In this document: positions 1-64,000 of the stretch, one piece after another
Position numbering within the stretch: the stretch's first letter is position 1
How the letters are laid out: each line of letters opens with the position of its first letter
Origin: Pagrus major
Lineage: Eukaryota; Chordata; Actinopteri; Spariformes; Sparidae
Length of the DNA: 64,000 nucleotides
Reading direction: 5' to 3'
NCBI RefSeq assembly: GCF_040436345.1
Contig: NC_133237.1
Location: forward strand, 24,991,749-25,055,748
The notes under the pieces: generated by a model
What the model was told of the DNA's origin: nothing
Databases searched by the model: none
What the model saw: the letters and a program-made list of their open reading frames with translations, nothing else
Made by a program: the position numbers and the translations under genes

Positions 1-2855
1 CCAGTTCAATTCAATCTTGTTAGCAGTTTTCTAAGACGGTTGGCAGTAGCGCTCAGCTCACAAGCATCCATGCATCCATCCATCCATCCATCCATCCATC
101 CATCCACTGGCTAATGAACTGTTACCTCTAACAAGCCTATCTGCCACCTGCAGCCACCACGGAGGTAAAGAAAGGAGCTAAAAGTGAGGAGAAAAGAGGA
201 GGAGATCAGAAGGCAGGAGAGCAGGAGAGAGGGTTAACATGAAATATTTGAATGGCTTATTGTGTGTGTGTGGTTGTGTGTGTGCGTGTGTGTTTACATG
301 TGTGTATAGGAATGTGTGTACGTGTGTTTCTCATTGAGGAGAACCATCTGCCACTCTCCTCAGAGCGAAGTGTGAAAGCGAGCACCTGGCTGTGAGTCAG
401 CGTTGCATAGCTCCCCGGAGAGCCTTCGGTTTAGAAAGCACTTAATACCCAGCCTCACACTACGCTCCAGTAAGAGCTCGCCGCCGATGGAGAGGAATAA
501 TGAAGCTTTTTTTTTTTTTTTTCTTTGGACGGTGCAGCGGTGTGAATTTGCAGTCCCACACGAACGCTCACCTTAACAAGTGAGCTGCTGAGTGATGAGC
601 CGCTGCCAAACAGAGGGAAACAGAGCGTAGAGGGCCTTTAAACCATTATGTGATGTTTGCTGCCAAGCTAAGAGAGAAAGATGAAGACTTGATGCTCAAA
701 GATTAAAATATATCAACCGCTGTACCAGCTCATCTTGTCTGGAACTACAATGAGCTACGATTGCCGGGTGTGGATACCAGGTTTTGAAAACTGATGCCAA
801 TACCTGTACCGATTCTGCTATCAGTGGTATCGGTCGTGCTAATACCTGCTATTGGGTACAGATACCAGTATACAGTATGTAGTGTCAGGTCATACAGAGT
901 ACAACATGTCCAGTAGCATTTTTGTTTCCCTTCCAATATCTGGGGCCAGTTGCATAAACCCAGTTTAAGAAGGCTCAGGTTAGACTAACCTATATTAAGC
1001 CTGCCCGTTACATAAATATTGAGTCTAACTTTGGGGCTTGAGGTGAGAGCTTTGTTGCTATGGCAACAAGGGTAAAAAAGGACAAGAGAGGAGCAGATTT
1101 TACATCGTTGAGAGTGAAACTTCCCTCAGGACAAGATCGAAAAATGTTCTGTTTTTTGGAAAGAGCCAGAAGAGACCTTCTATTCAGTTATATAAAGAAA
1201 TTAGCAACACCTTATATAAAGTAATAGTGTTATCTCAGTCTATTTTTTACAACTCAGGTGCTACAAGGAAACATTTGGGACGCAGCAGGGAGCGAGCTGA
1301 GTTCAGGAGCTCATAGATTCAGTACTTGTAGATACCTGATCCAGCATTTTAGGCTGTATTGGAGGTAACATTACATACTCTGGGTTTCATAACTGTCGCA
1401 CTCAAGCGTCCTTGACCATGAAATGCAGCTGTATCCTGACTGATCTTGCACCTTTTTCTCTCTGATGACAGGGTGCTGAAGGACGGTATCTCTGCGGGGA
1501 ATCGATAGTGTCGTATTTGTTTGTCGACCGGGCGAATCAGCCGTTGTCTGATGCTGTTTTGGCAGTTGGAGGCTTCACTTCTGTCATGTCACAGTAAAAA
1601 GCAGCCAAAGGAAAGCAGACACAGGCCGAGACTCCTGCAGGTTATTAGAATACTTTTTTTTCCCCCCATAATGAGGCGATCTGGTGTGAGACAGACGTGG
1701 ACAAACAAAAACTTCTTAATGATGCCTCTCTATGCTGTGCTCATTAGTGACACTGTTATCCCTGCAGCATCCACCTACCACAGGCTGTTCCCAACGCTGG
1801 AGCAAAGACCTGAGAGTCTAATCAACAACAAAAAATCCAAAAGGTTGTTTTCTTTCCCTTTTAACCACGATATTCCAGCAACCTATAGGGGCAAAGAAAC
1901 ACTGTGTATTCAAATTGAAAAGTGATTTGCATAAGTAATCCTAACAGACGTCTCTGCCGTTCAGTCGGGGCTTTAATTTATCCGTTCTGCAGCTGAAGGA
2001 GTTAGGCACATTAAAATGCATGACCAAAAAAATGAGCAGAACGTTAATGGGGAAACTTGTAACGACGAGGAGCAGCCGACACAGCGACTGTGGAGCTTCT
2101 CCTCCCACTCCCTCTCCATATGCCCCCCACCCCCGCCTGTGTCAGCCTCCGTTAGCCCTCATCAGACGCTCGGCTCGGCAACGATGTTTGACACAGCGCG
2201 GCTGAGTCATGCCGGCAGCTGAGGGCGACACTGAGACAATGTGTGCCAGCCCCGGGATGGGTGAGGGGTATCGGTCGCATCACTTTGCACACAATGAGGC
2301 GATGAGTCAGTGCCGAAGTATGAATACAATCACCATCCTGACATCTACAGAGAGGAAATATTTACACGGGAATGTTTCCTCTAACAAGTCAGACGGAAAA
2401 TTAAATGCAGCAACTATTTTGGTTAAGAGGATGATCATTTCAGTCTTTTATTGAAGCAAAAATTCAAATTTGCTGCGTCTCAAATATGAAGATTTTTCCC
2501 TGTTTTTCATTGGAAAGAAAAAACTGAAGTGAACACAAAGTGATCGTGTCAGTCAGCCATTTGTTTCTCAGGGTTTGCAATGCACCCAAGAAATCTGGGA
2601 ATCATTTTTGATTAGCAACATCAACAAAATCATCTGTCGCAGCAGGATTATTGCCAGGCCCTGGCGATCCCTCCTTTCATTCAGCAATGCGCAAACTGTC
2701 ACTGTTACTGTCACACTGATACCTTCAAAGTATTAGTTCATCTTCTGTTATTCTTATAAGTAACTCCATGACCAGGAATCTCCTGTTTCCTTCCTTGTGC
2801 ACACACAGTTTGTTCTCTCCCCACCACCTCCAGCAGGCGGCGGCAGCGAGCTCAC
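1..2855 (-). other. aatk: aatk intron 2, 5' part (runs off the window)
   Basis: This sequence follows the donor of the aatk transmembrane exon on the minus strand and should be intronic up to the window edge. I see no exon, RNA gene or convincing coding frame in it. A CATC microsatellite lies near 72-106. Short open frames, such as a 134-codon frame near 1521-1925, have no signal peptide, domain or splice support. Confidence 0.6.
72..106. repeat. (CATC)n microsatellite
   Basis: About eight copies of CATC in a row. Confidence 0.9.
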
Positions 2856-2989
2856 CTTGAAGCCGATGTCGCCCTTCTTGCAGCAGAGGCAGGCCAGCAT
2901 GAGGAAGACGAAGGTGAAGAGGCCGGAGAAGGAGACGGCCACCACCGCCAGGGATGAAGGCCACGACAGCTCGCTCAGCGGAGCACCAT
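2856..2989 (-). CDS. aatk: aatk (LMTK1) exon 2: juxtamembrane and transmembrane segment
   Basis: AATK/LMTK1 is a membrane-anchored neuronal protein kinase of the lemur kinase group. This 134-nt exon has an acceptor (tttgcag) and a donor (AAG|gtgagc). It completes a split Asp codon and then reads 44 codons: GAPLSELSWPSSLAVV, a hydrophobic stretch ending FVFLMLACLCC, then KKGDIGFK. This matches what I know of vertebrate AATK: an extracellular PLSELSW motif, a single membrane helix, a cytosolic dicysteine that may be palmitoylated, and a basic stop-transfer. It enters in phase 1 and exits in phase 0, matching exon 1 at 18516-18570. The kinase domain and long C-terminal tail must lie on later exons beyond position 1, so only the N-terminus is present here. 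Confidence 0.9.
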
Positions 2990-3102
2990 CTGCAAACACC
3001 ACAGGATGATCGTGTTAAAAGGGGCGGGACAGTACGGAGATCAGTGGGCAAACTGCCGGGTCATACAGGAAATTAAACACAAAATAGAGATAAAAGTGAT
3101 TT

Positions 3103-3104
<2 letters not shown>

Positions 3105-3146
<42 letters not shown>
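3105..3146. repeat. (AC)n microsatellite
   Basis: Uninterrupted AC dinucleotides. A CAGCAG...GAAGAAGAA compound tract follows at about 3340-3375. Confidence 0.95.
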
Positions 3147-3837
3147 CTGGATGAGAAGAAGCATGTGACTCATTATCATTCTCATATTGCTCCTATTCAT
3201 CGCTACAATCTGTGACTCTGACTGGGAACAGGCCTCCGTTTGCTTAATTACAGTGGTCACTATGCACCAGACATGGAGGTTAAAAGTTTGATAACCACCC
3301 ATGAACACAGTAACTGTCTCTCGATGGTCACTGAACGAAGCAGCAGCAGCAGCAGACGAAGAAGAAGAAGAAGAGGTGTAGTTCACTGCCCTGCAAAACT
3401 GCCCTCACAGCGGTTCAAAACACAAAAACAAAACTTATTTAATTAAAGTAACTGCTGTCTGGAACAATGCACACCAGGCACTTGAAGCCTCGCACACAAT
3501 GACACGTAGGTTTAAAAAAAGGCTGCGTATAAAAATTTCTGTGTGGGTCTGTGACCAATAAACAGAAAGCACGCACATGCTTATTGGCGATCGTGTGCGA
3601 TTATTTTGCTTTTGTGCGAGTTACCCCGCCACCTCTCGTTGTCGTCTTGTGTGCATGCAGCGCACGTGTCAGAGGGCCGGATGTCGCAGTTTGGAGAACC
3701 TCCATTTAAATCTGATGTACAGTGTTAAAACCAGATGAGAGAGAAGAGAGAGGACGCAGGAGAGAGGAAGAGATCGAAGGGAACTGTGGGAGAGGTTTGG
3801 AAACAAACATGCACAGACGGAAAATACAGGTGAAGGA

Positions 3838-4200
3838 AAGTAACTAAGTACATTTACTTAAGTGCTATATTCAATCATGCATTTGCCTCAGTATTTTATT
3901 TTATAGCTACTAAAGCATTTATTGTATACAGTATTTTATTGTTTATTTTATATTGTATGTATAGTATTTTTTTATTGTTCCTATATTTGCTCTTGTATTT
4001 TGATTGTATTTGTATTCGAATGTACCCGCTGGAACAATATTATTAAATGATAAAATTATCTATTTTGAGATTAATTTATTTTATCAGCAATATAAAAAAT
4101 AAATGTAATGTAAAAATACTGTATAACTTACTTTTACTTGTACTTTTGATATTTAAGTACATTTAAAGCCAGAAAAGTAGTAGTATATTTAAGTATTAAT
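3838..4200. repeat. dispersed repeat with 'aagtacatttact' ends (MITE-like)
   Basis: The block opens with ctaagtacatttacttaagt and closes with the opposed acttgtacttttgatattta and aagtacattta. These terminal motifs recall a repeat that is very common in teleost introns. The interior is AT-rich and non-coding. A related piece occurs near 17320-17440. Confidence 0.45.
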
Positions 4201-6675
4201 ATACTATACTATAATTAATATCAGATCCTATAGGTGCTTTCGCTAAACTAATATTTGAACACCTAGCACCAATAGCACCAGTTTTATATGTTTAAATCTC
4301 ATTATTATCCGTTTCTTGGAAAATATCTACATGACTCCACGTCAAGGCCGCCTGCATTCATCTTTAACCCAACATCTGTAGCATCTGTAGCATCCAAACA
4401 ACAACTGTTTGAAGGACTCAAACTCGATCTTTTAAGTACTCGACACTAAATTGTTATTTGTACTCCAACACCTTAACCACCGCCTGCATAAGGCGTCTAC
4501 TGGGAGCGATGAGGAGATCTCTACTGCAGCCCTCTGCAGACAGTGTATCTGACTCTCAAGTCATATTTAATGCTTTAAAGAGAGATAATGGAGTATCGAT
4601 TTTCTCATTTTGCCAGTGTGTTTTATTTTGGGTCAGATTCTGTTTACTAATCGTCCCTTTGCACTGTTTTTTATTACTCAGTAAATTCTTCTTTAATGAG
4701 CACATGACTGTTATGTTCATTAAGGAGGGAATATTACATTTTAAGGGGTATTCCAGTATGGGGGCTGCACACAGGGTTAAGAGCAACATTTTATTTTAAA
4801 TCCAAGCCGCAGAGGCCGAGACGTCCTGACTTTTATGGGTCAAGCTCCAAAAATGCTACGTCCTACAACTCCCACGATGCACCTCAAAATCATCTTTCAA
4901 GAGATTCTGCCGTGTCGTTCAAACTCCGTGCCAGTTTGAAAAAAACACAGGCTTTATCGAAGATATTTCTTAAACTTCTTCCTCACGAGCCACAGAGGAA
5001 GAAGAGTAAACTGATCTTCATGTATTACATCGATTGTGTCATTATTAAAAGGTGCACTACGTAGGTTTTGGGGAAGGAACAATCAGAAAAGAGAAGAAAA
5101 ACATCAGTCATAACTGAAAAAGCAGAATAAACAAATTGTCCTCAAAGGGCTTCACAATTTCTACTAATTCCCCTCTGAGAACGGCTTGTTTTTAGTGGAA
5201 ATATATCAAATAAATATCTCTGTGTTTGTATTTTCATCTTATTTTATATTGTAAATATAAAACTAAACTTCTTTTCCAAAACAAAGTGCACCTTTGAGTC
5301 ATTAAAGTTACCTTTGTTTTTGAGTTTACCAATCCTTTAAATCCAGGTTTCCTTTTCTCTTTGTTGTTGCAGAATTTGGAGATGAGAGATGATAAAATTA
5401 CCTAAAATCAAATGTATTCATTTATAAAATCACATTAAATGTTATCAAACATAAAAAAACATTTCACCTCGACCGTGGGCACGGTCCCACAGACAAGAAG
5501 GAAGTCTGGTTTTAGGAGGAAATCTGGGTTTTTTCCACAGTTTTTGTCCTTTTAGGGACAGGACTGAGGGTGAACAGTGGTAATGGGAGTTTTTTGACAT
5601 GTCACTGAGTCAAAGTGAAAGTAAAGAGATGAAGGTGTGACGCAGGAGCGGCAGCCGGTTGGAGGGTTTGTGGTTTCAAAAGGACACGACTCAGGACCGC
5701 GGACGTCACGCCTTTGCTTTTGGTTTCAGAATCACTGAGCCCCAATTAATTTTATATAATGTCACATTTGCATACTTTGTGGTGAGTTCCTTAAAATGAG
5801 TCAATGTTTTTGGTGGTTGGAAATAATCCTGGCTAGAAGCTTTTTCCCTTTTTATGGACAGCACATCCATTATTTCTCTTTTTCTCATGTCGTTTAACGG
5901 GAACTTATTTAAGCAGACAGCTTTTCTCACAACATTTATTCTTGTAGAAATCGAACCCTCCCTGAGAGAAAAACCCACTAAAGTCCAGAGCTAAACTTAA
6001 CTAGCCAACCACAGCAGTCTGGCAGAACTCCCCCGTCCATCAACACACCCCATTATATACCAACGTGTCCACTTTTGAAATGTCCCAGTCCTGCAGTAGC
6101 CCTGTGGACGGCCTGATTACTCCCCTGTCTATATGAGCTGTAAATCTACTGATAACAGTCGAATGAAGAAGATGGGAAACAACATGTATTTCCCTCTCCT
6201 TTTGAGGCGCTCCAGTCGGGTCTACCAGGAGTTTCGGTCGTGTGTGACGCTTGTGTGTGTGTGTGTGTGGATACTCTTCCAGCTCACTGACTGGACCGAG
6301 ACTCAGCAGTCCTGACCCATTTGGCTGTGGGGAACGCACTGTTCCAGACCTGACAGCTCCTGCGGCCCCGGTAGCGATGCTGCAACTGGAGCTCGACCCT
6401 GATGTCACGACCCACAAAGCCAACACTCACACTTACATGGGAAGACGTGCACACACACACATGCACACACAATAAATACAGACAGGGGAGCGAATGCATC
6501 CGGGGATCCTACTTGAAGTGTGTGTGCGTGTGTGTTTGTGCGTGTGGGCACTGACCCGCCAACACATCACCATGGCAACAACCTTGCCGGCCAAGACATA
6601 TTAATTGATTGGCATTTACGGTGCAGTAAACCGTCTTTTATTCCCCTAGTTTTTGGATGAAAGACACTTTTGTGA

Positions 6676-6677
<2 letters not shown>

Positions 6678-6706
<29 letters not shown>
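6678..6706. repeat. (GT)n microsatellite
   Basis: Perfect GT dinucleotide run. Confidence 0.95.
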
Positions 6707-6708
<2 letters not shown>

Positions 6709-7396
6709 GTGGAAAAGAGGGAGATTACAAAGCTAAACCGAGCCGTGCCCTTTGTGGATCCACCAACATACCACAACACGCAGCCTGAGTGGGCGGCGAC
6801 AGGGTGACAGGACACATTGTGTTGAGGCTGATGGGGGGAAAAAAAGGGGGATGATGATTTCATGCAGCTTCCATGGATCTCTCTTTGGTATCCTGGTCTG
6901 CTATACTGCATATCACATGCCACATGGATGTGAGGAAGGTGGATGGAGCAAGGAGAGAGAAAGCGCACTGTGCAGATGGTGCCAGAAAACAGCGACGACA
7001 CATGCTGAATCAGAGGGCACGGTGACTCACACGACGCACACACATGTTGTCATTTCTGGAGGAGACTATTAAGTCAACTGCGGTGATGTGCGAACCCCGG
7101 GGCTCATCAGCTGCTCTGGTGTCTGTTTGCTTTTTGTCACTATTACACACCGCCCTCCAATTTTAAGCCGCGATCGTCTCGTTTAAAATGACAGTCGTCT
7201 CTTCATATTAAGGGCTGCCTCGCTCTGATTACAGGGCATTCACTTTCGTTTGTTTGTTTGCATTTCATGATGACGTCCTAAAAAAGCTGGCCATGCAAGG
7301 TTCGGGATGCTTTAAAACAGATGTCGTGTGGAGCCACTTTCACCCCACAAAACGCTGTTTTTTTAATACATTTAGTAAGAAATGTGTTTCATTCAC

Positions 7397-7690
7397 AGTA
7401 GGGCTGCAATTAACGATTATTGTCATTGTCGATTGATTGATTAGTTGTTTGGGCTATAAAATGTCAGAAAATAGTGAAAAATGTCAATCAGATGATGTCT
7501 GTTTTATCCACAACCCATATTCAGTTCACCGTCATAGAGGAGTAAAGAAACCCCAAAATATTGATACTTAAGAAGCTGGAATCAGAAGTGATTAATTATT
7601 AAAATAGTTGGTTTTAATGTAGATTAATATGAAAGTTTCAAACAAATCTCCAGAAACATGTGAAGGTGTGCAGAACCTCTTTAAAGTTCA
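7397..7690. repeat. dispersed 'gggctgcaattaacgatta' repeat
   Basis: It contains gggctgcaattaacgatta, a gattgattgattagttgttt block and ctataaaatgtcagaaaa, a combination familiar from a widespread non-coding teleost repeat. A second, inverted and more degraded copy appears at about 14040-14250, which carries gactaattaattgatggact, taagaagctggaacc and ctttgcagtt. Confidence 0.55.
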
Positions 7691-10600
7691 GAGTAACAAC
7701 ATGCAACTCTTCACCTCGAAGCAGGAAGTGTACGATCGTGTCCACTTCCTCCTGAGTTGGTTGTATTCCCACCGCTAAAAAAACCATCATCCATCTTGAT
7801 AAGCTGTCTGCCTTGAAATGTTTTCTCGCCTGAGGCTGATGTAACTGGCAACCGTCTCGCCTCTACAGGCACTGATGAAGCAGATGGTGAACACATGCAT
7901 GCAGTGGACCACTTTCACAGAAAAAACGGAGGAATCATGGAAATCCACTCTAAATCTGTTCTTGATGTCTGGCAAATGACTGTGTTTCCTGTAAAGTAGT
8001 AAAAAAAGGGGGAATTAGTCCTTAACATTTGGAGCCAAAGCTGTGTTTGAGATCCACAGGGACGCTTCTTCTATTTCTGACCCTGACGGACGAGATATTC
8101 GAGGTAAAGCTGAGCGCTGGAGGGCGACAGGTTTGCAGATGATGTTATTCTATTCTGGAAAAATTAGTCAATCTAGATAAGGAGCAAACGTCCACCGGAA
8201 GAGGAGTTCAGATATTTAAACACATTTTTAAAAGGCATGCTATGCAGGATTTGTCTGTTGCTGTTGCAAAACACATTCAAAGTTGGCCCCTCCGCCCCGG
8301 TTCGACTTGCGAGACAAAGGACAGCAGCTTGGGGCCAGTGAAAGGCAGTGAAAAGGGAAATGAGATATAAACTAAGATCTATCTGGTCAACTTTCTTTTT
8401 AGTCCTCACCCACAACCACAGACACAGGCTGCTGTAAATATCGATTAAAACAGTTGAGATCAGGTTTTTCCTACTAATTCTGAACTCAAGCCAACGCTAC
8501 TTTGAATCGAGGGTTATCAGTACCTAATAAGTATGTACCAGCTGGATTTAGACTCCAGTGCAGAGTTTAGGGAATCCCCCTCAGAGTTTGAAGAAAGCTG
8601 CAGAGACAAATGATTCATTTCTGCTCATCCCTTCACCAACATAACTCTACCCAAGACAAATAGACTGAAAATCCTTATCCTGGCCCTATTGAGCGCCCCA
8701 GTTCTTTTGTTTCTTGGTGCTTTGTGTAATTGTTGGTTAACCTATGATTTCCCTGCTCTGTGGCAGCCTGACTCATATAATTGGCATGTTCTGGTTTCAA
8801 CTACAACAGCTGGGTAAACCTTTATTAAAACTTCAACCAAGCCATGAAGTCTCATATGTTCATCCAGAGAAGAGAAAGAATCAGTGGCAATATTTTCATA
8901 AGCATGACATTTGGAGAATCCATCTCCCTCTCTCTCTCTCTCTCTCTCTCAGTGAAAGCGTGGCGACCCGAGGTCCTCCATAAATATTTGAGAAGCACAC
9001 ACATTACTTCGGCAGCTGCACGGCGAAATGAAAATAAAGCACTTAAAGCCGGGCTCATACCCGCTTTATTAAAAAGCTGTCTTTGGGACAGCGGGGAGAT
9101 GAGCAATGTCATGACGGACGGGAGGAGAGAGTGATGGAGTCACCCGGCCACCTCCACAATTCAGGCTGACAATGAGGAGGATGCAGCGGGATAAAGGGAA
9201 GGAGGGGGAGATAATATGTTGGCGCTTGAAAGTGAGACTTATCAATAAAAGGCTTAAAGATTCAAAGATTTAATTTAACATTTCTGCGGTAAAATGTCTG
9301 AAACGACACAACCTTTGTTTTATATTTTGTTCAGCTGTGTCGTTAGATTATCCGAAGTGTTTCCAATAATGTTCAAACCCAAAGAAATCAATGAGTTTAC
9401 CCAAGGTCAGCCTGTTGCCATGACTTCTAGGGTAGAGTGAGGATGGAAGGAGTGAAGGAAGGGAAGAAAAGCATCGCCTCGTCCTTGAACATTTGTGCCC
9501 GAGTCACATCAGATATATTTTCATCAGCAAAGGTGGTGATAGATGGTGTGTTGATTAGCTTCAAACGTCCAGATTACTGTACATTAGCCGTTAGACAGCA
9601 GGCACCAAGTGTGTCCGTGTGGTGAGCGCTGATATGAGAGACTCTGGTTCTCTCTCGTCTTTTCCATTTCAGCGGATCACAGCTGCTGTCAGGTTGAGAA
9701 ACGTAAGCGAAGCCAGATCCACTTTTCAATCCCAAGAGTTAAAGAGTAATTTCTGATGTCTACTTATGTCGGCAATTTAGAGCCGAATCTGACGTGACTC
9801 TGGGTGTTTATTCCTCTCGGAGGTCTGGCTCTGCACCCGAGCAGCGGCTAAGCCACCCTGCTCCGCCAGGCAGATGTCTTTTGTTTTGTTTTGATCAAGA
9901 GACCTCCAGTGCCAGAAAATTACATAATGTGCATTTAAGCCTGACTCACTTCTCCAGCTGTGGATTTGGTTTCCCCTCAACTAACCTGCAACTCCTTCGG
10001 GTTTGGAGGGAAATAAAGACGGTGTAGGGAGAGGAAGGCCAAACGAGGGGAGCAGGAAAGCGAAGGAATGCTTTGTGAATGTCACGTTTTAAGAACAGCC
10101 CTGGTAGATCATAAATAAAGCATGCAGCAGTGAGGCAGCTGAAGCCACTGAACACCAGGTCTACAGCTGCTGGGATATTTACTATGTGTAAGTACACTGC
10201 TATACACAACAGACCTCATCGTGCATTCAACAAATCTGTTGCGAATGGACACGTGTGGGAGAGGGAGAGAGGACAAACAGGACAAGGAAGGCTTTAGAGA
10301 GAAAATAGACATTTCTATGCCACGCAGAGTGATGCAGATTACAATGCCTCCTACACTCGTATCAAGGCCAGGGACTGAACCATGTGCACAGAATATGCAC
10401 CCACACAGAAAGCCAAGTCAGGGTGTCACACTGGGCTGCTTAAGATAACTTTGGATTTTCCGTGGCAACTGAGAGCAGTGGGCTGTTTTTGTTTGTGCTC
10501 CTGATAGTCCACGAGGAGCAGCTCAAACACACCACGGATTATTTTGTGTGCTTTGATACGTCTCTGTCCCTGTGAGATACCGTCTGCAGTCTGTCCCTTT

Positions 10601-13600
10601 TCACTTTAGTCTTTTCTTTGCTGGTAAGAGTTCCTTTGCACGCACAAATGCACACCGCTTCTTGTTTTTGACCAAGAGACCACATAATGACAGTGCTGCA
10701 GGGTGGGCACTCTGCCAAACTACACACCACTGAAATCAAATGGTCTTGAGAAAAGAAGAGTGAGGGGGAGACAGGAAGAGGGAGAAAGAGATACTGCATC
10801 GATTGTAATTAGTATTCAGTAGATTGGGTACAAATACAGACACACGTTTGAGAACTAATGTGTTCAGAACAACACGTCCTCATGCCTTCATCATCACATG
10901 GTCAATGTTGTGAAACAGTTGCAGTTCAGTTACATTTAGGCACCAAAACAACTTGGTTAGGTGTAGCACAAGATCATAGCTTGGGTTAAAATAGGTACAT
11001 TTACCTAAGTTATGTGCGTAAGTAAAACTGGCAATAGACAACTTTTTTTTGCTTCATCTTATCATTCTGAAGTAAATGCTGATTCAGTGTAATGGCTGTA
11101 GAAAAATGACACCATCCATGTAAAGATAGTTTCCCTATAAACCTCACTTTCACCTTGCTGTGCAGTCTGCCACTGGGATGGATTTTACCGGGAAAACGAA
11201 CTACGAATTATGGCACAAAAGAAGCACTTCTGCCGTAGTACAACCAAAACAGGAAGAGGCACTGTTATACCTGGTCGCTATCGCCAGGAGGAAGGAGGAC
11301 GGCAAAGAATGTGAGGAGGGAGAGAGACAGAAACTGAGGTAAAACAAGAGCGATAGCAGTAGCCATGTTGCTAATCCTACATAAGTATGTTACGTAACTT
11401 AACTTGCATGCACACGTTAAAATAAGTCAATGGAAATGTTTGGTGTTAGACCCATCCATCCACTCCAACCTCCTCTATACTGACTTCCTCCTTTGCTCCT
11501 GTCGTAATTACTACGGCGACTACAACGACCGCCAAACAATAAAAAAAAAGTGGGTTGTGATGAGCTGCTGCACAAATCCAGGCGGCACTAATGACCAAAC
11601 CGCATGGAATAAACTGCAACAAGACTCCCAAGTTTTAGTTTTGCGAGAGTTAGAGTCTGTGTGCAACTAGAGGCCTGGTGCTGCCATTATTTAGCCACTT
11701 AAGTGCCCTTCCCTTAACTCCCCTTGATGCTCCAAGTGGGTAAACAAGTGCATTTGTGTCAACGTGAGGAGGAAAGAAACACAGAAGGAGAGCAGAGAGA
11801 GGCCCCAGATCTCTCCGAGCATGCGTTAACATTCAGGACAGTGCTGCAGGGGCAAACAAGCTCCTCCATCTGCCCCGCCTGGGCTGCACCAAGAGGCTTC
11901 CAACAATATCACACACACACACACACACAATGCAATGGTGATATGAGGACATACAGGAGAGAAGTCTGACCTTTAGGTTTTGTTTTACAGGTCAGACAGG
12001 AAGCAGGAGGAGAGGAGCAGTTGGACTTAGTATATAACTGATCCCACACACAGAGCTTCATTGATATTTGACAGGAAGTTGCCAGATGAGCGGCGAGGCC
12101 CACAACATGACAACAATGATAACAACCGGCTTAGAGTAGAGAGCTCACTTCCTGTACATAAGCCAAGACAAATATTGATTCTCCGCTGCTTTTGTGCATG
12201 TGTAAATAAAATGCATAAGGCGGATCGTTAAGGATCAATTGTTGGCTCGAGTGGTTAGCTCATCTTTGGTGTCAAGATGTAATCTGAGCACCTGTTTTTA
12301 AAAGACTTGCTCTATATGCATCGGTGTCTTGGGACGCAAAGCGGCTAGAGGTAGTCCTCCTCTTTATTTGTCCTTTTTAGTGTGAAGGCCACTGGGAGAG
12401 CCAGTGGGCAGCACTGCAGGAGAAGTCAGCCGTCCTCTGACACAGCCTGGCTTCCCAAGAGAGAATGACCGGCAGCAACCCTCTGCTACGGGCCGCAGAA
12501 AGAGAAAGGAGAGCTGAAGTTGCATGGTTGAAAAAAGACGGGAGGGAAGTGCCGAGCGCAGGAGCATGAAACTATGATGAAGGAGGGCTGAACGTAGAGA
12601 TCTGCAGAGGAGGAAGCACTCTGCAAACACACACCTGCACTGATGTCAATCTCAGGGAAGGCTTGACAGCAGAGAGAACAGCGAGAGACGTGATTAATGC
12701 GAGGGTGCAGAATCCACCACCGTTTTACATCCTCTTTGCTGTTCGCTAGTCACGCTCTCTGAGAATGACTGCAGATGGCAGAGGGATGCGCTGGCCTGCA
12801 GAGAGCCATGATAACTGTCATTAACTGGGAGTGAGAGCCCGGGAGGACCACCATGGATCAGCATTACAGGCCTGTCATGTCCGTCCCCTGACAGCGTGGG
12901 CAAGGGCACGCTGCTGGAGAGAAAGAGCCTGAATATCAACTCTGTCTTTGATGTCTTTAAAGATAATCTGGCTACCATCATCAGCGAGGCATCACGTGTG
13001 TTGTGAAGGTGCTAGATGTAGCATTTAACATCAAAAACTCATTAATTGGAGACATTTTTTTATGATCAGTGAAAGCACAGATGATTGTAGGGGAGACTGG
13101 CAGCTTCTACTGGCCTCAGTTCTGCAATTTGCTGTGTGGGCTGTGTTGGGTCAAATTCTGAAGGAAAATCTGCTGAATTGGGCGATTTATTATGCAGCAC
13201 AAAAAGAATCAGAGCTACTGTCTCTTCTGCACGAATGGAACAAAAGCTGTTCACAGTTTATCACACTGGCAAACATGCAGTCGGAGTGAATGAACGGAAT
13301 GAAAATATGTTTATCCTCGAGTCGAGAAGAGGAGGAAACTCGGCCGAGGACTGTTTTTGCAACAGGAAGCAGCACAGTTTATATACTAAGGCTTTACCCC
13401 TATCCCTCGTCTTTGAGGGCCCCTTTGCCCCTCAGTATAGTGTAACAAGGGGTAGTGGTTGAAATCTCCCCCTATGAAGTGGGACAACCCTTCAAGACCC
13501 TCATATTTCTTGGTTGTCAGTGTAAACGGACAGAGGCGGGACATTTCCAATACGGCGTCTTCAGCTGTGGTGATTTCTCTTGTGTTACTGTCACATGGAC

Positions 13601-14039
13601 GCTCACAATTCATTCACAACTTCTCGCTATCATTCAAGTCATCAAATAAACAGGAACAATACGTCATTACCTGGTGACTAGCAATGCTTTATAGGCTAAC
13701 ATTAGCAATCCTTGCTCCTACCCTGCCAGTCTGTACTCATTAGAGGAGTGGCACCAAGTGCAGCGACTTTGCTGCTGGAGTAGAGTTACATTTCGGGGAT
13801 CCTATGCCATCAAAGCGGTGATGCAACATTGAAATACATTAACAGCTTGAAGGGTGTCTCTGAAAAACTTACATTTGGACGGACGTGTAGCTTCACCCTT
13901 CCCCCGTATCCCAGCAACAATCCGGACACCCTACCCCTCGACGTGGACGCGCAAAATGCAGGGGTACAGAATCAATATGTACTGATACTTTCTAATTTTG
14001 ACAAAAACAATAAATAAAGTTACGTCTGCAAACTGCTTC

Positions 14040-14250
14040 TTTTGTCCAACGCACAATCCAAAACCCAAAGACTCTTCATCACCTTTCATAAATGACAAAG
14101 CAGCAAATCCTCACATTTAAGAAGCTGGAACCACAAATGTTTGATGTAAATAACAACAAAAAAATAATCGGTTGCCAAAATAGATGGAAACAAATTTTTA
14201 TTCAATCGACTAATTAATTGATGGACTAATCTTTGCAGTTCTAATCATCC
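14040..14250. repeat. inverted copy of the 7.4-kb dispersed repeat
   Basis: Shares taagaagctgga(a/t)c and the attaattgatggactaatc and gcagtt elements with the copy at 7397-7690, in the opposite orientation. Confidence 0.45.
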
Positions 14251-14460
14251 ATAGCTGGACCATTTGCTCGCAGACCAGACAGCTCTGAACACACACACAC
14301 ACACACACGCGCACACACACTCCAGGATGTTTAGGCCCTTGTGTGTTTAAGCCTCGGGCTGATAACACAAATTAGATGCATGTGCAAACCATATGCAGAC
14401 GAAGAAATATGCAGTTGAGATAACAATTCAGGCCGAGTCTCATGATGAGGACAAGGGCAG

Positions 14461-14462
<2 letters not shown>

Positions 14463-14513
<51 letters not shown>
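14463..14513. repeat. (GT)n microsatellite
   Basis: About 25 GT units without interruption. An AC/GC compound tract lies upstream at about 14290-14320. Confidence 0.95.
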
Positions 14514-14517
<4 letters not shown>

Positions 14518-17164
14518 GCCTGTGTGTGTGAAGTGAATACAAACATACCTGAACAAAACAAGTTAGTGTGAGTTACGCTGGCTCCCGTGCACTTAATATT
14601 CCTCCCATATGTTTCTGGGTTTTCCTGTTGCTATTGTTAAGCACACACTCTGACACACATGCTTCTCACCCGAATGTCTGCTTCCTGTCAGACCATTTTG
14701 ACGAACTTGTACGCGCTCAACCTCGCTCCCTGACGAGCCAACGTCAGCTTCTATCCACCGTGTGAGGCGTTGCTAAAAGCCTCTCATGGTGCTTCTTTAA
14801 CATTCAAATTCACTGAGCGATGATCCTCGGCGATGACTTTAATACTGCATGGGACCCTCTTTTAAAAAATTAAGCATGCAATTGCATACACACACATATA
14901 CCGGCCTTCAACGAGTGTGACACCAAGAAAAAAACACATCCCCCACATCATCACACGGAGAGCACATAGAGGAGACATAGACGGTTCCCCTTGACTGCTT
15001 AAATCCACTTCATTCTTATTCTAGTTCCCCCCAGGGGCAGACTTATGTAACTAAAGTGCTCGCTGTTTCACATGAAGAGATGAATAATCAAACAGTCAGC
15101 CGTGGCTGGCTTGCACTGACCGAGTCAGTGGGAGGAGCTCGGAGAAAACGACCATTTTTAACATCTTCCCTCTCCGGTATCAGAGCCACCGAGGTTTTAG
15201 CCTGCAGTGGTGCGTCCATGTGTGTGCGAGGGGCACGTGGATGCTTCCCTGCATTATGAAGTACGCCGTAGCGCGTGTGAGTGACAGAAAACGTGTGTCT
15301 GTGTTGATTAGCGTCCGTAGCATGCACACTAGCTGCTGCTGCCACCTCCAGGCCTCAGAGGAGACTGCTGAAAGACGAGTCCCCCAACAGTGCTGCATAG
15401 TCAGCTTGTTCGGTGTATCAGGTCAAACTGTATTCTGTTTGCCCTGACTGTAAAGCGACGCATATTAATTCTGCTCGTGGGGTGCAGCCAGGTTTGCAAA
15501 TAGATACCCTGCACACACACACACACATCTGCTCCCTCTCCTGATGGGAGAGCTCTCCATGGTGCTGAAGCAGTAGTCAGCCAGGTGCAGGCTGCAGTTG
15601 TCACTGGTGCAGGATGCCACACATACTGGGCCACTCCCCCTCTCCCCTCGGGGCTGCACACAAACCGAGCCCCGGCCCGGGCACGTGAAGGAGATCAAAA
15701 ATCCTGCTTCGGAGCCTCCATCCCCTGCTGACGTCTTATATAACGCCATGCAATGTGACGACTGACCTGGCTCTGTAGTTGCTTTCCTCTGTCTGTCCGT
15801 CCGTGTGTGCAGAGGTAGAGCACACTCTACATATCCGGGGGGGGCGTAGGGAGGAAGTGCAGCTATGGAGGGGTGCCGCACTTCAAACTAGTCCTGCTCG
15901 ATACGGTCAAGAGGAAATCAGATCAGATATTGGATTGCGATGTGTTTCACGATTAGTGGGAATGATCATTTCTGCATCACGTTTTTTATTTTCTCTAGAA
16001 AAATCAATTAAAATCACGATGATGTGACATTTGTTGGGGTTTTTTGTGTGATTTTTTTTCTGCAGCACCCTAAAACTTCACTATACTGCTGTTTTGTCAC
16101 ACGTTTTACTTTTATCAGGACGATGCAGCCTCTGTTTTCCTTTTTCAAACGCTGTTTTTACAGAGTAAGCGTGCTTCATTAATCTTCTCCTCAGCCCCAC
16201 AGACAGCAGCGACTACAGCTGATTGAACGCTCGGTGTCCCTCCCCTTTAAGGGACTCTAGCGTCTCTGTGTCCTTAGCGCTGGCCATGAAAATGATTGGT
16301 TCCTCCTCACACGCCCCCCTCTCATTGCCTAGACAACATTGATCCCCAGTCCAATTACCAGGAAAGGAACAGAAAAGGCTGCTGCTATAATGCAAAATGT
16401 AGATCATTATGACAGGGGAGCGACCGTCCAGATACCGGCCTCTGGTCCGGCTACATACGAGCTACATGTGCATGCCAACTCACGCCCCGCCCTCCACCTG
16501 AAGCTAACCAATCCCAGTGTCTATCCTGTGCTGTCACCGAGGCTGTTCACCCAGCATGAAGAAAGACAACATGGATGTTTTTTGCACATTCCTGAGGGGA
16601 ATCTTTTTTCAAAAGCTGTGATCTCCTCCAGGAAGAAAAAGATCAAATTAAATTAGACGCCCCAGAAGAGCCACAGTTAGCAGGCTTTTTTACCCATAAT
16701 TCAGCAGGGAAGCGTTCGTCTGGCTTCAAATTAAACGAGTACACTCCTCTGGTAGGTTTGCATCATATTTCACCCCACAGAACCAGGGACAGCCACCTCA
16801 GCATCCGCTACACACTCCACACCAAGAACTGCGTTTGTCATCTTTCTTTCCAGATACAAACACTATAAACCAGAACAGAATATATTAGCTGGAGCAGGTC
16901 GAGCGTTATTTAGGTAGAAATCAAATATATTATCAGGGATTTGAGGTTTATATTTATCTAAATGTTTTATGTGATGGTGAAAGAGTCCATTCTGGATATG
17001 AAAATGTACTCTCACAGGGCTCGAGGGTGTGATCTGTCAAGTGCAACTAAATGTTTTCACCGGTAGCACCAACTGGGGATGTAGACAGCTGCCTCTGAAC
17101 GAATACTAGAGATTATTTTATGAGTTTATAGAAGGATTTTATGTACATCGCTTTCAATTATCTT

Positions 17165-17590
17165 TAGAAATTAGGGGTAGACCGATACCAGGGGCCGACA
17201 TTCAGCATTTTGGGATTATCAGTAAAATGTGCTACTTTGGCTCCGATTGCAATATCCTCTCACACGCTGTCCCGCCCACAATGTCACAATTAATAGCCGA
17301 TAAACACTGAATAATCTCAATCTGCAAAGTAACCAGTAAGGTAGGTATAGCTATAAAGTAGCAGGAAATGGAAATACTCAAGTAAAGTAGCTGAAAATTG
17401 TTCCTAAGACGTACTTGAGTAAACTGTACTTCATTCCACACCTGAGATTCAGACACAAAGAGTTTAATTTTTACAGCAAATGAAAATCAGCCCCGAATAT
17501 CAGTTTCCAGTCTCCTTGATTTCTAATAAACGATGTCATTATCGCCCTGAAAAAGCCATATCAGTCGACCCAGATGAGAAATTTAATTAA
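17165..17590. repeat. degraded composite dispersed repeat
   Basis: It begins gtagaccgataccaggggccgac..., contains aaatactcaagtaaagtagc and ttgagtaaactgtacttc (the same family as 3838-4200, inverted) and ends in another gccgata-like segment. No coding potential. Confidence 0.35.
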
Positions 17591-18515
17591 ACCGTATATT
17601 TGGTCCACCTAAATTATGTGCCGGTGTCTCCGTCAGTGTAAAAGGTCTCCTGCTCTCCTCAAACATCCAAAATAAGCTCCTTGACTGAAATGGAGGCCCC
17701 CTCTCAGAGAAGCACAGAAGAAGAAGTGATGAGGTTGGAGAATAATCTGACAAAGAGGGATCAGAGCTCACTGAGACAGAGTGTGGAGGACAGATAGAGC
17801 CTGAAACTTGAGAGCCACTGAGCTCACCGTCATTTGTATGCTCGGCACACTGCGCTCGGTGCAGGGACCCTCTCCGTCCTGTTTACACTCTCGCAAACAC
17901 AGTTATTTATTCTGCTCTAATTCGAGCCCCTTCACGCAGGCTGGGAGCGACGGCATGACTTTCCTGCTCGGGGGTCCCCGTAGCACTGCAGCAGCACCCG
18001 GGTTCCCCCTTCTCCCACCCCCCACCCCGACACCCGAGGGGGGGTGGGGGGTGATTAAACACTGCATCCAAATGGGCGCCAAGAGCCAGAAGACTCTGTC
18101 AGCAGGTCACCTCTGTAAACACACACCCTGATCACAGCACACACACACGCACACACACACTCAGCTGCAGGGATGGATGTGCAGGACTAAGCAGAATCTG
18201 TGGAGGCACATTTAACCCTCTTGTCACCGAGCTGTGAGGGCCTGAATGTAAAAACATCCACACATGAGTTCATCTTCAGAGGTTTAGGCTCACTGTGGTA
18301 ATAGTGATGATGATGACAATGATGATGATGATGATGATGTTATGGCAATGATGCTGCAGCTGGTACCCGAAGACAAAATGATGTACAGCACCAACACACA
18401 GCGTATGGCCTTGCATCACACATCAGCTTTTGATTATGATGAGACATAAGAATCCCAGCAGGTCTGCAGCAGATGGATAAACGCCCTCGCTCATCACCAG
18501 TGTGACCCTCCTTAC

Positions 18516-18570
18516 CTGTGTCAAAGTGGGAGCTGAAGGCAAAACTGGGATTGAAAAACGCCGACGACAT
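18516..18570 (-). CDS. aatk: aatk (LMTK1) exon 1: N-terminal coding exon
   Basis: The minus strand reads ATG TCG TCG GCG then codons giving MSSAFFNPSFAFSSHFDT and a leftover G before donor gtaagg. This N-terminus (MSS.FFNPSFAFSSHFD) is characteristic of vertebrate AATK, and the split codon G|AT joins exon 2 at 2989 in frame to give ...HFDTDGAPLSEL. An in-frame upstream ATG nine codons earlier (18595-18597) would add MLFALHVIV; I prefer the inner ATG because it matches the family start. The gene is read leftward, away from the peptide cluster. Confidence 0.9.
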
Positions 18571-19338
18571 GACAATCACATGTAGGGCAAAGAGCATCCT
18601 CCTCGCTGCGGTGTGAGAAAGACAGGAAAGAGCCTGAACACGAAGAGGTCAAGAATAAAATCCCCGACTCAGGTGCGTTTCACATTCAAGTAACCTGTGA
18701 TAGGAGCAGAGATGCGCAGCATTTTATTCCACCTCACAGAGAGACCCCCGAAGATCCTGCTCCACCTTCAGCTCGAACAGATCCGGAGACAGATGTTGAC
18801 ATTTCACCACATCTGTTTGTCCTGTTTGACAACAACAATCCCGTGTCGCGCGCTGCTCTGCTCTGCTCTGCTCGGGGGATGAATCCGCTATTCACACCAA
18901 ATCTGCACACTGAAAAATCTTGACCGCTCCAAACAGCTGATGATTTCCCATTTCTGTTCCTTTTTTTTCAGAATAAAAGCACCTGGCTGCTCTTTGTGCC
19001 GTGTGACACGTAAAAAGGTCGTTTGTTCAGGGGGACGAGGAGCCGGTTCGTGCTTTTTGTGTTTTTTTTTTTAGAAAGATGCGTCGGTCAGCGATGCGCA
19101 TTTGGGTTTCAGCTTCGTTACAGAGAGAATGAGCGACATCTTGCACCAGAGTCAAGCATCGTAAAGCATTCAAGTACTTCCTTTTACGGCTTTTCAAAAT
19201 AAAACGTATATAGCAGCAGATTTCGTGGTGTGCTTTTACTTTGTAGAGCGCATCGCGTCGCGCTTCGGCTTCCTCTGGCGCACTTGACGCAAACACGATC
19301 CCCCCCAAATGGTGATCGTGCGCGCGCGCGCGCTCTCC

Positions 19339-19400
<62 letters not shown>
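18571..19400 (-). promoter_or_regulatory. aatk: presumed aatk 5' UTR and promoter region
   Basis: The sequence immediately upstream of the first coding exon is locally richer in C and G than the rest. It has CG-containing stretches around 19230-19335, a CTGCT repeat near 18850 and a CGCGCG tract at about 19320. No TATA box is evident. The transcription start cannot be fixed from sequence alone. Confidence 0.35.

Positions 19401-19402
<2 letters not shown>
19340..19402. repeat. (GT)n microsatellite
   Basis: Long GT run preceded by a CGCGCG tract, giving about 80 bp of alternating purine-pyrimidine with potential to form Z-DNA. Confidence 0.95.
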
Positions 19403-19403
<1 letters not shown>

Positions 19404-20580
19404 TGTTTGGAGGTGGTTTTGGAGATGACGTTTTACTGAAGTGCTTCCATATGCTTCAACTGGGGGCACATGAGTGTAGCTCATACCTTCTGTCCTGACA
19501 TCCCATCAGGTCTGTCGGGGTGGGGGGGACCACCGGGCTCCGTAGACAGGCCGGCCCACAAACAGCCGAACTACAGGGCAACAGCGTGGTCGGCTTCAGA
19601 GGCTGCAGAGAACCGGGCCAATGCTGAGGACATCGGGTCAGATTGTTCTGTCACTGTTCAAAACCACACACGCTTATTTGTAAGTTCATTGTTGATGCGT
19701 AATGGGAGAGACGTGCAGCTCGACCTCTGTGGAGGAAGGTAGCTTCTGGTCAGGTGACTGGCAGACGCGGGAAAACTCAACCGAGCGACTAGTGGACAGG
19801 TGAGGAATGACAGGCACGTCACCATGACAGAAGGGGCTGATGGAAAGTGTGTCATTACTACCAAAGAAAGAAAGAAATAAAGACAGACAGACACACAGAT
19901 ACTTTAAATGGGCCAGTGTTTTTATGGCGGAGGGCTGAGGATGGATTGAGGAAAAGATGCGCCCGAATCCACAAAACAATGAAAGTTCCTTGTCGTGGCT
20001 TTAATAGAAATTAAAACAAAATGCAACTTGACATGCAGCAGTAGTTGGTAATATTCCTGTGACCCACACGAAGGCCGGCTGGGTCAGCGACTCAGACGCG
20101 TCCTTAACTCTGTAAGGACACTCCCACACGGAAATTAAAAGCCTGCATCTCCCCTCCAGGTAGTTAAAACTGAGGAAGCCTCTTGGATGAGATGTGAAAC
20201 ATCTTCAAGAAACTGAAATAAGCCCAGTTGCTGACGATACAGCACTTAGTATTCCTGTGAGTCGTATATCCACCTGATAGGCCAGCTCTACACCTGCTGG
20301 AATCTGATTGGCCTTTTGTTCGAGCATTCTCTACACAGTCAGTGTGGATGATTTTAATCTATAAATTGATTGTATGTGCGCATTTACAAATGCATAAATT
20401 TGCAGGTTTGAGTTCAAACACTGCTGATTTTAACATGTGGGTCATTTTTGTGAGTATAAAACATTCAAGTTTCACCTTTTCTGAGCTGTTTGTGAGCACG
20501 TCTGCACTCTCCACACAGAAATCACCTTAAACCACGGCTGTACTGCTCATGCTCATCCTCCTCCCCCATCCCTGTCCCTA
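19403..20580. other. intergenic region between aatk and the peptide cluster
   Basis: I see no gene. Around 20170-20240 is a fragment reading cctcttggatgagatgtgaa then acatcttcaagaaactgaaa, a phrase common in dispersed teleost retroelement remnants. Confidence 0.5.
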
Positions 20581-20636
<56 letters not shown>

Positions 20637-20849
20637 TGCGATGGACAGTCTTTTGAGACTATTTTTGGTCTGGTTATTGGTCCCTGATTCCAGGTTGGTG
20701 CCCCATTTTTATTTCTTTAACTTTAATAATTATTATTAATAATTATTAATTTATATTAACCACACAATTCCCAACATCATCAATAATATAACAAGCATAT
20801 ATTCACTTAAATAACACCACAAAACAGAGATGGTCTTTTGTAATGCAGC

Positions 20850-20855
20850 TTTATT
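20850..20855 (-). terminator. polyadenylation signal of gene L
   Basis: AATAAA on the minus strand, about 170 nt after the gene L stop codon. The same position is conserved in the other cluster genes. Confidence 0.7.
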
Positions 20856-21024
20856 CAGCAGGATAGTTTTCACTATCAAGCAATTTTACATTTTTCAACA
20901 TCAATTGGAGCTGTGACTAAAATCACTACATCTCAAAGGCTTCATGTTTACTCATCCAATTATTTCTTGCTTTGCAAAGCGCAAAGATATAGTTCAAACT
21001 ATATCTTCAAAATCAAGAACAGAC

Positions 21025-23389
21025 TCAGTCTTGATAGTATCGAATCAATTTATCTTCGGCCACTTCATCTTGGGATGTTCCCCCACTGTTTGCATAACAA
21101 GATAGAGACGGGGGAAAGAGAGAGGAATCAGTTAGTCAAATCAACAGAGGTCGATCAACAGAATCGTAAATGACGAATATTTTAATAATTGAATAATTTG
21201 CAATAATTTTTGGAGCAAAAACTGACAAAAATTCGCTGATTCTAGCTTCTGAAATGTGTCGACCTCCTTCTTTACCCTCTATTATATCACCGTGAATTTA
21301 AATGGGTTGGACAAAATAAGGTACTTGAAGACATCAACCTGGGATCTGGTTAATACTGATGGTTGCTGTGTTTGATAGGTTTGAGACATTTCAGTCTTTT
21401 TATTTCTTTTTTATTTGTCTGTTTGAAATCAACAGAAAATATTCAGTAATACTTACAATCTCCTGCAGTTACTCACTAAAGGGACAAAAAGCAGAAAATA
21501 AGATGAATAAACATTAGTATATCATTATCATATTTGAAAATCTTTGGATTTAAAACATTAATGATGCTCTCTTTACTTAGTTTTATGTTTATTATCTGAG
21601 GTGCCAGGACTAAATAACAGATTTGAGCTAAACACAGAACTAAGTGAAGTTGTATGTAGTAAGTTAGTACAGTCAAGTGTGATTTGTTGATCACAGACTA
21701 AAGGAGCCTGCTGTTTGTGTAAATCAGAGGTCAATTTGTTAACATCAACTCAGTATGTATGAAAGCTTGTGACTTACAGCATCGCTGCCTGTTCCTGCTA
21801 GCAGGCATTCTATACCAAGATAGAGAAGGGGGAAAGAGAGAGGAATCAGTTAGTCAAATTATCAGCAGAGGTCGATCAACAGAATCTTAAATGACAAATA
21901 TTCTAATAATTTAATAATTTTGCAATAATTTTTGGAGCATAAACTGACAAAAATTCACTGATTCCAGCTTCTGAAATGTGTCGGCTTGCTTCTTTACCCT
22001 CTATTATATCATCGTGAATTTATCATCAGCCAACTCAAGTTCGACCACCACATTAACCACATCACCAGGACCGCCTTCTTTCACCTCAAGAACATCACCC
22101 GTCTCCACCCCTCACTCACCTTCTCTGCTGCCGAAACCCTGATCCATGCTTTTATAACATCCAGACTAGATTACTGCAACAGCATCCTATACGGCTCATC
22201 ATCCAAAGTCCTCAATAAACTCCAATACATTCAGAACTCCGCTGCCCGCCTGCTCACCCACACCCGCTCCCGAGAACACATCACCCCTGTCCTCCAAAAA
22301 CTGCACTGGCTCCCCATCTCACACCGCATACAATTCAAAATCCTCCTGCTCACCTACAAATCACTTAACAACCTGGCCCCAACCTACCTCACAGACCTGC
22401 TCCACCACTACACCCCCTCCCGTGCCCTCCGATCCTCAGAGGGAAATCTCCTTGCCCTACCCCCTTGGACCAAGCACCGAATTTGGGGGGACAGAGCCTT
22501 CTCCGTTGCCGCCCCCACCCTCTGGACTTCACTCCCCAAACCCATCAGAGACTGTACAGACCCCCACACCTTCAAATCACTCCTAAAAACACACCTTTTT
22601 AAACTGGCTTTTAATCTGTAAATTAAATAAATATGTCTAATTTTCTGTTCTTTTATCCTCTTCTCATGTTATGTCTTTTTTTTGTGTGTGTATCTTAATT
22701 GTGTGTTACTCCACATTGTTCTATATTTTAATTGTGTTGATATTTTTATGTAAGCGTCTTTGAGCACCTGTAAAGGTGCGTTATAAAGAAAATGTATTAT
22801 TATTATTATTAAATTGGTTCGACAAAATAAGGTACTTGAAGACATCAACTTGGGATCTGGTTAATACTGATGCTTGCTATGTTTGATAGGTTTGAGGCAT
22901 TTCACAAAGTCTTTTTATTTCTTTTTTAATTGTCTGTTTGAAATCAACAGAAAATATTCAGCATTACTTACCTCAAGCATCTGGACACTAAAGGGACAAA
23001 AAGCGCAAAATAAGATAAATAAACATTAGTATAATATTATCACATTTGAAAATCTTTGCATTTAGAACATTAATGATGCTCTCTTTACTTAGTTTTATGT
23101 TTATTATCTGAGATGTCAGGACTAAATAACAGATTTTAGCTAAACACAGAACTAAATGAAGTTGTATGAAGTAAGTTAGTACAGTCAAGCGTGATTTGTT
23201 GATCACAGACTAAAGGAGCCTGCTGTTTGTGTAAATCAGAGGTCAATCTGTTAACATCAACTCAGTATGTATGAAAGTTTGTGACTTACTGCATCGTCGC
23301 GGAAAGACCGGACCTGTTCCCTGGCTCTCCCCGGGTTCAGCCATGAAGACGACCAGCGTCAACACCAGAAAGATCATAACACACTTCAT
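21025..23389 (-). CDS. gene L: piscidin-type signal peptide plus one C-x3-C hairpin (75 aa, five coding exons)
   Basis: Predicted secreted cationic defence peptide precursor. Exons: signal 23389-23290; A1 22987-22972; B 21809-21778; A2 21475-21457; last 21085-21025. All junctions are GT/AG with GTAAGT donors, and the total of 228 nt is in frame. The first 22 residues (MKC...MAEPGES) resemble piscidin/pleurocidin signal peptides. The mature part starts QGTGPVFPRR, then CMSRC, an 11-residue loop LRMPASRNRQR, then CLSNC and RRFGG. Nine arginines make it strongly cationic. The tail TSQDEVAEDKLIRYYQD is acidic, as in AMP propieces; RRFG could be an amidation site. Spacing C-x3-C-x11-C-x3-C fits an alpha-hairpinin-like fold. 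The first Cys of each motif ends one exon and the second lies in the next. A LINE fragment sits in the A1-B intron. Function is inferred; I do not know a described family with this architecture. Confidence 0.75.
22019..22812 (+). mobile_element. 5'-truncated L2-type LINE fragment in the gene L intron
   Basis: About 200 open codons encode the C-terminal part of a non-LTR reverse transcriptase, with motifs FHLKNITRL, ITSRLDYCNS, QNSAARLLT, HWLPISHRI, TYKSLN and SRALRSS. The frame stops at 22621 and is followed by a 3' tail with ttgagcacctgtaaaggtgc, cgttataaag and an ATT repeat. It interrupts cgtgaattt|aaatgggttgg, which is intact in the other units. It lies antisense to gene L, has no catalytic domain and cannot be autonomous. 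Confidence 0.85.
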
Positions 23390-23444
23390 CCTGAGGAACA
23401 AATCACAGTGGCCACATCCAGAATCATTCACTGCCTTCACTCAC

Positions 23445-23640
23445 CAGTGTCAAAGCTCATCACAACTCATCTAAAAGACTTTGCATTTATTAAAGTAACA
23501 TCAGGATTAAATTGACTTCTCACCTTTCCACAGATCGTTTGTCAGAACCAAAAAAAAACTGGTGTCACAGACAGCAAAGTGAGCACTGTGAGATCTAGAG
23601 GTGATGTGGTGAGCAGTCGTGAGTTACCCGTCTCTTTATA
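23445..23640 (-). promoter_or_regulatory. gene L core promoter and 5' UTR exons
   Basis: TATAAAG lies on the minus strand at 23634-23640, so transcription should start near 23606. A first non-coding exon ends GTGGAAAG|gtgaga at 23524. A possible 26-nt second exon at 23470-23445 follows cttttag and ends before gtgagtg; it starts with ATG and encodes only MSCDEL then stop. TTTTGCAAT at 23691-23699, upstream of the TATA box, fits a C/EBP consensus. The arrangement is conserved in genes M and R. Confidence 0.6.
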
Positions 23641-23820
23641 AGGCTGGAGATGGAGTAATCTTATCCAGTCATTCTGTATTTCTCAATGTGTTTTGCAATT
23701 CTCTGTTTTTCCATTGACTGTGATAATGATGAAAGATATGAATAGTGCAATTTCTTTTACAATTTCCCTAACGAGACCACGCCACATTTTAACATTAAGG
23801 TAGTTCATTTAAATTGGTAG

Positions 23821-24160
23821 AAGATTTTGGGAGGATAGGAAAAGGGGGGTCAGGGTTGTTGGATGAAGGAAGGGGGGGTTCGAGGTTGGTGGATGAAGGA
23901 AAGGAGGTGTGAGTAGCGCTGCAGATTGGCTGGACCGTCTAGGAACCAGGGAGGTTGAGACTCAGAATGGGGGTACGTCTCGATGGGCGCACGTCTTGGT
24001 CGGCGTGGCTTCATTGTCCCCCCTGTGGTTCCTGTGCTGGAATGGCCTGGGTCCCTGTTCTGGAGGTTCTTCTTGCCGTGGGATGGCGATGTCGAAGGCT
24101 GGGCTGTCGGTGATCCTGTGAGAGAGGATAGTGGAGAAGGAGAGGGTCTGGGGGGACAGG
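23821..24160. repeat. G-rich block upstream of gene L (copy 1 of 3)
   Basis: About 330 bp with ggaaaaggggggtcagggtt, ggttgagactcagaatgggg and tggcttcattgtcccccctg. Near-identical copies lie at 34965-35290 and 40955-41280, always 200-500 bp upstream of a cluster-gene TATA box. Open frames in it differ between copies and give no recognisable protein. It may be promoter-proximal sequence or the remnant of a mobile element. Confidence 0.6.
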
Positions 24161-24220
24161 GTTTTTTACAAGCACATGTAAATTACACCACAAAACAGAG
24201 ATGGTCTTTTGTAATGCAGC

Positions 24221-24935
24221 TTTATTCAGCAGGATAGTTTTCACTATCAAGCGATTTTACATTTTTCAACATCAATTGGAGCTGTGACTAAAATCACTAC
24301 ATCTCAAAGGCTGCATGTTTACTCATCCAGTTATTTCTTGCTTTGCAAAGCACAAAGATATAGCTCAAACTATATCTTCAAAATCAAGAACAGACTCAGT
24401 CTTGATAGTATCGCCTCAATTTATCGTCAGCCACTTCATCTACGGTTCTTTCAATCTTCAAATTATCAACAGAGGTCGATCAACAGAATCATAAATGACA
24501 AATATTTTAATAATTGCAATAATTTTTGGAGCAAAAACTGACAAAAATTCACTGATTCTAGCGTCTGAAATGTGTCGACTTGCTTCTTTACCTTCTATTA
24601 TGTCATCAAGAATTAAATGGGTTGGGCAAAATAAGGTACTTGAAGACATCAACTTGGGATCTGGTTAATACTGATGCTTGCTATGTTTGATAGGTTTGAG
24701 GCATTTCACAAAGTCTTTTTATTTCTTTTTTATTTGTCTGTTTGAAATCAACAGAAAATATTCAGTAATACTTACGGTTGAGCTTGAGGTCCTGAAGGGA
24801 CAAAAAGATGAAAATGAGATAAATAAACATTAGTATACTATTATAACATTCGCAAAAATATTTGCATTTAGAACATTAATGACGCTCTCTTTACTTAGTT
24901 TGGGTTTATTAGCTGAGATGCCAGGACAGAACATT
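24221..24935 (-). pseudogene. headless 3' cassette L (A-like exon, last exon and poly(A) signal)
   Basis: This is the 3' end of a fourth cluster gene. It has AATAAA at 24221-24226, a last exon at 24447-24396 reading TVDEVADDKLRRYYQD then TGA, and an A-like exon GACCTCAAGCTCAACC at 24791-24776 between tcccttcag and gtaagt. The exon phases still agree (CC|A). The A-like exon lacks the cysteine codon of all active A exons. Homology to the repeat unit ends near 24930 and no signal exon is found upstream, so it is probably a truncated copy, unless an upstream exon of another type exists. Confidence 0.65.
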
Positions 24936-26037
24936 TACTTTTTTTTTTGTTTGAGCCTCACATGTTTGTAATGACAATGCATGATGTTTCCTAAGAAAGG
25001 AAGTGATTCATCAGTTTTATCAGCAAAAGAAGAACAAGGTATTTCAAAACTCAGGTAAAAAAAATTCAACTTCCTCTTTGTGAAGTTGGAAGAAATATAC
25101 AGTATATAAGTTTATTGTTTTAGTCTTGTAACATAACAGTACATTCTGATATTAAATATAAGCTGGAGACCATCTTGCAATGGCAGGCCCGTAAACATGA
25201 TCACGTTCCGACCCATGACTACTCAGTGGTGATTACTACATTGTCACAGGAGTACTCGGTACTGTCATAACCCGGCTCTTAGGCCATGACAAATACGGGA
25301 TGGACACAATAGATGACTGAGAATTAAATTGTTTATTATGATGAAGCATATAACTGGAAATAAATAACTACAAATGTGGAGTGTGTGAGTCAGTATTATC
25401 AGTAATGCAAATGTGAATGTGTGAGCATTATGAGGTGTGCAGTGTTGTAGCGCGAAAACAAAACCAAAACCAAACAAAGCAAAGGCGTGTGGACGGCAGG
25501 CCCGTAAACATGTTCACGTTCTGACCCATGACTACTCAGTAGTGATTACTACATTGTCACAGGAGTACTCATCACTCACACGGTTGTGATGCTATCGTGT
25601 TGGCAATGTCTGCCCACAGACAGACAGAAAGACAGACAGACACAGACCACATTGTCCCTGTCCAGTGAAAACCACTAATATAAAAAAAATGGCAATTTTT
25701 CATGAGCCAAGAAAAACAGATATGTTTTCAGCATTTGTCAGATGATTCGATGGCTTTCCAAATCATTTGTTTGGCTTAAGAAATAGGAGAATTGTTTCTT
25801 CTCATAAAAGGAGCAGTTCCTTCATTTTTATCGAAAAATTCAAAAACACCAAATTTGCAATTAAGTGGTTTTCACTGGACGTTAATTAAAAGAGTAGACA
25901 CAGCATTGATTGAGAACTCCCCCTGGTTCTGTTCTAAACTTGTCAATTTATGTATTAATGACAAAAAAAAAACCCAAAATCAGTACTGTTATACCAGTAT
26001 GCATGCATAAAATAGCTTATTGAATCGAAATAATCAA

Positions 26038-26039
<2 letters not shown>

Positions 26040-26082
<43 letters not shown>

Positions 26083-26084
26083 TA
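26040..26084. repeat. (TA)n microsatellite
   Basis: Perfect TA run. The homologous place in unit R (43975-44027) also carries a TA tract, of different length. Confidence 0.9.
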
Positions 26085-26251
26085 GATTGGAACTGGGTTA
26101 CACTGACCCGCAACTTAAAATGTGAAAAAGTTAATCACCAACAATGACTTTTGCGGTTTTCTATTTCATAAATTCCACAACCTCACACTATTATAAAGTG
26201 GCCAGTTGTGTCATCTAATGTAATGGTAGCACTGCAGCAGCAGTAAACAGA

Positions 26252-26420
26252 TTTAAAGGTCTTATTTGTAAGAAAAGTAGATTTTTGAGTCTCATTCTCA
26301 ACTCGTCAAATACTGACGCTGGGATTGTAGGTCGAGTTGGCCGCCATCCCAAAGTGTCAGTATTTGATGAGTTGGGAATGAGACTCGAAATAAACTTTTC
26401 TTACAAATAGGACCTTTAAA
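26252..26420. mobile_element. hairpin MITE with long terminal inverted repeats
   Basis: The left arm runs from atttaaaggtcttatttgta to tcgtcaaatactgac. The right arm, gtcagtatttgatgagttgg to aataggacctttaaat, is its reverse complement over roughly 60 bp, around a core of about 40 bp. It has no coding capacity. Copies or fragments lie at 44147-44316, near 27590-27680, at 36765-36850 and at 63450-63560. Confidence 0.75.
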
Positions 26421-28254
26421 TATTATGATAAAACATATATTCATACTGCTAAAGCTCCTCCATCATTTGATGGTTCCAGCTTCTCAAATGTAGCTAATTT
26501 ACATATAATTTTTATGTATACTTATACTTTTAACATAAAACAAATACCCTCTGGACAGAAAATGTACTTTTTGTGTTTGAGCTTCACGTGTTTGTAATGA
26601 CAATGCTTGATGTTTCCTAAGAAAGGAAGTGATTTATCAGTTTTATCAGCAAAAGAAGAACAAACAAGGCATTTCATAACAAATGATGCTATCGTGTTGG
26701 CAAAGTCTGCCCACAGACGGACAGACAGACGGACAGACACACATGTTGAAAACAATTGAGGTGTATGGGCTGTCGTCCTCGAAAGGTGTCGGCGTGTAGT
26801 ATGTTGATAAAGAAATTCTGCGGAGGCAAGGCGGGGTGGATTGGATAGAACAATCTTTATTGAAACAGATTTCAAGCCAGCGTCCGAACCAGAGTGTGCA
26901 CTCCCTGGTATTCTCAAATCTTGGCAAAGTGATGCCCAAAATACTTTGCCTTCTGCTCTATCAGAACTCCTCTCAGACCCTCAGTCTTAGGAGATCAACC
27001 AAAATCACCCCCGTTTCCTGGTGTGTGTGTTTTTTTAGAGTCTCTTCGCTCAGGCCCGCCTATTTCTCTAATTGTTTACCTTTTTGGGGAACTGAGGCCC
27101 CTCTATCCTATTAGAAAAGGATGGGTCTGCATAACATCTCTCTCTCAAGGGAATATGTGTACATGGAGGTGTGTGCGTTACTATGTTGATGTTAGTCTCT
27201 GTATACTTAAATGGAAATGTGTACATTAAATCAACCCTGAGTCCTCTTCCTATCCTTAGATGGAAATGTATACATTGAACCTCTGAATTCCTCAGTCCTT
27301 GGTGTGGGCCTCTTCCTTTAGCTATTCTCTGAATCACACTACAGAACTAATGTGTTGTTATCCTGAACATGAGATCTCTACATTGTCTCCTTCCCAAATA
27401 TATTTAAAGGAAAACATTTGATCCTGTCCCATCCTGTCCTGTCACTCAGAGCTCAGGAGGTATAAGAAACACTCAGACACTACACAATAACTGCTGTACT
27501 TGAGCAGACAGGGATGACTGGAACTGGGTTACACTGACCTGCAACTTCAAATGTGAAACAATCATTCACCAACAATGACTTTTTGGGATTGTAGGTCGGG
27601 TTGGCCGCCATCCAAAAGTGTCAGTATTTGAAGAGTTGGGAATGAGATTAAAAAATCTACTTTACTTACAAATAGGACCTTTAATAATAATGATTAAAAA
27701 AATGAAATCTTACTACTTATACTCGTCCCAACATTTGATGCTTCCAGCATCTCAAATGTAGGGATTTGCTAATTTGTTTTCTCCTTGAATGTCTTTGGCT
27801 GTTGGACTGTTGGCCGTATCCAAAAGAGACATTTACACAATGATCATCTTGTTTCTTATGAAATTGTTATTTTGACTGTTTTGATGTTGTTTGATGTTGT
27901 TTCTGATGCTTTATAGACCAAATGATTCATCTATTGATGGAGGAAATGCCAGAATTTAATCATTTCCAAAGTGCTGCTTTACCAGAGACATAAGTACATT
28001 CAGAAACAGAAAGAAATAGGAAGAGTGTTTTTTTAATGAACTGATCACACCAAACACACACATTATTTAGATCTACCCAATATAAACAAATACTTCTGAC
28101 TTAATAAAAAACAATGTTCTTGATCATCATCACTGTTGGGACCGTCCACATGGTTCTGACATCAGATCGGCCCGCGTGTAGCTCAATGCTTAAATGCGGC
28201 CTCCTTGCACTAACAAAGCCTGGTAAACAAAGGAAAGTGCACCGACCCTGATGT

Positions 28255-28268
28255 CCAGTAGGTGGCGC
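28255..28268 (+). promoter_or_regulatory. CTCF-core-like site in unit L
   Basis: CCAGTAGGTGGCGC fits the published degenerate vertebrate CTCF core (CCASYAGRKGGCRS) at every position. The same 14-mer recurs in unit R at 45335-45348. The unit M copy has been removed by a deletion. Confidence 0.45.
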
Positions 28269-28738
28269 CTGCTTGTCACAGGCCCCCCAGGTTTGAAACT
28301 CCCACCTCCCATTGTCTGTGAGCGCACCTGAACGTGTCGGTTCCGCCGCCACCGGAGGAGATAAATACAGCTGCAGGATCATTTTCATCGCAGTCCCAGA
28401 TGTTACATGTTGCGGGAAGCATCAGCTTTCGTCTGCGCAACTGTGCTCAAAGGGAGCACCCAGACGATTGGATTAACCCAATTCTAGACACATGATTCAG
28501 CAAAATCATTATCATTTTTGAATTCGTATTCACGCCTGACTTCTCCAAGTCACGTTTCGGACATTTTTGTAGTTGAGCGAATGTGAGTTCCCAAATTCCT
28601 GTCCAGCCATTTTTGTAGTCCTTTCAACGGAACACTCCGTCCAAGAGATCATGACCGCCATTTTGGCTCTCCACCATCTTGTCACTTTGACACTGACCGC
28701 CATCTTGGCTCCTCTTTCTTTGTCTTTTCAACACACAC

Positions 28739-28792
<54 letters not shown>

Positions 28793-29005
28793 TGTGATGG
28801 ACAGTCTTTTGAGACTATTTTTGGTCTGGTTATTGGTCCCTGATTCCAGGGTGGTGCCCCATTTTTATTTCTTTAACTTTAATAATTATTATTAATAATT
28901 ATTAATTTATATTAACCACACAATTCCCAACATCACCAATAATATAACAAGCATATATTCACTTAAATAACACCACAAAACAGAGATGGTCTTTTGTAAT
29001 GCAGC

Positions 29006-29011
29006 TTTATT
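29006..29011 (-). terminator. polyadenylation signal of gene M
   Basis: AATAAA on the minus strand in the same context as in genes L and R. Confidence 0.7.
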
Positions 29012-29180
29012 CAGCAGGATAGTTTTCACTATCAAGCAATTTTACATTTTTCAACATCAATTGGAGCTGTGACTAAAATCACTACATCTCAAAGGCTTCA
29101 TGTTTACTCATCCAATTATTTCTTGCTTTGCAAAGCGCAAAGATATAGCTCAAACTATATCTTCAAAATCAAGAACAGAC

Positions 29181-29337
29181 TCAGTCTTGATAGTATCGCC
29201 TCAATTTATCTTCGGCCACTTCATCTTGGGATGTTCCCCCACTGTTTGCATAACAAGATAGAGACGGGGGAAAGAGAGAGGAATCAGTTAGTCAAATCAA
29301 CAGAGGTCGATCAACAGAATCGTAAATGACGAATATT

Positions 29338-29373
<36 letters not shown>

Positions 29374-32300
29374 TAAATAAAACAAAAATCTGACAGAAAT
29401 TCACTGATTCCAGCTTCTGAAATGTGTCCACTTGCTTCTTTACCCTCTATTATATCATCGTGAATTTAAATGGGTTGGACAAAATAAAGTACTTGAAGAC
29501 ATCAACTTGGGATCTGGTTAATACTGATGCTTGCTGTGTTTGATAGGTTTGAGGCATTTCACAAAGTCTTTTTATTTCTTTTTTATTTGTCTGTTTGAAA
29601 TCAACAGAAAATATTCAGTAATACTTACAATTTGTCGCAGTTACTCCCTAAAGGGACAAAAAGCAGAAAATAAGATAAATAAACATTAGAATATTATTAC
29701 ATTTGAAAATCTTTGCATTTTGAACATTAATGATGCTCTCTTTACTTAGTTTATGTTTATTATCTGAGGTGCCAGGACTAAATAACAGATTCTAGCTAAA
29801 AACAGAACTAAATGAAGTTGTATGTAGTAAGTTAGTACAGTCAAGTGTGATTTGTTGATCACAGACTAAAGGAGCCTGCTGTTTGTGTAAATCAGAGGTC
29901 AATCTGTTAACATCAACTCAGTATGTATGAAAGCTTGTGACTTACTGCATCGGTTCAGCAGATAGCTAAGTGGTATTCTATACCAAGTTAGAGAAGGGGG
30001 AAAGAGAGAGGAATCAGTTAGGCAAGGCAAGTTTATTTGTATAGCACAATTCAGACACAAGGCAACTCAAAGTGCTTTACAGGCGCATACTTACAGTAAA
30101 AGCATTAAAAATACATTAAAACAAAACATTAAAACAAGTTAAGAAATAGGAAAGTAGGCTCAAATAAAATAAAAGTTACAGTGCAGTTCAAAACCTTAAA
30201 AGCAATTAAAATACATTAAAACAAAACATTAAAACAAGTTATGAAATAGGAAAGTAGGCTAAAATAGAATAGGTTTCCTACGCCAGCTTCCTGGTTTTTG
30301 CTGGATTTACCTCCCATTTTTCTACTTGTCACTCGTCCCAGTGCACTTTATATTTATCCTTAAGACCCGGACGAATTCAGTTTGTTTACGCTACAAATTC
30401 TGAAAAAGCAGCCAACCAGCGGTGATAACCTTAAGAGACCCCTTGTCGCCACTTGGTTCCACTCGGCCCTGAGTTGGCCCCCAATCCAGAGGTAAAACAG
30501 CTTAATAGGAAAAAACACCCTTTCTTCCTATTAGCTCCGGCGTTCCCAGAACCCGGTATTACTCTGCCCTGAATTGGTCCGAGTCGCCCAACTATCACAA
30601 TGATCAACAGAAACCCAGCAAAAATTACTATTCACAATAATAGAAAACAAAAGTCACAGAGAAAATAAAAGTTACAGTGCAGTTCAAAGCCTTAAAATTG
30701 CTTCAGTGAAATTCAGTGGCAAACAGAAAGGTCTTACACTATATGAAAGCTGCAGTAAACAGTAAAGTTTTCAGCCCTGATTTAAATGAGCTGACAGTTT
30801 GTGCACACCTCAGGCATTCAGGGAGTTTGTTCCACTGGTGAGGACCATGGAAGCTAAATGCAGCTTCACCCTGCTTGGTTCTGACCCTGGGGACACTGAG
30901 TAGACCTGTCCCTGATGACCTGAGGGCTCTGGATGCTTCATATCCCACCAGCAGCTCTGACATGTATCTAGGTCCAAGACCATTTCGTGATTTGTAGACC
31001 AGTAACAGGATTTTAAACTCTATCCTTTGGCTCACAGGGAGACAGTGCAGGGATTTAAGGACAGGTGTGATATGGTCCATTTTCCTGCTGTTGGTCAGGA
31101 CTCTGGCAGCAGCATTCTGGATGAGCTGCAGCTGCTTGATTGATTTTTTACTGAGACCTGTAAAGACACCATTACAGTAATCTTACCTACTAAGAATAAA
31201 CGCATGAACTAGTTTTTCCATGTCTTGTTTAGACAGAAGTCCTTTAATTCGCGCAATGTTTTTGAGATGATAATAGGTTGATTTAGTGATAGTCTTTATG
31301 TGGCTGTTAAAATTCAGGTCTGAGTCCATAACTACACCCAGATTTCTGGCTTGGTCAGTGTTTTTTAGTGTAATTGAGTGAAGTTGGCCACTGACCTCAA
31401 GCCTTGCGTTTTTGGGACCAAAAACAATTACTTCTGTCTTTTCAGCATTGAGTTGAAGAAAGTTCTGGCCCATCCACTGAGTGACTTGTTGGATACATTC
31501 ACTCAGCGACTGTAATGGACTGTATTCATATGGTGACACTGTGATGTAGAGCTGTGTGTCATCAGCATATGAGTGGTAAAAGATGTTATGATACTCCATG
31601 ATCTGGGCCAGTGGGAGCATATAAATATTAAACAAAAGTGGCCCGAGAATAGAGCCTTAGGGGACTCCACATGTCATCTTTGTTCGCTCAGATTCACAAT
31701 TACCTAGCGACACAAAGAAGTCTCGATCTTCTAAATAAGATTTGAGCCAATTTAGCACTGTACCAGAAACTCCGACCCACTTCTCCAGTGTGTCGAGCAA
31801 CATGCTGTGATCAACTGTCTCGAATGCAGCACTAAGATCCAGTAATACCAACACTGAAGTTTTTGATGCATCAGTATTAAGGCGTATGTCATTTAACACC
31901 TTAATAAGTGCAGTTTCAGTGCTGTGGTGTGGTCAAAAACCAGACTGGAAAGCGTTGAAGAGATTGTTTTGGGTCAAGAAAGAGTGAATTTGTTGATAAA
32001 CAACTCTCTCAATGATCTTTGACAAAAATCCAAGTTTTGATATGGGTCTGTAGTTACTTAATACTGAAGCATCCAGATAAGGCTTTTTTAAAAGAGGTTT
32101 GATTACTGCAGTTTTCAAGGCCTTGGGAAATAGTCCTGATAAAAGAGAAGTATTTACTATCCTCAATATTTCTGGTGCAACACAATTAAAAACATTTTTC
32201 AACAAATTTGTAGGCAGCATATCAAGGCAGCAGGTCGTGGATTTTAAATTCTTAACTGTTACTGTCAGAGATGCATGGTCTACGAGTTGAAACTTTTCTA

Positions 32301-34534
32301 GATGTCTAGAAGATTGAGGAGGAACTGGTGACATAACCAAGTTTCCTGAGAAGGAGCCAGTCAAATTAGTCAAATTATCAACACAGGTTGATCAACAGAA
32401 TCTTAAATGAAAAATATTTCAATAATAATAATAGTAATAAATTAAATAAAACAAAAATCTGACAGAAATTCACTGATTCCAGCTCCTGAAATGTGTCGAC
32501 TTGCTTCTTTACCCTCTATTATATCATCGTGAATTTAAATGGGTTGGACAAAATAAGGTACTTGAAGACATCAACTTGGGATATGGTTAATACTGATGCT
32601 TGCTGTGTTTGATAGGTTTGAGGCATTTCACAAAGTCTTTTTATTTCTTTTTATTTGTCTGTTTGAAATCAACATACATGTTCAATCATACTTACCCCTT
32701 GCATTTGGCCTCTAAAGGGACAAAAAGCAGAAAATGAGATAAATTAACATTAGTATATTATCATCACATTTGAAAATATTTGCATTTAGAACATTAATGA
32801 TGCTCTCTTTACTTAGTTTTATGTTCATTATCTGAGGTGCCAGGACTAAATAACAGATTTTAGCTAAACACAGAACTAAGTGAAGTTGTATGTAGTAAGT
32901 TAGTACAGTCAAGTGTGATTTGTTGATCACAGACTAAAGGAGCCTGCTGTTTGTGTAAATCAGAGGTCAACCTGTTACCATCAACTCAGTATGTATGAAA
33001 GCTTGTGACTTACTGCATTGCTGCAGCTGAGCTTCTGGGCCCTCGCTATACCAAGATAGAGAAGGGGGAAAGAGAGAGGAATGAGTTAGTCAAATTATCA
33101 ACAGAGGTCGATCAACAGAATCTTAAATGACAAATATTCTAATAATTTAATAATTTTGCAATAATTTTTGGAGCAAAAACTGACAAAAATTCACTGATTC
33201 CAGCTTCTGAAATGTGTCCACTTGCTTCTTTACCCTCTATTATATCACCGTGAATTTAAATGGGTTGGACAAAATAAGGTACTTGAAGACATGAACTTGG
33301 GATCTGGTTAATACTGATGCTTGCTATGTTTGATAGGTTTGAGGCATTTCACAAAGTCTTTTTATTTCTTTTATTTGTCTGTTTGAAATCAACAGAAATA
33401 TTCAGTATTACTTACTTCAAGCATTCGGACCCTAAAGGGACAAAAAGCAGAAAATAAGATAAACATTAGTATATTATTATCATATTTGAAAATATTTGGA
33501 TTTAAGACATTAATGATGCTCTCTTTACTTAGTTTTATGTTTATTATCTGAGGTGCCAGGACTAAATAACAAATTCTAGCTAAACACAGAACTAAGTGAA
33601 GTTGTATGTAGTAAGTTAGTACAGTCAAGTGTGATTTGTTGATCACAGACTAAAGGAGCCTGCTGTTTGTGTAAATCAGAGGTCAATCTGTTAACATCAA
33701 CTCAGTAAGTATGAAAGCTTGTGACTTACAGCATTGATGCAGCTGTATGCCTTTGGTCCTTTTATACCAAGATAGAGAAGGGGGAAAGAGAGAGGAATCA
33801 GTTAGTCAAATTATCAACAGAGGTCGATCAACAGAATCTTAAATGACAATTATTCTAATAATTTAATAATTTTGTAATAATTTTTGGAGCAAAAACTGAC
33901 AAAAATTCACTGATTCCAGCTTCTGAAATGTGTCGACTTGCTTCTTTACCCTCTATTATATCACCATGAATTTAAATGGGTTGGACAAAATAAGGTACTT
34001 GAAGACATCAACTTGGAATCTGGTTAATACTGATGCTTGCTGTGTTTGATAGGTTTGAGGTTTTTCACAAAGTCTTTTTATTTCTTTTTTATTTGTCTGT
34101 TTAAAATCAACAGAAAATATTCATCATTACTTACCCCATGCATTTGTCCCCTAAAGGGACAAAAAGCGGAAAATGAGATAAATAAACATTAGTATATTAT
34201 TACATTTGAAAATCTTTGCATTTAGAACATTAATGATGCTCTCTTTACTTAGTTTTAGGTTTATTATCTGAGGTGCCAGGACTAAATAACAGGTTTTAGC
34301 TAAACACAGAACTAAGTGAAGTTGTATGTAGTAAGTTAGTACAGTCAAGTGTGATTTGTTGATCACAGACTAAAGGAGCCTGCTGTTTGTGTAAAACAGA
34401 GGTCAATCTGTTAACATCAACTCAGTATGTATGAAAGCTTGTGACTTACTGCATCGGGACAGACGCTGGCTCTCCCCGGGTTCAGCCATGAGGACGACCA
34501 GCGTCCACACCAGAAAGATCATAACACACTTCAT
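29181..34534 (-). CDS. gene M: piscidin-type signal plus two C-x3-C hairpins (101 aa, nine coding exons)
   Basis: Predicted secreted Cys-rich defence peptide. Exons: signal 34534-34450; A1 34150-34135; B1 33758-33730; A2 33431-33416; B2 33045-33014; A3 32711-32696; B3 29977-29946; A4 29647-29629; last 29241-29181. The total of 306 nt is one frame across eight GT/AG introns. The signal reads MKCVMIFLVWTLVVLMAEPG. Motifs in order: CRDKC, 10-residue loop, CWSEC, linker LNEGPEAQLQQ, CKAKC, loop KGIPLSYLLNR, CRSNC, then DKFGG and the tail TSQDEVAEDKLRRYYQD. B1 has lost the usual acceptor (tatag to tataa); the next AG, three bases on, gives a 29-nt exon still in frame. An L2-type LINE enlarges the A3-B3 intron. 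This is the longest complete product of the cluster. Function is inferred. Confidence 0.75.
30018..32370 (-). mobile_element. 5'-truncated L2-type LINE inside gene M
   Basis: Minus-strand frames in order carry reverse transcriptase landmarks: SNYRPISKLGFLSKIIE, VLLDLSAAFETVDH, a catalytic YADD in HSYADDTQLYITVSP, NLGVVMDSDL and a C-terminal SRALRSSGTG block. Stops and frameshifts separate them, so the copy is dead. The 3' end (30018 side) has the gtgctatacaaataaacttg tail. It splits the sequence tcagttag|tcaaattatcaac, intact elsewhere, with a possible short TTAG target duplication. It lies in the same orientation as gene M, in the intron between A3 and B3. Confidence 0.9.
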
Positions 34535-34589
34535 CCTGAGGAACAAATCACAGTGGCCACATCCAGAATCATTCACTGCCTTCACTCAC

Positions 34590-34784
34590 CAGTGTCAAAG
34601 CTCATCACAACTCATCTAAAAGACTTTGCATTTATTAAAGTAACATCAGGATTAAATTGACTTCTCACCTTTCCACAGATCGTTTGTCAGAACCAAAAAA
34701 AACTGGTGTCACAGACAGCAAAGTGAGCACTGTGAGATCTAGAGGTGATGTGGTGAGCAGTCGTGAGTTACCCGTCTCTTTATA
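34590..34784 (-). promoter_or_regulatory. gene M core promoter and 5' UTR exons
   Basis: TATAAAG lies on the minus strand at 34778-34784. The non-coding exon 1 donor is at 34669 (GTGGAAAG|gtgaga), and the possible 26-nt exon 34615-34590 starts with an ATG uORF (MSCDEL). A C/EBP-like TTTTGCAAT lies at 34835-34843. Confidence 0.6.
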
Positions 34785-34964
34785 AGGATGGAGATGGAGT
34801 AAACTCATCCAGTCATTCTGTATTTCTCAATGTGTTTTGCAATTTCCTCTTTTTTTCATTGACTGTGATGATGATGAAAGATATCAATAGTACAATTTCT
34901 TTTACAATTTCCCTAACGAGACCACGCAACATTTTAACATTAAGGTAGTTCATTTAAATTGGTA

Positions 34965-35290
34965 GAAGATTTTGGGAGGATAGGAAAAGGGGGGTCAGGG
35001 TTGTTGGATGAAGGAAGGGGGGTTCGAGGTTGTTGGATGAAGGAAAGGAGGTGTGAGTAGCGCTGCGGATTGGCTGGACCGTCTAGGAACCATGGAGGTT
35101 GAGACTCAGAATGGGGGTACGTCTCGATGGGCGCTCGTCTTGGTTGGCGTGGCTTCATTGTCCCCCCTGTGGTTCCTGTGCTGGAATGGCCTGGGTTCTG
35201 GAGGTTCTTCTTGCCGTGGGATGGCGATGATGAAGGCTGGGCTGTCAGTGATCCTGTGAGGGAGGATAGTGGAGAAGGAGAGGGCCTGAG
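34965..35290. repeat. G-rich block upstream of gene M (copy 2 of 3)
   Basis: Near-identical to 23821-24160 and 40955-41280, with small deletions such as ctgggttctggagg in place of ctgggtccctgttctgg. Confidence 0.6.
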
Positions 35291-37290
35291 GGGGAGGGTT
35301 GTAAGAACTTGAGATGAACGGGAGAGAAATGGTCAGGCTTGCATATATAGATTTTGCAAGCGATTGAATCAGGGTGACGTAGGTGGTTGGGTTAATGCAG
35401 CACAGGTGGTTAGGTTGACGAGACGCAGGTGGTTGGATTGACTGGGCCGGGCTGGCAGATCAGCGAGGAGGCGTGGCGTGGTCCAGTTCCTGAACCTTAG
35501 TTTTAATAACTCCATATCATAAAAATGTGTTGATATGTTGTTGAAAACACAAACAATTATACTGAAGGCATTAAATCTGCATTGTAATTATATTTTGGTA
35601 CATTTTTAAAATAGTTTTGTTATTTTCAATGACATTATCAGCATATAGATTAATTCGATATCATTTTTTATGTATACTTATATTTTTAATATAAAATAAA
35701 TACCCTCTGGACAGAAAATGTGCATGTTTTGTGTTTGACCTCACATGTTTCTAATGACAATGCTGATGTTTCCTAAGAAAGGAAGTGATTTATCACTTTT
35801 ATCAGCAACTGAAGAACAAACACGGTATTTCAGAACTCAAGGGGAACAAAAGTCAACTTCCTCTTTGTAAAGTTAAAAGAAATATACAGTATATAAGTTT
35901 ATTGTTAAGTCTTGTAACATAACAGTACATTCTGAAATTAAATATAAGCTAGAGACCATCTTGCAATGGCAGGCCCATAAACATGATCACGTTCCGACCC
36001 ATGACTACTCAGTGGTGATTACTACATTGTCACAGGAGTACTCGGTACTGTCATAACCCGGCTCTTAGGCCATGACAAATACGGGATGGACACAATAGAT
36101 GACTGAGAATTAAATTGTTTATTATGATGAAGCATATAACTGGAAATAAATAACTACAAATGTGGAGTGTGTGAGTCAGTATTATCAGTAATGCAAATGT
36201 GAATGTGTGAGCATTATGAGGTGTGCAGTGTTGTAGCGCGAAAACAAAACCAAAACCAAACAAAGCAAAGGCGTGTGGACGGTGGCTGGGTCCAGACCAA
36301 GTGAGAGAGAATGCAGAGCAGAGCTGGGCTTTTATCATGTGGGAGCGCTTAGCTCAGGTGCTCCAAACCTGGCTGGCTACTGCTACATCCTCCTCAACAC
36401 CTTCACAGAGAAACAGTACCACACAGTAACTTGTCCACAACACCCAAATATCAAACAGTTAGGCAGGGGCTGTCACAGCACTCGTGGCTTGGACCACATC
36501 CATCTTTGAACTCGGCCTCATTTTGTTCTCATCTACACACCTGCGAAGTTTTATGACTGCATCTAACACAGTTGTGATGCTATCGTGTTAGCAAAATCTG
36601 CCCACAGACAGACACATTGAAAACAACAACAGCTGTACTTGAGCAGATGGGGATGATTGGAACTGGGTTACACTGACCCGCAACTTAAAATGTGAAACAG
36701 TTAATCACCAACAATGACTTTTGCGGTTTTCTATTTCATAATTTACTTGCAGCAGCAGTAAAAAGATTTAAAGGTCTTATTTGTAAGAAAAGTAGATTTT
36801 TGAGTCTCATTCCAACTCATCAAATACTGACGCTGGGATTGTAGGTCGGGTTGAAAAGAAATTCTTACTTCTAAAGCTCCTCCTAACATTTGATGGTTCC
36901 AGCTTCTTGATTGTATGAATTAGATGATTTTTTTTTTTTACTCATTTTAAATTTTAATAGCTTGAATGTCTTTGTCGCTTTTGAAACGGCCAACACCACG
37001 AATGCCATTTACACAATGGTCATCTTAGTTCTTATGAAATTGTTATTTTGACTGTTTTTCTGATGCTTTATAGACCAAATGATTAATCTATTGATGGAGG
37101 ACATGCCAGACTTGAATCATTTCCAAAGTGCTGCTTTACCAGACACACAAGTACATTCAGAAACAGAAAGAAATAGGAAGAGTGTTCATTTAATGAACTG
37201 ATCACACCAACACACACATTATTTAGATCTACTTAATTTAAACATTTACCTCTGATTTAATGAAAAACAATGTTCTTGATCATCATCACC
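35291..37290. other. upstream spacer of unit M, no gene recognised
   Basis: 35291-35490 is unique to this unit. 35940-36280 repeats 25140-25490. 36280-36600 completes that dispersed element and holds only short frames. 36650-36860 carries a partial hairpin MITE. 36900-37260 matches unit L spacer near 27760-28115. Confidence 0.5.
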
Positions 37291-37357
37291 AATAATATAA
37301 CAAGCACGTTCACTTAAATAACACCACAAAACAGAGATGGTCTTTTGTAATGCAGCT

Positions 37358-37363
37358 TTATTC
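37358..37363 (-). terminator. polyadenylation signal of gene R
   Basis: AATAAA on the minus strand in the same context as in genes L and M. Confidence 0.7.
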
Positions 37364-37976
37364 AGCAGGATAGTTTTCACTATCAAGCAATTTTACATTT
37401 TTCAACATCAATTGGAGCTGTGACTAAAATCACTACATCTCAAAGGCTTCATGTTTACTCATCCAATTATTTCTTGCTTTGCAAAGCGCAAAGATATAGC
37501 TCAAACTATATCTTCAAAATCAAGAACAGACTCAGTCTTGATAGTATCGAATCAATTTATCTTCGGCCACTTCATCTTGGGATGTTCCCCCCCTGTTTGC
37601 ATAACAAGATAGAGAAGGTGAAACAAAAGAGAGGAATCAGTTAGTTAAATTATCAACACAGTTTGATCGACAGAATCTTAAATGACAAATATTTCAATAA
37701 TAATAATAATAATAATAAATTAAATAAAACAAAAATCTGACAGAAATCACTGATTCCAGCTCCTGAAATGTGTCCACTTGCTTCTTTACCCTCTATTATA
37801 TCATCGTGAATTTAAATGGGTTGGACAAAATAAAGTACTTGAAGACATCAACTTGGGATCTGGTTAATACTGATGCTTGCTGTGTTTGATAGGCTTGAGG
37901 CATTTCACAAAGTCTTTTTATTTCTTTTTTATTTGTCTGTTTGAAATCAACAGAAAATATTCAGTAATACTTACAA

Positions 37977-40522
37977 TCAGTTGCAGTTTCTCCCTAAAGG
38001 GACAAAAAGCAGAAAATGAGATAAATAAACATTAGTATATTATTATCATATTTGAAAATCTTTGCATTTAGAACATTAATGATGCTCTCTTTACTTAGTT
38101 TTATGTTTATTATCTGAGGTACCAGGACTAAATAACAGATTTTAGCTAAACACAGAACTAAGTGAAGTTGTATGTAGTAAGTTAGTACAGTCAAGTGTGA
38201 TTTGTTGATCACAGACTAAAGGAGCCTGCTGTTTGTGTAAATCAGAGGTCAATCTGTTAACATCAACTCAGTATGTATGAAAGCTTGTGACTTACAGCAT
38301 CGGTCCTGCTCAAAGCCTTTGGGCTTTCTATTCCAAGTTAGATGAAGGGGGAAAGAGAGAGGAATCAGTTAGTCAAATTATCAACAGAGGTCGATCAACA
38401 GAATCTTAAGTGACAAATATTCTAATAATTTAATAATTTTGTAATAATTTATGGAGCAAAAACTGACAAAAATTCACTGATTCCAGCTTCTGCAATGTGT
38501 CCACTTGCTTCTTTACCCTCTATTATATCACCGTGAATTTAAATGGGTTGGACAAAATAAGGTACTTGAAGACATCAACTTGGGATCTGGTTAATACTGA
38601 TGCTTGCTGTGTTTGATAGGTTTGAGGCATTTCACAAAGTCTTTTTATTTCTTTTTTATTTGTCTGTTTGAAATCAACAGAAAATATTCAGCATTACTTA
38701 CAACAAGCATCTGGACCCTAAAGGGACAAAAAGCAGAAAATGAGATAAATAAACATTAGTATATTATTATCACATTTGAAAATTTTTGCATTTAGAACAT
38801 TAATGATGCTCTCTTTACTTAGTTTTATGTTTATTATCTGAGATGCCAGGACTAAATAACAGGTTTTAGCTAAACACAGAACTAAGTGAAGTTGTATGTA
38901 GTAAGTTAGAACAGTCAAGTGTGATTTGTTGATCACAGACTAAAGGAGCCTGCTGTTTGTGTAAATCAGAGGTCAATCTGTTAACATCAACTCAGTATGT
39001 ATGAAAGCTTGTGACTTACTGCATTGCCGCCGCTGAGCTTCTTGGGCCTCTCTATACCAAGATAGAGAAGGGGGAAAGAGAGAGGAATCAGTTAGTCAAA
39101 ATATCAACAGAGGTCGATCAACAGAATCTTAAATGACAAATATTTTAATAGTTTTTGGAGCAAAAACTGACAGAAATTCACTGATTCCAGCTTCTGAAAT
39201 GTGTCGACCTCCTTCTTTACCCTCTATTATATCATCGTGAATTTAAATGGGTTGGACAAAATAAGGTACTTGAAGACATCAACTTGGGATCTGGTTAATA
39301 CTGATGATTGCTATGTTTGATAGGTTTGAGGCATTTCACAAAGTCTTTTTATTTCTTTTTTATTTGTCTGTTTGAAATCAACAGAAATATTCAGTAATAC
39401 TTACCGTCTGTTGCAGCCATCAACTAAAGGGACAAAAAGCAGAAAATAAGATAAACATTAGTATATTATTATCATATTTGAAAATCTTTGCATTTAGAAC
39501 ATTAATGATGCTCTCTTTACTTAGTTTTATGTTTATTATCTGAGGTGCCAGGACTAAATAACAGATTCTAGCTAAACACAGAACTAAATGAAGTTGTATG
39601 TAGTAAGTTACAGTCAAGTGTGATTTGTTGATCACAGACTAAAGGAGCCTGCTGTTTGTGTAAATCAGAGGTCAATCTGTTAACATCAACTCAGTATGTA
39701 TGAAAGCTTGTGACTCACAGCATCGGTCCTGCTCAAAGCCTGCGGGCTTTCTATACCAAGTTAGAGAAGGGGGAAAGAGAGAGGAATCAGTTAGTCAAAT
39801 TATCAACAGAGGTCGATCAACAGAATCTTAAATGACAAATATTCTAATAATTTAATAATTTTGTAATAATTTTTGGAGCAAAAACTGACAAAAATTCACT
39901 GATTCCAGCTCCTGAAATGTGTCGACTTGCTTCTTTACCCTCTATTATATCACCGTGAATTTAAATGGGTTGGACAAACTAAGGTAATTGAAGACATCAA
40001 CTTGGAAACTGGTTAATACTGATGGTTGCTGTGTTTGATAGGTTTGAGGCATTTCACAGTCTTTTTATTTCTTTTATTTGTCTGTTTGAAATCAACAGAT
40101 AATATTCAGCATTACTTACCTCAAGCAACTGAACTCTAAAAGGAAAAAAAGCAGAAAATGAGATAAATAAACATTAGTATATTATTATCACATTTGAAAA
40201 TCTTTGCATTTAGAACATTAATGATGCTCTCTTTACTTAGTTTTATGTTTATTATCTGAGGTGCCAGGACTAAATAACAGATTTGAGCTAAAAACAGAAC
40301 TAAGTGAAGTTGTATGTAGTAAGTTAGTACAGTCAAGTGTGATTTGTTGATCACAGACTAAAGGAGCCTGCTGTTTGTGTAAATCAGAGGTCAATCTGTT
40401 AACATCAACTCAGTATGTATGAAAGCTTGTGACTTACTGCATTGGGACGAACCCTGACTCTCACCGGGTTCAGCCATGAAGACGACCAGCGTCAACACCA
40501 GAAAGATCATAACACACTTCAT
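37977..40522 (-). CDS. gene R: piscidin-type signal plus two C-x3-C hairpins, early stop (82 aa)
   Basis: Predicted secreted Cys-rich defence peptide. Exons: signal 40522-40438; A1 40135-40120; B1 39750-39719; A2 39423-39405; B2 39051-39020; A3 38717-38702; B3 38327-38296; A4 37993-37975. Motifs: CKFSC, loop LRKPAGFEQDR, CFDGC, linker NRREAQEAQRRQ, CRSRC, loop LLKPKGFEQDR, CWRNC, Asn, stop. The two hairpins resemble each other more than they resemble the linker, so an A-B-A-B block of about 1.4 kb was itself duplicated. A4 ends TGC AAC TGA TT, so translation stops two codons after the last Cys and the acidic tail, still present in the last exon at 37592-37532, is lost. Because the stop is 5 nt before the final junction, nonsense-mediated decay is not expected. 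B1 uses GTGAGT rather than GTAAGT. Confidence 0.72.
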
Positions 40523-40577
40523 CCTGAGGAACAAATCACAGTGGCCACATCCAGAATCATTCACTGCCTTCACTCAC

Positions 40578-40772
40578 CAGTGTCAAAGCTCATCACAACT
40601 CATCTAAAAGACTTTGCATTTATTAAAGTAACATAAGGATTAAATTGACTTCTCACCTTTCCACAGCTTGTTTGTCAGAACCAAAAAAAACTGGTGTCAC
40701 AGACAGCAAAGTGAGCACTGTGAGATCTAGAGGTGATGTGGTGAGCAGTCGTGAGTTACCCGTCTCTTTATA
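40578..40772 (-). promoter_or_regulatory. gene R core promoter and 5' UTR exons
   Basis: TATAAAG lies on the minus strand at 40766-40772, exon 1 donor at 40657, possible 26-nt uORF exon 40603-40578 and C/EBP-like TTTTGCAAT at 40823-40831. Same layout as genes L and M. Confidence 0.6.
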
Positions 40773-40954
40773 AGGATGGAGATGGAGTAAACTCATCCAG
40801 TCATTCTGTATTTCTCAATGTGTTTTGCAATTCTCTGTTTTTCCATTGACTGTGATGATGATGAAAGATATGAATAGTGCAATTTCTTTTACAATTTCCC
40901 TAATGAGACCACGCCACATTTTAACATTAAGGTAGTTCATTTAAATTGGTAGAA

Positions 40955-41280
40955 GATTTTGGGAGGATAGGAAAAGGGGGGTCAGGGTTGTTGGATGAAG
41001 GAAGGGGGGTTCGAGATTGTTGGATGAAGGAAAGGAGGTTTGAGTAGCGCTGCGGATTGGCTGGACCGTCTAGGAACCATGGAGGTTGAGACTTAGAATG
41101 GGGGTACGTCTTGATGGGCGCACATCTTGGTCGGCGTGGCTTCATTGTCCCCCCTGTGGTTCCTGTGCTGGAATGGCCTGGGTCCCTGTTCTGGAGGTTC
41201 TGGCGATGTCGAAGGCTGGGCTGTCGGTGATCCTGTCAGAGAGGATAGTGGAGAAGGAGAGGGTCTGGGGGGACAGGGTT
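40955..41280. repeat. G-rich block upstream of gene R (copy 3 of 3)
   Basis: Near-identical to the blocks upstream of genes L and M. It lacks a segment of about 18 bp around tcttcttgccgtgggat. Confidence 0.6.
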
Positions 41281-41332
41281 TTTTACAAGCACATGTAAAT
41301 TACACCACAAAACAGAGACGGCCTTTTGCAGC

Positions 41333-42040
41333 TTTATTCAGCAGGATAGTTTTCACTATCAAGCGATTTTACATTTTTCAACATCAATTGGAGCTGTGAC
41401 TAAAATCACTACATCTCAAAGGCTGCATGTTTACTCATCCAGTTATTTCTTGCTTTGCAAAGCACAAAGATATAGCTCAAACTATATCTTCAAAATCAAG
41501 AACAGACTCCGTCTTGATAGTATCGCCTCAATTTATCGTCAGCCACTTCATCTACGGATCTTTCAATCTTCAAATTATCAACAGAGGTCGATCAACAGAA
41601 TCATAAATGACAAATATTTTAATAATTGCAATAATTTTTGGAGCAAAAACTGACAAAAATTCACTGATTCTAGCGTCTGAAATGTGTCGACTTGCTTCTT
41701 TACCTTCTATTATGTCATCAAGAATTAAATGGGTTGGGCAAAATAAGGTACTTGAAGACATCAACTTGGGATCTGGTTAATACTGATGCTTGCTATGTTT
41801 GACAGGTTTGAGGCATTTCACAAAGTCTTTTTATTTCTTTTTTATTTGTCTGTTTGAAATCAACAGAAAATATTCAGTAATACTTACGGTGGAGATTGAG
41901 GTCCTGAAGGGACAAAAAGATGAAAATGAGATAAATAAACATTAGTATACTATTATAACATTCGCAAAAATATTTGCATTTAGAACATTAATGACGCTCT
42001 CTTTACTTAGTTTGGGTTTATTAGCTGAGATGCCAGGACA
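41333..42040 (-). pseudogene. headless 3' cassette R
   Basis: Counterpart of the cassette at 24221-24935. It has AATAAA at 41333-41338, a last exon starting at 41559 (SVDEVADDKLRRYYQD) and an A-like exon GACCTCAATCTCCACC at 41903-41888 with intact cag/gtaagt borders and no cysteine codon. The usual TGA has become GGA, extending the frame by GVCS before the next TGA. No signal exon is seen upstream. Confidence 0.65.
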
Positions 42041-42049
42041 GAAAATTTA

Positions 42050-43430
42050 CTTTTTTTTGTTTGAGCCTCACATGTTTGTAATGACAATGCTTGATGTTTC
42101 CTAAGAAAGGAAGTGATTTATCAGTTTTATCAGCAAAAGAAGAACAAGGTATTTCAAAACTCACACAAAATGGCTGATGGAACGGTTGGACTCGGGTCCA
42201 CAATGGTGGATCACGACTTGTTTTTCTCCAATAGGAGACAACAAAGAAACAATGGTGGTTCTTGCATCATGTGCTCACTGATATCACACGGTCCAGGCTG
42301 AAGGAGTGTGTGTGTGTGACATGGTGGCAGGTTAGAGAAGATTGTAAGTTGCACAGAAAGACCCTGAGTCTGTATGAAGCATAACGTCAGATTAGCCATG
42401 TAGCAAAGCAAACTACCAATAACCTGACCTGAGATCACAATAAAACCCCAACAGTGAACAAACACATAGATTGAACCCATGTGCATTACATCATCCAGAG
42501 TTAAACAGTCCTGTGCTTAGCCGTGCTATGCTATGCTGTGTGCTATCTAGACCCAGTTCAACGTTACCAGTCTTTGAAGAAAAGGTGCTGGTGGTTCTTT
42601 GGCTGATGAGCCAAGCAGGTGAAGGTTGTAATTCCAATGTTGAACAATGCTGTTCTTGCTGTGCAAGGTCTGATGAAAGACGGTGGATGGAGGAAACTGG
42701 TCGTTCCTTTCCTTTGCAGGGATAGGAGCTCGGTGCGAACTTGCTTCGTGTTCCTTGGATTGTGTAGTTAGCTGGTAAGCTTTGCGCTGCAGCTGCTGGC
42801 GCTAACTAAGCTGGAATACGAGCAGGACCTCTGCCGCTGCTGTGAGGAGAAGTTCTTTGGACCTGCTGGAAATGCAGCTGGCAACTCTCAGCAGCTGTTA
42901 GGCCCAGAAGAATCCAGCAGAAGAGAACTTGAGGGCAGGCAGCCCTGTAGGGAACGAGGTGGGGAAGAGAGAGAACAAAGGAAGGAGCTGGAGTTTTGAC
43001 TTTCTGGTGAAAGGGGGGTCTGACAACCTGACCAATAGTAGCTCAAAACCGAATTTGCACCTAGTTGTGAAGACTGGGGAATTCTGGAAAACTGAGTTCA
43101 GTTCAGAGTCCATTTTGAAATCCACACTGAACGACTTCATCTGTGGGTGCCAACATTAGCTGAGATGCCAGGACAGAAAATGTACTCTTTTTTTTGTGTT
43201 TGAGTCTCACACGTTTGTAGTGACAATGCATGATGTTTACTAAGAAAGGAAGTGATTCATCAGTTTTATCAGCAAAAGAAGAACAAGGTATTTCAAAACT
43301 CAGGTAAAAAAAAGTCAACTTCCTCTTTGTTAAGTTAAAAGAAATATACAGTATATAAGTTTATTGTTAAGTCTTGTAACATAACAGTACATTCTGAAAT
43401 TAAATATAAGCTAGAGACCATCTTGCAATG
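42050..43430. other. insertion unique to unit R, flanked by a direct repeat
   Basis: About 1 kb (42165-43157) absent from units L and M. It lies between two copies of a segment of about 150 bp beginning ttagctgagatgccaggaca (42022 and 43157). It contains short frames on both strands with no recognisable domain. Such an arrangement could come from a duplication with insertion, or from a transposon with target homology. Confidence 0.5.
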
Positions 43431-43971
43431 GCAGGCCCGTAAACATGTTCACGTTCTGACCCATGACTACTCAGTAGTGATTACTACATTGTCACAGGAG
43501 TACTCATCACTCACACGGTTGTGATGCTATCGTGTTGGCAATGTCTGCCCACAGACAGACAGAAAGACAGACAGACACAGACCACATTGTCCCTGTCCAG
43601 TGAAAACCACTAATATAAAAAAATGTCAACTTTTCATGAGCCAAGAAAAACAGATATGTTTTCAGCATTTGTCAGATGATTTGATGGCTTTCCAAATCAT
43701 TTGTTTGGCTTAAGAAATAGGAGAATTATTTCTTCTCATAAAAGGAGCAGTCCCTTCATTTTTATCAAAAAATTCAAAAACACCAAATTTGCAATTAAGT
43801 GGTTTTCACTGGACGTTAATTAAAAGAGTAGACACAGCATTGATTGAGAACTCCCCCTGGTTCTGTTCTAAACTTCAACAAACTTCAATTTATGTATTAA
43901 TGACAAAAAAAAACAAAAACAGTACTGTTGTACCAGTATGCATGCATAAAATAGCTTATTGAATCGAAATA

Positions 43972-43974
<3 letters not shown>

Positions 43975-44027
<53 letters not shown>
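43975..44027. repeat. (TA)n microsatellite
   Basis: Unit R counterpart of 26040-26084, longer here. Confidence 0.9.
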
Positions 44028-44031
<4 letters not shown>

Positions 44032-44146
44032 ATTATTATATATATTGATTATTTATATATTTCATAAATTCCACAACCTCACACTATTATAAAGTGGCCA
44101 GTTGTGTCATCTAATGTAATGGTAGCACTGCAGCAGCAGTAAACAG

Positions 44147-44316
44147 ATTTAAAGGTCTTCTTTGTAAGAAAAGTAGATTTTTGAGTCTCATTCTCTACTC
44201 GTCAAATACTGACGCTGGGATTGTAGGTCGAGTTGGCCGCCATCCCAAAGTGTCAGTATTTGATGAGTTGGGAATGAGACTCGAAATAAACTTTTCTTAC
44301 AAATAGGACCTTTAAA
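44147..44316. mobile_element. hairpin MITE, unit R copy
   Basis: Same inverted-repeat structure and the same flanks as 26252-26420, so it was present before the segmental duplication. Confidence 0.7.
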
Positions 44317-45334
44317 TATTATGATAAAACATATATTCATACTGCTAAAGCTCCTCCATCATTTGATGGTTCCAGCTTCTCAAATGTAGCTAATTTACAT
44401 ATAATTTTTATGTATACTTATACTTTTAACATAAAACAAATACTCTCTGGACAGAAAATGTACTTTTTGTGTTTGAGCCTCACATGTTTGTAATGACAAT
44501 GCTTGATGTTTCCTAAGAAAGGAAGTGATTTATCAGTTTTATCAGCAAAAGAAGAACAAACAAGGCATTTCATGACAAATGATGCTATCGTGTTGGCAAA
44601 GTCTGCCCACAGACGGACAGACATGTTGAAAACAATAAGTGCTGTACTTGAGCAGACAGGGATGACTGGAACTGGGTTACACTCACCTGCAACTTCAAAT
44701 GTGAAACAATCATTCACCAACAATGACTTTTTGGGATTGTAGGTCGGGTTGGCAAAAAAAAAAAAAATGAAATCTTACTACTTATACTCGTCCCAACATT
44801 TGATGCTTCCAGCCTCTCAAATGTAGGGATTTGCTAATTTGTTTTCTCCTTGAATGTCTTTGGCTGTTGGACTGTTGGCTGTATCCAAAAGAGACATTTA
44901 CACAATGATCATCTTGTTTCTTATGAAATTGTTATTTTGACTGTTTTGATGTTGTTTGATGTTGTTTCTGATGCTTTATAGACCAAATGATTCATCTATT
45001 GATGGAGTAAATGCCAGAATTTAATCATTTCCAAAGTGCTGCTTTAAGTGCTGTACTTGTGTCCAGAGACACAAGTACATTCAGAAACAGAAAGAAATAG
45101 GAAGAGTGTTCATTTAATGAACTGATCACACCAACACACACATTATTTAGATCTACTTAATATAAACAAATACTTCTGACTTAATAAAAAACAATGTTCT
45201 TGATCAACATCACTGTTGGGACCGTCCGCGTGATTCTGACATCAGATCGGCCCGGGTGTAGCTCAATGCTTAAATGCGGCCTCCTTGCACTAACGAAGCC
45301 TGGTAAACAAAGGAAAGTGCACCGATCCTAATGT

Positions 45335-45348
45335 CCAGTAGGTGGCGC
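45335..45348 (+). promoter_or_regulatory. CTCF-core-like site at the peptide-cluster border
   Basis: CCAGTAGGTGGCGC on the plus strand matches the CTCF core consensus. It lies 492 bp from an oppositely oriented, independent match at 45827-45840. Confidence 0.5.
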
Positions 45349-45774
45349 CTGCTTGTCACAGGCCCCCCAGGTTTGAAACTCCCACCTCCCACTGTCTGTG
45401 AGCGCACCTGAACGTGATGGTTCCGCCGCCACCGGAGGAGATAAATACAGCTGCAGGATCATTTTCATCGCAGTCCCAGATGTTACATGTTGCGGGAAGC
45501 ATCAGCTTTCGTCTGCACAACTGTACTCAAGGGAGCACCCAGACGATTGGATTAACCCAATTCTAGACACATGATTCAGCAAAATCATTATCATTTTTGA
45601 ATTCGTATTCATGCCTGACTTCTCCAAGTCACGTTTCGGCCATTTTTGTTGTCCTTTCAACGGAACACTCCGTCCAAGAGATCGTGACCGCCATATTGGC
45701 TCTCCACCATCTTGTCACTTTGACAATGACCACCATCTTGGCTCCTCTTTCTTTTTTCTCTCAGATACACACAA

Positions 45775-45813
<39 letters not shown>

Positions 45814-45826
45814 TGTCTGCTGCTAT

Positions 45827-45840
45827 CTGCCCTCTGCTGG
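45827..45840 (-). promoter_or_regulatory. CTCF-core-like site, opposite orientation
   Basis: The minus strand reads CCAGCAGAGGGCAG, a full match to CCASYAGRKGGCRS. It lies just outside the triplication, between the peptide cluster and the light-chain locus. Confidence 0.5.
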
Positions 45841-47200
45841 TTGTCTGCAGTAAAGCAGACGGTCACTTTGTGGGACCAGAACAAATTGCCACCATATTAT
45901 CTCAAGTTAAAAAGTGAAAATTCACATTTTTATCACATGTTGTATACATTTAGCAATTTTAGTTAATGACTGAAGAATCAATTGCACTAAATGATAAAAA
46001 TGGCCTTTAATATGTCCTGTAATATGTTCTTTGCATGCATTTCTTTCTATATATTTATTACATTGCGTAGCACAATGTGATGACAGTAAAGAAGGGAGCA
46101 CATACGTTATACCACAGTGTGTTGCTATTCTGTTCAGTGCACACTAGAGAGCAGCACTGGAACACTATTAGAAAAGGCATGCACACAGATTACAGACTCA
46201 TTTTTCAACTCCTCTCTCTGATCTACAGGATGCACCTGCAGGCCTCCTGTCTTTATTTAGCTCCATGTAAATTAAGAGGTTCAGTATCAGTTCTCTGTAA
46301 AACTGTCCCTTGACAGGAAACACACTGATGTTTTAATAAAATGTTTAAGTTAGTCAGTCGGCATATTTCCAGCATGTTAGTGAGATTATTACTGGTGTGA
46401 AGACAAGGTCTGTTTTAATAATAAAGCTAATACTTTTTTTTTTTTTTTTTTTTTTACAAATGATACATTTCTAAAAAACAAATCAGGAAATTGGATTCAT
46501 ACAATTTAAATAAGATCATTTTAGAGACTGTTCACTGAAGTCTTTCTGTCCAAAGTGTTTTAATATGTGCACATGGTACGGGCACCTGGGCGCTAAGTCA
46601 TAAAAATAGACTGTTCAGAATCAAATATGGTCAGTAAATGAATTTGTAAAGTGCAGAAACAGCTGGGATGTACATATAAAACGCAGGTGAAACAAAAGGC
46701 CCAACAAATCATGCATGAACCTGCTTATCCCCTTTTTAAAGAATTCAGCCCCTCGAGCTTTACAGACGCTTTACAGCCACTGCAGCAACACCAACATTTA
46801 CAAAATGTACTTCACACCAACCACTGCTTCACTTGATTCATTTATAAACATCAGTCTAACTGGAACATGTAAAGCTGAAAGCAAAGTTACACATCAGTGG
46901 ACACCAGAGATTATTTTCATCATTTGCAGTTTTTATGTGTTGTTTTTTGTTTTTTTACTGCAGCTTACATCCTGTAATTAGTGTCTCCTTGTAACTTGTG
47001 AAAAACATGTGAATCAGATAAAGATGATTTTTGTATCTCAAGAAAGATTTGACTAGTTTACAAACTTTGATGTCATGAATCCCAGGAACTTTTCAGATCT
47101 TAAATTTCATTTCTAACATTTTTTGGGGGTCGAAAATATTTAAATGTGACAAAGCATGCAGACTGAAGCAGAGCTCCTCCTCCTGTCAGTCACTCTCAGT
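45841..47200. other. left flank of the light-chain locus
   Basis: No gene recognised. A poly-T tract lies at about 46434-46455. Segment 46225-46306 is the first copy of a conserved E-box plus octamer-like element. Confidence 0.5.
46225..46306 (+). promoter_or_regulatory. candidate light-chain control element (copy 1 of 3)
   Basis: About 80 bp conserved at 53491-53575 and 60040-60125. It contains a CACCTG E-box, an AT-rich ttatttag stretch and an octamer-like ATGTAAAT. Each copy lies upstream of a V segment with the second promoter type (V0, V3, V6). Confidence 0.4.
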
Positions 47201-47321
47201 TTCAGTGTCGTATTAAATTGCTCGTCCAGCACCTCCGCTCCTCATCCTCCAAAGCCTCTAATCTGTCAGCAGTAAGCTCACTTTCCAAGTTACAAGGCCA
47301 TTCTCAGCACACACTGACAAC

Positions 47322-47490
47322 ATGCTGGGGACCCTCTGCACTCTCATCACTGCTCTAACATGTAAGGAGGCTGACTTACTGCAGCTTTGACCTCATATTG
47401 GATTCATCAGTCTGTGTGTTTCTCTTGACTCCATGTCATCTTGTTGTTTCCAGGTGTGAGTGGTGTGACGGTGCTGACAAAAACCTCCTC
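47322..47490 (+). pseudogene. V0: relic light-chain V segment with its body deleted
   Basis: The leader exon 47322-47361 is intact (MLGTLCTLITALT, split codon, gtaagg) and the V exon acceptor is before 47454. After CVSGVTVLT, however, the sequence jumps straight to aaaacctcctcactg, which in other V segments lies just after the RSS. All of FR1-FR3, both Ig cysteines and the heptamer are gone. Both edges of the lost stretch carry tgaca, pointing to a microhomology-mediated deletion. Promoter type II (gtcgtattaaattgct) precedes the leader. Confidence 0.85.
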
Positions 47491-48257
47491 ACTGCAGTCA
47501 ACGACCTCAACAACCAGCAAACTCCTCCTGTATCTTCCCCACATATTATCAAAAATATATTTAAAAACTTCCAAACCCTTCTATTTTATTCTCACATAAA
47601 CCCTTAGACCTATCATAATGAATGTTTTATACATACACATTAGTCACACCATTAAAGTCAAGTGAATTATAAAGTAAATACCAATGCCTGTTCCTGTTCA
47701 TTATAAAGTTTGCAACAGCTTCTTCTTTGCTTGATTCACTGAATGTAATAAATCCTTCCAGAGAGAAATCCTCTGTTGCACATGTAGGGATGTGTGTTAC
47801 ACTTATACTTGCTGTGAGTATTATTCCAACTGCATTATTTAAACTTTCTTTATCTGCACAAAGTTTAATTGGCACATGAAAAAGTTTGTTAAAGTGCAAC
47901 TAAAACTCAAGGAAATTAATACACTGCCTTGCTGACATGTAATCTAGGTTTACAGATGATACAACAAGTAGTTCTGGCCAAGCAATCAGATTTCTCAACT
48001 GAACATTAAGAATCTGATTAAATCAGCACGACAGCTCACCAAGCTCATCACTAAAAATATCACTCTGTCGTTTACAATTTAAGAGGGAGGAATAAACAAT
48101 ACATGTGCATGAAAATATAATAATATATGTTTTTATACACAGGATGCAATCTGTCACAAAAAATGAAATAAAATAAAAATCAGGTGGTGTGAGCCTTGTA
48201 ATAAATCACAAACCTCAGTGGGCTTATATGGACGATGAGCTCCTGTGTTCTTTGACG

Positions 48258-48610
48258 CTCTTTTAAACTGTCCTAACCTGACAGCTTCTTTGCTCACATG
48301 TTAAACTGTCCTAACCTGACAGCTTCTTTGCTCACGTTAAACTGTCCTAACCTGACAGCTTCTTTACTCACATGTTAAACTGTCCTAACCTGACAGCTTC
48401 TTTGCTCACATGTTAAACTGTCCTAACCTGACAGCTTCTTTACTCACATGTTAAACTGTCCTAACCTGACAGCCTTTTTACTCAAATGTTAAACTGTCCT
48501 AACCTGACAGCTTCTTTACTCACATGTTAAACTGTCCTAACCTTACAGCTTCTTTGCTCACATGTTAAACTGTCCTAATCTTACAGCTTCTTTGCTCACA
48601 TGTTAAACCA
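48258..48610. repeat. 38-bp tandem repeat, about nine copies
   Basis: The unit starts ttaaactgtcctaacctgac and continues agcttctttgctcacatg. Copies differ by single substitutions and one by a short deletion. It is a minisatellite; there are no unique spacers. Confidence 0.95.
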
Positions 48611-49014
48611 TCCAAGTCACAACACAGCAGTCACTGATTCTGTTTCCTTTGTTTGGCTAATTAATTCTCACTTTTAACTAAACAACATTTTTCTGACTCT
48701 AACAGAGCGGTAGACTAGGTTTCATTAAATAAGAGTCTGATGTCATGATTGACTGTTTCCAGGTATTAGTCAGACCCCATATAGTCCAAGGGGAATGAAA
48801 ATAACACAAGCAATAGGAATACATTTTGATGACATCTTTTATTTTTTGGTAACTGTTGTGTAATCACAATATCACACTGGAGGATGAGTTGTATGGCCAG
48901 TTAATGACACTTCATCACATCACTGAAGTGTCAATTATGACGGTAAAGCTCACCCTCAAGCGTAATAGTGCTTAATAATGATGTGTTTCTAATATATGAA
49001 TAATAAGACAACGC

Positions 49015-49260
49015 AATGTTTATCAACCTCATCCAGGACGGCAATAATTCTGCATGCACATGAGAGGTTTAACCAGTCGGTCCTCTGGTGCTGTCAGAAC
49101 AACCTGCAGCTGAACACTTCTGGTGCACATGTAGTGATGGTTGTTACAGAAAAGCTTGGATTAAATTATAGTGTCGTCACATTTTTCACTCAAAGTTTAA
49201 ATATCATCCAGAAGCTGCAAGTTACAAACAGTAAAAGTTGTGTCATCTGCGGTTTAAACA
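49015..49260 (+). mobile_element. degraded LINE reverse transcriptase fragment
   Basis: The frame reads LWCCQNNLQLNTS, which recalls the W-C-x2-N-x-L-x-L-N motif of fish non-LTR reverse transcriptases. It is short and decayed. Confidence 0.45.
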
Positions 49261-49533
49261 CATAAATAACTGAAACACTGGAGTCTCATTAACGTGGAGC
49301 TCCTTCAGTGGGAGCAAATTTTTAGAAAAGCCAACAAAACTGATGGTGTGAGATAAATAGCAAACATCCAAAAGCAATATTAAGATGTATTTGTGAACAG
49401 AGGAGTTATGGAAATCTTTTCTCCAAAATGATCAAAACATATGGGAAAACTGATATACATGATGTAGTTTATGAGTTTAAAGAGTGCTGAGTGCTGAAAC
49501 TCCTCCTCCTCCTCTTCTCCTCTCCTCAGTGTC

Positions 49534-49540
49534 TTTATAA
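49534..49540 (+). promoter_or_regulatory. V1 TATA box (promoter type I)
   Basis: TTTATAA about 90 bp before the leader ATG, within a conserved block gtctttataagcttcagtct shared by V1, V2, V4, V5 and V7. Confidence 0.65.
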
Positions 49541-49625
49541 GCTTCAGTCTCTCTTCTCCTCACACTCCAACCCTGCTCACCTCTCAGCTGGACAGTAAGG
49601 GGCGTTTACACCACACACTGACAAC

Positions 49626-50085
49626 ATGCTGGGGACCCTCTGCACTCTCATCACTGCTCTAACATGTAAGGAGGCTGACTTACTGCAGCTTTGACCTCAT
49701 GTTGGATTCATCAGTTTGTGTTTCTCTTGACTCTATGTCATCTTGTTGTTTCCAGGTGTGAATGGTGTGACGGTGCTATCACAGAAACCTCCTGTTGTGA
49801 CGCTGAGGAGAGGAGAGACAGCCACCATGGACTGTAACCTGGGGACTGTTACTGGTGATGCTGCCTTCTGGTACAAACAGGTTCCAGGAGGAGTTCCTCA
49901 GCATGTACTGAGGTTTCGTCATAGCTGGAGCTCTGTATCTTATGGCTCTGGTTTCTCCTCTCCAAAGTTCACATGTACTCATCAGTCACAAACAGATTAT
50001 CGTTTGATCATCAACAATGTGGAGGAAGGAGACTCAGCAGTCTATTACTGTAAAACGTGGGACACCTCTGTTAAGGAGTACATAT
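49626..50085 (+). CDS. V1: immunoglobulin light-chain V segment (L2/sigma-like)
   Basis: Germline V segment. Leader exon 49626-49665 and V exon 49756-50085 join at a split codon. FR1 has VTVLSQKPPVVTLRRGETAT and the first Ig cysteine in MDCNLG. FR2 has FWYKQVPGGVPQ. FR3 has GSGFSSPKF, DYRLIINNVEEGDSA and YYC, then TWDTSVKEY as germline CDR3. It runs straight into a 12-RSS. The YYC.TWD ending and GFSS.KF block suggest the teleost L2/sigma isotype. It has an extra cysteine in FR3 (KFTCTHQ, where V4 has Ser). It appears functional and can join J1 or J2 by deletion, as all are in the same orientation. Confidence 0.88.
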
Positions 50086-50113
50086 CACAGTGATTTACAC
50101 TGTGACAAAAACT
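50086..50113 (+). other. V1 recombination signal (12-RSS)
   Basis: Heptamer CACAGTG, 12-bp spacer atttacactgtg, nonamer ACAAAAACT (one base from the ACAAAAACC of the other V segments). Confidence 0.93.
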
Positions 50114-50459
50114 TCCTCACTGATACTTCTGCTTTTTGAGACTCTGACACTTGTGAACTGATCATAGAGCCATCAACCATTACTCTGTGTAACAACATAC
50201 ACTTTGTTGAATTCCTACATGAATCTTTAATTGTATTTAATTGTACTTTGCCCTCATGCTTTATTAATGGAAACAAAAAAAGCAATGCACGAGTAAATAT
50301 GCACCACCTTCATGCATAATATCTGAGATTATTCTATAACACAGACTTTAAATGTTACTGTGTCTTAACACTTAACATTTTTAGTCACAGAAATTTTTCA
50401 GAAGCTGTTCTGAGTGAAAAAAACAACATGTGATAGATATTTCTGAGACATACAGGTAG

Positions 50460-50780
50460 TGATGATTGTTACACTGGATCCACATGCAAGAGAGGGCAGG
50501 CAGGAATATTAATAGATAAAGTTTATTTAGGATCAACAGCAGGAGCAGGTAAAAACAGCAGGATCAGAGAAACACAACAGATGACTAGACAAAGACTGAA
50601 CTGAAGACTGGATTTAAATACAAACTAAATTAATGAGGGGAGGAGGTGCAGGTGGAGAGAGGCGGAAAAACACAGGTGAGAGTAATGAGTGGAAAAACAC
50701 AAGGAGATGGGAAAGCTATCCAAAGAAATCCACAGTCCAGCAGCAGCAAACAACTTAAAGACCACAGGCTTATAAAATCG
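50460..50780. repeat. dispersed element between V1 and V2
   Basis: Shares gagagggcaggcaggaatat, gtttatttaggatcaacagc and later pieces with longer copies at 54780-55310 and 61320-61860. It looks like a non-coding transposon remnant, here shortened. Confidence 0.6.
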
Positions 50781-50988
50781 AAAGAGACGGGGAATATCTC
50801 ATTAATCATGTCACGTTAAAATCTGCTCACATATGGTCAATAGAAAAGTGATTAATACATGTAAACTGCTACAGATTGTTATATAAAGCCCCTTTAATGT
50901 GAAACTGTGCATGATGTAGGTGGTTAATAAATGTTAACAGTGCTGAGTGTTGAAACTCCTCCTCCTCCTCTTTCCTCTCCTCAGTGTC

Positions 50989-50995
50989 TTTATAA
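50989..50995 (+). promoter_or_regulatory. V2 TATA box (promoter type I)
   Basis: TTTATAA in the conserved type I V promoter block. Confidence 0.65.
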
Positions 50996-51080
50996 GCTTC
51001 AGTCTCTCTTCTCCTCACACTCCAACCCTGCTCACCCCTCAGCTGGACAGTAAGGGACGTTTACACCACACACTGACAAC

Positions 51081-51529
51081 ATGCTGGGGACCCTCTGCAC
51101 TCTCATCACTGCTCTAACATGTAAGATATTCTTCTCTCTCCTTTTACAGCCCATATTTTCACACAGAAACCTTTGACTCATGCATTTTTCTGTGTATGTT
51201 GACAGATGTTGATGCAGCCAAAGTGGTGACCCAGACGCCTGCTGTCCACACAGTTTCTACAGGACAACAGGTTGTTCTCGGCTGCAACATTGGGACACAT
51301 GAATATCAAGATGTCAGTTGGTATAAACAGGTTCCTGGTGAAGCTCCTCAGTATGTTCTGAGGGGTTACAGGTCACCTAAAGAATTTGGTACAGGATTCT
51401 CCTCAGACCAATTTGACTTTAAACGCTCATCAGACATAAATTACCAGTTAATCATTAAGAGGACAGAGACAGGAGACTCTGCTCAGTATTACTGTGCAAC
51501 ATGGGACAGCTCTGCCAATGAGTGGGTAT
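51081..51529 (+). CDS. V2: second-family light-chain V segment adjoining J1
   Basis: Leader 51081-51120 is identical to that of the other family, but the V exon (51206-51529) starts YVDAAKVVTQTPAVHTVSTG. The Ig cysteines are in LGCNIG and YYCATWD, the tryptophan in SWYKQVPGEAPQ, and FR3 reads GTGFSSDQF and YQLIIKRTETGDSAQ. The frame is open to the RSS. Its nonamer ends only 245 bp before the J1 nonamer. V5 is its counterpart in the second cluster. Confidence 0.88.
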
Positions 51530-51557
51530 CACAGTGATTTACACTGTGACAAAAACC
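51530..51557 (+). other. V2 recombination signal (12-RSS)
   Basis: CACAGTG, 12-bp spacer atttacactgtg, ACAAAAACC. Confidence 0.95.
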
Positions 51558-51802
51558 TCACTGAGACACTCATGACAGCTTCTATTAATTGTGAACAAAA
51601 TCAAACACTTCAAATGAGAAAAACTGGAACAAAACATTGAAGGACATGAAATAGAGTCCTCTAAAGAGACAAGAGTGTTTGAATAAAGTCCAGCAGTGTT
51701 TGTGAATATAAGCAGACTGATGAAGTGAATGAGACGTGGACAGTGAAAGTTGGTCTCAACAGGATGTTTCACTTCCACTCCCCTCATTAGTGAGAGTCAG
51801 GA

Positions 51803-51841
51803 GGTTTTTGTACAGCCATGTGTACAAACTGAATCACTGTG
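51803..51841 (+). other. J1 recombination signal (23-RSS)
   Basis: Nonamer GGTTTTTGT (51803-51811), 23-bp spacer, heptamer CACTGTG (51835-51841). It is complementary to the 12-RSS of the V segments, as the 12/23 rule requires. Confidence 0.95.
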
Positions 51842-51875
51842 GTATTCGGACAAGGCACCAAGCTGATTGTGACAA
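51842..51875 (+). CDS. J1 segment
   Basis: The 34 nt encode VFGQGTKLIVT and one leftover base, followed by donor gtaagt. FGQGT is the conserved J motif F-G-x-G-T. The leftover base joins the C exon at 52653 to make a Ser codon. Confidence 0.93.
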
Positions 51876-52652
51876 GTAAGTAATTTTAACTCATCATAAA
51901 ACAGGAGAGATTTGATTGTTTCTCTTGTATATTTAAGTATTTCATGTACTTGTTGATTCTTGTATAAAGTGTGAAACATTTTTAGTGCAGATTAATTGTT
52001 TGTAGTTTCAACATCAGCTTTGAAACAGCACCAAGCTGTGCTTTAAAAGACAATGGACAGCTGAACAGCTGGTTACAAGACTTTGTCCATAAGTTGTTTT
52101 AATTGTTGTGAGATTTAAAAACAGAAGATTATTCTCAATTATTATATTTAACTTTTAGTTCATATATTTTTACATTACGTCTTATTTTAACATTCATTTA
52201 TTCATTGAGAAATTCAGATTACTACAATGGTTGATTGTTTATCTGGTGAAGGTGAAAATAAAATGAGAATATTTTCTATTTATTTTCAGTCAGTAGGGCA
52301 GAGTAAACATTGTTTATTGTGCCTGTTTGAAAATATAGATTTTTTAGTGAGACAGTAATCTTTGAATCTGAAGTGATATCTGCTGTAATTTAACACAATG
52401 ACTGATAATCAGAGATGATATTTAATTACTGTGGTTGAACAGAACTTCTGTATTTAAATTATAACTTTTCATTAGTAATCCTTATATATCTGAGGTCAGG
52501 GAGAAACTTGTAGTCTTTCACAGTGTTAAAAATAAACCCTGCTCATGATGTTGATGATTATTTTGACACTAAGTCTGAAAGTGTTTGTTAGTTTTCTCTT
52601 TTCTCTGACTTAATTTCTAGTGATGTGATGAATGTCCTTGATGTATTTTCAG
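51876..52652 (+). other. J1-C1 intron
   Basis: 777 bp, nearly identical to the J2-C2 intron, and ending in gtattttcag. No other feature seen. Confidence 0.8.
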
Positions 52653-52981
52653 GCTCCAGCCTCCCTCCTCCTGTCCTGACAGTCTTCCCTCCATCCAGAG
52701 CTGAGCTCCAGTCCAACGAAGCCTCTCTGGTCTGTCTGTCCAGTCAGTCTGTGCCTTTTGCAGATGTGAGCTGGCTTGCTGCTGGGAGTCAAGTGAGCAG
52801 TGGGATCTCTACCAGCACCGCTGTTCAGCAACCGGACCACACTTTCCAAATCAGCAGCTATCTGGCCATCCAGACGTCAGACTGGAACATGGAGAAGGTC
52901 TACACATGTAAAGTGTCTTTGGGCTCCCAGACTGCAGAGAAACACATCAAGAAGTCAGACTGTCCCACTGAAGAACAGTAG
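52653..52981 (+). CDS. C1: light-chain constant exon (L2/sigma-like)
   Basis: One Ig C1-set domain of 109 codons plus the shared Ser codon. It opens SSLPPPVLTVFPPSRAEL, has the first cysteine in ASLVCLSS, the domain tryptophan in DVSWLAAGS, the second cysteine in VYTCKVSLG, and ends KKSDCPTEEQ then TAG. The C-terminal cysteine should bond to the heavy chain. Phase 1 entry agrees with J1. AATAAA lies at 53080-53085. It is almost identical to C2 (L/F and Q/P differences in the SW.AAGS. segment). The isotype call is from memory of teleost light chains and is less sure than the domain call. Confidence 0.9.
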
Positions 52982-53079
52982 AGGAGCACAACGACCATTT
53001 CAAATCTGCTTCTTTACTGTTTGTGCTGTTTGCTCATTACAAGGTTCACATGTTAGAAAAGATGTGTCTGCATGCTTGT

Positions 53080-53085
53080 AATAAA
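53080..53085 (+). terminator. C1 polyadenylation signal
   Basis: AATAAA about 100 bp after the stop. A second AATAAA lies near 53152. Confidence 0.75.
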
Positions 53086-53490
53086 TGTTGTGACAGTTAG
53101 GTGGAGGTGTTGTATCAGCTTTGCAACTGCTGCATTTTTCAAAACTCATTCAATAAAAAAACTCAACAAGAACAAGTTTGTAATCATTTGTTTTCCTGAA
53201 AATATCATTTAAAACAGTAATATTCCTTGTGTATTGTAACTTTGACAAGATTTTATTTTTCTCCTGACGTCCATCTCACAGATTTCTGCTTAAGTCTTAC
53301 TTGTATATGTATATCTAAATTCAGAAAGCTACATTGTTTTTAAGTGGTAATCTTAAATAAAAGCACAACAGACAGATTAATATTACTCTGGTTTTAGTTG
53401 CTTGCAGACGTTAGAAAAATCAGATAAAATGAGCAAATGAAACCGAGTTTTCATCCTCCATCAGTGAAGCGTCACCTCTCTGCTCCTTCC

Positions 53491-53575
53491 CAGGATGCAC
53501 CTGCAGGCCTCCTCTCCTTATTTATAGCTCCATGTAAATGAAGAGGTCAAGTGTCAGTTCTCTGTAAAGTCAGAG
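53491..53575 (+). promoter_or_regulatory. candidate light-chain control element (copy 2 of 3)
   Basis: gcacctgcaggcctcctctc, then ttatttatagctccatgtaa and atgaagagg. The E-box CACCTG and octamer-like ATGTAAAT are about 30 bp apart. It is located 3' of C1 and 5' of V3. Confidence 0.45.
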
Positions 53576-53941
53576 GGAACTGAATTAAATCACATTCATC
53601 AGCAAGTGAGCAAAGAAACAAATGTACAACAATAAAAGTGCAGGAAGTCTTTTTCAGATCATGATGTTGTAATATTTTGGGTTCAGGGGGGAGACGTCAC
53701 CTACGTTGACAATAACGGAGACAGAAGAGATTTTTCCCTTCACAGAAGATAAGAGAGCAACAAATGTGACAAAGCATGCAGACTGAAGCAGAGCTCCTCC
53801 TCCTGTCAGTCACTCTCAGTTTCAGTGTCGTATTAAATTGCTCCTCCAGCACCTCCTCTCCTCATCCTCCAAAGCCTCTAATCTGTCAGCAGTAAGCTCA
53901 CTTTCCAAGTTACAAGGCCATTCTCAGCACACAGTGACAAC

Positions 53942-54401
53942 ATGCTGGGGACCCTCTGCACTCTCATCACTGCTCTAACATGTAAGGAGGCTGACTTACT
54001 GCAGCTTTGACCTCAGGTTGGATTCATCAGTCTGTGTTTCTCTTGACTCCATGTCATCTTGTTGTTTCCAGGTGTGAGTGGTGTGACGGTGCTGACACAG
54101 AAGCCTCCTGTTGTGACACTGAGGAGAGGAGAGACAGCCACCATGGACTGTAACCTGGGGACTGTTACTGGCAGTGATGCTCGCTGGTACAAACAGGTTC
54201 CAGGAGGAGTTCCTCAGTTTGTTTTATATTTTCATCACAGCTATAGCTCTCCAACCTATGGCTCTGGTTTCTCTTCTCCAAAGTTCACATGTACTCATCA
54301 GTCACAAACAGATTATCGTTTGATCATCAACAATGTGGAGGAGGGAGACTCAGCAGTCTATTACTGTAAAACGTGGGACAACTCTGTTAATGAGTACGTA
54401 T
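53942..54401 (+). CDS. V3: light-chain V segment (first family)
   Basis: Leader 53942-53981, V exon 54072-54401. It reads CVSGVTVLTQKPPVV, MDCNLG, RWYKQVPGGVPQ, GSGFSSPKF, NNVEEGDSA, YYCKTWDNSVNEY and enters the RSS without a stop. Like V1 it has the extra FR3 cysteine (KFTCTHQ). Its promoter is of type II (gtcgtattaaattgct at about 53829). It lies downstream of C1 and upstream of J2, so it should serve J2. Confidence 0.88.
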
Positions 54402-54429
54402 CACAGTGATTTACACTGTGACAAAAACC
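54402..54429 (+). other. V3 recombination signal (12-RSS)
   Basis: CACAGTG, 12-bp spacer, ACAAAAACC. Confidence 0.95.
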
Positions 54430-54779
54430 TCCTCACTGATACTTCTGCTTTTTGAGACTCTGACAATTGTCAACTGATCACAGAGCCATCAACCATTACT
54501 CTGTGTAACAACATACACTTTGTTGAATTCCTACATGAATCTTTAATTGTATTTAATTGTACTTTGCCCTCATGCTTTATTAAAAGGAAACAAAAAAAAG
54601 CAATGCACGAGTAAATATGCACCACCTTCATGCATCATATCTGAGATTATTCTATAAAACAGACTTTAAATGTTACTGTGTCTTAACACTTAACATTTTT
54701 AGTCACAGAAATTTTTCAGAAGCTGTTCTGAGTGAAAAAAACAACATGTGATAGATATTTCTGAGACATACAGATAGTG

Positions 54780-55310
54780 ATGATTGTTACACTGGATCCA
54801 CATCCAAGAGAGGGCAGGCAGGAATATTAATAGATGGAGTTTATTTAGGATCAACAGCAGGACCAGGTAAAAACAGCAGGATCTGAGAAACACAACAGAT
54901 GACTGGACAAAGACTGAACTCAAGACTGGACTTAAATACAAACTACACTAATGAAGGGAGGAGGTGATGAGACAGATGCAGGGCCGGTGTGGAGGAAAGC
55001 AGACTGGGAAGAAACACAAAAAACAGGAGGGAAACAGCAAAAGACCCAACAAAAACACAGAAAACACATGAAACAGAAATGAAAGAAGACATAAATGACA
55101 GGACCATGACAGTAAGTCTCCGTTAGCGGAGCAGAGAGAGGCACTGAGACGAGACACTCCAGAACCTGAAGGAAGCCACATCCTTTGGACTGTCCTGGAA
55201 AATCTGACCCGAGTCCTTAACAAAGAAATCCACAGTCCAGCAGCAGTAAACAACTTAAACACCACAGGCTTATAAAGGCAATCGAAAGAGACGGGGAAGA
55301 TCTCATTATT
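54780..55310. repeat. dispersed element between V3 and V4
   Basis: A non-coding block nearly identical to 61320-61860 and partly to 50460-50780. It includes ggaccatgacag and agcagagagaggcactgaga segments. Open frames in it are not conserved proteins. Confidence 0.6.
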
Positions 55311-55493
55311 CATGTCACGTTAAAATCCGCTCACATATGGTCAATAGAAACGTGATTAATACATGTAAACTGCTACAGATTGTTATATGAAGCCCCTTTA
55401 ATGTGAAACTGTGCATGATGTAGGTGGTTAATAAATGTTAACAGTGCTGAGTGTTGAAACTCCTCCTCCTCCTCTTCTCCTCTCCTCAGTGTC

Positions 55494-55500
55494 TTTATAA
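55494..55500 (+). promoter_or_regulatory. V4 TATA box (promoter type I)
   Basis: TTTATAA in the conserved type I block. Confidence 0.65.
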
Positions 55501-55585
55501 GCTTCAGTCTCTCTTCTCCTCACACTCCAACCCTGCTCACCTCTCAGCTGGACAGTAAGGGACGTTTACACCACACACTGACAAC

Positions 55586-56039
55586 ATGCTGGGGACCCTC
55601 TGCACTCTCATCACTGCTCTAACATGTAAGGAGGCTGACTTACTGCAGCTTTGACCTCATGTTGGATTCATCGGTCTGTGTTTCTCTTGACTCCATGTCA
55701 TCTTGTTGTTTCCAGGTGTGAGTGGTGTGACAGTGGTGACACAGAAGCCTCTTGTGACAGTGACCAAAGGAGAGACAGCCACCATGGACTGTAACCTGGG
55801 GACTGTTACTGACAAAGCTGTCTGGTACAAACAGGTTCCAGGAGGAGTTCCTCAGTATGTACTGAGGTTTTATCATGGCTGGAGCTCTGTATTTTATGGC
55901 TCTGGTTTCTCCTCTCCAAAGTTCACATCTACTCATCAGTCAACATCAGATTATCGTTTGATCATCAACAATGTGGAGGAGGGAGACTCAGCAGTCTATT
56001 ACTGTCACACATGGGACGATTCTGTTAAAGCAGAAATAT
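55586..56039 (+). CDS. V4: light-chain V segment (first family)
   Basis: Leader 55586-55625, V exon 55716-56039. CVSGVTVVTQKPLVTVTKG is shorter than V1 and V3 by a residue in FR1 and by more in CDR1. Then MDCNLG, VWYKQVPGGVPQ, KFTSTHQ (no extra Cys), YYCHTWDDSVKAE. The frame is open to the RSS. Confidence 0.88.
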
Positions 56040-56067
56040 CACAGTGATTTACACTGTGACAAAAACC
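56040..56067 (+). other. V4 recombination signal (12-RSS)
   Basis: CACAGTG, 12-bp spacer, ACAAAAACC. Confidence 0.95.
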
Positions 56068-56412
56068 TCCTCACTCAGTACTTCCCCTTTTTGAGTCAGA
56101 CTATTGCCTGAAACTGAAGATCATCTAAAGCTCTCTGTAACTATGTGCTGTAGCCTAAATGAGTACTGTTTGTTCTACTGCTTGTACAGTGATGCTCAGA
56201 CTTTATTCCCAATCACCATTACAGGAAGTAGTTTGTCTTACCTATAAAACTGAAAACAGTATTTTCATTCACAGTGACCGCAACATTTTCCTGTATATAT
56301 ATTTTGAATGCCTGTAGTGTATATGATAGAAAGGATTAGGGTTTGGTTCTCTGATTGATAGGGATGGTTTGATTGATGGGGTATAAACAGGGGCCAAATG
56401 CAGTCCTGACTC

Positions 56413-56950
56413 TTACTCTTGTGTTCCCCTCTGAAATACTGACACGATTTTGCAAATCATCAGCACTGGGCTGCCTTCCAACTCCTCCAGATCACCCTGA
56501 GGATTCACCACAGTCATTGCAAGAGCCTCACACCCCTCTTTAGACTTTCTAATGTACTCCATCAGGGCCTGATACCGAGCTTGTGGCTGCAGCCCTGCAC
56601 TCCTGGTGTTGAACTCAATGTTGGGTTCTGGTGGTAATATCAAAGCCTTGCAGGGTCCAAAGTTGTGTTCCCTCTCTCCATCACTGTGGGTGTTGTAGAG
56701 GTACTGGTTAATCTCCTCTTTGAAGCGTTCCAGGTGGCCATGTGTTCTCAGTGACCTCAGAGGGATGTGATGAATGATGACTGTCACTTGTTTCCTTGCT
56801 CTCTTTATGCTCCTCCTTCTGTGTGAACCTGCTTGAGCTTCTTCCTCACATTGTTTTAGAGATTTGCTCAGGTGGACTTTTCCTCCTCCCTCGCTCTCTT
56901 GCAGCCCCTTTATTAACTGGCAGAGTCTCGTTTCCTGTCTGATCTGAAAA
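56413..56950 (-). other. unrecognised open reading stretch, possible exon or retrocopy
   Basis: The minus strand is open for about 178 codons after a possible acceptor (gttttcag). It contains SKSLKQCEEEAQAG, an arginine-rich HRRRSIKRARK, TVIIHHIPLRSLRTHGHLER, YLYNTHSDGEREHNFGP and NPQGDLEELEGSP, ending FQRGTQE then a stop. No ATG starts the longer stretch, so it is not a complete gene. Amino-acid use looks protein-like, but I cannot place it in a family. It lies only between V4 and V5 and not in the equivalent gap between V1 and V2, so it arrived after, or was lost from, one cluster. Confidence 0.35.
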
Positions 56951-57522
56951 CTGACATTAACTGTATCTTCTGATCTGATTTATGAATACTGTCCAGGTTC
57001 TTGTCAAACTGAGGTCACACTCTCTTCTTGTGAGCAGTTGGATACTTGATGGATGTTCAGGTTTGTCTTGCGGAGTAACTTGCAGTGTGTGGAGGTTTAA
57101 GGCATTGTGGGGGGACTCTAGTCAAGGCTCCTCCTGTGTCTCGCAAAGGACAGAGAGTTTTGTAAGCTATGCAAACATAATTTTAAAAAGAAAGAAACCC
57201 ATCATGCACATGTGTGCAAATATGAGCTACTTAAAAAAGTCCTGATCTACAGACTGTTGTTACTAATGTTTGTTTCAGTAAATGTTCATGTCTGTTGCAC
57301 CTCATCATCAAAGGTGCGAGTTAGCAACAGGTTCTCATTCGCTGATCTTCATTTCCACACAAACTACATAGATATAGAAATAAAATATAATTATCATAAC
57401 ACAGAAAATTAATGCAATACATGTGTAGTCATAATATGACCAATGAAAATGTTAACATTGCTGAGTGTTGAAACTCCTCCTCCTCCTCTTCCTCCTCCTC
57501 CTCTTCTCCTCTCCTCAGTATC

Positions 57523-57529
57523 TTTATAA
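57523..57529 (+). promoter_or_regulatory. V5 TATA box (promoter type I)
   Basis: TTTATAA in the conserved block, preceded by an expanded CCT tract. Confidence 0.65.
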
Positions 57530-57614
57530 GCTTCAGTCTCTCTTCTCCTCACACTCCAACCCTGCTCACCTCTCAGCTGGACAGTAAGGGACGTTTACAC
57601 CACACACTGACAAC

Positions 57615-58072
57615 ATGCTGGGGACCCTCTGCACTCTCATCACTGCTCTAACATGTAAGATATTCTTCTCACTCCTTTTACAGCCCATATTTCCACACAG
57701 AAACCTTTCACTTATGTATTTTTCTGTGTATGTTGACAGATGTTGATGCAGCCAAAATGGTGACCCAGACGCCTGCTGTCCACACAGTTTCTACAGGACA
57801 ACAGGTTGTTCTCAGCTGCAACATTGAGAGACCTGAAAGCTATTTTGTCAGTTGGTATAAACAGATTCCTGGTGAAGCTCCTCAGTTTGTCCTGAGGTTT
57901 TACCATAGTCACAGTTCACCTGACGAATTTGGAACAGGATTCTCCTCAGACCGATTCGACTCTAAAGCCTCATCAGACATAAATTATCAGTTCATCATTA
58001 AGAGGACAGAGACAGGAGACTCTGCTCAGTATTACTGTGAGACATGGGACGACTCTGCCAAGGAGAGAGTAT
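57615..58072 (+). CDS. V5: second-family V segment adjoining J2
   Basis: Leader 57615-57654, V exon 57740-58072. YVDAAKMVTQTPAVHTVSTG, LSCNIE, SWYKQIPGEAPQ, GTGFSSDRF, YQFIIKRTETGDSAQ, YYCETWDDSAKE, open to the RSS. The counterpart of V2, 6.5 kb further on. It lies 245 bp from the J2 nonamer. Confidence 0.88.
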
Positions 58073-58100
58073 CACAGTGATTTACACTGTGACAAAAACC
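58073..58100 (+). other. V5 recombination signal (12-RSS)
   Basis: CACAGTG, 12-bp spacer, ACAAAAACC. Confidence 0.95.
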
Positions 58101-58345
58101 TCACTGAGACACTCCTGACAGCTTCTATCAATTGTGAACAAAATCAAACACTTCAAATGAGAAAAACTGGAACAAAACATTGAAGGACATGAAATAAAGT
58201 CCTCTAAAGAGACAAGAGTGTTTGAATAAAGTCCAGCAGTGTTTGTGAATATAAGCAGACTGATGAAGTGAATGAGACGTGGACAGTGAAAGTTGGTCTC
58301 AACAGGATGTTTCACTTCCACTCCCCTCATTAGTGAGAGTCAGGA

Positions 58346-58384
58346 GGTTTTTGTACAGCCATGTGTACAAACTGAATCACTGTG
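58346..58384 (+). other. J2 recombination signal (23-RSS)
   Basis: GGTTTTTGT, 23-bp spacer identical to that of J1, CACTGTG. Confidence 0.95.
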
Positions 58385-58418
58385 GTATTCGGACAAGGCA
58401 CCAAGCTGATTGTGACAA
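58385..58418 (+). CDS. J2 segment
   Basis: Encodes VFGQGTKLIVT, identical in protein to J1, with donor gtaagt and the same split Ser codon into C2. Confidence 0.93.
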
Positions 58419-59197
58419 GTAAGTACTTTTAACTCATCATAAAACAGGAGAGATTTGATTGTTTCTCTTGTATATTTAAGTATTTCATGTACTCGTTAAT
58501 TCTTGTTTAAAGTGTGAAACATTTTTAGTGCAGATTAATTGTTTGTAGTTTTAACATCAGCTTTGAAACAGCACCAAGCTGTGCTTTAAAAGACAATGGA
58601 CAGCTGAACAGCTGATTACAGGATTTTGTCCATAAGTTATTTTAATTGTTGTGAGATTTAAAAACAGAAGATTATTCTCAATTATTATATTTAACTTTTA
58701 GTTCATATATTTTTACATTACGTCTTATTTTAACATTCATTTATTCATTGACAAATTCAGATTGCTACAACGGTTGATTGTTTATCTTGTGAAGGTTAAA
58801 ATAAAATGAGAATATTTTCTATTTATCTTCAGTCAGTAGGGCAGAGTAAACATTGTTTATTGTGCCTGTTTGAAAATATAGATTATTTAGTGAGACAGTC
58901 ATCTTTGAATCTGAAGTGACGTCTGCTGTAATTTAACACGATGACTGATAATCAGAGATGATATTTAATTACTGTGGTTGAACAGAATTTCTCTGGTTAA
59001 ATTATAATTTTCATTAGTAATCCTTATATATCTGAGGTCAGGGAGAAACTGGTAGTCTTTCAAAATGTAAAAAAAAAAAAACTCTGCTCATGATGTTGAT
59101 GATTACTTTGACACTAAGTCTGAAAGTGTTTGTTAGTTTTCTCTTTTCTCTGACTTAATTTCTAGCGATGTGATGAATGTCCTTGATGTATTTTCAG
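58419..59197 (+). other. J2-C2 intron
   Basis: 779 bp, nearly identical to the J1-C1 intron. No other feature seen. Confidence 0.8.
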
Positions 59198-59526
59198 GCT
59201 CCAGCCTCCCTCCTCCTGTCCTGACAGTCTTCCCTCCATCCAGAGCTGAGCTCCAGTCCAACGAAGCCTCTCTGGTCTGTCTGTCCAGTCAGTCTGTGCC
59301 TTTTGCAGACGTGAGCTGGTTTGCTGCTGGGAGTCCAGTGAGCAGTGGGATCTCTACCAGCACCGCTGTTCAGCAACCGGACCACACTTTCCAAATCAGC
59401 AGCTATCTGGCCATCCAGACGTCAGACTGGAACATGGAGAAGGTTTACACATGTAAAGTGTCTTTGGGCTCCCAGACTGCAGAGAAACACATCAAGAAGT
59501 CAGACTGTCCCACTGAAGAACAGTAG
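59198..59526 (+). CDS. C2: light-chain constant exon (L2/sigma-like)
   Basis: Second constant exon of the locus, with the same length, phase and stop as C1. Landmarks: SSLPPPVLTVFPPSRAEL, ASLVCLSS, DVSWFAAGSPV, VYTCKVSLG, KKSDCPTEEQ. The very low divergence from C1, in coding and non-coding sequence alike, indicates recent duplication or gene conversion. AATAAA lies at 59625-59630. Confidence 0.9.
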
Positions 59527-59624
59527 AGGAGCACAATGACCATTTCAAATCTGCATCTTTACTGTTTGTGCTGTTTGCTCATTACAAGGTTCACATGTTA
59601 GAAAAGATGTGTCTGCATGCTTGT

Positions 59625-59630
59625 AATAAA
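59625..59630 (+). terminator. C2 polyadenylation signal
   Basis: AATAAA in the same context as at C1. Confidence 0.75.
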
Positions 59631-60039
59631 TGTTGTGACAGTTAGGTGGAGGTGTTGTATCAGCTTTGCAACTGCTGCATTTTTCAAAACTCATTCAATA
59701 AAAAAACTCAACAAGAACAAGTTTGTAATCAATTGTTTTCCTGAAAATATCATTTAAAACAGTAATATTCCTTGTGTATTGTAACTTTGACAAGATTTTA
59801 TTTTTCTCCTGATGTCCATCTCACAGATTTCTGCTTAAGTCTCACTCGTATATGTATATCTAAATTCAGAAAGCTACATTGTTTTTAAGTGGTAATCTTA
59901 AATAAAAGCACAACAGACAGATTAATATTACTCTGCCTGGTTTTAGTTGCTTGCAGACGTTAGAAAAATCTGATAAAATGAGCAAATGAAACTGAGTTTT
60001 CATCCTCCGTCAGTGAAGCGTCACCTCTCTCTTCCTTCC

Positions 60040-60125
60040 CAGGATGCACCTGCAGGCCTCCTCTCCTTATTTATAGCTCCATGTAAATGACGAGGTCAAG
60101 TGTCAGCTCTCTGTAAAGTCAGAGG
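60040..60125 (+). promoter_or_regulatory. candidate light-chain control element (copy 3 of 3)
   Basis: Same E-box and octamer-like element as 53491-53575, 3' of C2 and 5' of V6. Confidence 0.45.
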
Positions 60126-60490
60126 GAAGTGAATTAAATCACATTCATCAGTAAGTGAGCAAAGAAACAAATGTATGACAATAAAAGTGCAGGAAGTCTT
60201 TTTCAAATCATGATGTTGTAATATTTTGGGCTCAGGGGGGAGACGTCACCTATGTTGACAATAACGGAGACAGAAGAGATTTTTCCCTTCACAGAAGATA
60301 AGAGAGCAACAAATGTGACAATGCATGCAGGCTGAAGCAAAGCTCCTCCTCCTGTCAGTCACTCTCAGTTTCAGTGTCGTATTAAATTGCTCCTCCAGCA
60401 CCTCCTCTCCTCATCCTCCAAAGCCTCTAATCTGTCAGCAGTAAGCTCACTTTCCAAGTTACAAGGCCATTCTCAGCACACACTGACAAC

Positions 60491-60952
60491 ATGCTGGGGA
60501 CCCTCTGCACTCTCATCACTGCTCTAACATGTAAGGAGGCTGGCTTACTGCAGCTTTGACCTCATGTTGGATTCATCAGTCTGTGTGTTTCTCTTGACTC
60601 CATGTCATCTTGTTGTTTCCAGGTGTGAGTGGTGTGACGGTGGTGACACAGAAGCCTCCTGTTGTGACGCTGAGGAAAGGAGAGACAGCCACCATGGACT
60701 GTAACCTGGGGACTGTTAATAACCGAGTTGCTGTCTGGTACAAACAGGTTCCAGGAGGAGCTCCTCAGTTTGTTGTATATTTTCATCACAGCTTTAGCTC
60801 TCCAACCTATGGTTCTGGTTTCTCCTCTCCAAAGTTCACATCTATTGATCAGTCACAATCAGATTATCGTTTGAGCATCAACAATGTGGAGGAGGGAGAC
60901 TCAGCAGTCTATTACTGTAAAACGTGGGACACCTCTGTTAATGAGCACGTAT
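60491..60952 (+). CDS. V6: light-chain V segment (first family)
   Basis: Leader 60491-60530, V exon 60623-60952. CVSGVTVVTQKPPVV, MDCNLG, VWYKQVPGGAPQ, GSGFSSPKF, INNVEEGDSA, YYCKTWDTSVNEH. The frame is open and the promoter is of type II. It is the counterpart of V3. It lies beyond C2, so it needs a J further right, outside this window, or another mechanism. Confidence 0.88.
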
Positions 60953-60980
60953 CACAGTGATTTACGCTGTGACAAAAACC
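60953..60980 (+). other. V6 recombination signal (12-RSS)
   Basis: CACAGTG, spacer atttacgctgtg (one base changed), ACAAAAACC. Confidence 0.95.
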
Positions 60981-61319
60981 TCCTCACTGATACTTCTGCT
61001 TTTTGAGACTCTGACACTTGTCAACTGATCACAGAGCCATCAACCATTACTCTGTGTAACAACATACACTGTTGAATTCCTACATGAATCTTTAATTGTA
61101 TTTAATTGTACTTTGCCCTCATGCTTTATTAATGGAAACAAAAAAACAAACAATGCACGGGTAAATATGCACCACCTTCATGCATAATATCTGAGATTAT
61201 TTTATAAAACAGACTTTAAATGTTACTGTGTCTTAACACTTAACATTTTTAGTCACAGAAAATTTACAGAAGCTGTTCTGAGTGAAAAAAAACAACATGT
61301 GATTGATATTTCTGAGACA

Positions 61320-61860
61320 TGCAGATAGTGATGATTGTTACACTGGATCCACATGCAAGAGAGGGCAGGCAGGAATATTAATAGATGAAGTTTATTTAGG
61401 ATCAACAGCAGGACCAGGTAAAAACAGCAGGATCTGAGAAACACAACAGATGACTGGACAAAGACTGAACTGAAGACTGGACTTAAATACAAACTACACT
61501 AATGAAGGGAGGAGGTGATGAGACAGATGCAGGGCAGGTGTGGAGGAAAGCAGACTGGGGAGAAACACAAAAAACAGGAGGGAAACAGCAAAAGACCTAA
61601 CAAAAACACAGAAAACACATGAAACAGAAATGAAAGAAGACATAAATGACAGGACCATGACAGGAAGTCTCCATTAGCGGAGCAGAGAGAGGCACTGAGA
61701 CGAGACACTCCAGAACCTGCAGGAAGCCACATCCTTTGAACTGTCCTGGAAAATCTGACCCGAGTCCTTAACAAAGAAATCCACAGTCCAGCAGCAGTAA
61801 ACAACTTAAACACCACAGGCTTATAAAGGCAATCGAAAGAGACGGGGAAGATCTCATTAT
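61320..61860. repeat. dispersed element between V6 and V7
   Basis: Duplicate of 54780-55310, carried along in the duplication of the whole cluster. Confidence 0.6.
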
Positions 61861-62044
61861 TCATGTCACGTTAAAATCCGCTCACATATGGTCAATAGAA
61901 ACGTGATTAATACATGTAAACTGCTACAGATTGTTATATGAAGCCCCTTTAATGTGAAACTGTGCATGATGTAGGTGGTTAATAAATGTTAACAGTGCTG
62001 AGTGTTGAAACTCCTCCTCCTCCTCTTCTCCTCTCCTCAGTGTC

Positions 62045-62051
62045 TTTATAA
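62045..62051 (+). promoter_or_regulatory. V7 TATA box (promoter type I)
   Basis: TTTATAA in the conserved block. The promoter looks intact although the V segment is broken. Confidence 0.65.
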
Positions 62052-62136
62052 GCTTCAGTCTCTCTTCTCCTCACACTCCAACCCTGCTCACCTCTCAGCT
62101 GGACAGTAAGGGACGTTTACACCACACACTGACAAC

Positions 62137-62598
62137 ATGCTGGGGACCCTCTGCACTCTCATCACTGCTCTAACATGTAAGGAGGCTGACTTACTGCAGC
62201 TTTGACCTCATGTTGGATTCATCAGTCTGTGTGTTTCTCTTGACTCCATGTCATCTTGTTGTTTCCAGGTGTGAGTGGTGTGACGGTGCTGACACAGAAG
62301 CCTCCTGTTGTGACGCTGAGGAGAGGAGAGACAGCCACCATGGACTGTAACCTGGGGACTGTTACTGACCGCCGAGCTATTTGGTACAAACAGGTTCCAG
62401 GAGGAGTTCCTCAGTTTGTTTTATATTTTTATCACAGCATGAGCTCTCCAGCTTATGGCTCTGGTTTCTCCTCTCCAAAGTTCACATCTACTCATCAGTC
62501 ATGATCACATTATCGTTTGATCATCAACAATGTGGAGGAGGGAGACTCAGCAGTCTATTACTGTATCACATGGGACACCTCTGTTAATCAGTACGTAT
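62137..62598 (+). pseudogene. V7: light-chain V pseudogene with an FR3 stop
   Basis: Leader 62137-62176 and V exon 62269-62598 align with V4 and V3 throughout (MDCNLG, IWYKQVPGGVPQ, GSGFSSPKF, YYCITWDTSVNQY). After THQS the frame meets TGA at 62502-62504, where relatives have CAA or ACA codons. The promoter, splice sites and RSS are intact, so it could still rearrange and be transcribed, or donate sequence by gene conversion, but it cannot encode a V domain. Confidence 0.85.
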
Positions 62599-62626
62599 CA
62601 CAGTGATTTACACTGTGACAAAAACC
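62599..62626 (+). other. V7 recombination signal (12-RSS)
   Basis: CACAGTG, 12-bp spacer, ACAAAAACC, all intact. Confidence 0.95.
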
Positions 62627-64000
62627 TCCTCACTGATACTTCTGCTTTTTGAGACTCTGACCGGTCTGGATTAAGAGTAAAGTCATGAACCACAGCTCTC
62701 TGTAACTTCTCTACAGAAACAGTGAAAAGTATAATATTTTTTGAACTCCCAAATCTTCTCAACAGGTTCTCACAATTTCTTGCAGTAGATGTAAAAGCAA
62801 TATAACTTTTATTTCCACCTCCTGAGAAAGGCCCCAAAGCCAACTGCTACACAGCTGTTACAGAAACCAACAGTTAACAGATATCTATGCATAAATAACA
62901 AAATGACAGAATGTGGGACTATTTTGGTCATGAGTTTACTACACTGTCTGTAATAAAACATCTTAAAGCAAAAATCTTTTTTGTGTCAGTTTAAGGGTCC
63001 TTGTGTGAAAAAGTCAAAGTGGTTGAGAAACACTGGTCCACTTTTACATATTTATATAGGAAGGCAAACACTCACCTTGGAGTGGATAATACTCACAGAA
63101 AAAAAAATCATGCAACTATTATAAAGGATGAGGAGAGACTGCCTCTCTTCAGTCATCGTCTATACGCCGATGATGTGTGACTCTTGCTTGCAAACAATAA
63201 AAGAACTGCTAGAAAATAAATATTGTGTCGAACTTGGTGTTTTGACCAACTCTCATCTGCACCAGACAAGTGGCTTATTTTCAGTTGCCATGACACTACA
63301 GTAGACATCTCTGCAACACTGTACATAGGTGTCTTTGACATTATATCAGCACTGTTGTTTCCTCACACGCTGTTAGTTCATTTCATTTTATGTTTTAAGT
63401 GAACATTCTGGCAATGTCTTGCAAATTGCTCCTTTAAAGCTTCTGTTAGTGAAATAGTTGATTTTTGAGTCTCATTCCCAGCTTATCAAATACTGACGCT
63501 TTGAGTTTGTGTGTCGGGTCAGCAGCCATCCAGTAGTGTCAGTATCCTACCAACAGGAGTTTTAAACATAGAGGCTCATGAAGATAGGAGACAGGTGGAC
63601 TGTGCTGTAGTCTAGATGCTGCTGGTGGTGGAGTAAAACCACCAGATGAAGATGAAACCTGTCAGTTCAATCACTCAGATTATCATGATGGATAAAGTGG
63701 TGATGGACTGCTCAGCTGTGGGGCTGAAAGACAATGACAGAAACACGACGATATTTAAAGAACAGCATCTGAGGACTGATTGGAAAAAGATCATTGGCCA
63801 GATGTGGTGATGTCATATTTATTCATTTGATTTTGGAAGCATGGGAAACCAGAAGTGACAGTGAAGATAATGGACTGAGAGAATAACAACAAAGGTACAG
63901 GTGAGAGGGAAAACATCTTCCTTGTTGAACTTTTGTCAAACCTTCAATAAAACTGTTTTTTGATGAAAGTGATTTAATGTGAAACCACAAACATGAAAGT
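62627..64000. other. right flank of the locus, no gene recognised
   Basis: No J or C segment follows V7 in the window. A decayed LINE piece near 63130-63250 reads LYADDV then a stop and LLLAN. 63450-63560 is a degraded hairpin MITE (gagtctcattcccagcttat, tactgacgct). Confidence 0.5.

Follow-up and report, generated by a model that had tools for sequence, protein, structure and literature searches.

The analysed window, a 64,000-nucleotide stretch of the Pagrus major genome (C23:24991749-25055748; genome of 785.9 Mb in 25 contigs), contains three genes on the minus strand, g1 (40522-37975), g2 (34534-29181) and g3 (23389-21025). The original prediction of spliced frames that stay open over 5, 9 and 8 coding exons was confirmed when the genes were derived again exon by exon with consensus splice borders (eight coding exons in g1, nine in g2, five in g3). 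The products comprise 82 (g1), 101 (g2) and 75 (g3) amino acids. A recount in these products also returned the predicted C-x3-C arrays, with four motifs each in g1 and g2, two in g3, and spacers of 10-12 residues; the gaps between the mature cysteines are 3-11-3-12-3-11-3 (g1), 3-10-3-11-3-11-3 (g2) and 3-11-3 (g3). The piscidin-like signal peptide that had been proposed was found in all three leaders (MKCVMIFLV(L/W)TLVV(F/L)MAEPGES), which matched PF08107 over residues 1-22 with 36-37 bits, above the Pfam cut-off of 22 bits. The predicted ends of the cluster, 20850 and 40772, coincide by eye with the poly-A signal of g3 (20855-20850) and the TATA-like box of g1 (40772-40767).

All exons described here were placed by their splice borders on the minus strand. 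In g1, the non-coding exon 1 ends near 40657, and exon 2 (40438..40522) encodes the signal peptide, recognized by PF08107, and QGSSQC. It is followed by alternating exons of two kinds, designated A and B: the micro-exon A1 (40120..40135, 16 nt), a putative copy of piscidin exon 3; B1 (39719..39750, 32 nt), which according to intron comparison is a putative chimera of the start of exon 4 and the end of exon 2; A2 (39405..39423, 19 nt); B2 (39020..39051), which is the likely inter-hairpin linker and is flanked on both sides by RR; A3 (38702..38717, 16 nt); B3 (38296..38327, 32 nt); and A4 (37975..37993, 19 nt). This eighth coding exon holds an in-frame TGA after CWRNCN, directly after the last cysteine, and the terminal exon (37532..37592; poly-A signal 37362-37357) is untranslated owing to this stop.

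The g2 gene consists of exon 2 (34450..34534; signal peptide and QRLSRC), A1 (34135..34150, 16 nt), B1 (33730..33758, 29 nt), A2 (33416..33431, 16 nt), B2 (33014..33045), which is of the linker type and differs from g1 B2 at 5 of 32 nt, A3 (32696..32711, 16 nt), B3 (29946..29977), which lies past a 2.7-kb intron, A4 (29629..29647, 19 nt) and a terminal exon (29181..29241; poly-A signal 29011-29006) encoding the acidic tail GGTSQDEVAEDKLRRYYQD and a stop. The shorter g3 gene comprises exon 2 (23290..23389; signal peptide and QGTGPVFPRRC), A1 (22972..22987, 16 nt), B1 (21778..21809, 32 nt), A2 (21457..21475, 19 nt) and a terminal exon (21025..21085), which also extends the product past its last cysteine into an acidic tail. 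Reverse-transcriptase-like frames were seen by eye in the long g2 intron (32391-30739, minus strand) and in a g3 intron (22621-21962, plus strand); they are probably LINE fragments, and the two frames compared with Pfam gave no match. Additionally, intron comparison identified two 5'-truncated piscidin-gene remnants on the minus strand (41296..42039 and 24179..24927), each with an exon-3-like stretch without a cysteine codon.

Beside the cluster, at a distance of about 10 kb, immunoglobulin V segments occupy positions 51118-62626 in tandem repeats of about 6.5 kb, with Pfam V-set domains at 51118-51537 and 57652-58080. Recombination signals with 12-bp spacers lie on the plus strand at 51530, 54402, 56040, 58073, 60953 and 62599, and signals with 23-bp spacers on the opposite strand at 51803-51841 and 58346-58384; we take this layout to be that of a kappa-type light chain. 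A 38-bp minisatellite with 9.2 copies is located at 48263-48608.

The exon pattern of the three genes exceeds chance, because stop codons concentrate in the other frames (5-7 in the two alternative frames per spliced product, 1-2 in the called frame), because exon lengths are pure modulo 3 (all exons 2 and A leave a remainder of 1, all B exons of 2), and because the invariance of TGC is absent in shuffled sequences. This triplet is the sole invariant one in the ten A exons of the window, and an invariant triplet in A or B occurred in 0 of 20,000 shuffles. Intron lengths fall into two classes modulo 3 before A and three after A (two long introns left out). Exon lengths change in multiples of three, as in g2 B1, the acceptor of which is displaced by three bases while the frame of the 29-nt exon is retained. 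Promoter and splice sites are intact, and the stretch from promoter to start codon, including exon 1 and intron 1, shows only 7-8 differences in 338 aligned bases among g1-g3.

In the whole genome, at least 44 matches to PF08107 were detected. By a hand tally that gives lower bounds for the large families, six of them lie on C23 (25.01-25.10 Mb), two groups on C22 (22 matches between 13.88 and 14.08 Mb, 11 between 12.23 and 12.29 Mb), two matches on C15, one on C18 and two on C21. The three additional C23 genes, g4-g6 (starts 25103395, 25090141 and 25073929), were modelled by similarity to the splice flanks of the window genes, with mismatches allowed, and not ab initio; they possess open frames and each encodes C-x3-C-x11-C-x3-C. 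All six cluster genes therefore share a leader above the PF08107 cut-off (residues 1-22 only), the pattern C-x3-C-x10/11-C-x3-C and an even number of mature cysteines, four or eight, with one twin C-x3-C unit in g3-g6 and two in g1 and g2. Apart from the A2 micro-exon, which is for the most part different (16 vs 19 nt), the genes g4 and g5 (L013/L012 and L011) share about 99% of their sequence: each intron differs at 1-7 sites, whereas in A2 7 of 14 aligned bases are changed and 7 further columns are gaps, and the difference stops exactly at the splice borders or close to them. This suggests a cassette-like exchange of the exon.

Among the six genes, the mean pairwise divergence was 0.448 for the 16 A exons and 0.439 for the ten B exons, compared to 0.037 for the introns before A (n=16), 0.076 for those after A (14 of 16, two with insertions left out), 0.042 for the signal (66 nt) and 0.040 for exon 4. 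Nevertheless, TGC was retained in 16/16 A exons (columns 8-10, with no other stretch of A invariant), in 10/10 B exons and in 6/6 ends of exon 2. Within the window, eight disjoint exon pairs, picked by hand with close ones first and without g2 B1, differed at 49 of 182 sites, and the introns before A were 2-6% apart. A dN/dS-type count (pooled pS 0.29-0.33, pN 0.47) is unreliable because it compares different exon classes, and intron divergence was therefore taken as the yardstick. Positive selection has been reported on ordinary piscidins (PMC2830478). Here, old exon classes kept in introns that were homogenized by gene conversion may partly explain the contrast, since the introns of g4 and g5 are nearly identical while A2 differs, and the exon divergence is for this reason no clean rate of positive selection. 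Whichever cause holds, exon variety is retained and the cysteines are fixed.

The A exons that close a hairpin are 19 nt long in 4/5 cases in the window and those that open one are 16 nt long in 5/5 (Fisher one-sided p 0.024); in the six genes, 19 nt occur in 5/8 closing and 0/8 opening A exons. Because of this difference, and because B2 of g1 is close to B2 of g2, these two genes seem to consist of a pair of hairpin units with a linker between them, in agreement with the earlier proposal that some members carry two hairpins. The linker spacing of 11-12 residues would also fit the hairpin motif, and spacing alone thus leaves the cysteine pairing in g1 and g2 unfixed.

Published piscidin genes have four exons with a tiny exon 3 of 19-49 bp and the prodomain in exon 4, apart from three exons in tilapia and five in grouper (PMC7369796). 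The window genes show piscidin borders and phases, but exon 3 is present two or four times with B exons of 29-32 nt in between. We regard the A exons as probable copies of exon 3. The introns after each of the seven B exons of the window are 94-98% identical to the intron following exon 2 of g1, and the intron upstream of B resembles the one preceding the last exon; hence the B exons are most probably chimeras of the start of exon 4 and the end of exon 2. Such chimeras are expected from a tandem duplication with break points in exons 2 and 4, and the array would have arisen from a unit consisting of the end of exon 2, exon 3 and the start of exon 4.

A linear relative, L005 (C22:12243480), has the same phases as the C-x3-C genes, with an exon 2 of 136 nt, an exon 3 of 25 nt and an exon 4 of 79 nt. 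Its product contains the linear stretch RRRGSRFGRIAKGLYRGVRAGID and a single cysteine, encoded in exon 4. Over aligned bases, L005 agrees with the C-x3-C genes at 80% and 83% of positions in the two introns and at 79% in exon 4; the first of these introns is shorter in L005 (206 vs about 302 bp). Furthermore, stretches of two Sparus aurata protein models with apparent read-through (P0003, P0006) match introns of the window genes. Shared introns, phases and the tiny exon 3, together with the published gene structures, bear out the proposed piscidin origin. Relative to L005, exon 2 of the cluster genes has only a short stretch ending in a cysteine where the linear gene codes for a helix; exon 3 contributes a second cysteine, so that a C-x3-C lies across the junction of exons 2 and 3; and repetition of the unit multiplies whole C-x3-C motifs in frame.

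Other piscidin-leader genes of the same genome carry different cysteine patterns. On C22, 16 gene starts were found in the 140 kb examined, and nine open single-unit and two open array products were modelled. The nine single-unit products (C22:13937281-14007247, L021-L028) are closely similar, glycine-rich and of the APQTGGC-x6-C type, with a GC splice donor; one of them has cysteine beyond this pattern. The two arrays (C22:13903324 and 13919250; L018, L019) encode proline-rich C-x6-C loops such as CVHRPPPC, with three and four A exons, and point to the same exon-array mechanism as in the window with another cysteine scaffold. At least three scaffolds were thus recognized on the piscidin chassis: twin C-x3-C in the six genes of C23 and, on C22, arrays of proline-rich C-x6-C loops (two modelled) and glycine-rich C-x6-C (nine modelled). 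In the piscidin-leader genes L006, L007 and L008, exon 2 bears cysteines in further arrangements (CRSEP...CHIIVC...C; CRSMPMPCRGSFC). Two further genes, the products of which start with FFGWLIKGAIHG and FIGLLISGAISG after the signal, are near S. aurata piscidins 1 and 2 (PMC12255565).

Alpha-hairpinins are defined by the motif C-x3-C-xn-C-x3-C and a helix-loop-helix fold (PMC11591084). The pattern C-x3-C-x(4-20)-C-x3-C fits all eight hairpin units of the fish genes, with spacers of 10-11 residues. Proline and glycine are confined to the first six residues in 8/8 spacers within hairpins (the linkers in g1 and g2, one each, left out), which was matched by 46 of 200,000 shuffles, and they occur inside only 1 of 16 C-x3-C motifs. 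This placement suits a helix-turn-helix, and each twin C-x3-C would be expected to fold in this way with disulfides C1-C4 and C2-C3, the bonds of the helix-loop-helix of oxidized small Tims (PMC3759932). Single-sequence queries against solved structures returned nothing relevant. A profile built from the five hairpins in the window gave three sequences at E up to 10 (0.2-9.4) and an eight-hairpin profile only four (0.75-3.9), all non-significant. The four were kappa-conotoxin vil14a, a cone-snail venom peptide, the vicilin Pis v 3, a Veronica trypsin inhibitor and TIM8; the printed alignment of each contains two C-x3-C pairs, and the matches are driven by the shared cysteine spacing.

The protein database searches that had been proposed found the PF08107 leader and no motif-bearing relative of whole g3 or the mature part of g2. 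With g3, 39 proteins were obtained, all with precomputed PF08107. The mature pattern was absent from all 39, and C-x3-C was missing in 38; the exception, P0004, has one in an apparent read-through tail. For residues 22-101 of g2, no candidate shared three 5-residue words in this search, which requires several shared exact words and may let fast-changing relatives escape. Likewise, no cysteine-hairpin piscidin was found in the sections retrieved from the open-licence PMC literature; those of PMC6203393 and PMC7168153 use the term helical hairpin and name no such piscidin. Within these databases and texts, the statement that no fish family of this architecture has been described holds.

The cluster genes share with the piscidin/pleurocidin family (PF08107) the signal peptide, the layout of exons 1 and 2, the tiny exon 3, intron sequence, the tail SQDEV...YYQD and clustering. 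They differ in the one to three repetitions of exon 3 and chimeric exons and in the cysteines: piscidins are usually described as linear and cysteine-free (e.g. PMC8468504), although one review that states this elsewhere calls them cysteine-rich (PMC10215159), and in place of a linear, amphipathic helix free of cysteine all six cluster genes encode four or eight mature cysteines in C-x3-C pairs. The nearest database proteins are S. aurata piscidins (P0001, E 6.2e-7), which lack the mature C-x3-C pattern. One of them, P0005, has C-x6-C and stays a lead for a one-pair intermediate; its residues 18-60 matched only P0005 itself in the database.

With plant alpha-hairpinins, the genes share the motif, cysteines that are at times the only conserved residues, and precursors with several modules (PMC11591084). 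Gene, leader and host kingdom differ, the fish fold is a prediction, and common descent is contradicted by the piscidin leader, introns and tail and by the lack of a significant sequence match. Of the original prediction that a piscidin gene was converted into an alpha-hairpinin-like family, the piscidin origin and the twin C-x3-C arrays thus stand, whereas the family name does not hold as a statement of descent. The twin CX3C small Tims also have two C-x3-C pairs, and Tim8 is among the weak profile matches, but these are mitochondrial chaperones without a secretory leader; an intermembrane-space protein of the Tim8/9/10/13 type was rejected, as the cluster genes have such a leader and no Tim family was among the Pfam matches. 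For vil14a, which has two C-x3-C pairs and headed the weak matches of both profiles (E 0.2 and 0.75), no shared ancestry is evident. A likeness to the toadfish anti-inflammatory peptide TnP (PMC5325231) was discarded, as shuffles with fixed cysteines scored as high in 146 (g3), 330 (g2) and 1742 (g1) of 2000 cases; other venom links were dropped as well. An identity of g2 as Vanabin-2 was rejected (11 bits, E 0.4-0.53, Pfam cut-off 25).

It is reasonably probable, judging from gene structure and sequence, that these are functional, lineage-specific genes which arose from a four-exon piscidin gene, gained their array by duplication of a unit and encode secreted, disulfide-stapled helical-hairpin host-defence peptides. 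The peptides would likely work like plant alpha-hairpinins without descent from them. A role in host defence is suggested because the leader, the cationic hairpins, the fixed cysteines and the variable surface fit; the net charge of the five window hairpins is +2 to +9, that of the tails -2 (g2) and -3 (g3). After secretion through the piscidin leader, removal of the acidic tail would set free the cationic hairpins, g1 being perhaps cleaved at RR in the linker, and the hairpins might act on microbes as mucosal or granule-stored peptides, while exposed residues diversify on a fixed cysteine frame. Against this it must be considered that the acidic tail of g1 is lost to the stop codon, that exons of 16-19 nt need efficient micro-exon splicing and that metal binding or links between chains would be an alternative role for the C-x3-C pairs.

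Secreted hairpins might also have a main task other than the killing of microbes: they might inhibit parasite or pathogen proteases, or target ion channels or immune cells, in the manner of some plant and venom hairpins with twin C-x3-C. We consider this unlikely, though it deserves attention: a trypsin inhibitor and kappa-conotoxin are among the weak structural matches and some plant alpha-hairpinins inhibit trypsin (PMC11591084), but the piscidin leader is otherwise found on antimicrobial peptides (PMC2830478, PMC7369796), the hairpins are cationic, and the eight-hairpin alignment has no invariant or nearly invariant column besides the cysteines, so that no reactive site is evident. It is quite improbable that the genes are decaying, unexpressed duplicates with frames open through recency rather than use. 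About 44% exon divergence among six genes that all retain their frames and the codons of the motif cysteines, length changes in threes including the shifted g2 B1 acceptor, and intact promoter and splice sites speak against decay, even if the stop in g1 A4, the two truncated remnants (42039-41296 and 24927-24179), the insertions in g2 and g3 introns and the low intron divergence (2-6% before A), which may indicate young copies, would suit it. Slightly less probable still is metal binding by the C-x3-C pairs, after the manner of vanabins and of reduced small Tims, which bind zinc (PMC3759932), or their pairing between molecules; the Vanabin-2 match of g2 that could be cited for it is far under the cut-off, the secretory leader implies an oxidizing route, and the number of mature cysteines is even in 6/6 genes.

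If host-defence hairpins are indeed encoded here, the change from piscidin to cysteine-framed hairpin by duplication of exons of 16-19 nt would be an unusually clear and traceable birth of a new scaffold within a known gene, the steps of which are preserved in near-identical introns. The hairpins would also serve as small templates that may be stable to proteases, and the genes show that others like them may escape gene predictors because their exons are tiny. On a broader scale, we tentatively propose, at somewhat less than even confidence, that the piscidin gene serves as a scaffold factory in Pagrus major, in which leader, promoter, introns and tail are conserved while phase-matched pairs of exon 3 and chimeric exon are added, swapped or skipped without breaking the frame. 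At least three cysteine scaffolds would have come from it, and the twin C-x3-C hairpins might be, as far as is known, the first vertebrate case of defence peptides built as alpha-hairpinin-type helical hairpins.
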